From positions 20,640,858 to 20,704,857 of the forward strand of contig OX387190.1 of NCBI GenBank assembly GCA_947561395.2: a DNA stretch of 64,000 nt, given 5' to 3'. Below, one piece after another: positions 1 through 64,000 of the stretch (position 1 is its first letter; each line of letters starts with the position of its first letter). Source of the stretch: Buxus sempervirens. Taxonomy: Eukaryota > Streptophyta > Magnoliopsida > Buxales > Buxaceae. Under the pieces are notes generated by a model. That model saw nothing but the letters and a program-made list of their open reading frames with translations, did no database searches and was not told the DNA's origin. Made by a program: the position numbers and the translations under genes.

Positions 1-1560
1 TGATTGTGGAATATCACGGTAAGATCGATATTTTAACCCTATTGTATTTTGATTGGGCGATATGTATAGGGATTGATACACATGTGTTCCGTGAGATATG
101 AGGGTATATAAATAAGTTTAATACCCTAGAGAAATACGGTTGACATACTTTCGTTCGTATTCAACAGCCGCAAGAGAGAACTCACGACCGTGAGCAATTG
201 GGAGCAACCAAAGAAGAAGGAGAAGAGAAGAAGAAGAGAGGAAGAGTGTTGTGTTGATTTCTGGGTCTTCTGAACATTGCTTGGGATCGTGCTCGTCGTT
301 GTTCAGAAGAGAAGGAGAGGAAAACGTTCGCAGGAGGTAGGCAGCATTGTTTTTAACGTTCGTTTTGTATTCACGATTGGTTTAATCCCTATTGCATGTT
401 TTTGTGTTGTATAATCATGTATTTAGTTTGATAACAACCTTATAAGTATGTAGAATCATCTTGGACATGAAAAGTTGGATTTTAAAACATTGTATGTTCG
501 TTTTTGTGAGACCGCCGAGCTTACTATGCTCAGCGATCCTCGGCGCTCCCAAGTGCTCGTAGAAATAAGTAGACCGCCCAAGACCGCCTACTGACTTATC
601 GTCGGTGATCGATTTTGAACTACCGTGTAAAATCCCACATTTTAGTAAATAGACTAATTGGATAATAATATGCAGGAGATGAGATTTTGGTTCAACCCGG
701 AGGAGTTCAAGGTGAACTGGAGATGACAGGAGAGCCTATATGAGGCGAGTTCATGATTATTGACTAAGTATTAATTTAATATAATAAATATTGTTGCTAT
801 GGTTTATGTTAGTAAGAATAAGTGAGAAATAAGCAAGGAGAATAAAAGGGGTTGGTCGAACCCAATGATAGTGGGTTGACCCAAGGGTTAAGTTAATTTA
901 AGAATTAGATGGGTTGATTGTGTTGGTTTAATGAAGAGGGCAATTTAGTAAAAGACTTTAAATAATAAACAAAACCTAGTTATGCATGGAATAGTCCACG
1001 TTAAGCTCAAAACATAAAATAGAAAACAGCCGCACGTCCCTTGGTTGTTTCCTATTCTTCTCTTAGTTTTCCTTGTGATCAAACCTAACCCTAAAGTACC
1101 TGTTGGAGCCGTCTTAGAGAAGAAGGAGGAGTATTTTCGTGCATATAAAACTCAGGTAAGGGCCAAATAGATATAAGTTTCTATTCTGGAGATTTGAGTG
1201 TGTTTAAGAGTCTTAAAAGTATGATTTTTGAATCCAGACATGATCGAGGTTTTGTTGGAATCGTTTGGCAAACTTTGGGGTGATATTTCGTGGCTCTTAG
1301 AGAAGATTTAAGTTCCTAAAACAAGGTAAGTAGTCCCTTGACGCTTGCATAAAATCCAAATTCGTGTTTAGACGATATACATGATTATTCGGTGTTTTGA
1401 TGCATTGTTTTTGCTATTTATGATGTTTTAATTGTTGGGAATTGTTCTAGCATGTTTATAAAGTATTTTAGAATGATTTAGAATGGTTTTGATGCATTGA
1501 TTATTGAGTTGTGGAATTTTTATGGAATTTTGCAAAGCTGCAAAATTTTATCGTATTGGG

Positions 1561-1735
1561 CCGCCCGAGCAGTCGCTCGAGCGCCCTCTGTTTGTTTTTG
1601 GAATCCGAGAGCAATTTTACCCAGATTGAACTACCGCTTGCTAGAACAGTCGCTCGAGCGACCTACCCTAAATTAACCTATTCTGTAAGGCCGATCGAGC
1701 GCCCTTGGCCGCTCGAGCGACCAGTCTGTCAGATT
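1561..1735. repeat. GC-rich palindromic word cluster in X solo LTR
   Basis: Inside AT-rich LTR sequence there are several copies of CGCTCGAGCG-type words. One is a perfect 14-bp palindrome, GTCGCTCGAGCGAC, at 1649-1662, with close relatives at about 1572, 1691 and 1710. The cluster lies about 930-1110 bp from the LTR start. A cluster with different words sits at nearly the same distance in the X LTR at 40235. Confidence 0.75.
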
Positions 1736-2330
1736 TTGGAAAACTTGTCTTTTCAACCTAGTTTTCACTACGAAAGTATTTTTATCCAAATTTAACCTAT
1801 GTATCATTAAGATTGGGGTATTTGGGAAGTGTTTGCACTGGCGGATGTTTAGAATTCAATTTTATAAAGATTTTGGGTAGATGTTTCTAAAGAGACACTT
1901 TTACTTGATTCCATTGTTCCAAAAGATTTTACTTTTAACCAAGGATGGTTTTGTGTGTTTATACACATGTATTTGGGTGATATGAAGGTATATTGTGCAT
2001 CGATGGAGTCGATATGCATTCGGAACATATTGGCTCGTTGAAACTTGGAGTTTTGGACATATGACTTGGTGCATTCTATTTTGTTTTGGGTCACTGGTGT
2101 GACAAGGCAGGTGCCTGTTTTATTGTTTCCCGCATGGGCAGATTTGGCTGCAGATATGGTTTTTTATTTTGGTGGGTGTTATTGAGAAGTATGTCCATTA
2201 CCCTGGTTGGTTTTTCTTACTATTGAGTGGGCTTAGCAGTTATATGGATCCATAGAATAGCTAGCAAGTGAAATGTGTATTAGAGGGGTTTGAATTCTGT
2301 GTCTGAGGCATTCCATCATCTCTATTATGG

Positions 2331-2470
2331 TACCGCTCCTGGATTGGTCGGTCGCTACGTTACCCACTCCTGGATTGGTTGGGCCGTATATGCTAACTCA
2401 TGGTTGGGTTCTTCCGTTGGTGTTGAATAGCCAGACTGCAAGGCGGCTGGTCCATCGTAATCCGGTTATG
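2331..2470. repeat. Array of small hairpins around a constant core, X solo LTR
   Basis: The core CTCCTGGATTGG occurs at 2336-2347 and 2367-2378. It is flanked by complementary arms that differ between units: ACCG/CGGT (2332-2335 with 2349-2352) and CCCA/TGGG (2363-2366 with 2380-2383). Two weaker units follow, one near 2394-2410 and one using CCAG/CTGG near 2431-2450. The organisation matches the array at 44570-44985, which has another core. Confidence 0.6.
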
Positions 2471-4764
2471 TAGCATATTGGCACATGTCTACTCTCTTTT
2501 ATCTGGTATACTATTTCATGAGTCCCATAAGGTGGACAAATTGTATTTCATTGTTGTCTTGATTCTTATTGTGATTATTCGGATTAAGCGTTGCATATTT
2601 TATTGTGGTCAACTATTTGCATGACTGCTTACTGAGATATTGTTTCTCACATTATTGTTTTATCGGTTTTGTTTTCAGATATTCCTGGAGAAGACGTTGC
2701 TGGGGTAGAGACTCCGGGGATTATTGTGATTACCAGGAATAAGACTATTTCATTCCTGTGTAGGTCCATGAGGACATGGAGAGAAATCTAGATTTATTTT
2801 CTTAGGAATTAACTTTGAGTATTTTATTTGAGGATTTTGATGGATTATTAGTAACTTTATTCCACACACTTGGTGGATGTTAATTTTGTTATTTAGTTGA
2901 ACCCTTTCCAAACTCTATAGATGAAATGATAATAGATTGTTTTGGTGGTTTAATTCCGCACTTCTTGGATGATATCTTTTATTTCCGCACTCTGATATAA
3001 TTAATGAAGTTATTTAAGTCTGAAATAGTTGTTTGGGCCATTTTCCCCTAACGAACCAGATTTGGGTTTATATGGTTAAATAAACCTGGATCCGGGGCGT
3101 TACATACCGCCTGAGCGATCCTAGGCGATCCTGAGCGCTCTATACAGAAAATGCAGATTTTTGTATTTTTAACACCTGATTAAATTATAAACTATTTTTA
3201 ACAAATTTTAACCTTTAAATAAGATGTTTTGAGACCAAAATAAACTACCAATTCCCTGTTTTACAGAAGAATAAAAAAGGAAGGTATTTAGGGTAATTAG
3301 TGGCCAAGCTTTGTAAATAGCAAGAAACCTAAGTTTTGGAAGAACTGAACTTGTAACCTTGAGAGAATTAATTAAGTGACATGTAAATTTATACTGTTAA
3401 GCAGAATATGATATACAGGATTTCTAGATCAGATTTTGAATACAGTTAACCCAATAAGGAAAGAAATTACAGATATAACCATTATATGCCACTAGGCACT
3501 ATTACTTACAGAAATATTAGTCCTTAGGGATTGTTGGTGTCTAGTGGGCATAGCTGGTTATGGATCCATAGTTTTGGCTAGATAGATAAGGGATATTTCA
3601 TTTGGGTTGGGTTACTCCCTGTTGTGAACGCGCTTCCTTTGCAAGTTGGTTTGCTCTGGAGGATCCTATGTCTGGAGGGACACCCCGGTGATCCGCTAGT
3701 GATTCCCTGTACATGTGGATAAGCGACCATATCCATGTATTGATTTCGGTGCTGCATGCTGATGGTACTTGCCAATTCGATTGAGTTCGTGTGCAATAAG
3801 TCGATGACTACGGCTCTTATCTAAGGTGATCTTCACAGGTTTGAATATCATTAGTAGCGTCGCCCATAAGCCGCACGGTGGTATAGCATATGGTTGAGAG
3901 TCATCTCAAACGTGTATCTTTCTTTGTGAGTCCTATAATGATACTCAGATCACAAACACTTACTTCTGATATTATTCACATGCTAGACGCATGTATTGGA
4001 TGCTATGGTTGGATGCGACTGTTTAGTACATCTTGGATTGTTATATTAGATTCTATTATTGATTTCTGAATCATGATCTTGATATACTTTATACTGTTCA
4101 CAAATACTTAAACTACTTTACATACTGATTTGTATTCCATGATCGATATGGATGTTTATACGAGCCTGTTTACTCGAGACTGCTTATTCATGCATGAATA
4201 TCTATTTTTAATGATTATGAACTGTTTATAGCATGCATGTGTTGTTTAATGAGATATTCGTATCTCACCCTACTTCTTTATGTTATTTTTCAGCTGATAC
4301 GCGAGAGGGGATCATAGTGGTGATTTCCAGAGTGATCTTGTTGACTATTTGCCGGAGGCGTATTATTATCCCGATTGATTTGAGGTTGAGGAAAGATGAT
4401 TGATGAGATTTTAGACAGTTTGATATTATTTTATTAATTAATTGGTTTTGATGTATCTGAGAGATTGAGTGATTAGAACCTTTTGATTATTACCAGACTT
4501 AAATGTTTAATTGGATTGGATGGTTATTTGATTTCTTTTATGAAAGTGTTAGACTACACTTTTGCACATTGATGTTTCCGCACTCTGATAGTTTATTAAT
4601 AAATGATTTATTTAATTCTTTAGTCTGGTTAATTATTGATGATTATTTGATATGGGCCAGTAGCATCTTGAATTCGGTTGTTGAGCTAGATTTAGGTTGT
4701 TATAGTAGCGAACCGGATTTGGGTCAGGTGCCGGTTTGCATTGACCCGGGTTTGGGGCGTTACA

Positions 4765-7556
4765 CAAGTTCCTCTGAAAATTATTTCATATCTGATTAGA
4801 TCTAAACAACAACCTCCTTCATATATCACTTTGCTAACAATCGATCAAATTAAATTTGCCCTTACTTGATCTCCCTGATCGAAATGACTAAGATTGGGAG
4901 CTTCCTGCCGCCACAACCTTCGACAGCAAAATTCCACCACCGATTTACCTCTCGGCCACTTCAAATCACAATTTACACTCACCTTCTTCTCTCCTTCTCG
5001 ATTTGGTGAAATCCAGCATCAATTCTCCTCTCTGAGCAATTTGAGCAAAACCGGCGCAATGCAACAGGTCGGCTATTTATACCCTCCCTTTGGCGCTTGT
5101 AATCCAATCAATTCATGATTTGTTGGTTGCTCAACTACATGACTCCCTACATGAATAGCACCCTATCCACTTGTTCACCTACATTAGCACCTCTTTAAAC
5201 AACTAAATTTAAATAATATAATAATTCCACTTATTATTAACAGCACTACTAACCTTAATTTATTTCTCTCCGCGCTTAAGTTATCGAAATCCCCAAATTA
5301 CCCCTGCTTCTCGGATAGCTGAAAATTCCACCAATATAGACTTATTAATTTTCTTCAGCAACATCAATTCAATTCTAACATGCACTGAACGTAATTTTCT
5401 TCATTACATCAGGTTCAACAAATCCATAAACATGTATTTAACCAGAAAATGTCCTTTAGAATTTAATTGAGTCGCTTAAAATCTCAGATCAGGTCTAGAC
5501 GTCAAAAACCAGTAAAACAGGGGTTTCTTTTGATCTTAGTTTCAAGACTAAATCAAATTTCCGATTAAATCATATAATACGTATTAGGTTGTGCTACTTA
5601 CAGATTGGAAACAATACTGAGACAAGAAGCTCCTCAATTCCTCACAATTTTTCTGAGAATTTGACTCCCGAAATGCACTTACGAACAGGTTTCTGACATA
5701 AAACAAAAATCCAAATCAGATCTAATTAGATCTGCATTTCTGTTGATAGAATTCACCTAATTATTACCTAATCAACATTTCTTACATGAATTCCAGATCA
5801 CAGCTGCCCATATTGCAGCTCCTGGATGAAAATAGGTTCTGCCACAATTGGTCTCCTCAAATCTCTCTCTCTCTCGAACAGAACTCAAGCAACACCAGTT
5901 AGCTTTTAGATCTCCAAACACACCAATCTGATCCACCAAACCCTAGCTCTGACTGTTCCCTTCTGAGAAAACTCCAAATTCAGTTCAATCAACAGCCAAT
6001 CGAACCAGCGAACTAAATTTGCTCATTTTGGAGGGTTGGGAATTCTTTATAAAAAGGCTTGAAGTTGGGAGCAAGGGGGGAAGGGATCAAAAGAAGAGTT
6101 CTCTACAAAAAAAAAGGAGAGGATAAAAAGAAGAGAGTTCTTTGAAAAAATCAAAGTAGGAAGTGAGAAAAAGAGGTGGACGGAGTTTGCGCAAGAGGAA
6201 AGGGGGAATACCCGGAGTTGAGCTCACCAGCTTCCAGGAAATCGATCCCGTACCAGGTTCCTATTTCTTCTATCTTGTTTGTTGTTCTTTAATTAAGAGC
6301 CCATTAAATATCCAACTAATTTAAGGGAACCCATTTCGGTGGGGCAACACAGGGTGTTCAAGGACTTCCTTGGGTTGTAACTGGGTCACTTATCCAGAAT
6401 CATTGGTTCAGACCAAAAGTCAGCAAGGTGTCTACCTGCACCATTTCAGGTAGTGGCGACTCCATAATACATGTAACATCCGCTCTTTCAACGTGCCCGA
6501 GGTGCGCACAACATCATTTAGGATCTAAATAACACAATCAAACAACTTCGAAATTAATCTAAATGTTCATAATGAAACAAAAATCAAACGCTATTTCCCA
6601 TTAGAAATCTGAATCTTAGTTTTATTCGATTCTAAATCTTTATCAAATCACAAAACTATGCACATATCTGATTTTAAAAGGGTGCTACTTGCCTGCTATT
6701 TGCTGAAACCCAACTTCACTAGGATCAGCAACGATGACCAGGTTTTCTCCACACTCAGACCTTCCTCAACGTACTGAAAATCTACAGAGGAAATTTAGAT
6801 TTTCGATGCCTTATCATCTGATCCCAAAACCCTATTAAATTTTGTTGAAACAGAGCCAAACTAACCTAAATCTAACACTTAAATCATCTTACCTGATCTG
6901 AACAGAGATCTGGACGAAAATGAAAGCAACCAGTTTCAAACGCACTCTTCATAGAATAGGGTTCTCTTCCTTCTTCCAAATTGATGCTTCACTCCTTCTA
7001 ATGATCCAAAACACCCTTTTCCCAAACTCTTAGATCTTGATTTCTGCCGTTTAAGTTTCTCTGAAAATGAACAGTCTGACTGTTCCGAATGCTCGAATAG
7101 ACAATGAATTCTTAGGTTAAGAAAAACTCCTCAACTCCTTCATGATCCGCTAGTGTGTAGCTCCATCAAAACTCCCTACACCTACAACATATCAACCCTT
7201 GATTAGCTGATTAAGTCATTCATACAATCTCAATAGCACCACTTAATTTTATTTAATAAAGTTTCTGAATAATATTTAGATCTATAGGAATTTAATATAA
7301 TCTCACTTAGTCTTAATTTACGTAAGCTCCGAATTGCTGAAATTTCCAAATTACCTTTGCGACACTCCACCCTAAACCAATGAATTACAATATAATTATT
7401 GCTTCTTATTTTTTATAATTAGAATTCCTACCCAGATTCACCCGAGAATTCCAGTTTAACCACTTAATCTCTTTTTCTGAACTTTCCATCACTTAAATAA
7501 ATTAATGATTTCAAAAATCCAATTTTTAATTATTATTAAAAATTCGAGGTTTTACA
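4765..7556 (-). mobile_element. Degenerate minus-strand X-type LTR sequence
   Basis: On the minus strand this stretch begins at 7556 with TGTAAAACCTCG followed by AT-rich sequence, resembling the X LTR start at 40235. Two blocks, about 4820-5570 and about 6680-7460, look like diverged copies of each other, both containing a 'gtgctactt' stretch and similar purine-poor leader sequence. A piece of a Z-like LTR end interrupts them near 6290-6511. I see no protein-coding domain and could not fix the outer boundaries. Confidence 0.4.
6290..6511 (+). mobile_element. Fragment of a Z-like LTR end
   Basis: The stretch contains 'gtgtctacctgcacc', 'ggtagtggcgactcc' and the ending GAGGTGCGCACA. These correspond in order to the last 200 bp of the Z solo LTR at about 39365-39465. 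The matching LTR start and a target duplication were not found, so this is probably a truncated copy nested in older LTR sequence. Confidence 0.45.
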
Positions 7557-8288
7557 TTACCTCACCTCCATAAATGAAATTTCCCAATCTAGTTCACCCG
7601 GAGCTTAATTTAATCCCCTTTGATCTCCTTTTCTACAAAAATTCACCAATTAACTTTGATTTAATCATTAAGTTAATAATTTTTATTTTCATAAACATTA
7701 GGGATTTTACAGTGTACTCGGCGGGATACTTCCTCAATCCATGTACTTGGTGGGAAGCTTGTTGTTTTGTGGCTGATGCCTTGTTATCCTCAGTCCGTGT
7801 ACTCGGCGGGATACTTCCTGGTGTTTGTGATTATTTTTCATTGTGTGATGTCATAGGGTGGTATGCTGTTTGCCGCGATTTCTCTATATTATCGTTTTTC
7901 TTATTGATGTTGTTGTTGTTGGTTTAATTGTACACCTCATGACTTATTTTCATAAAAATTATGGATTGATTTCACACATGCACCTTGCTACTTGTTGAGA
8001 TTTATTCTCATTTTGGTTTCCCCCATTTTTCAGGTACTCTTGGCGAGGATGACAAGCTTGGGCTAGTATGCAAAGGGGTAGTCAGTTTAGTTGTAGATTA
8101 GTTTCCTGAGATTAAGAACATTGTAATTGTTAAATTTTATTTGTTATTGGATATATTTCATGTTTCTGCATATAACTCTGATGATGAAATTAATGAAGGT
8201 TTAAATTGATTTAGATTTTTAGTTGCTTTTGTTATTTACCATAACACCTCGGGTCTGGGGATCATTGACCTGGAACCGGGGCGTTACA
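7557..8288 (+). mobile_element. Two X-type LTR fragments, back to back
   Basis: Positions 7557-7712 end in AGGGATTTTACA, the reverse complement of an X LTR start, so this piece lies on the minus strand. Positions 7713-8288 end in ACCGGGGCGTTACA at 8288, an X LTR end on the plus strand. The plus-strand piece contains two copies of a 'gtactcggcgggatactt' phrase (about 7712 and 7799), probably the remnant of an internal repeat cluster like those in complete X LTRs. Confidence 0.5.
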
Positions 8289-11075
8289 ATCAAGTAGTTA
8301 TTTTGATTTTAGTTAATGAAATGAGCATAATAAATACCTATTAATTCCACCTAATTAAGGAAGAGCAAAAATCATCTTCACTACAAGAAAGTCACTTTTT
8401 ACAGTTTTGGCCAAATAATTCTTTTGTTGGGAATTCCAAACATAAAAATTTACATAAATCTTATTTGCCACACATAAACTTGCTTTACCATATAAACATA
8501 CAATGTCATCTCCAATTAGTAATACAAAGAAAGTCTCTCAAAATAGAAAACATAAAATACACCATTAAACATATTTGAATTTCTTTGAACAATATACATT
8601 TTAATTATGCATTTAGATAAATGTCCATGATTGTTCTCCCACCAAAAAGTTCCTTTGTACTTGTTGAAAGCCTTGCTAAAACCAAAAGCCTGCAAAGAAT
8701 AAACAAAAGACAAAATAAACTTTAGTTGCTAGATAAAACTTCAAATACGTTTATACATGTATTATAAAGCCCAAACTAAGATATGTGATTAAATTCATTT
8801 GCATAATTTTAATAAAGTTTGTTCCAAAACCAAGCTTGTCTCGCAAAATCCAAAAAGGAAAAAGGAAATATAAGAAAAGAGCAAAAGCCAATATGCAAAA
8901 TAAGAGAAACGAATCATCTAAAAAGATCATACAGTTGGAGTACAACAAGGTTGCCAACAATAACTTTTGCTTGAAAGAAATTACCTTCCCAAGATCATGG
9001 AAATAAATCTGAATGTTTGGAACCATTCTATTAGGAAGAAAATAGAGATGAACCAACAAAAAAAAATCCTGTTCGATCATCTAACCAACAAAACAATGTT
9101 AGGCCATTTCTTCTTCCCTGAGCAAGTGATCTGTCCATAGCTTGATAATAGATATTGCAATCTGCAAACACTTTAACAAACCATTCATATCATTTGTAGT
9201 AATCAAGTTTAAGCGAGATTCCAAACTAACATGAAAGTTCAAATTGTATGCAGTTTAGAGAGATCCAAACATGTGCATTGTAGCACATCTTATACAAGGT
9301 TAGAAATTACCAACAGAAGCCAATGAAGTGATAGCTCAACAATGCAATAGTCTTCAGCTGTGGAAGTATTAAGGGCATCAAGACATCAAGGTACACTTAG
9401 TTGGGTAATCATAAAGTCAAAGACGATAAAACTTAGTGCTTTCTAAGCGAGTAACTGATTTGGTGCACCCCCTAAATTAACTCATTATAATAACAAGTAA
9501 AATCAAATGAATAACTAATTCCCAGTATCCACTCATGACATGAGTAAGTCTACTCACAAGTCAATATAAAAAAACCTGAAATAAAAATATAAATAAAATA
9601 GAAGAGCATATGTAGTTGTTTACTTGACCAATTTCACTATGATACTCTTAACTACAAATTCTCCTATCAAATATGCATCCACATCCATATCCAAGATATG
9701 ACAATTCCATTTCAAAGTTCCCTTGGCATGTGTCCAAGTACTCACCAAGAATTCTTCTCTCTCAAGTACTCTTCTCTTCTCCTTCTTTCCTTCTCTTTTC
9801 TTTTCTATTTGGATCAATGCTACCATGAATTGCCCTAGTTAATTAGTCCAATCCTGCTTCAATTGGCTTGAAGTTCACCCACATGGTTTGGAGCTGCTCT
9901 ATGTCAAATCAGTTCAAAGGGTAGTTTAGTATAACATTGCGTTTTTCTACCATTCTATTACCTAAAAGCCTACAATTTAACCCCATTCTTTTTTATCCTA
10001 GTCATAAAATGCCACGGTGATCTAGACTGGTTGGCGAGATGGATCAAAGCTTGCTATCTCTAACTTCTTCACTCCTTTTATCACTAATAAAAAAAATGTT
10101 TTTTTTAACCTTGTTGGCATGCCCTCCTTTCACCTTGAGATATTCACCTGATAACTTCTATGTGAAAAAAACTATTTTTAATCTAAATATAGTAGAAGAG
10201 TGCATGTTAGAGTTATTGTTTTGTAAACTACTACCATTGTAGTTTAGGATCTTTGGAAGTGACTTCAAAGTATGCTTTCTCCTCACTAAATGTGCATTTT
10301 TTATTTATACTTTGTTGGAAGGAATAGAGACAATCTTTATCAAACAAACACAAAGAAACAAAAAAATTAAATAAAAAGATGCTATCTCTGATTTCAATTG
10401 TAAAAAAGTAAAAATAGAATGGTGAACCATTCTCTCTACCATTGGAGCAACTCATTCCCTCTACAGTTGGTAGTATATAAGTTAGAATATCTCCATTTGT
10501 TCCAAGTCCTATCGGTAGAGAGAATGATTTTTTATCAGAATCTCCTTTAATTGTAAAGATAAAAACGGTAGAAATAGGGTTTTATACCTAATTTTAAACA
10601 AAGAAGAATCAGATGAGTAAGGTGATAGCTTCTCTTCCTTCTTTCAACCAAAACCCTACAAGAAGAGACCAACTCAGCAGCAGCTCAGATTTTTTCAAAA
10701 AAAATAAAAAAATGTAGGCATTACTATAGGGCACGATGAGCTACACGACTTGAAATAACCTTTCGCTCATCAGAGATCTCTGTGACTGTGAGTGAAGAGT
10801 AGAAGGTAATTGCAAGTGAAGAAGAGAAGTTGAAGAGGAGTCGAGGTCGAGGAGAGTGCAAGTCTTTCTTCGTGCATTTCTGCGTAGACTTCGATACTTT
10901 CATTTCTCCCCAAATTTCTACGTTTTTGGGAATAAACCTTTTTAAGGATAGAAAGAAAATTTTTGGGTAAATTTTCTTTCCTTTTCTCCCATACAAGGTT
11001 TCTTAGCCTTCACCAAATGGAGAAAAAACTTTTTTGCCCATTTCTTTCCAAATTCAAATTTTCAAAAACAGCCGG
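8289..11075. other. Gene-free or unresolved stretch
   Basis: The DNA is AT-rich with no family I recognise. On the minus strand a pyrimidine tract and CAG acceptor at about 8692 precede an exon-like stretch running down to 8516, and an acceptor-donor pair brackets about 9009-9156. Neither gives a protein I can place, and they may belong to a non-coding or unknown transcript. A short plus-strand frame from 10614 (about 35 codons, serine/asparagine-rich) has no supporting features. Confidence 0.3.
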
Positions 11076-11933
11076 CTTTGATTGGTTCAATGAATTGGAA
11101 TTGAAATTAAGAATTCTAATTTCAATTCCAATTCTTAATGAATTGGAATTGGATAAAATTCGAATTCTTGTGATTGGAAGACAATAGAATTGAATTTTGG
11201 AATTAGAATTCCATAGAGAGTTGGTTTAAGTTCCAATTTCATTGATTGGATGAACTTTTGAAATTAAATTATAATTGCTTAATTAATTGTATTATAAATG
11301 TTTATATCACCCACCCTGTTTGCATCAAAGACCTAGAATCATGAATTAAAGGTTGCTGAAGAATAATTCATAAAGGAGGGGGGTGTTTCGCGTTATTTGA
11401 TATCAAGACAGTGTTTCACAATATTTATAGATGTCGCCGGAAAAAGAAAAAAATAAACAAACAGAACCTTGGAGAAGAAAACAGAAGAGAGAGTGTTGGG
11501 GGGGGGGGGGGGGTGTTGGGGTTGTTTCACGTTGTCTGCAACAATGACAAAGATGATTAGGTTGTTGGGGAAAAGGAAAAAAAGAGAGAGAATGGTACGT
11601 GTTTAGAAGAAAAGGGAAGAGAGAGTTGGGGGGGCGGGGAGAGAGGAGAGGATGGGTGATAGAGAGAGAGTTATCGAGTTTAGAAGAACAGTACAAACAA
11701 GAGCGTATGGATTTAGTTTCTATATCTAGTTCCTAATTCTTATCACGAATCTTGAATTCTCTCCTCTTGGGTAAGGAATTAGGTAAGCTAAAAAATAGCT
11801 TATAAGGCAATTCTACGGAATTGGGTAATAATTCTAATTCTAATTTGTGCTGCCAAACGTAAGATTTTGAATTTAAGCCCACAATTCCAATTCTGTACTG
11901 AATTCTTGCCCCAATTCTCTGAACCAATCAGGG
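11076..11933. mobile_element. Foldback-type element with long imperfect inverted ends
   Basis: The left end (from about 11076) reads TTTGATTGGTTCA then AATTGG-rich sequence. The right end is its approximate reverse complement, finishing TGAACCAATCAGGG near 11933. Both ends (about 170 and 230 bp) are built from AATTCCAATTC-type words in opposite orientations. The centre is a GA-rich tract with a 16-G run at 11498-11513. No transposase frame and no clear target duplication were seen. It is a non-autonomous DNA-element candidate of unassigned family. Confidence 0.5.
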
Positions 11934-12184
11934 ACTAAGGGTTCAAGAAGTTTAACAATTAGAGCATATTTGTCTACAAGAATTAGGCTTATAGGTCGGG
12001 CTGTAGATTCGAATTGCGGAATATAATTATAAACATTTTCGGTTTGGTTGGACAACGAATTACAATCTGAATTATTTCCACCAGTACTCTCTAAGGCATC
12101 TCTTCCTCTTTTCAACTCTCTATGACGTCTTCCCCGCTGCCTATACCACACTCCACGACATCTTTGAGCACGAACAAGTGGTGC

Positions 12185-12726
12185 TAATGGGCAAGGCTTG
12201 GGTTGGGCAAGGGCATTGGCATAACACAACTTATGAACACCCAAGGCCGGCCCGGCCCTACATCAAACTCATAAGTGATTGTCCAAGCCCGGCAGTATAA
12301 ATTCTTATTAAGCCCAAGCCCGACCATTCTCTACTTACTTTTAACAACAAAATATAGGTTAATAAAGTTTGTTTATTTTTTCTAAGTTTAATAAATCATG
12401 TGAATATATATATACACACACTAATTAAATAAATAGTAATTGGTGCAAAGTACACTTATTATTACGTTAATCTTATTACACAACCATTAAAATATTAAAA
12501 CACTGTTGCAACAACCCTGGAAAATATATCTAGAAATCAATATAAATAATTAAAAAAATTCCTAAACAAGTAGCTAAATCTTTAGAGAGGGTCGGGTCGG
12601 GTTGGGCCGAGCCCGCCTTATAATTAATGTGATCCATAAATTTGAGACCTGACCTCACCCTATGGACTCAAAAACCTTGCCCAAGCCCAATCAAACATTG
12701 GGTCGGGCGGGTTACCTTGCCCATTA
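12185..12726. mobile_element. Short non-autonomous element with TAATGGGCAAGG inverted ends
   Basis: The left end TAATGGGCAAGG (12185-12196) is matched by its exact reverse complement CCTTGCCCATTA at 12715-12726. The inside near each end is rich in 'gggttgggc' and 'gggtcgggc' words, also inverted. The length of 542 bp without a coding frame fits a MITE. The left edge of the visible A/B duplication falls inside it at 12437. The right part recurs in copy B and ends at 45836. Confidence 0.55.
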
Positions 12727-13234
12727 CCTTCAACCATTTGACCATTCAACAATCATTGAGAAGGTTCAGGTATGTTATTGAATCTATTATCCCCTTGTCC
12801 TTCTTCTTTGTGTAATGTTAAGGTTTTTTTCTTTTTTTATAATCAACGTGTTGTGCTTGGTGTTTCTCTAGCCTTTTTTGATATGTTCCGATCTTTTTAT
12901 TTTTCATTTTTAATCAATGCGTTCTATGGTTTCATACAGACACTCCCAGTACGACCCCCTTTTCTAGGTTAGACAAACATTGATGGCAAGTTTAGGGTGT
13001 TTTCATCAGATGGATTATCGGCTAATTGTATGCCGGAAAACTCAAAAGTGGGTTGTAATTCAACCAGTTTGGTTTGGTTTGGCTTTTTGGCTAAACCAAA
13101 ACCAAACCAAAATAGGAATCATATTTTTAAACCAAACCAAAATAGAAATCATATTTTTAAACAAAAACGGAAAATTTGAATCAAATTTTTTTAAAATAAC
13201 ATATTTATATATCTATCCGTCTATTTATTACCCT

Positions 13235-13268
13235 TCAAAATTTGAAACCCCAAAGCTCTGCATTCTCC

Positions 13269-13302
<34 letters not shown>

Positions 13303-13414
13303 CTCTCTGCCTGCGTCGGGTCCCTTTCTTTCTGCAACGTCCTACATAGCTTAGATCACCTTCGGTCCAAGTTCGATCATCATTTTCATCGTCGAGCGTC
13401 TTCTCTGGCGACCG
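13235..13414 (+). other. Probable 5' leader exon upstream of the securin gene, copy A
   Basis: A (CT)n tract at about 13267-13299 is followed by C/T-rich leader-like sequence ending ACCG at 13414, directly before a consensus donor GTAAGG. A TATA-like stretch lies at about 13204-13213. The arrangement fits a plant transcription start with a CT-rich untranslated exon. Linking it to the securin coding exons 6 kb downstream is inference; it could start another transcript. Copy B has a shorter CT tract and the same donor after 46520. Confidence 0.4.
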
Positions 13415-16400
13415 GTAAGGTTCTTTATTCTTTTTCTTTTTCTTCTTCTGTATTTATGGCCTAAACTACCTATTCACTATTTCTCCCAATTGTGAAAACG
13501 AAAAAATCAACAGGAGTACACTTTTTTTATCACAAGAATACAATCTGGGTTGAATAAATTATTTGTCACAACGATAATACCAAATTTGGGGAGGAAGCAA
13601 TGTAATATTTTCAACTGTAAGCGGCTCTCTGTTAATGGCATCATTATTGGTTGAATTCGTCCCGTGGGATATGTTGGATTGAAATGAAAAGCTGTGGGTC
13701 TTGATTGATTTCTTGGTGCTCGACTGTATTGTGTTGGATTCAATGTGTTAAAGTATTTCAAATACTTATGGTTTAGCCGTTCTATCAAACAATTGGGGTT
13801 TTTGATTATTTGAGGCTTGGGACATTGGATTTATTTTTTGAGTGGCTCTTTGTGTGAGCCTTAGTCCAGATCTCTGGCACAGGCTATTGAAAATTTTAAA
13901 AAAGGGGGGGAAATTGGTAAAAGTTTTTTTTTCCCTTTTTTCTCAATCTTGAATATTATCATTCCACTACTAGTTTCCTTTTCGAATTGAATTTTTACCT
14001 TAATTCCCCTAAGACATTTTTTAAGCTACTATTTCCATTTAAGTGGTCATTTCACCTCATTTCTTAGAGGGTTGTATCTAAATCTCATGTTTGCTCTTTT
14101 ATCAATTTTTTTTTTTAAAACTACTAATTTTTTCTTTTCGGGTTTTTCATTAACTTGTCCGATGAATCAAGACTTTTCTTGAAATAATTTTGCAACCTTT
14201 GCAAGTTCCTAACTCATTATTTCGTTCTTATTTGTTCCACCTTTGACTGTTATTAAATTTTCAACTCTATTACTTAAGGTCAGGTCATAGATCATTGCAA
14301 TCTTTAGGATTTCTTCTCCTACCACATTCTTAGGTGCAAAGTTTTGACTGCTATGTGTTCTACCCAGTCCTCCACTTTTATCTCCAACACGACTATTAAG
14401 ATCCCTCCCGGTAAATTCTTTCGCATCAATAATTCCTTGACTAAAACCATATATTTCTTCTCAAAATTGTTTTCTAATTTTTTTTGCTAATACTTCTTGA
14501 GCTGCATAGGCACTGATGATGCTAAGAATTTCTTGTCTAAAACAAGTGAACCACCATTAAATTATTGCCAAACCTTCTAACACCTATAACATCACTCTTT
14601 AAGTTCTTTTATACCATAATTCCTACACCGTTTTAACTGTTAGCTTTCTGCATATGTACTCATCAACCTTTTGAGCCTTATTTCCTTATATTTAATGTTT
14701 TATGGTTAAATTGCATTAATTTTGTTTATTTTCACGATGTCTACTCATCCTAAGATCTTCCTGTTTAAACTTTCTATATTTCCATGCAGCTAATTGATCC
14801 TGATTTCTTTGGCTGGCTTATTTGTTTGTGTTTGTCCATTTAAAAATTTAATGCAATAACCCTTGCTTACTTATTGTTGCAATTGAATGTTTTTGTATTG
14901 AGTCATATACCAAAATGTCCTAGCAAGTCCTTGCCTAATTATCACTACAACCAGGTTCCAACATAGCAATTTTTTTTAGGAAGAAACCCTACCATTGGAT
15001 CTAGGTAATGTTTCAAGATTTATATCATAAGAGACTTAGATAGAAATTTTGCAAATGTTGCCAACTTGATGTAACTCTTCTCTTTTACTTAGCCTTGTGA
15101 TCAGCAATGACCAAAAGATAATGCTAATGCAAAACAAAACTGATGGGGTTTGCAATAATAAAGAAATAGGCAAAAACTAGGAGGTTAATAACAGATATTA
15201 TCAATTTTGAGCCTCATAGCTCTTTTGGCAAGTAGACCCAATACCTGATTAGATTATTTAGTTGAAAAACTAGGAATTTTGGAATTTAAAAAGTTGTAAT
15301 ATTCTAAGTGTCAGTTACGATTGAGCATCTTTTGCTTTATGTTTCAATTTTTGTAGATTCCCCTTTGGTCACACGAGCTTTAACTGCTACTATGAAGCCT
15401 TTCGTCATTTTCATTATTTCTCAAGTAATACTAGCTTGATGTTGTACATTTACAATCCAATGCTTTTGTTGTTGACACTTATCTGTTAGTTAAGTCTACA
15501 ACACCCCACCCCCTTTCATCACTCTATTCCAAGTAACACCTATATTCTTGTATTATGTCAAATGATCAAAATGTTACAATGTTTTCTCCTAATAACTCTT
15601 CTGAAACAGGTTGTATGATAAGCTGCAGTTTTACATCATTTAATTGTTTGGGAGCACCAAATCTAGGATTGCTAGCATTTATAAATAATTTTTCCAAATA
15701 ACTTGATGACATGGTAGTTTGAAACATATTAGTTTTGAGGTGCATTACTCATATTTTTGCTTTGTAAAGTACTTTTTTTGGAAAGGCTTTTTTCTAATGA
15801 ACTTTTTCTTCTTTAGTTAGATGTGCTTTGTGTGTTATAACAGGAAAATGAAAGATACATTTAGGGTATGTTGAGTTTGACAGAATTTATAGGAAGGAAA
15901 GGAAAATGAACTTTTAATTAACATTTGTGTGTTTGGTTCATACTTCATAGGAAAATGTGGCCCACCAAAAGAGTTCCATTTTTTTTTCCCGCTAAAAGAA
16001 CCTCAAAGTTTTCCTCCCAAAATGAAGGGAAAAAAAAGAAAAGGAAAGGAAGCGCTATTTTACTTTCCTTTCCACTGTTTTCCATACACAGCATTATATT
16101 TCATTCATTCTTTGCGACAAAGTAATTCATCCAGTTACTTGAGAATGTATAAGTAGTTTACTCATTGGCAGAATTGATAACTTTAAGTTGGTATATGTTA
16201 CCAAAGGAACCATTATGGAAGATTAAAGTTGTTTCCCCAATAACTAGCTTATTAATTGCTCCAATCATGTGAATAAATGAACTTACAATCCATAGGACTG
16301 ATTTCACTGCAAAAGTTCTCCTCCTTTCTATGGAGAATAAAACTTGAATTGATTTGGTTATGTAGTTTTGGTAAATATGATAGGCAACTGGTGATACCAT

Positions 16401-16420
16401 CTAGCAATGACATCTAGGGA

Positions 16421-18665
16421 TACATATCTTGATGAATTGGGGAACGAGCCTTAGCTTGTTGACCCCTCCCAAAATGGTGACATGCTTGATATCAATGAAC
16501 GTGTTCAATATCATGCTCAAGATTCTTTAAAGCCTGACATAATCGATGCTACCAGTGCCCATAAATTAGTACTATAGTTTGAAATTGGTATAAGTTTATC
16601 TATGAATATGTGAATTCTAGCTTGGTGAATCTCTTTCGATGCAATTAAATTTTTTTATAAAATGCTACCACAATAACATTGTTTTTTTCACTTGGTTATG
16701 TTGAACTCTATTGTTTATGTGCCTTGTACTCAGTCAATGCAAGGGTTTTACTGTACACTCAGCCCAACAGTGTGGGTCAAGATTTTGTATTTTTTGATAT
16801 TTCTTGTTTCAATACTTAAATTGTAATTTCTTTTTACTTGGTCATGGTGAATTTGGCCTAAGATTGTAGTGGAGCCTCAAGGAAAATTTTGGGTTTTTCT
16901 CATTTCAAAACTCGAATTAGATTTTTTATTCATTGGTGCGATTTAAATTTTGACCAGGAGAGGGTTTTGTGTTCTGTAATCCTATTTTTCACAAATCTAG
17001 TGAAAGAACCCCCATTATCCATGGAAATAGGCATCTTTACCAAACAACAAAATTTGTGTCTTTGTTGATTTTATTTTCTTTCTTGGATTGCACATTGACC
17101 ACATTTAATATTGTGAACTGTGATATTTTAGTCGGATAACAAATTGGTGTGATCCATTATAGATTGCCAGAATTACTATTTTAGGTCAGTGGCTTTTTTG
17201 TATCATCCATACAGTTTATAGTGATTTATTCATGCAGACGAAGCATTTTATGAACATTGGCTAGGAATTAATTAAGTCATATTCATTAACCATGTAATTT
17301 GCTTGTTAACAGTTTTTGCATTTAGATGGAAGACTTGGAAGCCCATGTTCAATAAAACAGACATGAGAGGGAAGAAAACCCAAGGACTGAGAAGGAGTGG
17401 ATACTTGGGAAATTGGAAACTGAAGCTTATGTTGCTCCTTCCGAGGAAATATGGCAAGTATCAGTTGATCTTGCCATGTAGGATCCTTATACTTTATAGC
17501 AATATACCTAGGCAATGCATAAGAGAGTTTAGAACCTTCAGGTTTGCTGAGTTTTTCGTATATCAGTAAGATTTACTGGTCTTGTTGAGATGCATTGCTG
17601 ATATGTAATAGTATGCTGCTTATGTCTGTAAGAACAGGGAGAAACAGCCTAAGTTACTGTTTTTTTCCTTTTTCTATAGCAATATACCTAGGCGATGCAT
17701 AAGAGAGTATACAACCTTCAGATTTGCTGAGCTTTTCATATATCAGTAAAATTTACTGGTCTTGTTGAGATGCATTGTGAATATGTAATAGTATGCTGCT
17801 TATTTTTGTAAGAACATGGAGAAACAGCCTAAGTTACTGTTTTTCTTTTTTCTTGAAAGTGGAAATGATGTTAAATTCTACCTGATTGGTACAAGCCTTC
17901 ACCTTGCCATTGTTTCTTTTAAAACAAGCTACCCGATATTTGAAAGTGCAGTATTTAAGAAAACGTGGAAATAACTTAGATCAATTATTCAGATAGGTGA
18001 AAATATTGCAGAAATATTAATATCACACATGGAATTTGGGTTAGATGGCTTAAGCAAAGGTGCTTGTAGAGCATTATGTGGTTTATTTGCTCCATTCAAA
18101 ACAAAAAGCAATTTTCATAAGATAGTTACTAGGCCTGCTATTATGGATATTGCTAAATTACCTAAGCAATCTTTTCATGCGATGAGTTTTTTCTGAAATC
18201 AAGTTTTTTGATAGATATGTGGAAAGATAAGTTCAGGAATGAAAATATTGGAGTGGGTCTAAGAGTCTCTATTGAAATAGATAAATAAAAAATAATAGGT
18301 TAAAGTGAAAAGGGACCCATGGATTTTCTCATAAGGTGTAAGGATATTTAAAAATTGAGTAAGACCACACAATTTATTTATTGCAGGGGTTTGGGTTCAG
18401 TTTGTCCACTTTGGATGACACTCAGTCCCATGTATGATGAAGTGTTCTATTTACATTGATGAGGATGATGGTGATGAGTACGATGCAGTTGCACGTGTAG
18501 AAGAGTTCATTGTGATTTTGGTGGTCCTCGTGATGATAATGAGAAATATGAAAATATTGCTAGTGATAGTCTTCTTGGGGAGCACATGCTCACAGGTTTT
18601 GGTAACTTGGTAGTGTCAATGCTTACCAAGATTGCTGGTATCTCCTTTAGTGGATGCTGTAGGTA
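16421..18665 (+). pseudogene. Coding-like relics of an unidentified gene, copy A
   Basis: Three pieces read like eroded exons. Around 16425-16576 a frame gives acidic text such as DMLDINERVQYHAQDSLKP, broken by a TAG in copy A where copy B (49540-49686) has CAG. Around 17365-17480 a frame gives KEWILGKLETEAYVAPSEE, while copy B has a stop in it. Around 18452-18663 two frames must be combined to read an acidic stretch followed by text such as LLGEHMLTGFGNLVVSML. I do not recognise the family. Different breaks in the two copies argue that it is not under constraint. Confidence 0.3.
17495..17841. repeat. 180-bp tandem duplication, copy A
   Basis: The unit starting TATAGCAATATACCTAGGC at 17495 is repeated from 17675 with several substitutions. 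The same pair occurs in copy B (from 50606 and 50787), so the tandem duplication is older than the split of the A and B segments. Confidence 0.85.
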
Positions 18666-19408
18666 AATTACTAGTGGCTAATGGGTTCAGTTGACTTATT
18701 TGCGCTGTGGATGTTGTTATTGCAAGTTTAATTTATTGGCTTACATTTAGCAGGTGTGCATTGGGCTTTTCTTCTTGCATGAGTGCTACCTACTGCATAA
18801 TTTATGATATTGTAGATTTAGCAATGGAAATGGAGATGATTTTGAGCTTGATTGTGATTCCACGTGCATTAGAGTTTCCTTGCTTGTCATTCTCATATAT
18901 AATGGAAGATTCTTCATAGATATGCAATGATTGTATACCTTAATTTTGAGATTTTCTTATGGATTGTTAATTATATGATGTTATTCCTTTATGATGTTTG
19001 TTCTTATGAAGCTATATATACATATGAATTTGTTTTGTGTGTTTGTGTAGATGTAAGACCATGGTTTTAAACTTAAGAATGGTTCATGTTTAGACTGATA
19101 CAAATGGTTGATGCTGGAGCAGAACACTCATAACTAAGCAAAACCATTTTCCCTTTCAGAAAATTCACAAAAATATTTTAAAAACAGTAAATTACATAAT
19201 TGGGTAAATTTTGGGCGAGTTGTAAAAAAACCTGTTGAAAAATCTTTGATGATAAAATGGGAAAATTTTAAAAAATAATTTAGGAGGGTATGTTTATTTT
19301 TGCACTAGCTTCTCTACCTTTTGATTGTTTTCATTTGTTAATATTGTACTGCAGAGTCATCATTGAAGTTTGCTTGTCAGGACAAAAAGGAAAGGGTAAG
19401 GACAACCA

Positions 19409-20351
19409 ATGGCAAGTAATCGATCCCGTCGGCAAATGATTTTTCAAAATGAGAATTTGGATTTTCGCCATAAAGGTACCCTGTAACATGTCTCTGTCTG
19501 TTCTCTTACCATGTTTCTATTTGTATCTAATATTCTCAGTGTTTATCATTATTGGATTAAGTAAAATCAGCTGTAGGATCAGTAGCTGATGGAAGAACCA
19601 CGAGTGTTAAGAAAGCCTCTAAGAGAGTTGCACTTAATGATATTTCAAATTCATCTCTTCATCACGGAGCATCATCAAGGAAGAAAACTCATGAAAAGGA
19701 TGAGTTCGATATCTCTGAGGAAATGTTCTTGCACGATCATCAGAAGTGCATAGATGCGCAAAGAAAAGAATTGGAATATAATTTCGAATTGGTTCTTCTT
19801 GGACATGGTAAAGATGCAATTATGTTGTATAATTATCTATTATATGAATGTTTTCACCCCTTTTTTCTTCATTTTCCTGGTGATTTTTTTGTTATATTTA
19901 GCAATGGCTGCTTGTTTCTGCAGATTCTGTAACCTCTATGTCGTCATCTAAATCTGAACAAGAAAAGGTTTGTTATGTGCTTAAATTTTCTTTACTTGTT
20001 TCTTTCTAATTTGTTTTTTTGCCAGTTATAGCTTTTTCATGATCATGGATATAGTTGTGTAATATCATTCTAACTGGTTTGCTTTAGATTGGTTTGGATT
20101 GTCCACCTAGGGGATTGGAGCCAATAAAAGAAGTGCCAATGTCTGACTTCTCTTCTTGCCCGGACTCTCCAACTCTGTGGGACTCACCTCGCTCTCCAAC
20201 TCTATGGGACTTACCTCCAATTCTGAGGGACTCACCTCGCTCTCCAACTCTGTGGGACTCACCTAGCTCTCCAACTCTATGGGACTCACCTCCTTTCCCA
20301 TGGAAATTTGAGCGTGTTGAATTTGTTCTCAAGCCAGGAATTGATGACTGA
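19409..20351 (+). CDS. PANS1: PATRONUS/RSS1-type plant securin, copy A
   Basis: The protein of 203 aa comes from four coding exons: 19409-19475, 19571-19807, 19924-19967 and 20088-20351. All junctions are GT-AG and in phase. The family match rests on QMIF near residues 9-12 followed by an NEN where PATRONUS has a DEN box, a perfect destruction box (R41 to N49, RVALNDISN), FLHDHQKCI at 75-83, and a C-terminus FPWKFERVEFVLK at 186-198. PATRONUS proteins are known APC/C substrates that protect centromeric cohesion and act as plant securins by restraining separase. Residues 143-185 hold five 8-9-residue SPTLWDSP-type repeats rich in Ser-Pro. The ATG follows an acceptor at 19354 or 19380 and is the first in-frame start. 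I cannot tell PANS1 from PANS2 orthology. Upstream control is not visible beyond the possible leader exon. Confidence 0.85.
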
Positions 20352-21427
20352 ATGGAACATTTTTATGTACTCCCTTTTACATATGTTTGTTATCCTGTAT
20401 TATTTCATGGTAATATAGTCTCTGTTTTTTGTTTTCATTTACCTGAAAACATTTTCCATCATCTTTCAATTTGATGCTTATATATACCTGAATCATCTGC
20501 ATATACAGGGGAGTACTAGAAAATATTCCACATTCTTGTATAAGATTTACCTTTTTCTACATTCCAATGCAAGAAAAGGTTAACAAAAGCAATAGATCCT
20601 GTAGCATCACCCTACACACTAATGTTTTTTCTATAGGAGTTTTATAGGTTTCCTAGTATGTTTTGCCTTGTTTTATGCAAGGATGTTTGAGGGGCCACTG
20701 CCCTCTCGTGTTCCTCTCATGGCCACATTTTGAACTTTTTATATTCATCATGATACATCACTGGTTGACTTGTCTTATCTAGCTTCCTTGTTTGATTTTT
20801 TTCGATGAACTGTTCATCAACCCTTGACTCGTACATGCACAGAGCTGGTTGCGCCCGGCACTTACAACACGCCAATCTTGTGAAACACCGATCAGTGCTG
20901 CCATTTAAGATAACTGATTCCTATTGTATTATATTTATATGGGTGCCTCTTGGTTTTATTTTGAGTTAATGTCCCAATTAAACTAAATCAAACCAAACCC
21001 GACTTAACACAAGCCTTCCTAAACTGAACCAAACCGAACCTAACCTAAAGATGCATACATGTGAGGGACCAGTTCTTAATTTGGTTTGTTTTGGGTTGAC
21101 CGTTAGACACCTCGGTTTGGTCATGTCGAAATATTCCACTGCCCTGTCGTGGGGTTCTTGTTCATCCTGCACCATTGCCATCCCTATCATTGAGTAATCA
21201 ATATTCAACTATATAATTTGGTGGGGATCCAAATCCTCCCTACGGTACTTTGCTAGTCAACTTAAAATCAATTGGACGTTATTAAATCAGATGAAACCCT
21301 GCATCATGTCTTAGATGACCAATTAATTAATTCATGCAATTGAAATGATTAAACTTTTAATCCAACTCACCACTCTCAATCTAGTTATTTGCTATCATAA
21401 TTTTGTGATATTCACCTTTTATTTCCT
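20352..21427. other. Securin 3' flank and intergenic DNA, copy A
   Basis: No gene is seen. A stretch at 20500-20567 resembles 25930-25987, which lies just past the end of the RPB5-like gene, and TGTAGCATCACCCTACAC near 20598 resembles that gene's stop region. This may be an eroded copy of its 3' end on the minus strand. Positions 20974-21130 hold AACCAAACC-type words typical of decayed hAT-like repeats. A 90-bp piece (20787-20876) is absent from copy B. Confidence 0.45.
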
Positions 21428-21598
21428 TAATTTTTTTATTTTATTTTATTTTTGTAAAAAGCCAGAACTAGTTTATTTCATTCAAAAAGGAGATTAGTAC
21501 ATCAAGTAGGGCGTAAGCCACTGTTGGATACAAAAACCAAACAAAAACAAAGTGATACCCATAACCAAATTTAATGAAATACTCCTAGCAATCCTAAT

Positions 21599-23996
21599 TG
21601 TGAGACATGGAAATGTCACCTAGATGACTTCCGATATCATCACGCGGGGATTGATAAAAATAGAGAGCCGCCACCATTCAAGTTAGGTTGTGAATGGACA
21701 CCAAAGGGATCAAATCATGCCACATAGAGCCGAAGTAGCTCTAAGTGAAGGAACAATCCAGAGATCAGGTAACGAGAATAAGTTATGAGCAGGGGAAGGT
21801 GTTCGGGACCCCTATTCATCCGTATAAGACGGTTGCCATATGCTTGTTCATGCTCAAAGGATGTTTTCTAATCAACATAGACGAAGAGTGCTTGAAAGTA
21901 AACAAAATGTGTGTGATTATTCAATATGAGTAATCCAATGAACTTGGGTTCTCCTCATGGATATACCACTTTTAGAACTTTATGAGTGACTGAAAATCAA
22001 AGTAAAACTGAAGAGAAATCCAGCTAAGGTAAAATCTGGAAAATCAGATTGCAAGAGCTTGAAAGCTTCGATTAACCACAAATCACTCAATTTAAATCCA
22101 AATCAAATGAAGCCAAAGCCATTTGAAAGCTAGTATGAAGTAGAATATCTAGTAAAAAAATCAGCTCATTCTGATTTAAAACAGGAGAGAAATACTCTGT
22201 GAAAATCTGCTGTTGTAACTCAGAAAAAGCGACGAGTAAGCATTTTTGAAATCCTATTTGTGGAATTTGGTTCCATATAAATCCATGAAAATTTGCATGG
22301 ATGAATTATGTGGTGCCATCTTTCAAACGAAATAGGTCTTACACTAAACTCCATCCATTTGTGACTTGTGTGTCCTCTTGAACATGCCTAGAAGATCACA
22401 GATTAACCCAGAACTCTGTTACAGAGCCACTCTGAGTCAATCAAGCACACAAGCCACAAATCCAAACAACATCTCATGAAACCTGTTGGAATAGAAAATA
22501 TACTCTTCAAGGAAAACACAGAGATTGAGATCACTTGAAACGGATTAAATATGAGCAAATGGTGCTCAATCAAAGTGGCAAGTTCAGCAATCTGGACTGA
22601 ACTGACTTGCCGACTTTGAACAGATGGCATAAAAAATTGGCTTCATAAAAATTGATAAAAATTTCCATATACAAAAAAGACAATATCATCTATCACATGT
22701 CTTTGGAATCACTCAAAAATTAATCCAGAGGATGAAGTTATGAGCATTCTAAGACATGCCACAGACGATGTCCTGTTTTAAAGAACTGTGGACAAGAGAC
22801 CAAAACCAGTGCAAGTGATCTCGACCAAAATAGCTTGAAAATCATCAAAACAATCTCATGAAGTCCTAAAAATTCAATCGAAGGCCAAGAATCTCAGTTT
22901 TCCATATGGAACATAAAGAATCCAAAATCTAGCCTATACTAAAAAAACAGTGAAAAGAAGTGTGTGATAGTGAGAATCACATTTCTGGGAGCAAACAAAG
23001 ATCAAATGCTATAGAGAGCATTGATCATAATGTTTTCTTCAGATTCAAATAACACAAGTAATCATAGGTGCAAAATAACCACTCCATGCTCTTCATCACA
23101 TAAGGGTTCTAGCCTAAAGGATCTATTCCATCTTCTTTTTCCCCAGGCTCTCTCTTCACGTTTTACGGCTAGAGAGTATTCCCAGGTACTTTAGAAGAGG
23201 TTTGTGGCAACAAACAACAACTCAAAGCCTTACACTACAGAAAGGTAGAAGATAAGAGTTGGAAATGTAAAGAGAAGACCAGAAAGCTAAAAAGAGCTTT
23301 ACCTTGGTAGCTTGAGCACTTGAGTAAGCAATCCAGCAGAGTTTCGCTTCTTCTTGCAGAGCTTCAATGCTTCAAATTGCCAGCCATTTGCAAGAGGAGG
23401 ACCCATTTATTTATAGGCACAGCCAAGGGTAGAAAAGTCCCAAGGGTATGCCCATAAATCATTCTAGATTATTCCAATTCAAGTTAAAGGCTTGAATTGG
23501 AATAATTTCGTAGGTTTTGGAGGGTAAAACAGGGAGTTCAAGTCCCTAAGAGAGAGGTAATATGCATAAATAAGGCTCAGAAATCGAGCCTTTTCGCAAA
23601 TGCATAAAACAAGCAAAACCGCATACACAGTGCGGTTTACGCCAAACCGTCACTTTGTATAGGGTTTCAATGCAAATCCACCTCAACTGCAGATACAGAA
23701 CGGTTTGAATTTAGTTACGCTCCTAATGATTGTTGTCGACGTGGCCTAACGGCCTAAGCTTCTAGAAGCCACGTGGCAGCTCACGCAAGAAGCATGAACC
23801 TCAACCGTGCTGTGTGCGCGGTCGCAACTGCATATACAGGGCGGTTGAGACTAAATTCACAAAACCACATCTACAATGCGGTTAGCACCCCTTTTGAGTA
23901 TTTTTGAGTTTTTGACACATGTCAAAACTCAAATAAAACATTTAAAATTCATTTTGATTGTTCTCTCCCATTGAAGTGCAATTTGGGGTGTCTACA
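21599..23996 (-). mobile_element. Solo LTR, family Y, with TSD CTAAT, copy A
   Basis: On the plus strand the unit starts TGTGAGACAT and ends GGTGTCTACA. Read on the minus strand it starts TGTAGACACCCCAAATTGCAC, the same as the Y LTR at 42219. Perfect 5-bp repeats CTAAT flank it at 21594-21598 and 23997-24001. It is 2398 bp long with no internal retrotransposon genes. Phrases such as 'gtggcg(a/g)ctct' occur at matching places in the plus-strand Y copy. The same insertion with the same flanks is in copy B, so it predates the A/B split. Confidence 0.9.
23616..23883. repeat. Hairpin array in Y solo LTR, copy A
   Basis: At least five short inverted repeats share ACCGC/GCGGT-type arms and ATACACAGT-like loops: AAACCGC/GCGGTTT (23616-23622 with 23632-23638), AAACCGT/AGGGTTT (23644-23650 with 23661-23667), AACTG/CGGTT (about 23685-23705), CAACTGC/GCGGTTG (23825-23831 with 23841-23847, one G-T pair) and a weaker unit at 23863-23883. 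They lie 113-380 bp from the LTR start, the same zone as in the Y copy at 42219. Confidence 0.8.
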
Positions 23997-24615
23997 CTAA
24001 TATTTATTTTTGCATGGATAAAGAGCACGGTCAAGCAAATGGGCCAAAGCTACAAAACCTAATAGAAACCATAAGATGGGGTCTGATTTTTATTGGCTTG
24101 AAAGGTCCCATAAAGGGGAAATCTTTGCCGCTAGATAGGCAATAGAAAGGGAAGTGATCAAAGTAATGATCACCCAAACAAGGTGTAGAGACAAACTTAA
24201 GGTAATGGTAGCATTCTAAAATCCAAAATCAAACATCATTGAGCTATCAAAAGAAAACCTTTGGTCTTGGAGATTTGATCCAAGACTGGCATTGAACACT
24301 ACGATTGAAGGACCAACACTTAGATTATACAAATCTAGACAGAAATCCAACAAAACAAGGTAGATTTAATGAGAAATGAAACTCTAGGGCCGAGGGCGAG
24401 CTATCGGTTGGCATTAACTACTTGACCAAAAAAAGTCCGGCAGATGCCAATCGATGCCGTTGCCGGTGTTAGTCTTGTCCTCTTCACCTTGGATTTCCAT
24501 CAAAAAACAAAGACCTAAGAACCAAGACCTGATCAGACATCACCCACCGGAAGCCGAACCTCCGATAACCTCGCTCCAAAATCAGACGCTACACCAAAAG
24601 CCCTAGCTATCGCAC

Positions 24616-24740
24616 GCTTCTCACTGGTGAGAAAACCTTGCTTTGTAGACGCTTCCGGAGAGAAACCCTCACTTCGAAAATGCTTTTGGAGAGACCCTCA
24701 CTTTCGAAGAGAAATCCTCTAGTGAACACCAGTGAGAAGC
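24616..24740. repeat. 14-bp inverted repeat, copy A
   Basis: GCTTCTCACTGGTG at 24616-24629 is the exact reverse complement of CACCAGTGAGAAGC at 24727-24740. Between them are two further related phrases ('gagagaaaccctcact', 'gagagaccctcact'). In copy B both arms carry a matching change, and the Reina-like element has inserted between them. Confidence 0.85.
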
Positions 24741-25320
24741 CCTCTTAAACCTTGAATGAGCCCAGCTCAAAACAAGATTATTCGCACAAGAATTTTTCAA
24801 CTATGTTGTTGCTCAAGTGTTCTCCAACTCAACCAAACTTATCAGAGGAGAGTTAAAATGTTAAAGCATGTTAAAGCAACACTTTTTATAGCTTCAAGGG
24901 AACGAGTCAGAGGGGAATAATATCATTGATCAAAATGTATAGCAGCAGTAATAATATAAACCATATTGTAATGGATGCACTCAAAATATCATGCACCAAT
25001 CCACTGTGATTGGTAGATTCAACTCAAAAAAGAAAAATCACTCTCATTGAAATGATTTCCTTTCTAAATGTTAATGCATCAGTCACAATGCTCTCTTGTA
25101 ATGTGATGGGTTTTTGTTGGTACTAGGGGCTGCGCGTGGAAAACGTGACCCACTTAGATAAACAGCCCAAGGTAGTTTGTTTAAAATAGCAGGGGATTGT
25201 TTCGTTTAGGGAGGGCAATGTTTGGAAAAAGAAAAGGGAGGCCAGAATCTAGAGGGAATATTCTCCCCTCTTCTCTTTATATATAGTATAGATTAGCGCC
25301 CATAAAACCGTTACAAACAA
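24741..25320. other. Intergenic DNA, no feature seen, copy A
   Basis: About 580 bp with no frame, repeat or element boundary that I can support. It is matched closely in copy B at 62829-63408. Confidence 0.5.
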
Positions 25321-25612
25321 TGGTACAACTCCGTTCGGTTTGGTCCGGGTCGACATCAACCCAAAAACCAAACCAATCGAATCAAACCGACCTTCGTTTG
25401 ATTCGATTCGGTTTCTTTAGTAAAGCATATTGTTAAGTCGGATTCTTGTTCGGTTGATTTAAGCAAAAATATCAACTTAAAATCAAACTGAAACTAAGTT
25501 GGTTTACAGATCTTAGAACCAAAACCAAACTATACGCTTAGAAACCCAACCAAAGCCGACTCAAGTCCGTTCGGGTAGTCGGTTCTTGGTTTTAACCAAC
25601 CCAAGCATCCCT
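25321..25612. mobile_element. Degenerate hAT-like short element, copy A
   Basis: The left end GGTACAACTCCGTTCGG and the right end AACCAACCCAAGCATCCC are decayed relatives of the ends of the well-preserved element at 30560-31132. The inside is rich in AACCGA/TCGGTT words in both orientations. Target duplications are no longer visible. The copy B counterpart is 63409-63700. Confidence 0.55.
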
Positions 25613-25943
25613 TGAAAAAACCGCCTTCAATGGTTGACCTCTATCGATTGACTTTGATAGAAGCTTTTTAGAGTCAAACAAAACAACCAATATAATTCCC
25701 TTAAACAATCCAGTAAAGTCACTTCTACCGATTTATCCACAAAAATCCTTTGTTTTATGATCTCTCTTTCCCCTCCCATACCCTTGAGCCCTAAGTAGAC
25801 AACACAACCAAAAGGAGAAAAGGAAAAAATAAGGGTTTTTTTTTCCGGATGATATAATAATGCAATATAAGCAATCAATTTTCAAAATTTAACTGTCCTA
25901 TGCACATAATTTCAAAATTATCTTTTTCATATACAGGGCGTAC

Positions 25944-26025
25944 CAGAAAATGTTCCATAGTATAGTATAAGTTCATTTTTCTACATTCCAGAAAATGTTC
26001 CACAGTATAGTATAAGTTCATTTTT
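25944..26025. repeat. 45-bp tandem duplication beside the RPB5-like gene
   Basis: CAGAAAATGTTCCA followed by AGTATAGTATAAGTTC occurs twice, from 25944 and from 25989. It lies just past the stop codon of the minus-strand RPB5-like last exon, so it would be in the 3' untranslated part or flank. A single diverged copy is present at about 20513-20567. Confidence 0.8.
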
Positions 26026-26027
26026 CA

Positions 26028-26066
26028 TCACACTACGCAGCGGTAAGTAACATGTGAACCAGTTAA
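26028..26066 (-). CDS. NRPE5: Putative last exon of the RPB5/NRPE5-like gene
   Basis: On the minus strand, codons from 26066 to the TGA at 26028-26030 read LTGSHVTYRCVV then stop. This matches the conserved C-terminal tail of RPB5-family subunits, which ends in a VTYRCV-like motif. The sequence upstream of it, to an AG at about 26087, does not give the expected preceding block. The conserved DAIARYYGLEKGQVVKV-type block normally found before this tail is not visible between here and 30405. The exon is either part of a gene with an eroded middle or a separate 3' remnant. Confidence 0.6.
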   Translation of the reverse strand, partial: LTGSHVTYRCVV

Positions 26067-26650
26067 ATCACAGTCCAGATGCATACTGTTGTTGCAAGCT
26101 AGGTAGTGATATTATGTAAATGTTATACTGTATTGATTCTTGCTTATTTCACAACCTATTTCTTCAATGCAGTCAATTTTAACATAATGATTTTTAACAT
26201 TTCACATTATGATCTTATTTATTCAATATTAAGAAGTCCCTTCCTCCAAGGGATAGATTTTTTTGAGGCTCTTTATTTTAAAAAATTGGAGAGAATCCAT
26301 TTGACTGTGCAATAAGCTGGTTCCAAGAGGAATGATATTTTTTAAGTCAAAAGAAGAAGGATTCCATGATTGGCCGACCAAACAAATTTCCCCTAAATTT
26401 TGAAGACCAAGGAAGCCTCTCTAACAAAGAGTTAATAAATTTTTCAGGGATGGAAAATCTATAAGATTTCACAAACCTTGTCCTTACCAAAGTTTCTGTT
26501 TTGGTGCGGCTCGTCATTTTGCCCAACAATTTTGTTGGTTTTTTAATTGCAAAAAATGCAAATAATGTTTGTAAATTAGAAATAATCATTTACATCACTG
26601 AGTAAGGTACAACAATATAATCATTCATAAGCATAAAATGTTACAATATT

Positions 26651-26815
26651 AAACATGCTAATAAGAAAACATACAGCTGAGCAAATAAAAAAGAAAAAAG
26701 CAACCAATAATAACTTTTAAAAAACACATTTTAAACATGCTAATAAAAAAAAATTACAACAGAGCAAATCAAAGAGAGAATGGCAACCAATGGTGACTGG
26801 TAAAAAACACATTTT
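26651..26815. repeat. Two-copy tandem repeat, 82-bp unit
   Basis: The unit beginning AAACATGCTAATAA at 26651 repeats from 26733 with about ten differences, and each copy ends in AAAAAACACATTTT. It abuts the LINE insertion site. The phrase CATTTTACCTTTTATACATATATT occurs on both sides of the LINE (about 26811 and 30002), so a related piece may also lie beyond the element. Confidence 0.75.
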
Positions 26816-26857
26816 ACCTTTTATACATATATTAGATATCAAATTGGAGCTTAGATT

Positions 26858-29800
26858 TTTTTTTTTTTTTTTGAAAAAACCCACTAAGGCAGGAATAACC
26901 TTAGTGGCACTCCATCAGTGGGTGGAGGGCTGAGGCAGACCCTGACCTGTGTATTAATTTCAAAAGAGGTACAGCAAAAATAGGGGGGGACGTGAAGCCT
27001 TACCCTAAAAAAACCAATAAAAGAAGACCTAAGTCCTAACAGCAAACAATCCAGTTTTATCATGGAAAATACAACTTTTGACAGGGGGAGATAAATCAGA
27101 AAAGGACTCATAAATTTTCTTGACAGGATGCCCACACCCCTCATTAGCCAGAGAGTCCGCCACCGAGTTAGCTTCCCTGTAAACATGCTTCAGATGCCGA
27201 TTATAATTAGCTAACCTTTCTTTGATTTCTTTCCACCAAACCAAAAATTTCCAAGGAACATAGGCCAGACCGTTGATGATATCCACAAGGACTTTTGAGT
27301 CAAACTCGATTTCTAAGTCTTGAAAACCGTGACTATCAGCCAAACGAAGACCATCTCTTAAAGCAAACATCTCAGCCATAAGATTAGAACTAATTCCATA
27401 GTTAGCAGAGAACACATTCAAGAAAATACCTGTGGAGTTACGAATGACACCACCTCCACCAGATATTCCAGGATTACCTTTTGAAGCCCCGTCCACATTC
27501 AAAATAATAGAATAAGTCCTTTGTCTAATCCAGCGAACAAATTGAGATTTTGGAGGTCTAACATAAGGAGAGAACAGCTTCATTTGCTCAAGAATCAGAG
27601 CATTCACAAATTTACAATTTCTAGAAGGTTTTGTGAGATATGATATCTCCTGCAACCAATGGTTAACTTTTCTTATAATTTGACTTGCTACCATGGGTTT
27701 ATCTTCAAATCTGCTTTTGCTCCTAGACAGCCATATTTCCCAACAAATAAATAAAGGAGTAGCTTTGAATAATATGTCGTACTGATCGGAAGAGCTTTCA
27801 TTGAACCAAAAAGAAATTCTAGAGGCCAAATCGTGAAGGGGATGAAATTGGCAGCGGAAACTGTTAGCAAAACATTCCCAAACAGAGTGAGCTATGTCTC
27901 CAAAAGAAAAAAGATGATTAATTAATAGTTTCATACCTCCTGTGTAAGCAACAATTGCAACGAGAACACATCTGAATACCACTAATTTGAACCCTATCAT
28001 CAGTAGACAGCGCCCCTTTCAAAACTTTCTATAAAAACACAGATAACTTGGAATATAATTAGCCCATATAAATTTGCCCCGAGGGAAAGGAAAACCTTGT
28101 CTTCTAATAATGTTCCAAGCTGTGAAGGTGGAAAAAATACCAGAGGAGGACGCCTTCCACAAAGGCTTATCTTTGAAAACAGATGGCCGAAATTGGATTG
28201 CTTCAATTTGAGCGACAATATCTTGAGGAAGAAAACCTTGAAACAGATCAATGTTCCAGGTACCATTGGGACTTATTAAATCAATCACCTTCGCATCAGC
28301 AAAAGGAATCTCTTCCCCTTGAATGTAATCCACTAGCTTGCCTAAATAGGACCAATGATCATGCCAGAAGCTAACTTTGCCTTCTTCAATAGACCAGACT
28401 GTATTATCAAGGATAACATCCTTCACCTTAAGAATTGCCCCCCATAATTTTGAACTTCCACTTCTATCTTGAAGATTATGGATCTGACCCCTTGCACAAT
28501 ACTTTGCTCGCATAAAATCAGACCATAGACTGTTCCCAAACAAAGCTCTCCATCCCATTTTTATGTGGAGGCTCTTCATAACTTCAAATACAGATTTGAT
28601 ATTAAGACCCCCTTCAGATTTTGGAAGAGCAAATTTGTCCCACCGTAACCAATGCTTCTTAGGACCATGATCAGAACTCTCACCCCAAAAGAAGTTAGCA
28701 AAAAAACTTTCCATACGTTTCAAAACAGCTTTAGGAAGAGGTAATGCTGATAGAGAATGAATTGGAATACTAGAGAGAGCACTTTGAATAAGAGTCAACT
28801 TCCCTCCATGATTCAACAACTTGGATTTCCAACCACTGATGCGTTTTTGAATCTTCTCAAGGACCTCAGAAAACATGGACAAAGAAGATCTACCATGGAA
28901 AAGAGGCACACCCAGGTATTTAATAGGCAAACTCACATTTCTAAACCCAGATAAAGTCTGTATCATGTCCAATCTAGAAGGAGAGATTTTTGAAGAAGCA
29001 ATTAAACAGCTTTTAGTCCTGTTAACCAATTGACCAGAGGCATCCTCATATGACTTAATGAAATTCAAAAGATTAGCCATTGAAGATCTCTTACCATTAG
29101 AAAAGATAAGGATGTCGTCAGCAAACAATATATGGGAAACACGAATAGGAATTCTTTCAGTGTGATAATACCCAAGAGAACCATCATGAACCATAGAGGA
29201 CAAACCTCTACTTAAAGCCTCTTCAGCAATGATGAACAATAAGGGAGATAAAGGGTCACCTTGGCGAAGGCCCCGAGAAGACTTGAAAAAACCACAAGCA
29301 TTACCTTTTATCAGAATACTGAACCAGCAGTTATTAAGGCAACGAAATATGAGCTTGCACCAATCTTTAGAGAAACCAAACCTCTTGCAAACCTCAAGGA
29401 GAAAATCCCACTCCATTCTATCAAATGCCTTAGCCATGTCGAGCTTGATAATAATATTACTCCCCAAGCATTTCCTGTTGATATCTTGACACAACTCATG
29501 AGCTAATGCAATACTGTCGGATATGTTCCTTCCTTTTACAAAAGCATTCTGCCCTTTACTAATAATAAACGGAAGAATATCAGAAAGCCTTGAAGCAAGA
29601 ATCTTAGATATGACCTTGTAAGAGAAATTACATAGGCTAATTGGGTGAAAATCCGAGAAAGAGTTAGGTTGATCCACCTTGGGAATAATAGCTATATGAG
29701 AGGCCGTGATTGAGGTAGGAAGACTACCTCCATTAAAAAATTCAAGAACAGCTTCCAATAGATCATTAGCAATAATATCCCAACAAGATTGGAAAAACCA

Positions 29801-29913
29801 ACCTGTGAAACCATCAGGCCCTGGAGCACTATCAGCACATAATTCAAAAACAGCCTTTTTTAGTTCATCCAAGGAAGGAGAAGAAACCAGCTTATTGTTA
29901 ATAAACTTAAAAT
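26858..29913 (-). mobile_element. 5'-truncated LINE with poly(A) tail and 19-bp TSD
   Basis: A perfect 19-bp direct repeat, TCAAATTGGAGCTTAGATT, flanks the element at 26839-26857 and 29914-29932. Next to the left copy is a T run to 26872, the poly(A) tail of a minus-strand element. The order on the minus strand is reverse transcriptase, zinc-binding linker, RNase H, tail. The endonuclease and ORF1 are missing, as expected from incomplete target-primed reverse transcription. It sits between the last two recognisable exons of the RPB5-like gene. Confidence 0.92.
27029..28018 (-). pseudogene. LINE linker and RNase H region with frameshifts
   Basis: Just after the TGA, a different frame gives STDDRVQ then SRCNCCLH (28007 to about 27930), the usual zinc-binding linker (zf-RVT). 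An ATTAATTAAT expansion near 27918 shifts the frame back to the one that continues to 27029. That frame holds a plant LINE RNase H (RVT_3): LNVDGASKGNPG, then AEMFALRDGL, then EFDSKVLVDIINGL, then EANSVADSLAN. At least two small indels separate the RT, linker and RNase H frames, so the element is dead. Confidence 0.85.
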
Positions 29914-29917
29914 TCAA
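28019..29917 (-). pseudogene. LINE reverse transcriptase, 5'-truncated
   Basis: This is a 632-codon open frame with no proper start; the first codons run into the target duplication. Domain landmarks on the minus strand are PGPDG near residue 31, the RT palm text LDMAKAFDRMEWDFL, GLRQGDPLSPLLF, and the catalytic FADDILIF with codons at about 29125-29102. The end approaches the zinc-binding linker, and an in-frame TGA lies at 28019-28021. The enzyme would copy LINE RNA at nicked chromosomal DNA. It lacks the N-terminal endonuclease, so this copy cannot move by itself. Confidence 0.9.
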
Positions 29918-29932
29918 ATTGGAGCTTAGATT

Positions 29933-30404
29933 AAAGCCTTTATAAACTTAAAATTAAAGGGGGAAACCTCTTATAATTTTGCTCAAAATGGTCGAAAATT
30001 ACATTTTACCTTTTATACATATATTCCATAATCACAATTTTATGTTCAAAATTTATGTAGATCACTCAAATTCTCAAAAATTAAAGAAAAAAAATGCAAC
30101 ACTAGCATTATTTCAAAGTACAATTATTCTTGGGAATAGATTATATTGTACTGCTTTCTTTATCATTGCATTCCTATTTATATTATTCTACACACAATAT
30201 GCTTTTGTAATATTTGTAGTCATATAAAATAATTACAGGAAAAAGGTTATGTAGATTGAAAATCAGCGTACTAAAATTTACCTAGACGATTAAAATATGG
30301 CTGGTATTAGTCACCAAAAGAATGAAAACCAAAGAAGCAAATGCATGCAGCTAGATTGTGACTTGCATTCAAATTAATAACACAGCTTGAACGTCTAAAT
30401 TAAC
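29933..30404. other. Intron-like DNA, no feature seen
   Basis: AT-rich DNA between the LINE target duplication and the RPB5-like exon at 30405. I searched the minus strand here for the missing conserved block of that gene and did not find it. ATAAACTTAAAATT at 29942-29955 repeats the sequence at the 5' junction of the LINE (29901-29914). Confidence 0.5.
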
Positions 30405-30843
30405 CTGCTTGTCTTCCAGATTGTACTTCTTTAATAGTTTTTCTTTCTCTTCTGAAGTCAATATGTCATGCTTTGGCTTCAAAACATGCTTCGTAATATT
30501 AATCAACAAATCTGTGATCTGATGACAAAAAAGAAAAAACAAAGATGATACGTTAGAAATAGGGGTGCAACTCGGTTCGGTTTGGTTCGGGTTGATGTCA
30601 ACCCAAAACCAAACCGAAAATATACATAGTTAAACCGAACCGAACCGAACCGAATTGAAAACCGAACCAACAAAACCGAAAACTGAACCGAAAATATATA
30701 TAAAAACCGAAACCCAAACCGAACCGAACCGAACTACATGAAAACTATTCGGTTCGGGTTAGACCAATATTCTTATCTTAAACAATGGTTTTTTTGTAAT
30801 ATCCTTTAAGTTTAAAGATAAACTTTAAAATTTTATCATATAT

Positions 30844-30893
<50 letters not shown>

Positions 30894-33456
30894 CATATAT
30901 TATATATTATAATATATATATGAATTCGGTTCGGTTTAGGGAAATAATGTATTCGGTTCGGTTTCGGTTCGGGTTCGGTTCGGTTTAATCGAACATGAAA
31001 CCCAAAACCGAACCGACCTAGTTCGGTTTAGGGATTTTTGGACCGAAACCGAACCGAAGCACTATAAAACCGAACCGAAGTTGGTTCGGGTCGGTTCGGG
31101 TTCGGTTTTAACCGGACCGAGTTGCACCCCTAGTTAGAAACATAAAATGAAAAGTTATTAGTGAACTCAATGATATGTGAATTAAGAGATGAAACTATAT
31201 GCATTTTTATGAGTTCTCAAACTAAAAATAAGAATGTAAATAAGACAGATAACAATGAGGTTACTTCCAGACATTTCTAGAGGCACCAGCATAGGTAACC
31301 AGGCTCTTCAATGATACTAGCTAGCCTAGGCAAGTTAGATTGAGGTGGTCATCTATCTAAAGGTGGTCACCTAGTTAACTAAGCAAGCAACTTGGCAAGG
31401 GTTTTAGACCAACGATCACCTGATCTTGATTAAGTCTTCAATAAATACTTTATTAATTTATGTCTTGTACATTTATTTACATCTTTTCAATTGTTATTTA
31501 TTACTGATATAATTATTTGTGTTTAACTTACTAATAACATTATTTTTTGACTCACTCGTTGTCATGGTAAAAGCATTGGGCTGCCAGCATGAGAACCCTA
31601 GCTAGTTCAAGAATACAGCAACTTTACACAAAATGCCCAACATTAATTTTGTAATGAATCCAAAAAAACCCGATTTGTGCCGGTGGAAATTTCGTTGGCA
31701 CGCCGCTCCGTTTCATGTATAAAAACTGATTTTTTTTTCTGTTTCATCCGTGCCGGTCCGTGCCACTCGACACGCCACTCGTGCCGGTGACAAATCGTCG
31801 AAATTTCAGTGATTTGTTGGCGATGCAACCAGAACGATTTCCCCCGGCGAAACGCATCGCCGGGGGTCCCTGTACCAAAATTTCGGCGGCACGCCGCAGC
31901 GTGCCGCCGAAATTGTAAACCTTGTTTGAAACCTAGCTGCTAGTGAAAGGAGCATCATATTCATGCCTCCACTCGGTGCTTGTAATTTGTCAGGCATATT
32001 ACCATCTACCTCATAAGCTTCTCAATTCCCGTGCATTCCAAGCTCAGTGAAAGAAAGCTACAGCTTGACTACATGGGAAGGTTATCAATAATCAAAAGAG
32101 CCTTGTGAGCAGTAGCTAAGTTCCTAAAATGAAATATATCCTATCTCAGCTTCAAGCCTCCGTCTTCACAGAAATAGTAGACACACCAAACTACTCATGG
32201 ATAAATCTTCAACTGGAAACTCAAGCAATTACATCCAGGACAATAATTTCAAATTCTCAAACCAATAGTTAATCAAAATTTCCAACTATATCAACAATTA
32301 TATATATATTCTTAGCTACTTGTAGGTTTTAAATATCGGCCGATACCGAGAAGTATTGGCCCATACGACTCAGTATCGCCACAAGACAATACCGAGTATC
32401 GTCCCGATATTGGGGCTTTTCTGGAATTATTGGTATCGGCTGATACAACTCGGTATTGGGCATCCTCAAGCCATAATGCAGAAAATCAAAGACACATCTC
32501 AATAAGAATGTGTAATAGTGTGATCAACATTTTATTTTTCTAGAAGATCACAGAGGAATGAAAAATTCATACCCATTCAATATAAATCGATGCAGAAGGA
32601 TATTTAATGTTGTGACCTATGTGTCACATGCAGGTATATGCACAACGAAATGCAATCACTGAAAGGTTTGTAAATTAAATTTGAATATTTAATTTATAAT
32701 GACACCTTTCACAATTTGAGATAACACCAGGAATTCAGGAATCATGCCAAGTAGTTGGTTTTATTTTTTTTATAAGTAATGAAATTATATTGTATAAAAG
32801 GGGAAAGATACTAATAGAAACACAAAAACAGCAGCAAGATTAGAAGAAAAAGGGTGTCGAGAACAAGAAGGCACCACAAAGACGAGAAAAAACTAAACAT
32901 CTAAATAAAAGGAAATATCACCAAAGGCTAGAGGGGCTAATAGCTCAAGCCTTAGCTAAATTGTCTGCAGCATCATTAGCAGTCCTAGGCATGTGTTTGA
33001 ATGAGATGTTCAAACCCCGCACCAAGGATCATGCTAGTCAAATCAACTCCAAGTATCTCCATGGTCCTGAGTCCTCTCTACTCATCCACCTCAAAATGTT
33101 TGCTGCATCCCCTTCAATCACATCAAATAGTTTCTCAGGCTCATGGGATTCTTATTTGTCTTCACAAAGGTCAGTATGCAAGCCGTTTATTGTTTAATCC
33201 AGACACTTAACAAAAATGATAGGGCATTATATTATTATAATTGCGAATGAAGATTTGGAGTAATTATCGAGTTACTTACTTGAAAGATCTCCACTTTAAG
33301 TGGCAGCAATTGATTCACCTCTTTCAGAGCTCTGGGTGTCATATTGCTCTGCACAATCATAATAAAACGGGCCGCAACTTGTTTGTCAATCTGGGAGGCA
33401 ATGCCACGTAAAGTGGATAATCTAATCGGATCTATTCCACAAAAGATGACCAGAAT
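30405..33456 (-). CDS. NRPE5: RPB5-family subunit, NRPE5-like, two internal exons
   Basis: There are two minus-strand exons. 33280-33456 (59 codons) begins ILVIFCGIDPIRL and ends LPLKVEIFQ. 30405-30518 (38 codons) reads ITDLLINITKHVLKPKHDIL then a lysine-rich end. Both have AG acceptors and GT donors, are phase 0, and join into one 97-residue block without stops. The text matches the middle of RPB5-family subunits. NITKHVLKPKH is closer to the Pol V subunit NRPE5 than to NRPB5, from my knowledge of those families. NRPE5 belongs to RNA polymerase V in RNA-directed DNA methylation. The N-terminal exon was not found up to 36184, and the block after KQ is missing. The intron holds a hAT element and a LINE relic. 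It is either a partial, disrupted gene or one with unrecognised exons. Confidence 0.72.
30560..31132. mobile_element. Non-autonomous hAT element with TSD GTTAGAAA
   Basis: The inverted ends TAGGGGTGCAAC (30560) and GTTGCACCCCTA (to 31132) are exact reverse complements. They are flanked by an 8-bp direct repeat GTTAGAAA at 30552-30559 and 31133-31140, the target length typical of hAT. The 573-bp body consists of TTCGGTTCGG/CCGAACCGAA words in both orientations and a (TA)n tract at about 30844-30893. No transposase is encoded. It lies in the intron between the two RPB5-like exons. Confidence 0.92.
31141..31640. other. Intron-like DNA, no feature seen
   Basis: About 500 bp between the hAT element and the GC-rich hairpin region, with no supported feature. 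It is still inside the intron of the RPB5-like gene. Confidence 0.45.
31841..31914. repeat. Two adjacent perfect GC-rich hairpins
   Basis: CCCCCGGCGA (31841-31850) pairs with TCGCCGGGGG (31857-31866) across a 6-base loop. AATTTCGGCGGCACG (31879-31893) pairs with CGTGCCGCCGAAATT (31900-31914) across a 6-base loop. The preceding 200 bp (from about 31670) holds decayed copies of the same words such as GGCACGCCG and GTGCCGG. The surroundings are AT-rich, so this is a distinct inserted or amplified piece of unknown type. Confidence 0.85.
32334..32461. repeat. Cluster of TATCGG/CCGATA words
   Basis: A perfect 12-bp palindrome TATCGGCCGATA (32334-32345) is followed by CAGTATCG, ATACCGAGTATCG, CCCGATATTGG, GTATCGGCTGATAC (32433-32446) and CTCGGTATTGGG. 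The words occur in both orientations within 130 bp. I see no element ends around them. Confidence 0.7.
32762..33125 (-). pseudogene. LINE 3' relic with RNase H fragment
   Basis: On the minus strand a frame with stops reads GDAANILRWMSREDSGPWRY and then HMPRTANDAADNLAKA, the C-terminal part of a plant LINE RNase H. It is followed downstream by a typical short AT-rich 3' region and a T-rich (poly-A) stretch at 32761-32773. Two in-frame stops and severe 5' truncation show it is old. It lies in the RPB5-like intron. Confidence 0.6.
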
Positions 33457-36184
33457 CTGCAATCAAGATAATTATCTGTCATAACACTGAAATTCACATT
33501 AGCTGATACAATTAAAAGCATTACAAGAATATCCAAAACTTTCCAAGAGATGATGCCTGGTGACCACCTGATTTATGTATGGTACAAATTAAAACCTAAT
33601 GACTCAAGTTCTAGACCATTACCTATCTTATAAATGAGCTAAAACATGTTTTATACAAATAAAAGACACATCCACAGTGACAACACTATTTATATGTGGT
33701 ACAAAATTACAAATTACAACCTAATAACTCCCTGTCTAGATCATCACTTATCCTATGCACAGGATAAATGAGTTTTTTAAAAGTAAAATACACGCTAAGA
33801 ATGAGCATTTCACAATTAAAAAGACACATAGATACTTTGAAAAGTAAGAAACACTCCAGGACTAGACCATCAATGGTTTTACACATGGATTAAAAATGAG
33901 TTTTAGACAAGGAGACAAGCACGTAGGAATCAGGAGAAAACACTATTAAGTCTTAGAATATCACCTATATTATACATGGGCTAAAAATGAGATTTGGGCA
34001 AGTAAAAGACATGACATACACATGCATGCACACCGACAAGTAGAAGACCCCAAGTCTAAACCATACCCTTATTATACATAGACTAAGAATGAGTCTTTGG
34101 TAAGTAGAAGACAAACACACACACTCTTCCAAGTAAAGACGTGTACACTCAAAAAGGAGAAGGCATTCGAGGTCTAGGTTATCACCTATCTCATACATGG
34201 GCTAAAGAAAGAGTTATTGACAAGTAAATGACAAACATCATCACCTATCATATACATGGGCTAAAAATGGATTTTTTAACAGTATGATTCATAACTTGAA
34301 TCTTATGAATTGCCATTTAATTGTAAAACTCTAAGAGCTTCCCTTATTTTTTATTTAGTCCCTTTACATAAAGAATGGCATGCTAAAAGGACTAAATATA
34401 ATACAGGAAAATATGTACGTATATAAATTACTTATTTTCAACAATAAAAGACCCTCTTTCTAAGTTAAATCCCAAAAACCTAAACCACAAACACTACTTA
34501 TACTAAGATCAACACATATATTATGATACAAATTCAAAATATGACTCAATTCATGACGGGCTCATTACTTGTGCGTGCACGTGCGCAGAAGTGTACAAGT
34601 ATTTTATTTTTAAATGATAATATATACAAGTGAGAAGCACTAAAAAAGTATGATAAATAAAAATTTTAAAAAAGTTAGAAATATTTGAGATTAAACATGG
34701 TGTGATGGATTCTATCACTTTCCATGTGGCCTCTTGGGTTGTTCTTCTTCCCTCTTTCCGGGTTTATTCGATTGATGACATTATACGTTGTTGTGAATTG
34801 TTGTGTGTATAGGGTATAGGTTTTTGTCATGGGCGTGGAGCTGGAGTGATGAATACTTCTATCTCTTACCTCACTGTTATTGATATTCTGTTTCACATTT
34901 TTAGATTGTTGCATGTCACATAATATGCACGAAACTGGTACTTGTTCGAGCTTATTTGCTAGTCTGCCAGAACTGCGTGGGGATATACATTTACATGGCA
35001 TCTTGGGCGTGCATAGTTTTCTCATATTAGCTTTCTTGATGAATTGACATTTTTTTTCCCTTGCATTGACCTTTTGCAAGGAGACACTGTTGGTGAAACA
35101 TGTAGGGATGCGACTCTTTGGGTAGAAACCTGGTTGAACATGTGAATTGACGCATGATTGCATATTTGGATAACCATGCATGCTTCTCCACTTTTTATCT
35201 TCATTTAAAGGCCTCTCACATAGTGAATCTTAAAGGGACTTTCCATGTGGTAGAAAGTGCTGTTCAAAGATAATTTCCATCTTTGTGCAGGACTTCAAAC
35301 TGATAGAATATACGGGGGCTGTCAACCTGTTGGATGTGATGAGGATCTAGTGGTGCCGACCGCGACCCAGGCTTGGCACGACAAGAGCCCTGGATTAGGA
35401 GGTGTGTTGGGCCTGGACAATGGGCATGTGGGCATGGCATGGCCCACCTACAGCACAGACTGCGTGTGCAGCCCATGCTGAAATGCGGTCCATGCCACCT
35501 GTAGTGGAAACCAATGGCTTTTTTGACTTAAAAATCAATTTAAAAATTAAAAGGATAACATTATAATCCAAAATTACTATTTTAACCTCCAAAAAATTAA
35601 AAAAAAAAAAGTGGTAAATGTGTCTGAATGCTGAATTACTAGCCAACTAACTTTGTGTGGTAGACCTGAGTATCTTTTAGGATGATTCAACTCATATGCC
35701 CCATACATGGCAAAGAATGGATGGTTGTCCCATGGTCTTTCCAGGAGAGAGATTGTGCCTTAATCTTGAACTATTTAATGAATGCTATTTATATGGCTTA
35801 AACTTGCCTCATCTTAGCACATTAATACTTTACCTTTGTGTTTCCTTCTTATGGAATATGATATGAAATTATGCTTTTTTTTCATAAATTGAACGAAGTT
35901 CTGAAATTAGACATTTTAGAAATATAGAATTATTTTTGCTTATGTTCTTAATTTTGGTGATCACAAAATTGCATAAATTAGCATTGTATTATGTCATGTT
36001 CTCAACTATTTTGTTTTATTTTATGCTCAAGTAAACAATGTTTCTTGAGAAGTCATCATGGGAGGATAGAGCATTAGGTAGAGGCATGTATGAGAAATTC
36101 CATTAGTGAAATCCAATTGATGCAAACATAAGTGACTTGAGTCTCTTGGTATTAGTAAAATTTTTTGTATGAATGATGCTTTAC
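33457..36184. other. No gene recognised
   Basis: I looked on the minus strand for the N-terminal RPB5-family exon (the RYY..R...MLRDRGY-type region) and did not find it. Between 33560 and 34270 a phrase of the type 'cacctatcatatacatgggctaaaaatgag' recurs five or six times at irregular spacing, a decayed tandem repeat. Positions 35340-35510 are GC-rich and unassigned. The open frame at 34675-35181 on the minus strand has no recognisable domain. Confidence 0.4.
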
Positions 36185-36996
36185 TTGGCAGGTGGTTATG
36201 AAGATTCAATGCGGAAGCAAATGCATTTTGGAGAAGATTTATCAGAGAAAATTCTAGGTTGCAAGTGAGAAATGAGATTCCTTTGAAATTGGTAGCTTTC
36301 CTGGTCTAGTGTAATATCATGGGAGTAAATATTGACTTTTTGAAGGGGGTTAAATTTTGTGTTGGAAACAGAAATGGTTAGATTTTGGAAGGATGATTTT
36401 TATCCAGAGGGTAGGTGTAAGCACCTTATTTTTGCACCCCTGGAAGTGCTGAAAATGAAAACATTGACAGAAAGTCAAACCCTGAGGCGACAAAAAGTTG
36501 ACTTTTTGATCAGGTGATAATTGGCCACGTTGCTTTATCTCAATAGATAGAGAATCCCGACACGAGTCCAACGCAACTGAGTTTTCTGGAATCGGAGTCC
36601 GGATGAAGGTTGTGTGGGCCGGTCAAACTTGAGGGTGAGCCGAAAGTTGACTTTTTTTGGAACCCCGAGCCAGGTGCTTAGCTCTATATCATTGGATAGA
36701 GGGCTACGATACGAGTCCAACGCAACTGAGTTTGCTCAAATCGGAGTCCGGATGAAGGAGATATGAGCTGTCGAAGTTTCCGAGCAGCAAAACCCAGAAA
36801 GCTGCACACGTGGCAAAAAGCCACACACGTGGCAAGTAGGGCAAGAAAATATCTCGAGGGGCAATCCGTAAATATCCAAACATACAAAATATCCCAGGGT
36901 TTAAAGCAAAATTTCGCAGGGACCAAATCTGTGAATATCTAAGAGTATCGGATGAATCTGCGAATATCCAGGGGCAGATCCTTAATTTTTCGATTT

Positions 36997-37204
36997 GTAT
37001 CCGACCAAATATGTCGGATACACATACCTCAGTGTATAACCGACACTATCCATCAGATACAAGGAGATTTTCTAGCGAGATTCGCGCCGATTCCCCGACA
37101 ATTTCGTGGCGGCATTAAATTTTGCAAATTATGATGTTTTGTATCCGATATAAAATATCGGATACACATGAAGGTTAGTGTAGCCGGCCTTGGAGGCCGG
37201 ATAC
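36997..37204. repeat. Hairpin cluster 1 in Z solo LTR
   Basis: GTATCCGAC/GTCGGATAC is a perfect 9-bp stem (36997-37005 with 37013-37021). A weak unit lies at about 37033-37060. GTATCCGATAT/ATATCGGATAC is a perfect 11-bp stem (37141-37151 with 37155-37165). GTAGCCGGCC/GGCCGGATAC pairs at 9 of 10 positions (37180-37189 with 37195-37204). Start-to-start spacing is 36 bp, then a gap of three steps, then 39 bp. Confidence 0.88.
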
Positions 37205-38289
37205 ATTAAGTTTGCCTATAAAAGGCAAACAACAGCTCAGTTTAGGGGTTGGCTTGGTTTTGGCTGTTTTCCCTTCTTCTGCCCCTTTGCACCTACTCCG
37301 AAATCCCTTCTTTTTCACCCCACCTTGCTTCCCAAACCTAAAGACATTTTCTCTAAGGCTCTCCCATCATCTCCTCTCTTCTTTTTCTCCGTTGTGCCTA
37401 AGCAAGGAGGAGGCTACCTGCTATTGGTGGCCAAAGGAGCTGCTCCAGCCCTCATCTCTACTTCAAGGAGGCTCTACACCTTGTTCCAGGGTTCATAAAC
37501 GCCAAGGTAATGTTTCCCATAGCTTGTTGTTCAACATAAATAAAAATAGGCTTATTCTAAGCATGTTATATATTCACCATCCTTAGCTTGCTTTCTTCCT
37601 TAGAACAAATCTGTCTTCATGGTAGTTTGGCATCTGTTATCCTCTTTTTCTCACCGCATGAAAATCTCCAAGTAAGGGAGGTCCTACTCTTGGTTCTATG
37701 GGAGAATGAGAGATGACCCCTCACAGTTTTGGCCATCTCAAGCTACCGTTTTGGTCTTATTGGAGCCGTTTTTAAGAGGAAGCATGTTTCCTCATATTTC
37801 ATCCATTGTATCCCATGTTAACCCCTCTCTTTCCCTTCTTTAGATATTTATGCTTAGATGATTTCGCATTTTCTTTGAGCATGAGGTTGGTAATGGGGTG
37901 TGTTGTTTATGATAGAGCTGTTTGTGTTAGATCATTCATGCATATTGTTTGAAGCATGTGTTCCTCCCTACCCCCACTATAACATCTTCTAAGTTGCTGC
38001 GATGGGTAATAAGCATGCTCCCTTTTTTACATATACAGTTATACATGCCCCAAACATGACCTCATGCACATGCGCTCTCTTACTAGAATCATGCTAAGTT
38101 GTTCTTTTATTTGTTTATCATTTGATCTCCGCACGTGTGAGCACACAAAAGAAGGCAAGAATGAGGTTTCCCCCCCTCTCTCTATACCAATGTGGGCTCA
38201 CACAGGAGCCCACGCAATCCCTGGAACATCCTAGGAAGCCTAGAAACCCCACCCCCATGCAAAAATCCGAAAAAAAAGGGCTTCTATAT

Positions 38290-38396
38290 GTTGATCCGGC
38301 AACTCAGGTCGGATCAACAGAGACCCATTCGTAGCCGGTAAAAGATGCCGGATACACAGAGCCCTGTGTGTAACCGGCATCTTAGGCTGGCTACAC
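38290..38396. repeat. Hairpin cluster 2 in Z solo LTR
   Basis: GTTGATCCG/CGGATCAAC is a perfect 9-bp stem (38290-38298 with 38310-38318). GTAGCCGG/CCGGATAC pairs at 7 of 8 (38331-38338 with 38348-38355). GTGTAACCGGC/GCTGGCTACAC pairs at 9 of 11 (about 38368-38396). Spacing is about 37-41 bp. In the first unit both arms have left the GTATCC consensus together. Confidence 0.85.
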
Positions 38397-41096
38397 TGCC
38401 AGAATGTTATTTTTGCTGTTTTGTGATCTTGTGCTGTTTTGTTGGTTTGATTGATCAATCCGGACGAACCAAAAGGGTTTCCGGGTCAGCCGGAAACCCA
38501 AGATGGGCCATGGATGGACCGGTCCAAATTTATTCCCAGTGGGCCTTCCAACGGGGCCTACTCAGCCCAGCAAGCTCACTTTTGCTAAACAAAGATAACC
38601 AAATTGATTGAATGGGCCAAACCCATTGGAGGCCCATCAAGGCCCAACTTGGGGCATGCATGTTTAGTTAAGTTGTGGTTTGGCCGAGACCACGGGTAGG
38701 GCCTATTGGGCCCACTAAGCCCATTGAATCCAACAAAGATTAGGGTTTCCAAACCGTAACTCAGGAAGCCTTGGGCTTTCAAGCCCAAGCCCAGGTAAAG
38801 GGCCCCAAGCCCAAAGCTTGGCCCATTTTGGTGAAGATAAATCAAAGATAAATTAAATCATTTGGCAATCAACTGTGTGGCCCACTCAAGGGCCCACAAA
38901 GCAATCCTGGCCCACTTTGGCATGAAAATCACTTAAACTTCAAACTTGAATTTCAAATAAAAATCGATTCACTGAACCAAAGCCCAAAGGGCCTCTCAGG
39001 CTAGACCGAGGCCCGCCAGGGGACACATGGGCTCAACCAAGCCCACCAAGGAATCCGTGGGTCTTCCAACGGGGCCCGCCCAATCCGACTCACCTCACTT
39101 TAACTAAAAAGTAAAATTAAGTAAAGGGACCCACATCGCTTTGGCAGTCCCGCAAGGCTCAATCCAATGCTAGAATAGGAATCGGGTGAAACCAATTGAG
39201 TTGACTCAAAATCAGAAAACCTATGGGACCCGTCACTTGACGGGGGGGGGGGGGGGGGGGGGGGGGACCGGGGTGTCTATAGACTTCCCCGGACCATAAC
39301 CGAGAGCTTGCTTAGAATCTCAAGCCGCAGACCAAGCCTTAATAGACAAAAATAGGCACCCAGGTGTCTGCCTGCACCCCATCAGGCAGTGGCGACTCCA
39401 AACAATCCCGAGGCACGCATCATTTTGCATGCGCCTCGTCGTGTGACCGAAATCAGGTGCGCACAGTAGGCTTCATATCCTCTCTCTCAGGTTGTTTTGG
39501 GTTAGTTAATATAAAGATCTTGATAAATAATGCTCATTTAAGCAGATCTAGGGGTGCTCTTTTCAGGATATCATCATCGAAAAGGTAGGGTGAGGGTAAA
39601 TGTCCTTTTTTCCAACTTGTTTGAGGTTATCTCCCATACCTTTGGTTCTAGAAACTGAAGGCTTTTTATGAACATCCCAAAAGGCATTTTTACCATGAGT
39701 TCTTCAAGTAGCTGGGTGGTTTTCTTTGTGTTTGGGAGCCTCATAAGGTGGTTTGGGAATGCCTGATTTTACCGGTGTTTGGTTTTAGACAATTATAACA
39801 TGGGTTCATCTGATTCATCAGTTATATCCATTTCTAATAGATGTTTCCTTTGTAAGGGCAAAGAATGCTTTTCTTGTCCATGCATAGATTGTGACAAGAG
39901 GGGTGATTTGGCGCCTTTTTTAGAACTTATTTTGAGTTTCACCTTGATTTACCTACATAGAAAATTGATCTCTTATGTTTCTAAATTTTGCGGTGTATTC
40001 AATCATTGTACCTTGATTCTGTGGGAGGTCTTTCCTTTATCATTATGAATGGATTTGGATAGTGCAAAATTGCAATATGAGGGGATTTGGAACAAGGTAA
40101 ACATCAGGTTTTGAAGACCTTGAAATCAAGACCAGCAAGGTGATTCTTATCTTGAACACAATTTGATTAACCTCTATGCCTGAAAAGTTTGGTTGAGTCA
40201 GCATGGGTTCCACACCACCACCCCCCCACCCCCTGTAAAATCCCGAATTTTAATAACATAAAAATTATTTTAGATTTTGTTGTTAATTAGTTTAATTAAT
40301 GAAAAATTTTAATAATTGAGAATAGGAAATTAATTTGAGCTAAATTTAAAATCAAAATAGGATGAATTATCTAAAATGGGAAAAATTTTTTTATTTGGGA
40401 AGATGCTGGTGTAGGTTATCTGTGGAGTGGCAGGTACCTGATCGCACACTTAAATGAGTTGAATAGGTAGGAATCCTTGCGTGGGCTAGCATGCACCAAA
40501 TCAAGTGGTTTTAAAACTCGTCGAGCGGCAAAGTGTATTTAAAGTAAGTATAAATACTTAGCGTATGTAGACTCTAGGGTTTTAGACTCTAGGGTTTTCG
40601 TTTTCGCATACTTTTGGGAGTTCAAAGGATTTCGGCTGGGAGTCCTAGAGCGTTCGGGAGAAGTGCAATATCGTGTGTTCCAGTCGATCAAAGGGTTTTC
40701 ATCGATTAGAGGGTGTTCAGAAAAATTACCGTGCGACCAGAGAAGGTTTTGGGCGACGATCCATGTTTCACTTTCAGTTCCCTGAGTTGCAGTGCAAGGA
40801 TTTGAGCGTGCAAGAGGTGAGTAGCATCGTTTTAAAACTGGGTTTTCGTATTTATTCGTGAGTTTAATCTGGATGCATGTGTATGCGTGTTTTCTGGAAG
40901 AAGATCGTCCGAGCGTGAGTTTCTTTAGTATTGAATGATGATAAATAAAAATGTGTTTAGAATAATTTCAAAAGTGGTTTAAATGTCTTATGGGGATATT
41001 AGGAGACTAGGAAAATTGTTACAGAGAGAAAAATTCAGCCAGTCGTGTAGATCTGGAAATAACAGAGAGTTGAAATTCCAGGGTACCATCCACCGA

Positions 41097-41350
41097 GTTG
41101 GCGCTAGCTTGCGCCAACTACATGTAGTCGGCGCAAAAGACTTTTCCCCTATTCGCCGAGCCCGCACCTATCGCGCGCCTAGCTCTCGCGGACCCCTTAT
41201 ATATCCGCCGATCTCACGCTAACCTCGCGCCTAGTTCGCGCCCAGTCCATTTTAAGTAAGCGCGAGGTGTATTTGTTTAATTGAGTTCTCGCGCCTATCT
41301 CGCACCTATCTTTCCTATCTCGCGCCAACCATCCCGAGGTCAGCGCACCT
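41097..41350. repeat. GC-rich word cluster in X LTR
   Basis: It opens with a perfect 8-bp hairpin GTTGGCGC/GCGCCAAC (41097-41104 with 41111-41118). Many TCGCGCC, CGCCGA and CGCACCTA words follow within 230 bp. The distance from the LTR start (about 860-1115 bp) matches the cluster of different words in the solo LTR at 626. Confidence 0.75.
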
Positions 41351-42218
41351 ACCCAAATTGTTGAATTTGTTGAAAATAGCCCCCTTAATTACATGAAAGA
41401 CATTTAAGTAAATGTCATGTGTATTTATTGCTCCATTTACTTAAGTCTTTACATGTAAATAAGGTTTTACCCCCCATTTGGAACCAATAAAAATACTTCC
41501 AAGGTCTAATTCCCAGCCAATAAAAAGTCAACTTTTCAGTTCATGCCTAAATCCCGGTTTTTATCAAAAAGCCCGGTTTGGGTTTAATACCCAGATGAGT
41601 GATTCAGGAGCCCATAAAATTCTAGGAGATGTGTTTACCCTTCAATAGACTACAACCAAAATTTGAGCCTGAAAATCCTTGTAGATTTGTCTAGAAAAAT
41701 TATATACCAAAAGTCAACGTTTTAACTAGACTTAGAATATTTTGAGGTCCGAAACTTTTTGTCTCAAAATTGATTGTTTTTTTTGGTATGGTGACCTTAT
41801 AGGGGATCCTAAGACTATTCCACTCATTCAAAATATGTTTTGAGGATTTTATGACATTCGTTTTGATTGATTTGGTTTATGAAAGCGAAATTGAGAATCT
41901 AGGAGCTGTTTGCTGAATGATGTTTAATCGAAGTTAGGATGCTGTAATTGTTTCTGTATAATGCATTTACTTCTAAAAAGTCAGTTTTGAGACCATATTT
42001 ATTTTGCTGAAATGCATCTACACTATTATGCTAATTCATCTTCGAATGCACGGTACACTTCAGGATTGATTCACTTGAACATGTTGATCAATATGTCAGT
42101 TTTATATGATGGAAAACACATTGGGTTGATTTGATAGTTTTATATTTACTGCTGGTTTAACTTGTCCTGGATCCAGAGTCTAAGCTTAGTAATGTGATGT
42201 ATTTTGTTTTATTGGTGT

Positions 42219-44522
42219 TGTAGACACCCCAAATTGCACAAACAATCATCAAAAATCATTATCTCCTTGAAAGCCAGCACAGAAATTGAAGAAAATGAAT
42301 TCTTACCTATATCCGGTAACTCAGACCGGATACAAGCAGGCCTCTTCGTATCCGGTGACAAATACCAGATACAAGTAGTGCTTAGTGTATCCGGTATTAT
42401 ATACCGAATATCTTAAGGTCTTTGTGTATCCGGCCTGATATATCGGATACGCAAGTTTTGCTCAAATTTAGGGTTTTCCGAGAGCTTTTCACTTTTACCA
42501 TCATATCCCTCATTAAATGAGGGAAAATCTCGGAAATAGCCTTAGGGTTAAGGTTGGTGGGCTATAGACATTATGTTGTGTCTACCATTCTCACCAACCC
42601 TAACCCTAACCTTTGCCTATAAATAGGAGGCTCCTCCTTAAGCAAATGGGAATCAACTCTTGTTTTGAATTCTCGTCAAGAAGAACTCCAAGAGAAGAAG
42701 GAAACCGCTGCGGAAGTGCATCCAGAACCCAGGTAAGCCTCAAACTTTTCTTTTATTTTCTGTTTTTACATTCCTAGATCTAGATCTATTCTTCTACCTT
42801 TCTGTAGAATAAGGCCTTCTTTGTGTGTGAAAACCCTTCCCCGGCTCAAAGTATCTCGAGACTCCCCCTAGCCGTAAAACGTGAAGGCGGGATCTAGGAG
42901 AAACGAGACTGGGGACTGACCCTAGCATTAGAACCTATGTAGCATAAAGCCTTTTGATTGATTGTAAACCGTTTCATATTCAAAGTACCTTTGATTATCT
43001 TGAAGAACCGTGTTTAACGGGGAGAGAGAACAGAGGGAAACGATAATGGAACGGAACCCTAGGCTATTTTAGAACCTCATTTTGATGAATATGTATGCAT
43101 GCTATTGATCTTGTTTGGTTTTTCACACTTGCACATACATAATGCCATTTTGGCGGGATAGGCTCATATTTGGGGTTTATTGCATTTATTGTGATAAATC
43201 TCAAATAAATGGCCTCAATCAATTCTGGAATGTTTTCAAATGATTTTTCAAAGATTTGTGTTCATCTTGCATGAATGGCACACACTTTATCACAATTTTG
43301 AGTTGGTTTTACTCAAAAAGGGCCTAACTGGACAGCACCTGTACCCTTACTTCGGACGCTCATAACTTCATCGTCCGGATGAATTTTGGAGTGATTCTGG
43401 AACCATGAGAAAGGTGAGGCTGTCTAGTTTATGTCCACCAAATTTCATAAATTTCTATCGAACGGATTTTTGACACCTCTCTGTCGAAGTTGATTGGACA
43501 GTTCAGGTTCGAATACAGAACTTGTCACTTCGACGGAGCGCCATGTGTTCGTTTTAAGTCCGATTCAAATTATTTTTGTTTCTGGGCACTCCTTTATGAG
43601 TCTATTTTCAAATCCAGTTGGTTTCATTTTTTGACTCCATTTGAATTATTGGTAGCCGATTTACTCAGAACTGCTCAATGGCACTTTTCTGGGTAAATCT
43701 GTGATCTTCGGGGCCTGTTCGGGAGACCACCCAAGGCACATCCGAATGAGTTTTTGTATGAGGCTAGTTTCTTTTGAAGGATGGCCATACAGACTTCAAT
43801 CACACCAAATTTCGTGAGTTTTTATGGAGTGGATTTTTCTAGGTAGTTTTTCAAAGTTGCCTACTTATCACTTTTAAATATCCCAAGCAACTTTAAAGGA
43901 GCATAACTCCTAGGTTTTCAACCGGAATTACTTGAAATTTTGCATGAGACTATTATTTACCATAGTCTTCAAATGGATTTGGTTTGATTTGATTTGAAAT
44001 TGGATTTGAATGATTTCAAGACAAATGGCAATTACTTTTCACCGAATTTTCCGGATTTGATTCAACTTGGCTTTGGAACATTCTTTTGCTTGGATCTTTA
44101 TCCTTTTATGACATTTCAGAAATGATATTGACATAAGAGAAGATCTAAAATCCATTTGGATCTTCATGTGAATATATTATACACTTGTTCCTTTTCAAGG
44201 CTTTTTCATGATTTTTAGCAAGCTTTTTATTTTCTTTTAGCATGAACAAAACACTTAGCAACCACTTCGTGTGGGTGAATGGGGGTGCCTAACACCTTCC
44301 CCCATTCATAATCTAATCCCCTTACCCATCTCTGGATTTGATTTTCAAGTAGGGTTATGTTTACCCTAGAATTTCCTTTTTAACCCTTTTTGCATATTTT
44401 TTGATCTCTTTGGTGTCCATTCTCACCCCAAAATTATGAATTGGTGGCGACTCTCCCATTTTTGTGTTGAGCCCGTGTGTTGACGGAGGGATGATCATTC
44501 CGGTGATTTTTCATGTCTCACA
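42219..44522 (+). mobile_element. Solo LTR, family Y, with TSD GGTGT
   Basis: It begins TGTAGACACCCCAAATTGCAC, the same as the Y LTRs in the duplicated segment, and ends CATGTCTCACA. Flanking direct repeats GGTGT lie at 42214-42218 and 44523-44527. The 2304-bp unit has no internal genes. A clear donor-like CAGGTAAGCC follows leader-like sequence near 42731. 'Tggtggcgactct' near 44444 matches the minus-strand Y copies. Confidence 0.92.
42310..42450. repeat. Four-unit hairpin array in Y solo LTR
   Basis: The units start at 42310, 42348, 42388 and 42426, steps of 38, 40 and 38 bp. Arms are TATCCGGT/ACCGGATA (perfect 8), GTATCCGGT/ACCAGATAC (8 of 9), TATCCGGTAT/ATACCGAATA (9 of 10) and GTATCCG/CGGATAC (perfect 7). 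Loops and spacers differ. The array lies 91-231 bp from the LTR start. Confidence 0.9.
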
Positions 44523-44569
44523 GGTGTAATGGCATGGCCATGGAGTGTTGCCACGATCGGTTGTAGAGC

Positions 44570-44985
44570 AGCTAGAAACCCTGAGTAGGCCTGGTTGTCA
44601 ATGCTGATACCCGGAGTAGGCCGGCATTGGATGACGATACCCTGAGTAGGCCATCATTTCAGAGTGTTCTGATACCCTGAGTAGGCCGGAACTGTGTATA
44701 TGAGGTGTGGATGTCGCTCTGGCATGTTGATTAACCATCTAAGCAACTACATGACATTGACCACTGTGGGGATTTGTTTATTTGGCACCATATGTTTTAT
44801 CCGCTTGTTTATTGGTATTTATGGTTCACTGAATGTAGTTTATCGGTTATCTGGTATTAGTATCTTTTCCGCCAGTGTAGAGCAGCATCGTGACCCTGAG
44901 TGGTATGGGTGTTGTCAATGCCGATACCCGGAGTAGGCCGGCATTGGATGACGCTGTCATTTCAATATCCGAAACCCTGAGTAGG
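44570..44985. repeat. Hairpin array with constant core in X LTR
   Basis: The core ACCC(T/G)GAGTAGG occurs six times, with a decayed seventh copy near 44892. Around it the arms change: CAATGCTG/CGGCATTG, GATGACG/CATCATT (imperfect), GTTCTG/CGGAAC, CAATGCCG/CGGCATTG (perfect 8) and ATATCCG/CCGATAT (6 of 7). The core itself can fold as CCT-GAGT-AGG. Units lie at about 44578, 44599, 44630, 44666, 44885, 44916 and 44964. Confidence 0.85.
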
Positions 44986-45346
44986 CCGATATACATTGAG
45001 AGGCGTGGGCATTGGTTATGATGTGACTTTATTGTTGATACGGGTTGGGACCCGAGTTATATCTTTTGAGTTGTTGAACTATGATTTCTTCGATATGTTG
45101 TTACCTGGTTATACGTGACTTTACGGCTATATGCATGATTTGATACCGTCTTTACTGCTTGGTTTATACGATGGTTTTCCTCACGGATGTAAATTGATCG
45201 TTGAAGTTTTGTTGGGTTATATTGTATATGGTTTGTAATCGTGGCATGTTTTAGAACTGAACTAAATGTATTTGTGCATGTGCTGCTCACTGGGATATTC
45301 GTATCTCTCCCCGTTGCTTTCTTTTTGTTTTCAGATACTCTTGGAG

Positions 45347-45546
45347 NNNNNNNNNNNNNNNNNNNNNNNNNNNNNNNNNNNNNNNNNNNNNNNNNNNNNN
45401 NNNNNNNNNNNNNNNNNNNNNNNNNNNNNNNNNNNNNNNNNNNNNNNNNNNNNNNNNNNNNNNNNNNNNNNNNNNNNNNNNNNNNNNNNNNNNNNNNNNN
45501 NNNNNNNNNNNNNNNNNNNNNNNNNNNNNNNNNNNNNNNNNNNNNN
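45347..45546. other. Assembly gap of exactly 200 N
   Basis: An N run of exactly 200 bases, so probably a placeholder of arbitrary length and not a measured distance. The left side is family X LTR. The right side begins directly inside segment copy B. Any open frames drawn through it are artefacts. Confidence 0.98.
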
Positions 45547-46354
45547 TAATTGGTGCAAAGTACACTTATTATTACGTTAATCTTATTACACAACCATTAA
45601 AATATTAAAAACACTGTTGCAACAACCCTGGAAAATATATCTAGAAATCAATATAAATAATGTAAAAATTCCTAAACAAGTAGCTAAATCTTTAGAGAGG
45701 GTCGGGCCGGGTTGGGCCGAGCCCGCCTTATAATTAATGTGACCCATAAATTTGAGACCTGACCTCACCCTATGGACTCAAAAACCTTGCCCAAGCCCAA
45801 TCAAACATTGGGTCGGGCAGGTTACCTTGCCCATTACCTCCAACCATTTGACCATTCAACAATCATTGAGAAGGTTCAGGTATGTTATTGAATCTATTAT
45901 CCCCTTGTCCTTCTTCTTTGTGTAATTTTAAGGTTTTTTTCTTTTTTTATAAACGACGTGTTGTGCTTGGTGTTTCTCTAGCCTTTTTTGATATGTTCCG
46001 ATCTTTTTATTTTTTATTTTTAATCAATGCGTTCTATGGTTTCATACAAACACTCCCAGGACGACCCCCTTTTCTAGGTTAGACAAACATTGATGGCAAG
46101 TTTAGGGTGTTTTCATCAGTTGGATTATCGGCTAATTGTATGCCGGAAAACTCAAAAGTGGGTTGTAATTCAACCAGTTTGGTTTGGTTTGGCTTTTTGG
46201 CTAAACCAAAACCAAACCAAAATAGGAATCATATTTTTAAACCAAACCAAAATAGAAATCATATTTTTAAACAAAGATGGAAAATTTGAATCAAAATTTT
46301 TTAAAATAACATATTTATATATCTATCCGTGTATTTATTACCCTTCAAAATTTG

Positions 46355-46520
46355 AAACCCCAAACCTCTGCATTCTCCCGCTCTCTCTCTCTCTCTTTCT
46401 CTCTCGTTCTCTCTGCCTGCGTCGGGTCCTCTTCTTTCTGCAACGTCCTACATAGCTTAGATCACCTTCGGTCCAAGTTCGATCATCATTTTCATCGTCG
46501 AGCGTCTTCTCTGTCGACCG
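46355..46520 (+). other. Probable 5' leader exon upstream of the securin gene, copy B
   Basis: Same arrangement as in copy A, with CT-rich sequence and a GTAAGG donor after 46520, but the (CT)n tract is shorter. This length difference is typical for a microsatellite. Confidence 0.4.
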
Positions 46521-49500
46521 GTAAGGTTCTTTATTCTTTTTCTTTTTCTTCTTCTGTATTTATGGCCTAAACTACCTATTCACTATTTCTCCCAATTGTG
46601 AAAACGAAAAAATCAACAGGAGTACACTTTTTTATCACAAGAATACAATCTGGGTTGAATAAATTATTTGTCACAACGATAATACCAAATTTGGGGAGGA
46701 AGCAATGTAATATTTTCAACTGTAAGCGGCTCTCTGTTAATGGCATCATTATTGGTTGAATTCGTCCCGTGGGATATGTTGGATTGAAATGAAAAGCTGT
46801 GGGTCTTGATTGATTTCTTGGTGCTCGACTGTATTGTGTTGGATTCAATGTGTTAAAGTATTTCAAATACTTATGGTTTAGCCGTTCTATCAAACAATTG
46901 GGGGTTTTGATTATTTGAGGCTTGGGACATTGGATTTATTTTTTGAGTGGCTCTTTATGTGAGCCTTAGTCCAGATCTCTGGCACAGGCTATTGAAAATT
47001 TTAAAAAAGGGGGGGAAATTGGTAAAAGTTTTTTTTTTCCCCATTTTTCTCAATCTTGAATATTATCATTCCACTACTAGTTTCCTTTTCGAATTGAATT
47101 TTTACCTTAGATTCCCCTAAGACATTTTTTAACCTACTATTTCCATTTAAGTGGTCATTTCACCTCATTTCTTAGAGGGTTGTATCTAAATCTCATGTTT
47201 GCTCTCTTATCAATTTTTTTTTAAAAACTACTAATTTTTTCTTTTTGGGTTTTTCATTAACTTGTGCGATGAATCAAGACTTTTCTTGAAATAATTTTGC
47301 AACCTTTGCAAGTTCCTAACTCATTATTTTGTTCTTATTTGTTCCACCTTTGACTGTTATTAAATTTTCAACTCTATTATTTAAGGTCATAGGTCATAGA
47401 TCATTGCAATCTTTAGGATTTCTTCTCCTACCACATTCTTAGGTCCAAAGTTTTGACTGCTATGTGTTCTACCGTGTCCTCCACTTTTATCTCCAACATG
47501 ACTATTAAGATCCCTCCCGGTAAATTCTTTCACATCAATAATTGCTTGAATAAAACCATATATTTCTTCCCAAAATTGTTTTCTAATTTTTTTTTGCTAA
47601 TACTTCTTGAGCTGCATAGGCACTGATGATGCTAAGAATTTCTTGTCTAAAACAAGTGAACCACCATTAAATTATTGCCAAGCCTTCTAACACCTATAAC
47701 ATCACTCTTTAAGTTCTTTTATACCATAATTCCTACACCTTTTTAACTGTTAGCTTTCTGCATATGTACTCATCAACCTTTTGAGCCTTATTTCCTTATA
47801 TTTAATGTTTTATGGTTAAATTGCATTAATTTTGTTTATTTTCACAATATCTACTCATCCTAAGATCTTCCTGTTTAAACTTTCTATATTTCCATGCAGC
47901 TAATTGATCCTGATTTCTTTGGCTGGCTTATTTGTTTGTGTTTGTCCATTTAAAATTTTAATGCAATAACCCTTGCTTACTTATTGTTGCAATTGAATGT
48001 TTTTGTATTGAGTCATATACCAAAATGTCCTAGCAAGTCCTTGCCTAATTATCACTGCAACCAGGTTCCAACATAGCAATTTTTTTTAGGAAGAAACCCT
48101 ACCATTGGATCTAGGTAATGTTTCAAGATTTATATCATAAGAGACTTAGATAGAAATTTTGCAAATGTTGCCAACTTGATGTAACTCTTCTCTTTTACTT
48201 AGCCTTGTGATCAGCAATGACCAAAAGATAATGCGAATGCAAAACAAAACTGATGGGGTTTGCAATAATAAAGAAATAGGCAAAAACTAGGAGGTTAATA
48301 ACAGATATTATCAATTTTGAGCCTCATAGCTCTTTTGGCAAGTAGACCCAATACCTGATTAGATTATTTAATTGAAAAACTAGGAATTTTGGAATTTAAA
48401 AAATTGTAATATTCTATGTGTCAGTTACGATTGAGCATCTTTTGCTTTATGTTTCAATTTTTGTAGATTCCCCTTTGGTCACACGAGCTTTAACTGCTAC
48501 TATGAAGCCTTTCGTCATTTTCATTATTTCTCAAGTAATAATAGCTTGATGTTGTACATTTACAATCCAATGCTTTTGTTGTTGACACTTATCTGTTAGT
48601 TAAGTCTACAACACCCCACCCCCTTTCATCACTCTATTCCAAGTAACACCTATATTCTTGTATTATGTCAAATGATCAAAATGTTACAATGTTTTCTCCT
48701 AATAACTCTTCTGAAACTGGTTGTATGATAAGCTGCAGTTTTACATCATTTAATTGTTTGGGAGCACCAAATCTAGGATTGCTAGCATTTATAAATAATT
48801 TTTCCAAATAACTTGATGACATGGTAGTTTGAAACATATTAGTTTTGAGGTGCATTAGTCATATTTTTGCTTTGTAAAGTACTTTTTTTGGAAAGGCTTT
48901 TTTCTAATGAACTTTTTCTTCTTTAGTTAGATATGCTTTGTGTGTTATAACAGGAAAATGAAAGATACATTTAGGGTATGTTTAGTTTGACAGAATTTAT
49001 AGGAAGGAGAGGAAAATGAACTTTTAATTAACATTTGTGTGTTTGGTTCATACTTCATAGGAAAATGTGGCCCACCAAAAGAGTTCCATTTTTTTTCCCG
49101 CTAAAAGAACCTCAAAGTTTTCCTCCCAAAATGAAGGGAAAAAAAAGAAAAGAAAGGAAGCACTATTTTACTTTCCTTTCCACTGTTTTCCATACACAGC
49201 ATTATATTTCATTCATTCTTTGCGACAAAGTAATTCATCCAGTTACTTGAGAATGTATAAGTAGTTTACTCATTGACAGAATTGATAACTTTAAGTTGGT
49301 ATATGTTACCAAAGGAACCATTATGGAAGATTAAAGACGTTTTCCCCAATAACTAGCTTATTAATTGCTCCAATCATGTGAATAAATGAACTTACAATCC
49401 ATAGGACTCATTTCACTGCAAAAGTTCTCCTCCTTTCTATGGAGAATAAAACTTGAATTGATTTGGTTATGTAGTTTTGGTAAATATGATAGGCAACTGG

Positions 49501-52468
49501 TGATACCATCTAGCAATGACATCTAGGGATACATATCTTGATGAATTGGGGAATGAGCCTCAGCTTGTTGACCCCTCCCAAAATTGTGACATGCTTGATA
49601 TCAATGAACGTGTTCAATATCATGCTCAAGATTCTTTAAAGCCTGACATAATCGATGCTACTAGTGCCCATAAATTAGTACTATAGTTTGAAATTGGTAT
49701 AAGTTTATCTATGAATATGTGAATTCAAGCTTGGTGAATCTCTTTTGATGCAATTAAATTTTTTTATAAAATGCTACCACAGTAACATTTATTTTTTCAC
49801 TTGGTTATGTTGAACTCTATTGTTTATGTGCCTTGTACTCAGTCAATGCAAGGGTTTTACTGTACACTCAGCCCAACAGTGTGGGTCAAGATTTTGTATT
49901 TTTTGATATTTCTTGTTTCAATACTCAAATTGTAATTTCTTTTATACTTGGTCATGTTGAATTTGGCCTAAGATTGTAGTGGAGCCTCAAGAAAAATTTT
50001 GGGTTTTTTCTCATTTCAAAACTCAAATTAGATTTTTTATTCATTGGTGTGATTTCAATTTTGACCAGGAGAGGGTTTTGTGTTTTGTAATCCTATTTTT
50101 CACAAATCTAGTGAAAGAACCCCCATTATACATGGAAATAGGCCTCTTTACCAAACAACAAAATTTGTGTCTTTGTCGATTTTATTTTCTTTCTTGGATT
50201 GCACATTGACCACATTTAATATTGTGAATTGTGATATTTTAGTCGGATAACAAATTGGTGTGGTCTATTATAGATTGCCAGAATTACTATTTTAGGTCAG
50301 TGGCTTTTTTGTATCATCCATACAGTTTATAGTGATTTATTCATGCAGACAAAGCATTTTATGAACATTGGCTAGGGATTAATTTAGTCATATTCATTAA
50401 CCGTGTAATTTGCTTGTTAACAGTTTTTGCATCTAGATGGAAGACTTGGAAGCCCAAGTTCAATAAAACAGACATGAGAGGGAAGAAAACCCAAGGACTG
50501 AGAAGGAGTAGATACTTGGGAAATGGGAAACTGAAGCTTATGTTGCTCCTTCCAAGGAAATATGGCAAGTATCAGTTGATCTTGCCATGTAGGATCCTTA
50601 TACTTTATAGCAATATACCTAGGCAATGCATAAGAGAGTATAGAACCTTCAGGTTTGCTGAGTTTGTCGTATATCAGTAAGATTTACTGGTCTTGTTGAG
50701 ATGCATTGCTGATATGTAACAGTATGCTGCTTATGTCTGTAAAAACAGGGAGAAACAGCCTAAGTTACTGCTTTTTTTCCTTTTTCTATAGCAATATACC
50801 TAGGCGATGCATAAGAGAGTATACAACCTTCAGATTTGCTGAGCTTTTCATATATCAGTAAAATTTACTGGTCTTGTTGAGATGCATTGCGAATATGTAC
50901 TAGTATGCTGCTTATTTTTGTAAGATCATGGAGAAACAGCCTAAGTTACTGTTTTTCTTTTTTCTTGAAAGTGGAAATGATGTTAAATTCTACCTGATTG
51001 GTACAAGCCTTCACCTTGCCATTGTTTCTTTTAAAACAAGGTACCCGATATTTGAAAGTGCAGTATTTAAGAAAACGTGGAAATAACTTAGATCAATTAT
51101 TCAGATAGGTGAAAATATTGCAGAAATATTAATATCACACATGGAATTTGGGTTAGATGGCTTAAGCAAAGGTGCTTGTAGAGCATTATGTGGTTTATTT
51201 GCTCCATTCGAAACAAAAAGCAATTTTCATAAGATATTTACTAGGCCTGCTATTATGGATATTGCAAAATTACCTAAGCAATGTTTTCATGTGATGGGTT
51301 TTTTCTGAAATCAAGTTTTTTGATAGATATGTGGAAAGATAAGTTCAGGAATGAAAATATTGGAGTGGGTCTAAGAGTCTCTATTGAAATAGATAAATAA
51401 AAGATAATAGGTTAAAGTGAAAAGGGACCCATGGATTTTCTCATAGGGTGTAAGGATATTTAAAAATTGAGTAAGACCACACAATTTATTTATTGCAGGG
51501 GTTTGGGTTCAGTTTGTCCACTTTGGATGACACTCAATCCCATGTATGATGAAGTGTTCTATTTACATTGATGAGGATGATGGTGATGAGTATTATGCAG
51601 TTGCATGTGTAGAAGAGTTCATTGTGATTTAGGTGGTCCTTATGATGATAATGAGAAATATGAAAATATTGCTAATGATATTCTTCTTGGGGAGCACATG
51701 CTCACAGGTTTTGGTAACTTGGTAGTGTCAATGCTTACCAAGATTGCTGGTATCTCCTTTAGTGGATGCTGTAGGTAAATTACTAGTTGCTAGTGGGTTC
51801 AGTTGACTTATTTGCGCTGTGGATGTTGTTATTGCAAGTTTAATTTATTGGCTTACATTTAGCAGGTGTGCATTGGGCTTTTCTTCTTGCATGAGTGCTG
51901 CCTACTGCATAATTTATGATATTGTAGATTTAGCAATGGAAATGGAGATGATTTTGAGCTTGATTGTGATTCCACGTGCATTAGAGTTTCCTTGCTTATC
52001 ATTCTCATATATAATGGAAGATTCTTCATAGATATGCAATGATTGTATACCTTAATTTTGAGATTTTCTTATGGATTGTTAATTATATGATGTTATTCCT
52101 TTATGATGTTTGTTCTTATGAAACTATATATACATATGAATTTGTTTTGTGTGTTTGTGTAGATGTCAGACCATGGTTCTAAACTTAAGAATGGTTCCTG
52201 TTTAGACTGATACATATGGTTGATGCTGGAGCAGAACACTCATAACTAAGCAAAACCATTTTCCCTTTTAGAAAATTCACAAAAAAATATTTTAAAAACA
52301 GTAAATTACATAATTGGGTAAATTTTGGGCGAGTTGTAAAAAAAACTGTTGAAAAATCTTTGATGAGAAAATGGGAAAATTTAAAAAAATAATTTAGGAG
52401 GGTACGTTTATTTTTTCACTAGCTTCTCTACCTTTTGATTGTTTTCATTTGTTAATATTGTACTGCAG
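46521..52468 (+). other. Long intron-like stretch, no intact gene, copy B
   Basis: Counterpart of 13415-19354. The tandem pair of 181-bp units starts at 50606 and 50787. Coding-like relics recur at about 49532-49686, 50475-50590 and 51565-51775, with different stops from those in copy A. Confidence 0.45.
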
Positions 52469-52522
52469 AGTCATCTTTGAAGTTTGCTTGTCAGGACAAA
52501 AAGGAAAGGGTAAGGACAACCA

Positions 52523-53465
52523 ATGGCAAGTAATCGAGCCCGTCAGCAAATGATTTTTCAAAATGAGAATTTGGATTTTCACCATAAAGGTACCCTGTAA
52601 CATGTCTCTGTCTGTTCTCTTACCATGTTTCTATTTGTATCTAATATTCTCAGTGTTTATCATTATTGGATTAAGTAAAATCAGCTGTAGGATCAGTAGC
52701 TGATGGAAGAACCACGAGTGTTAAGAAAGCCTCCAAGAGAGTTGCACTTAATGATATTTCAAATTCATCTCTTCATCACGGAGCATCATCAAGGAAGAAA
52801 ACTCATGAAAAGGATGAGTTCGATATCTCTGAGGAAGTGTTCTTGCACGATCATCAGAAGTGCATAGATGCGCAAAGAAAAGGATTGGAATATAATTTCG
52901 AATTGGTTCTTCTTGGACATGGTAAAGATGCAATTATGTTGTATAATTATCTATTATATGAATGTTTTCACCCCTTTTTTCTTCATTTTCCTGGTGATTT
53001 TTTGGTTATATTTAGCAATGGCTGCTTGTTTCTGCAGATTCTGTAACCTCTATGTCGTCATCTAAATCTGAACAAGAAAAGGTTTGTTATGTGCTTAAAT
53101 TTTCTTTACTTGTTTCTTTCTAATTTGTTTTTTTGCCAGTTATAGCTTTTTCATGATCATGGATATAGTTGTGTAATATCATTCTAACTGGTTTGCTTTA
53201 GATTGGTTTGGATTGTCCACCTAGGGGATTGGAGCCAATAAAAGAAGTGCCAATGTCTGACTTCTCTTCTTGCCCGGACTCTCCAACTCTGTGGGACTCA
53301 CCTCGCTCTCCAACTCTATGGCACTTACCTCCAATTCTGAGGGACTCACCTCGCTCTCCAACTCTGTGGGACTCACCTAGCTCTCCAACTCTATGGGACT
53401 CACCTCCTTTCCCATGGAAATTTGAGCGTGTTGAATTTGTTCTCAAGCCAAGAATTGATGACTGA
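52523..53465 (+). CDS. PANS1: PATRONUS/RSS1-type plant securin, copy B
   Basis: The exons are 52523-52589, 52685-52921, 53038-53081 and 53202-53465, again 203 aa with all splice sites kept. Compared with copy A there are eight coding differences: S6A, R8Q, R20H, M74V, E89G, D157H, G200R and one silent change at S39. The destruction box (41-49), FLHDHQKCI (75-83) and the C-terminal FPWKFERVEFVLK are unchanged. The Ser-Pro repeat array has the same number of units. Both copies look able to encode protein. Whether they are alleles or paralogues cannot be decided from the sequence alone. Confidence 0.85.
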
Positions 53466-54656
53466 ATGGAACATTTTTATGTACTCCCTTTTACATATGT
53501 TTGTTATCCTGTATTATTTCATGGTAATATAGTCTCTGTTTTTTGTTTTCATTTACCTGAAAACATTTTCCATCATCTTTCAATTTGATGCTTATATATA
53601 CCTGAATCATCTGGCATATACAGGGGAGTACTAGAAAATATTCCACATTCTTGTATAAGATTTACCTTTTTCTACATTCCAATGCAAGAAAAGGTTAACA
53701 AAAGCAATAGATCCTGTAGCATCACCCTACACACTAATGTTTTTTCTATAGGAGTTTTATAGGTTTCCTAGTATGTTTTGCCTAGCTTGTTTTATGCAAG
53801 GATGTTTGAGGGGCCACTGCCCTCTCGTGTTCCTCTCATGGCCGCATTTTGAACTTTTTATATTCATCATGATACATCACTGGTTGACTTGTCTTATCTA
53901 GCTTCCTTGTGAAACACCGATCAGTGCTGCCATTTAAGATAACTGATTCCTATTGTATTATATTTATATGGGTGCCTCTTGGTTTTATTTTGAGTTAATG
54001 TCCCAATTAAACTAAATCAAACCAAACCCGACTTAACACAAGTCTTCCTAAACTGAACCAAACCGAACCTAACCTAAAGATGCATACATGTTCGGTAAAG
54101 ATTTATTTTTGAGGGACCAGTTCTTAATTTGGTTGGTTTTGGGTTGACAGTTAGACACCTCGGTTTGGTCATGTCGAAATATTCCACTGCCCTCTCGTGG
54201 GGTACTTGTTCATCCCGCACCATTGCCATCCCTATCATTGAGTAATCAATATTCAACTATATAATTTGGTGGGGATCCAAATCCTCCCTACGGTACTTTG
54301 CTAGTCAACTTAAAATCAATTGGACATTATTAAATCAGATGAAACCCTGCATGATGTCTTAGATGACCAATTAATTAATTCATGCAATTGAAATGATTAA
54401 ACTTTTAATCCAACTCACCATTGTCCGGAGTGTCACTCTCAATCTAGTTATTTGCTATCATAATTTTGTGATATTCACCTTTTATTTCCTTAATTATTTT
54501 ATTTTATTTTATTTTTGTAAAAAGCCAGAACTTGTTTATTTCATTCAAAAAGGAGATCAGTACATCAAGTAGGGCGTAAGCCACTGTTGGATACAAAAAC
54601 CAAACAAAAACAAAGTGATACCCATAACCAAATTTAATGAAATACTCCTAGCAATC
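53466..54656. other. Securin 3' flank and intergenic DNA, copy B
   Basis: No gene is seen. It matches copy A 20352-21593 except for a 90-bp deletion whose junction lies near 53908. A minus-strand remnant resembling the RPB5-like gene's 3' end recurs near 53620-53735. Confidence 0.4.
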
Positions 54657-54661
54657 CTAAT

Positions 54662-57060
54662 TGTGAGACATGAAATTGTCACCTAGATGACTTCCGATTA
54701 CATCACGCCGGGATTGATAAAAATAGAGAGTCGCCACCATTCAAGTTAGGGTGTGAATGGACACCAAAGGGATCAAATCATGCCAAATAGTGCCGAAGTA
54801 GCTCTAAGTGAAGGAAAAATCCAGAGATCAGATAACGGGAATAAGTTATGAGCAGGGGAAGGTATTAGGCACCCCCACTCATCCGTACAAGACGGTTGCC
54901 ATATGCTTGTTCATGCTCAAAGGATGTTTTCTGATCAACATAGACGAAGAGTGCTTGAAAGTAAACAAAATGTGTGTGATTATTCCATATGAGTAATCCA
55001 ATGATCTTGGGTTCTCCTCATGGATATACCACTTTTAGAACTTCATGAGTGATTGAAAATCAAAGTAAAACTGAAGAGAAATCCAGCTAAGGTAAAGTTT
55101 GGAAAATCAAATTGCAAGAGCTTGAAAGATTTGATTAATCACAAATCACTCAATTTAAATCCAAATCAAATGAAACCAAAGCCATTTGAAAGCTGGTATG
55201 AAGCAGAATATCTAGTAAAAAAATCAGCTCATTCTGATTTAAAACAGGAGAGAAATACTCTGTGAAAATTTGCTGTTGTAACTCAGAAAAAGCGGTGAGT
55301 AAGCATTTTTGAAATCCTATTCGTGGAATTTAGTTCCATATAAATCCATGAAAATTTGCATGGATGAATTATGTGGTGTCATCTTTCAAACAAAATAGGT
55401 CTTACACCAAACTCCATCCATTTGTGACTTGTGTGTCCTCTTGAACATGCCTAGAGGATCACAGATTAACTTAGAACTCTGTTACAGAGCCACTCTGAGT
55501 CAATCAAGCACACAAGCCACAAATCCAAACAAAATCTCATTAAACCTGTTGGAATAGAAAATATACTCTTCAAGGAAAACACAGAGATTGAGATCACTTG
55601 AAACGGATTAAATATGAGCAAATGGTGCTCAATCAAAGTGGCAAGTTCAGCAATCTGGACTGAACTGACCTGCCGACTTTGAACAGATGGCATAAAAAAT
55701 GGGCTCCATAAAAATTGATAAAAATTTCTATATTCAAAATAGACAATCTCATCTATCACATGTCTTTGGAATCACTCAAAAATTCATCCGGAGGATGAAG
55801 TTATGAGTATTCTAAGACAGACCACAGACGATGTCCTGTTTTAAAGAACTGTGAACAAGAGACCAAAACTAGTGCAAGTGATCTCGACCAAAATAGCTTG
55901 AAAATCATCAAAACAATCTCATGAAGTCCTAAAAATTCAATCTAAGGCCAAGAATCTCAGTTTTCCATATGGAACATGGAGAATCCAAAATCTAGCCTAT
56001 ACTAAAAAAACAGTGAAAAGAAGTGTGTGATAGTGAGAATCACATTTCTGGGAGCAAACAAAGATCAAATGCTATAGAGAGCATTGATCATAATGTTTTC
56101 TCCAGATTCAAATAACACAAGTAATCATAGGTGCAAAATAACCACTCCATGCTCTTCATCACATAAGGGTTCTAGCCTAAAGGATCCATTTCATCTTCTT
56201 TTTCCCCAGGCTCTCTCTTCACGTTTTACGGTTAGAGAGTATTCCTAGGTACTTTCGAAGAGGTTTGTGGCAACAAACAACAACTCAAAGCCTTACACTA
56301 CAGAAAGGTAGAAGATGAGAGTTGGAAATGTAAAGAGAAGACCAGAAAGCTAAAAAGAGCTTTATCTTGGTAGCTTGAGCACTTGAGTAGGCAATCCAGC
56401 AGAGTTTCCCTTCTTCTTGCAGAGCTTCAATTCTTCAAATTGCCAGCCATTTGCAAGAGGAGGACCCCTTTATTTATAGGCATAGCCAAGGGTAGAAAAG
56501 TCCCAAGGGTATGCCCATAAATCCTTCTAGATTATTCCAATTCAAGTTAAAGGCTTGAATTGGAGTAATTTCGTAGGTTTCGGAGGGTAAAACAGGGAGT
56601 TCAAGTCTCTAAGAGAGATGTAATATACATAAATAAGGCTAAAAAATCGAGTCTTTTCGCAAATGCACGAAACAAGCAAAACCACATACACAGTGTGGTT
56701 TACGCCAAACCGTCACTTTGTATACGGTTTCAATGCAAATCCACTTCAACTGTAGATACAGAACGGTTTGAATTTAATTACGCTCCTAATGATTGTTGTC
56801 GACGTGGCCTAACGGCCTAAGCTTCTAGAAGCCACGTGGCAGCTCACACAAGAAGCATGAACCTCAACCGTGCTATGTGCGCGGTCGCAACCGCATGCAC
56901 AAGGCGGTTGAGACTAAATTCACAAAAACCACATATACAATGCGGTTAGCACCCCTTTTGAGTATTTTTGAGTTTTTGATACATGTCAAAACTCAAATAA
57001 AACATTTAAAATTCATTTTGATTGTTCTCTCACATTGAAGTGCAATTTGGGGTGTCTACA
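54662..57060 (-). mobile_element. Solo LTR, family Y, with TSD CTAAT, copy B
   Basis: Same insertion as 21599-23996, flanked by CTAAT at 54657-54661 and 57061-57065. The length is 2399 bp. Its hairpin array (56679-56945) is better paired than in copy A for some units: AAACCGT/ACGGTTT and CAACCGC/GCGGTTG are perfect here. The first unit has changed on both arms to AAACCAC/GTGGTTT. Confidence 0.9.
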
Positions 57061-57795
57061 CTAATATTTATTTTTGCATGGATAAAGAGCACGGTCAAGC
57101 AAATGGGCCCAAGCTATAAAACCTAATAGAAACCATAAGATGGGGTCTGCTTTTTTGTGGCTTGAAAGGTCCCATAAAGGGGAAATCTTTGCCGCTAGAT
57201 AGGCAATAGAAAGGGAAGTGATCAAAGTAATGATCACCCAAACAAGGTGTAGAGACAAACTTAAGGTAATGGTAGCATTCTAAAATCCAAAATCAAACAT
57301 CATTGAACTATCAAAAGAAAACCTTTGGTCTTGGAGATTTGATCCAAGACTGGCATTGAACACTACGATTGAAGGACCAACACTTATATTATACAAATCT
57401 AGACAGAAATCCAACAAAACAAGGTAGATTTAATGAGAAATGAAACTCTAGGGCCGAGGGCGAGCTATCGGTCGGCATTAACTACCAGACCAAAAAAAGT
57501 CCAGCAGATGCCAATCGATGCCGTTGTCGGTGTTAGTCTTGTCCTCTTCTTCATCATCTTCACCTTGGATTTCCATCAAAAAACAAAGGCCTAAGAACCA
57601 AAACCTGATCAGACATTACCCACCGGAAGCCGAACCTTCGATAACCTCGCTCAAAAATCAGGCGCTACACCAAAAGCCCTAGCTATCGCACGCTTCTCAC
57701 TAGTGAGAAAACCTTGCTTTGTAGACGCTTCTGGAGAGAAACCCTCACTTCGAAAATGCTTTTGGAGAGACCCTCACTTTCAAAGAGAAATCCTC

Positions 57796-58091
57796 TGATG
57801 CATACCTTCATGAGCTGGAATTTAGGAAGTTTTTATTTGAGTTATATATCCTAGTCCCTGATTTGTAGGAAGTTGTTAATTGAGTTATCCTAGTTGGTGT
57901 TATTTTACTATTTGAATTTAAGAGATTTGTTTTAGATAACCGTATGGGGTAGGGAGTATATATATTGTAGTGACCAATTTAAAGAAAAGAGGAAGTTTTT
58001 TATCAATTTAGTTACACTTTTTGTGTAGAGGGTTTCCCCCCAGAAGAGGGAATTATTATTCTTCTCTGTTATCTTCTCCCTGGCCGTATCA
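57796..58091 (+). repeat. 5' LTR of the Reina-like element
   Basis: It begins TGATGCATACC and ends GGCCGTATCA. A TATA-like GTATATATATT lies at 57956-57966. It carries an extra ATAT near 57844 relative to the 3' LTR. Confidence 0.95.
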
Positions 58092-58093
58092 TC

Positions 58094-58105
58094 TGGTATC
58101 AGAGC
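58094..58105 (+). other. Primer-binding site, tRNA-Met type
   Basis: TGGTATCAGAGC starts three bases after the 5' LTR. It is complementary to the 3' end of plant initiator methionine tRNA, the usual primer of this lineage. Confidence 0.92.
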
Positions 58106-58137
58106 AAGGCCTTCCTTGGCCATCTCTAATCCGCATT

Positions 58138-61100
58138 ATGGCAGAGGCGACTAGATCTCACGACATGAAGAAGTTAGATGACACAGTTAAGCAATTAAAG
58201 GAGGAATCAAGCAAAAATGCCAACGCTATGCTTGAATTAAAGCAAATGGTAGCAGCCATGAATTTTAAGTATGATCAGTTGCTTGCACGTGGTACCCCAT
58301 CCAAAAGTGATCAAGGTGAGTCATCAATGAATGCAAGGAATGCTTCTTCACCCATCATAGAAAACGTGCAACCACGATATGCTAAAGTGGAGTTCCCACG
58401 TTTTAGTGGAGAGGAACCACGGGGATGGTTATATTGGTGTGAAAAGTTTTTTCAAGCTAATCATATTGGGGATGACCAAAAGGTGTAGTTGGTGTCAATA
58501 CACCTGGAGGACAAGGCAATACAATGGTATGAGAAAACAAAAGGACAAGTGGATTGGGCTGATTTTGTGAAGGCCTTATGCACGAGGTTTGGACCAACAG
58601 CCTTTGAGGATCCTATCGGAGAACTTACAAAGTTACGCCAAGCAGGAACTGTCAAATCTTATCAAGAACGGTTTGAGGAGATCTCTAATCGAACTTACGG
58701 ATTGACAGAAGACTTCTACATCAGCTGTTTTATCAGCGGTCTTAAAGATGAAATTCGAGTGGGTGTTCAGATGTTCAAACCTACAACAATTAATGAAGCC
58801 ATTGGATTGGCAAGATTGCAAGAGGAGAGCCATGAAGCTACATTTAAACGCTCAAGTTATGGCCCAACTTCTAAGCAAGTCGCTTCCACTCCATCTCCTA
58901 ATCGAACTTCTCCAACCAACAGCTTACTGCCCATAAAATATTTAACTCAAGCTGAGATGAATGAGCGTCGGGAAAAAGGACTATGCTACAATTGTGATGA
59001 ACGTTATACTTTTGGCCATCGATGCAAGAAAAGGCAACTCTTTCTATTATTGGGAGATGAGGAGGAACACCAAGAGGGTGAGCAAACCGAGCACGCAGAT
59101 GAAACAGTTCATAATGAACCCGAGGAGGACCTTCATGTTTCTGTACATGCTATTGATGGTTCTACATCTCATCATACAATGCGCATAAAAGGGTTCATTA
59201 AACGAAGATCGGTGGTGATCTTGATAGATTCTGGAAGTACTCACAATTTCTTAGACCCTTCAATTGCTAAAAGAATAGGTTGTGATATACATCCCACTCT
59301 ACCATTATATGTTGTTGTTGCTAATGGCTCACGTTTGTCTAGTTCTGCTGTATGTCGCAACTTTCAATGGGTGATGCAGGGCTCAACTTTTGAAACAGAG
59401 ATGAGGCTACTTCAATTGGGTGGGTGTGATATGGTATTAGGGATCCAATGGCTGTCCACCTTGGGTCCAATCTTGTGGGATTTTAATCAATTAAGGATGG
59501 AATTTACAATGAATGAAAAACGACATGTGCTTCGTGGGGCTAAAGGAGGTGCTGTCAAACTCATGAATCAGAGAGGGATGGAACGTATATTAAAAAAACC
59601 AGTACCAGGCATGATTGCTCATCTGTACTCATTAGAAGACCAACACGAGGAAGATGTCTTACCGGTCGACTTGAGCACCTTGCTATTAGAATTTTTTGAT
59701 ATATTTGCAGAGCCAATTGGACTACCACCACTGAGGTCTCATGACCATAGAATTCCATTAAAACCTGGAAGCCAGCCAGCCAATATCTGACCATACAGAT
59801 ATCCATATGTTCAAAAGAATGAAATTGAACATATAGTAAAGGAAATGCTCACAGCTGGTCTCATTCAACCGAGTGTAAGTCCTTTCTCATCTCCGGTCTT
59901 ATTGGTACGCAAGAAAGATAATTCTTGGCGTCTATGTGTTGATTATCGAGCTTTAAATAATTCAACAATCAAGGACAAATTTCCAATACCAGTTATTGAT
60001 GAATTGCTTGATGAGTTGTATGGTGCATGTTTCTTTTCGAAGCTCGATCTACGATCAGGATACCATCAAATTCGGGTTCACCATGCTGATATATATAAGA
60101 CGGCTTTTCGTACCCATGATGGCCATTATGAATTTTTAGTCATGCCTTTTGGGTTGACAAATGCACCTTCAACTTTCCAGAGTTTAATGAACGAGGTGTT
60201 TCAACCCCATCTTCGTCAATTTATTCGTGTATTCTTTGATGACATTCTGGTCTATAGTCGAGATTGGCAGGAACATTTGCAGCACCTACGAATTACTTTT
60301 GAATTATTACGTGCACATCAGTTACATGTTAAGAGATCAAAATGCATGTTTGGCCGTGAAGAGCTTGAGTACTTGGGGCATATTATTTCAAGCAAAGGGG
60401 TAGCTGCAGATTCAAAGAAAATTGAGGCTATGCTGTTATGGCCTAAACCGTCAACCATCAAAGCCTTGAGGGGCTTCTTAGGATTGACCGGTTATTATCG
60501 TCGTTTTGTTCGGGATTATGGGAAAATCAGTAAGCCCCTAACAGATTTGTTAAAAAAAGAAGCATTTCAATGGACTGTAGAGTCTGAAAAGGCATTTGAA
60601 GATCTAAAGTTGGCCGTGACAACGACACCGGTGTTGGCTCTACCTAATTTCACTAAGGTGTTCGTAGTTGAATGCGATGCTTCAGGCGTTGGGTTGGGAG
60701 GAGTTTTGATGCAAGAGGGAAGACCTATTGCTTTTATTAGCAAGGCTTTGTCAAGCAAACATCTAGGGATGTCGACATATGAGAAAGAGCTGTTGGCAGT
60801 TGTGTATGCAGTAAATAAGTGGCGCCCATACCTTCTTGGACGACATTTTAAGATCAAAACTGACCACCACAGCTTGAAATACTTGTTAGAACAGCGGGTG
60901 TCTACATTAACACAACAAAAGTGGCTCACCAAGTTGCTAGGCTATGATTATGAAATCATTTATCAACATGGAAAAGAGAATGTTGTGGCGGATGCATTGT
61001 CACGACAACCAGAAGTGCATGGGGCATTATGGGCATTATCAGCACCTCACTCTTCATATTTGAGTGATATACAGAAGGAGTGGGCCAATGATCCTAAGCT

Positions 61101-62481
61101 GAAAGAGATCATACAAAAATTAGAGGTTGACAATGCAGCTATTCCCAACTACACATGGAGCACAGGAGAGTTGCGTTATAAAGGGCGCTTGGTCATTGGT
61201 TCAACTTCACCCATCCGTGAGTTGATTCTACAGGAGTTTCATTGTAGTGCCATTGGTGGTCATTCAGGTGTACACACTACGATCCATAGGATCAAACGCT
61301 CTTTTCATTGGCATGGATTACGAACTGATGTCAGGCGATTCATTGCAGAATGTGATGTTTGTCAGCGAAATAAAGCTGAAAATGTTGCCTCACCAGGCCT
61401 ACTACAAACCTTGCCGATTCCCCGTCGTATTTGGACTGATATCTCAATGGACTTCATCGAAGGGCTACCTACTTCGCATGGAAAAGATGTCATATTTGTA
61501 GTGGTTGACCGATTGAGCAAATATGCACATTTCATGCCCTTAGCACATCCCTATTCAGCAATAGATGTTGCACAACTGTTCATGGACAATGTATTTCGAC
61601 TTCACGGGCTACCAAACTCCATTGTAAGTGATCGTGATCCCATCTTTACCAGTAAATTCTGGAGTGAATTATTTCGTTTGCAGAGAACAACATTGCAAAT
61701 GGGATCGGCATACCATCCCCAAACGGATGGCCAAACAGAGGTTGTTAACCGCTGCCTTGAGAATTATTTGAGATGCATGGTTGGAGATAGACCAAAACAA
61801 TGGGTCAAGTGGTTGCCACTTGCAGAATGGTGGTACAACACTTCCTTCCATTCAGCAATTAAACTCACACCATATGAAGCAGTATATGGTCAACCACCCC
61901 CCACATACATTCCTTATGTCACTGGGGAGTCAACAGTAGCTGCTATGGATCAGCACCTTGGTACTCGTGAAGCAATGATTCGGTTACTTAGAGATAATCT
62001 CAACCAAGCTCAAAATCGAATGAAGCAATTTGCTGATAGACATCGTACTGAACGTGAATTTGAAGAAGGTGACTATGTCTATTTGCGCCTTCAGCCCTAT
62101 TGTCAAGCATTAGTTTCCTTCAGGAAAAATATGAAATTGGCACCAAAATTTTATGGGCCATACAAAGTTCTCAAAAAAATCAGCAAGGTGGCTTACAAGT
62201 TGGATTTGCCAAGTGGTTCTCACATTCATCCAGTCTTTCATGTATCTCTTTTAAAAAAACAATTGGGCCAGCAGGTAGTTCCCTGTGTTGAGTTACCAGC
62301 AGTGAATGAAGAAGGTCAAATCCAATTTTCTCCTATAGCAGTGCTGGATCGTCGGCTGGTTAACAAACATAATCGTGCAGTAACTCAAGTCTTAGTGCAG
62401 TGGTCCAATTCTTTTCCAGAGGATGCTACTTGGGAGTGTTGGCATGACATACAAAAGAGGTTTCCAGATTTCCGACCTTGA
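58138..62481 (+). pseudogene. Gag-pol polyprotein of the Reina-like element, two stops
   Basis: One frame of 1448 codons runs from the ATG at 58138 to the TGA at 62479, broken by TAG at 58486-58488 (codon 117, in gag) and TGA at 59788-59790 (codon 551, before RT). In order it has gag with a CCHC-type knuckle (58984-59035, CYNC...GHRC), aspartic protease with DSGS (D at codon 364), reverse transcriptase with FFDD (codons 701-702), RNase H with ECDASG (D at codon 847), and integrase. The integrase has an HHCC finger near 61240-61370 and DD35E residues at codons 1105, 1165 and 1201. It ends with a chromodomain-like tail (VQWSNSFPEDATWE). There is no frameshift. Everything else looks intact, so the copy may have been mobilised in trans. 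Confidence 0.93.
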
Positions 62482-62500
62482 GGACAAGGTCGATTTCAAG

Positions 62501-62510
62501 CGGGGTGGAA
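62501..62510 (+). other. Polypurine tract
   Basis: CGGGGTGGAA lies immediately before the 3' LTR, in the place where plus-strand synthesis is primed. Confidence 0.8.
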
Positions 62511-62802
62511 TGATGCATACCTTCATGAGCTGGAATTTAGGAAGTTTTTATTTGAGTTATCCTAGTCCCTGATTTGTAGGAAGTTGTTAATTGAGTTATC
62601 CTAGTTGGTGTTATTTTACTATTTGAATTTAAGAGATTTGTTTTAGATAACCGTATGGGGTAGGGAGTATATATATTGTAGTGACCAATTTAAAGAAAAG
62701 AGGAAGTTTTTTATCAATTTAGTTACACTTTTTGTGTAGAGGGTTTCCCCCCAGAAGAGGGAATTATTATTCTTCTCTGTTATCTTCTCCCTGGCCGTAT
62801 CA
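62511..62802 (+). repeat. 3' LTR of the Reina-like element
   Basis: 292 bp from TGATGCATACC to GGCCGTATCA. It is identical to the 5' LTR over all shared positions; only the 4-bp ATAT is absent. Confidence 0.95.
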
Positions 62803-62828
62803 TCCTCTAGTGAACACTAGTGAGAAGC

Positions 62829-63408
62829 CCTCCTAAACCTTGAATCAGCCCAGCTGAAAACAAGATTATTCGCACAAGAATTTTTCAACTATGTTGTTGC
62901 TCAAGTGTTCTCCAACTCAACCAAACTTATCAGAGGAGAGTTCAAATGTTAAAGCATGTTAAAGCAACACTTTTTATAGCTTCAAGGGAACGAGTCAGAG
63001 GGGAATAATATCATTGATCAAAATGTATAGCAGCAGTAATAATATAAACCATATTGTAATGGATGCACTCAAAATATCATGCACCAATCCACTGTGATTG
63101 GCAGATTCAACTCAAAAAAGAAAAATTACTCTCATTGAAATGATTTCCTTTCTAAATGTTAATGCATCAGTCACAATGCTCTCTTGTAATGTGATGGGTT
63201 TTGGTTGGTACTAGGGGCTGCGCGTAGAAAACGTGACCCACTTAGATAAACAGCCCAAGGTAGTTTGTTTAAAATAGCAGGGGATTGTTTCATTTGGGGA
63301 GGGCAATGTTTGGAAAAAGAAAAGGGGGGCCAGAATCTAGAGGGAATATTCTCCCCTCTTCTCTTTATATATAGTATAGATTAGCGCCCATAAAACCGTT
63401 ACAAACAA
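62829..63408. other. Intergenic DNA, no feature seen, copy B
   Basis: Counterpart of 24741-25320 with no supported feature. Confidence 0.5.
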
Positions 63409-63700
63409 TGGTACAACTCCGTTCGGTTTGGTCCAGGTCAACATCAACCAAAAAACCAAACCAATCGAATCAAACCGACCTTCGTTTGATTCGATTCGGT
63501 TTCTTTAGTAAAGCATATTGTTAAGTCGGATTCTTGTTCGGTTGATTTAAGCAAAAATATCAACTTAAAATCAAACTGAAACTAAGTTGGTTTACAGATC
63601 TTAGAACCAAAACCAAACTATACGCTTAGAAACCCAACCAAAGCCGACTCAAGTCCGTTCGGGTAGTCGGTTCTCGGTTTTAACCAACCCAAGCATCCCT
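63409..63700. mobile_element. Degenerate hAT-like short element, copy B
   Basis: Counterpart of 25321-25612 with the same decayed ends and AACCGA/TCGGTT word content. The remaining 300 bp to the window edge match copy A and hold nothing recognisable. Confidence 0.5.
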
Positions 63701-64000
63701 TGAAAAAACCGCCTTTAATGGTTGACCTCTATCGATTGACTTTGATGGAAGCTTTTTAGAGTCAAACAAAACAACCAATATAATTCCCTTAAACAATCCA
63801 ATAAAGTCACTTCTACTGATTTATCCACAAAAATCCTTTGTTTTATGATCTCTCTTTCCCCTCCCATACCCTTGAGCCCTAAGCAGACAACACAACCAAA
63901 AGGAGAAAAGGAAAAAAAAATTTATAAGGAAAAAACTAAGGGTTTTTTTTCCGGATGATATAATAATGCAATATAAGCAATCAATTTTCAAAATTTAACT

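Follow-up and report, generated by a model that had tools for sequence, protein, structure and literature searches.

A 39-bp-phased array of inverted repeats in the U3 region of a solo LTR from Buxus sempervirens

A solo long terminal repeat of Buxus sempervirens (LTR1) carries a phased array of four short inverted repeats (A1) in its U3 region. Two more LTR families contain similar repeats within the same window, the stretch of 64,000 nucleotides (64 kb) that provides all of the evidence in this report. With moderate confidence, A1 is explained as a group of cis-regulatory sites with dyad symmetry that would belong to the U3 enhancer and serve a putative dimeric host protein. RNA structure and paired protein-binding sites had both been proposed for the array in an earlier note. 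Protein sites fit best because the spacing CCG-N11-CGG recurs in three LTR families, the arms are conserved, the arrays lie in U3 and CpG is enriched. RNA structure is the weaker of the two, as the stems have no wobble bias on the sense strand. Coordinates are listed in Table 1.

Table 1. Positions of LTRs, arrays and associated elements in the 64-kb window
Feature	Position	Strand	Description
A1 unit 1	42310-42332	+	8/8 arm pairs, 7-bp centre
A1 unit 2	42349-42371	+	7/8 arm pairs, 7-bp centre
A1 unit 3	42388-42410	+	7/8 arm pairs, 7-bp centre
A1 unit 4	42427-42449	+	6/8 arm pairs and one G.T, 7-bp centre
LTR1, solo LTR	42219-44522	+	2304 bp, TGTAGACACC...TGTCTCACA; holds array A1
Target-site duplication GGTGT, left copy of LTR1	42214-42218	+	
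Target-site duplication GGTGT, right copy of LTR1	44523-44527	+	
Two more inverted repeats in U3 of LTR1	42475-42609	+	each with an inner hairpin; between A1 and TATA box
TATA-box-like TATAAATAG of LTR1	42618-42626	+	168 bp after the last A1 unit
LTR2, second solo LTR	36416-39465	+	target-site duplication GTAGG
A2, in U3 of LTR2	36998-37203	+	units at 36998, 37037, 37142 and 37181: two pairs, each 39 bp apart
A3, in LTR2 downstream of TATA box	38293-38393	+	units at 38293, 38332 and 38371, period 39
LTR3, solo LTR	21599-23996	-	target-site duplication ATTAG
Palindromes in U3 of LTR3	23616-23884	-	AACCGCA-n7-TGCGGTT type
Duplicate of LTR3	54662-57060	-	target-site duplication ATTAG
Palindromes of duplicate LTR3	56679-56948	-	

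Geometry of the array in LTR1

LTR1 has TG...CA ends and is bordered directly on both sides by a 5-bp target-site duplication (GGTGT / TGTAGACACC...CATGTCTCACA / GGTGT). It is therefore a solo LTR, as the earlier note had stated, and it is a dead retrotransposon copy. A1 occupies positions 92-231 of LTR1, within U3. The TATA-box-like TATAAATAG at 42618 is read as the putative U3/R promoter. The ratio of observed to expected CpG is 1.21 in A1 compared with 0.56 in the part of LTR1 that follows. A telomere-like inverted repeat (42542-42609, TTAGGGTTAAGGTTGGTG / CACCAACCCTAACCCTAA, 17/18 paired) ends 8 bp before the TATA-like box.

The four inverted repeats that had been noticed at 42310..42450 form a real and regular array. 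Its period, given before as 38-40 bp, is exactly 39 bp, the arms are 8 bp long and every centre measures 7 bp. The form GTATCCGGY/RCCGGATAC proposed for the units needs correction: unit 1 starts with ATATCC, and the full right arm CCGGATAC is found in unit 1 only. In the arms, 8, 7, 7 and 6 of 8 positions are in Watson-Crick pairs; the earlier note gave 7/7 to 9/10. Loops and spacers vary as described: identity between the units is 0.875 in the arm columns and 0.355 in the other 23 columns. This contrast was matched by none of 200,000 column permutations.

Surrogates of the window were generated by a first-order Markov model and scanned for arrays with centres of 3-12 and periods up to 60. Some four-unit array with a score of at least 24 was present in 4 of 60 surrogates. 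The top total was 26, compared with 28 for A1; the real window has a second total of 28, in an AT-repeat stretch near 30807. The palindromy of A1 alone is only moderately rare, whereas the conservation of the arm sequence between units is far beyond chance.

A1 is absent from the output of Tandem Repeats Finder. Simple tandem duplication without constraint is disfavoured by the strong contrast between arm and non-arm columns. Protein coding was also rejected for A1, since none of the nine stop-to-stop frames of at least 130 codons in the window lies over it; one of the nine (37179-37586) overlaps unit 4 of A2. In public collections, a 25-base palindrome pattern matched three viral contigs with one site each, and a pattern for the LTR start had no match in viral contigs.

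Recurrence and half-site spacing in three LTR families

Two further arrays, A2 and A3, were found in LTR2 by a scan of the window for the A1 geometry and by inspection. In all 11 units of A1-A3 a 7-bp centre is enclosed by 8-bp arms, and in single units the pairing extends further inwards. A2 ends 13 bp before the TATA-like TATAAAA of LTR2 at 37217. The CpG ratio is 1.46 in A2 and 0.76 in A3; the GC content is 0.43 in A1 and A2 and 0.54 in A3. An inverted repeat (GTTTGCC-tataaaa-GGCAAAC, 37209-37231) has the TATAAAA of LTR2 as its own 7-bp centre.

The palindromes in U3 of LTR3 have the centre length of A1, a different arm sequence, an irregular period and a CpG ratio of 1.05. Both copies of LTR3 carry the same target-site duplication and hence derive from one insertion that was later copied by segmental duplication. 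The bodies of LTR1 and LTR3 are aligned in parts by BLAST (70% over 486 columns; 72% over 263 columns for the second copy of LTR3), while their U3s align poorly. The sequence GTGGCGRCTC is common to all three families and starts 76-79 bp before the 3' ends (44444-44453, 39389-39398 and 21665-21674).

LTR2 has only four BLAST matches to 42200-44000 at E <=10, all of them short and all in array units. The centres and linkers of A1 and A3 are nevertheless the same at 33 of 53 bases (13.7 expected, 0/20,000 shuffles as good), and both arrays share an identical first centre, aactcag. The similarity of their flanks is within the range of 100 shuffles. Three other registers, direct and reverse-complemented, also give agreement above chance (23, 25 and 30 of 53), an effect of the several centres of symmetry within the arrays. 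The relation of A2 is less clear: its comparison with A1 and A3 (20 comparisons) resulted in non-arm identities from chance level to 18/30 (p 0.0002). As A1 and A3 are alike while their LTRs are not, the array has either travelled apart from the LTR body or outlasted the divergence of its surroundings.

Arrays that are alike between unlike flanks and that occupy non-equivalent places in their LTRs would likewise be explained if a small independent repeat, or a satellite-like insertion, had landed in LTR1 and LTR2 by chance. This is very improbable. A1, A2 and the LTR3 array are all positioned upstream of TATA-box-like sequences, which random insertion does not favour, and LTR2 contains two arrays.

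The half-site spacing CCG-N11-CGG occurs 12 times in the window, compared with 1.09 expected, and none of 100 shuffles contained as many. This tally includes both copies of LTR3, which are one insertion. All 12 matches are inside the three LTR families (10,151 of the 64,000 bases): nine in U3s, two in A3 and one near the 3' end of LTR3. The spacing is exact in seven of the 11 units of A1-A3, including two of the four in A1. It is missed by units 2 and 3 of A1, unit 2 of A2 and unit 3 of A3, which counts against the dyad sites.

As a control, CCG-Nx-CGG was counted at the other 17 spacings between 3 and 20, with 1-8 matches each and 59 in total, 41 of these outside the LTRs. The reverse order CGG-Nx-CCG gave 0-11 matches at each spacing from 0 to 20. 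The 12 matches stand out by their confinement to the LTRs; their number is not unique. Two other spacings speak against the dyad-site reading. CCG-N7-CGG has all of its five matches inside the LTRs and downstream of the TATA box, and CGG-N17-CCG has 11 matches, eight outside the LTRs and three in LTR2. The extended form TANCCG-N11-CGGNTA is found six times compared with 0.00 expected.

Ten arm columns are 90-100% constant over the 11 units: T5, A6, C8, C9 and G10 on the left side and C22, G24, A25, T26 and A27 on the right side. Within the right CGG, the middle G is present in 9/11 units. An A occupies position 6 of the 7-bp centre in 10/11 units of A1-A3, an asymmetric constancy that the mirror position does not have. 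Stems of at least 10 bp account for 0.39 of the U3 length in LTR1, 0.165 in LTR2 and 0.14 and 0.119 in the copies of LTR3. Outside U3, they cover 0.04-0.096 of the three LTR families and 0.031 of the window beyond them.

In the proposed mechanism, each 23-bp unit would provide two half-sites, with CCG/CGG cores 11 bp apart, for recognition by a dimeric host DNA-binding protein. Placed several times ahead of the TATA box, such sites may drive or tune transcription of the element. LOB-domain and AP2/ERF proteins would be conceivable candidate binders. The array may have passed from one LTR family to another through recombination or template switching. The position of A3 downstream of the TATA box and its low CpG ratio count against this mechanism, as does the period of 39 bp, which does not correspond to an integral number of helix turns.

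A further suggestion is more tentative and on balance doubtful. Phased, wide-centred CCG-N11-CGG dyads for one host dimer may constitute a portable enhancer cassette that moves between unrelated LTR families, with LTR1 and LTR3 keeping the geometry and swapping the arms. 

If the array does consist of protein sites, CGG/CCG promoter palindromes would exist in a wide-centred form, and their fixed half-site spacing would make the binding protein searchable via DAP-seq motifs with CCG-N11-CGG. Families with a common LTR body but different arrays could then be compared with families with a common array but different bodies, making the exchange of U3 modules directly testable.

Folding and covariation

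Folded as RNA, A1 forms one long imperfect hairpin of ~140 nt and not four small ones (-61.6 kcal/mol, z -6.6, 0/200 shuffles as good). Its DNA fold has a z of -5.7 with a pairing that differs from that of the RNA. Shuffling everything but the arms results in a mean of -46.3, and 1/300 such sequences is as good as the real one. The centres and linkers of A1 pair beyond the arms (19/38, 10 expected, p 0.002). Units 2-3 of A3 also pair through their centres and linker (11/15, 3.9 expected, p 0.0001). For A1, both the fold and the extra pairing count against dyad sites. They would fit a function in the transcript, where the 3' U3 of the element RNA or a read-through RNA may act as a long hairpin in packaging or as a Dicer substrate.

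Such an RNA hairpin is an unlikely explanation, although the covariation of the arms (see below) and the small-RNA pile-up on LTR palindromes of maize Sireviruses described in passages of PMC10760457 and PMC5311732 also fit it. A1 folds strongly on both strands (-61.6 and -71.8). Five of nine tests for centre/linker pairing are not significant (p 0.11-0.29; A1 units 2-3 and 3-4, A2a, A2b and A3 units 1-2). The whole of A3 gives p 0.07 and A1 units 1-2 give p 0.04. Furthermore, the arms are conserved in sequence and not in pairing alone. Departures from pairing in the stems comprise 10 A-C and 6 G-T in 110 cells, and thus there is no G-U excess on the sense strand. A search of Rfam up to E 1 yielded nothing over A1 and three weak matches in 36000-45000 (E 0.39-0.49), far below gathering scores.

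The folds were ranked over 6352 overlapping 140-base windows of the plus strand, with the energy corrected for GC. When neighbouring windows are left aside, A3, units 3-4 of A2 and the part of U3 of LTR1 just after A1 hold three of the top four places. The strongest plus-strand fold for its GC (30951-31090) is located outside the LTRs studied here.

In the alignment of the 11 units, the arms covary at the inner stem positions (score 0.280 compared with 0.166 in shuffles, 0/500). Changes on both sides affect 9 cells compared with 3.9 in shuffles (3/500). Stem pairs changed in both arms number 4 compared with 2.1 in shuffles (44/500), a weak excess that adds little to the case for an RNA hairpin. 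All of these values rest on 11 related units, whose changes are not independent events. Independent half-sites would not need covariation of the inner stem, and to this extent it speaks against the dyad-site reading.

The two copies of LTR3, both dead, differ by an apparently compensatory pair, G/A at LTR position 364 and C/T at 376, both in CpG. The CpG of each arm faces the CpG of the other arm, and therefore two deaminations mimic a compensatory change, as is seen here. That such a change separates dead copies at paired CpGs weakens the RNA hairpin. Paired deamination can accordingly mislead covariation tests on CpG-rich palindromes. Template switching between the arms would be another non-selective source of covariation; PMC8794818 and PMC8604942 report that it homogenises the arms of inverted repeats and keeps hairpins via compensatory changes.

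Such processes could in principle account for the whole array. A palindromic unit would have been duplicated to a 39-bp array and its arms kept alike by CpG decay and by template switching in the course of replication or reverse transcription, with no present function. The reported homogenisation, the G/A and C/T difference between the LTR3 copies and the palindromy of the array about several centres are consistent with this mutational origin. It is nonetheless improbable, as it leaves three observations unexplained: CCG-N11-CGG is common to LTR3 with its other arm sequence, the arrays are in U3 in three families, and the arms are conserved in units with diverged centres.

DNA is favoured over RNA as the level of action because the arm sequence is held, the CCG-to-CGG distance is common to families with different arms and the sense strand has no G-U bias. 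Palindromes in a transcribed LTR could additionally feed small-RNA silencing, as reported for maize Sireviruses, which would probably be a side effect.

Comparison with known LTR palindromes and surroundings

The earlier note knew of no named feature of this kind, but one exists. LTRs of Sireviruses contain repeated palindromic motifs (RM) with a CGG-CCG core, which are located upstream of the TATA box and form CpG islands (Bousios et al. 2010, PMC2829016). According to passages of the same paper, RM are almost the same in certain elements that otherwise have little similarity, are specific to Sireviruses among the Ty1/copia elements compared, and have an unproven function.

The arrays described here share with RM, as characterised in those passages, the palindromic repeated unit, the clustered location in the upper LTR and the occurrence in elements that have little in common overall; the CGG/CCG core and the CpG richness agree in part. 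In citrus, the RM is AATCCGGCTWRCCGGATT, which is similar to the arms of A1-A3. Table 3 of PMC2829016 gives 3-14 RM per 3' LTR, compared with 4 units in LTR1 and 7 in LTR2. The RM minimum of eight per element in that paper counts internal copies, and the solo LTRs have no internal region. For the same reason they are likened to RM by the LTR alone, the mark of Sireviruses being the PBS TATCAGAGC after CA/ATTGG. A1 (168 bp) and A2 (13 bp) lie upstream of a TATA-like box as RM do, whereas A3 lies downstream. The CpG islands of RM are compared here with observed/expected ratios of 1.21 in A1, 1.46 in A2 and 0.76 in A3.

The centres of RM comprise 0-4 bases as read from the printed consensus, in contrast to 7 bp in A1-A3. 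The core order in the RM passages is CGG then CCG; here, CGG-N9-CCG is found in 4/11 units (2/4 in A1) and CCG-N11-CGG in 7/11. A strict period such as the 39 bp of A1 is not mentioned for RM in the available passages of PMC2829016. By this comparison, A1 resembles an RM cluster in position, symmetry and number per LTR and apparently in CpG content, but appears to be a variant and not a member, because of its 7-bp centre, a core in which CCG more often precedes CGG, and its strict period.

An excess of small RNAs on palindromic LTR regions of maize Sireviruses is reported (Bousios et al. 2016, PMC4728375, as cited in passages of PMC5311732 and PMC10760457). Those palindromes are likewise in a regulatory region with predicted secondary structure; host and family differ, and the Buxus arrays are described from sequence only. 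Del elements (Ty3/gypsy) are similar in having a CpG-rich, fast-changing 5' LTR region. Passages of PMC4029996 describe variable 5' CpG islands in Del LTRs and none in its eudicot elements, and the available text does not contain the words palindrom-, inverted repeat or hairpin. No such array is described in the passages available from PMC11963269 (Retand), PMC3212565 (Silene satellites) and PMC11302176 (einkorn centromeres), and a literature search found no report of an A1-type array. An insertion preference for palindromes, as described in passages of PMC6911290, is irrelevant: the palindromes here belong to the LTR itself, not to the site where it inserted.

Several other features are present in the window. 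A direct repeat of ~13 kb with 95-98% identity comprises 12437-25894 and 45547-64000, and the second copy starts shortly after a run of 200 N. Only this second copy contains a chromodomain-bearing Ty3/gypsy element (about 57796-62804), the end repeats of which are 98.7% identical. A LINE-like reverse transcriptase frame on the minus strand (28019-29947) has its best named match in Theobroma cacao (43% identity). Downstream of another LTR-like start at 40234, a GC-rich stretch (41080-41345) contains repeated CGCGCC and a GTTGGCGC/GCGCCAAC hairpin. This stretch is possibly another such palindrome cluster.
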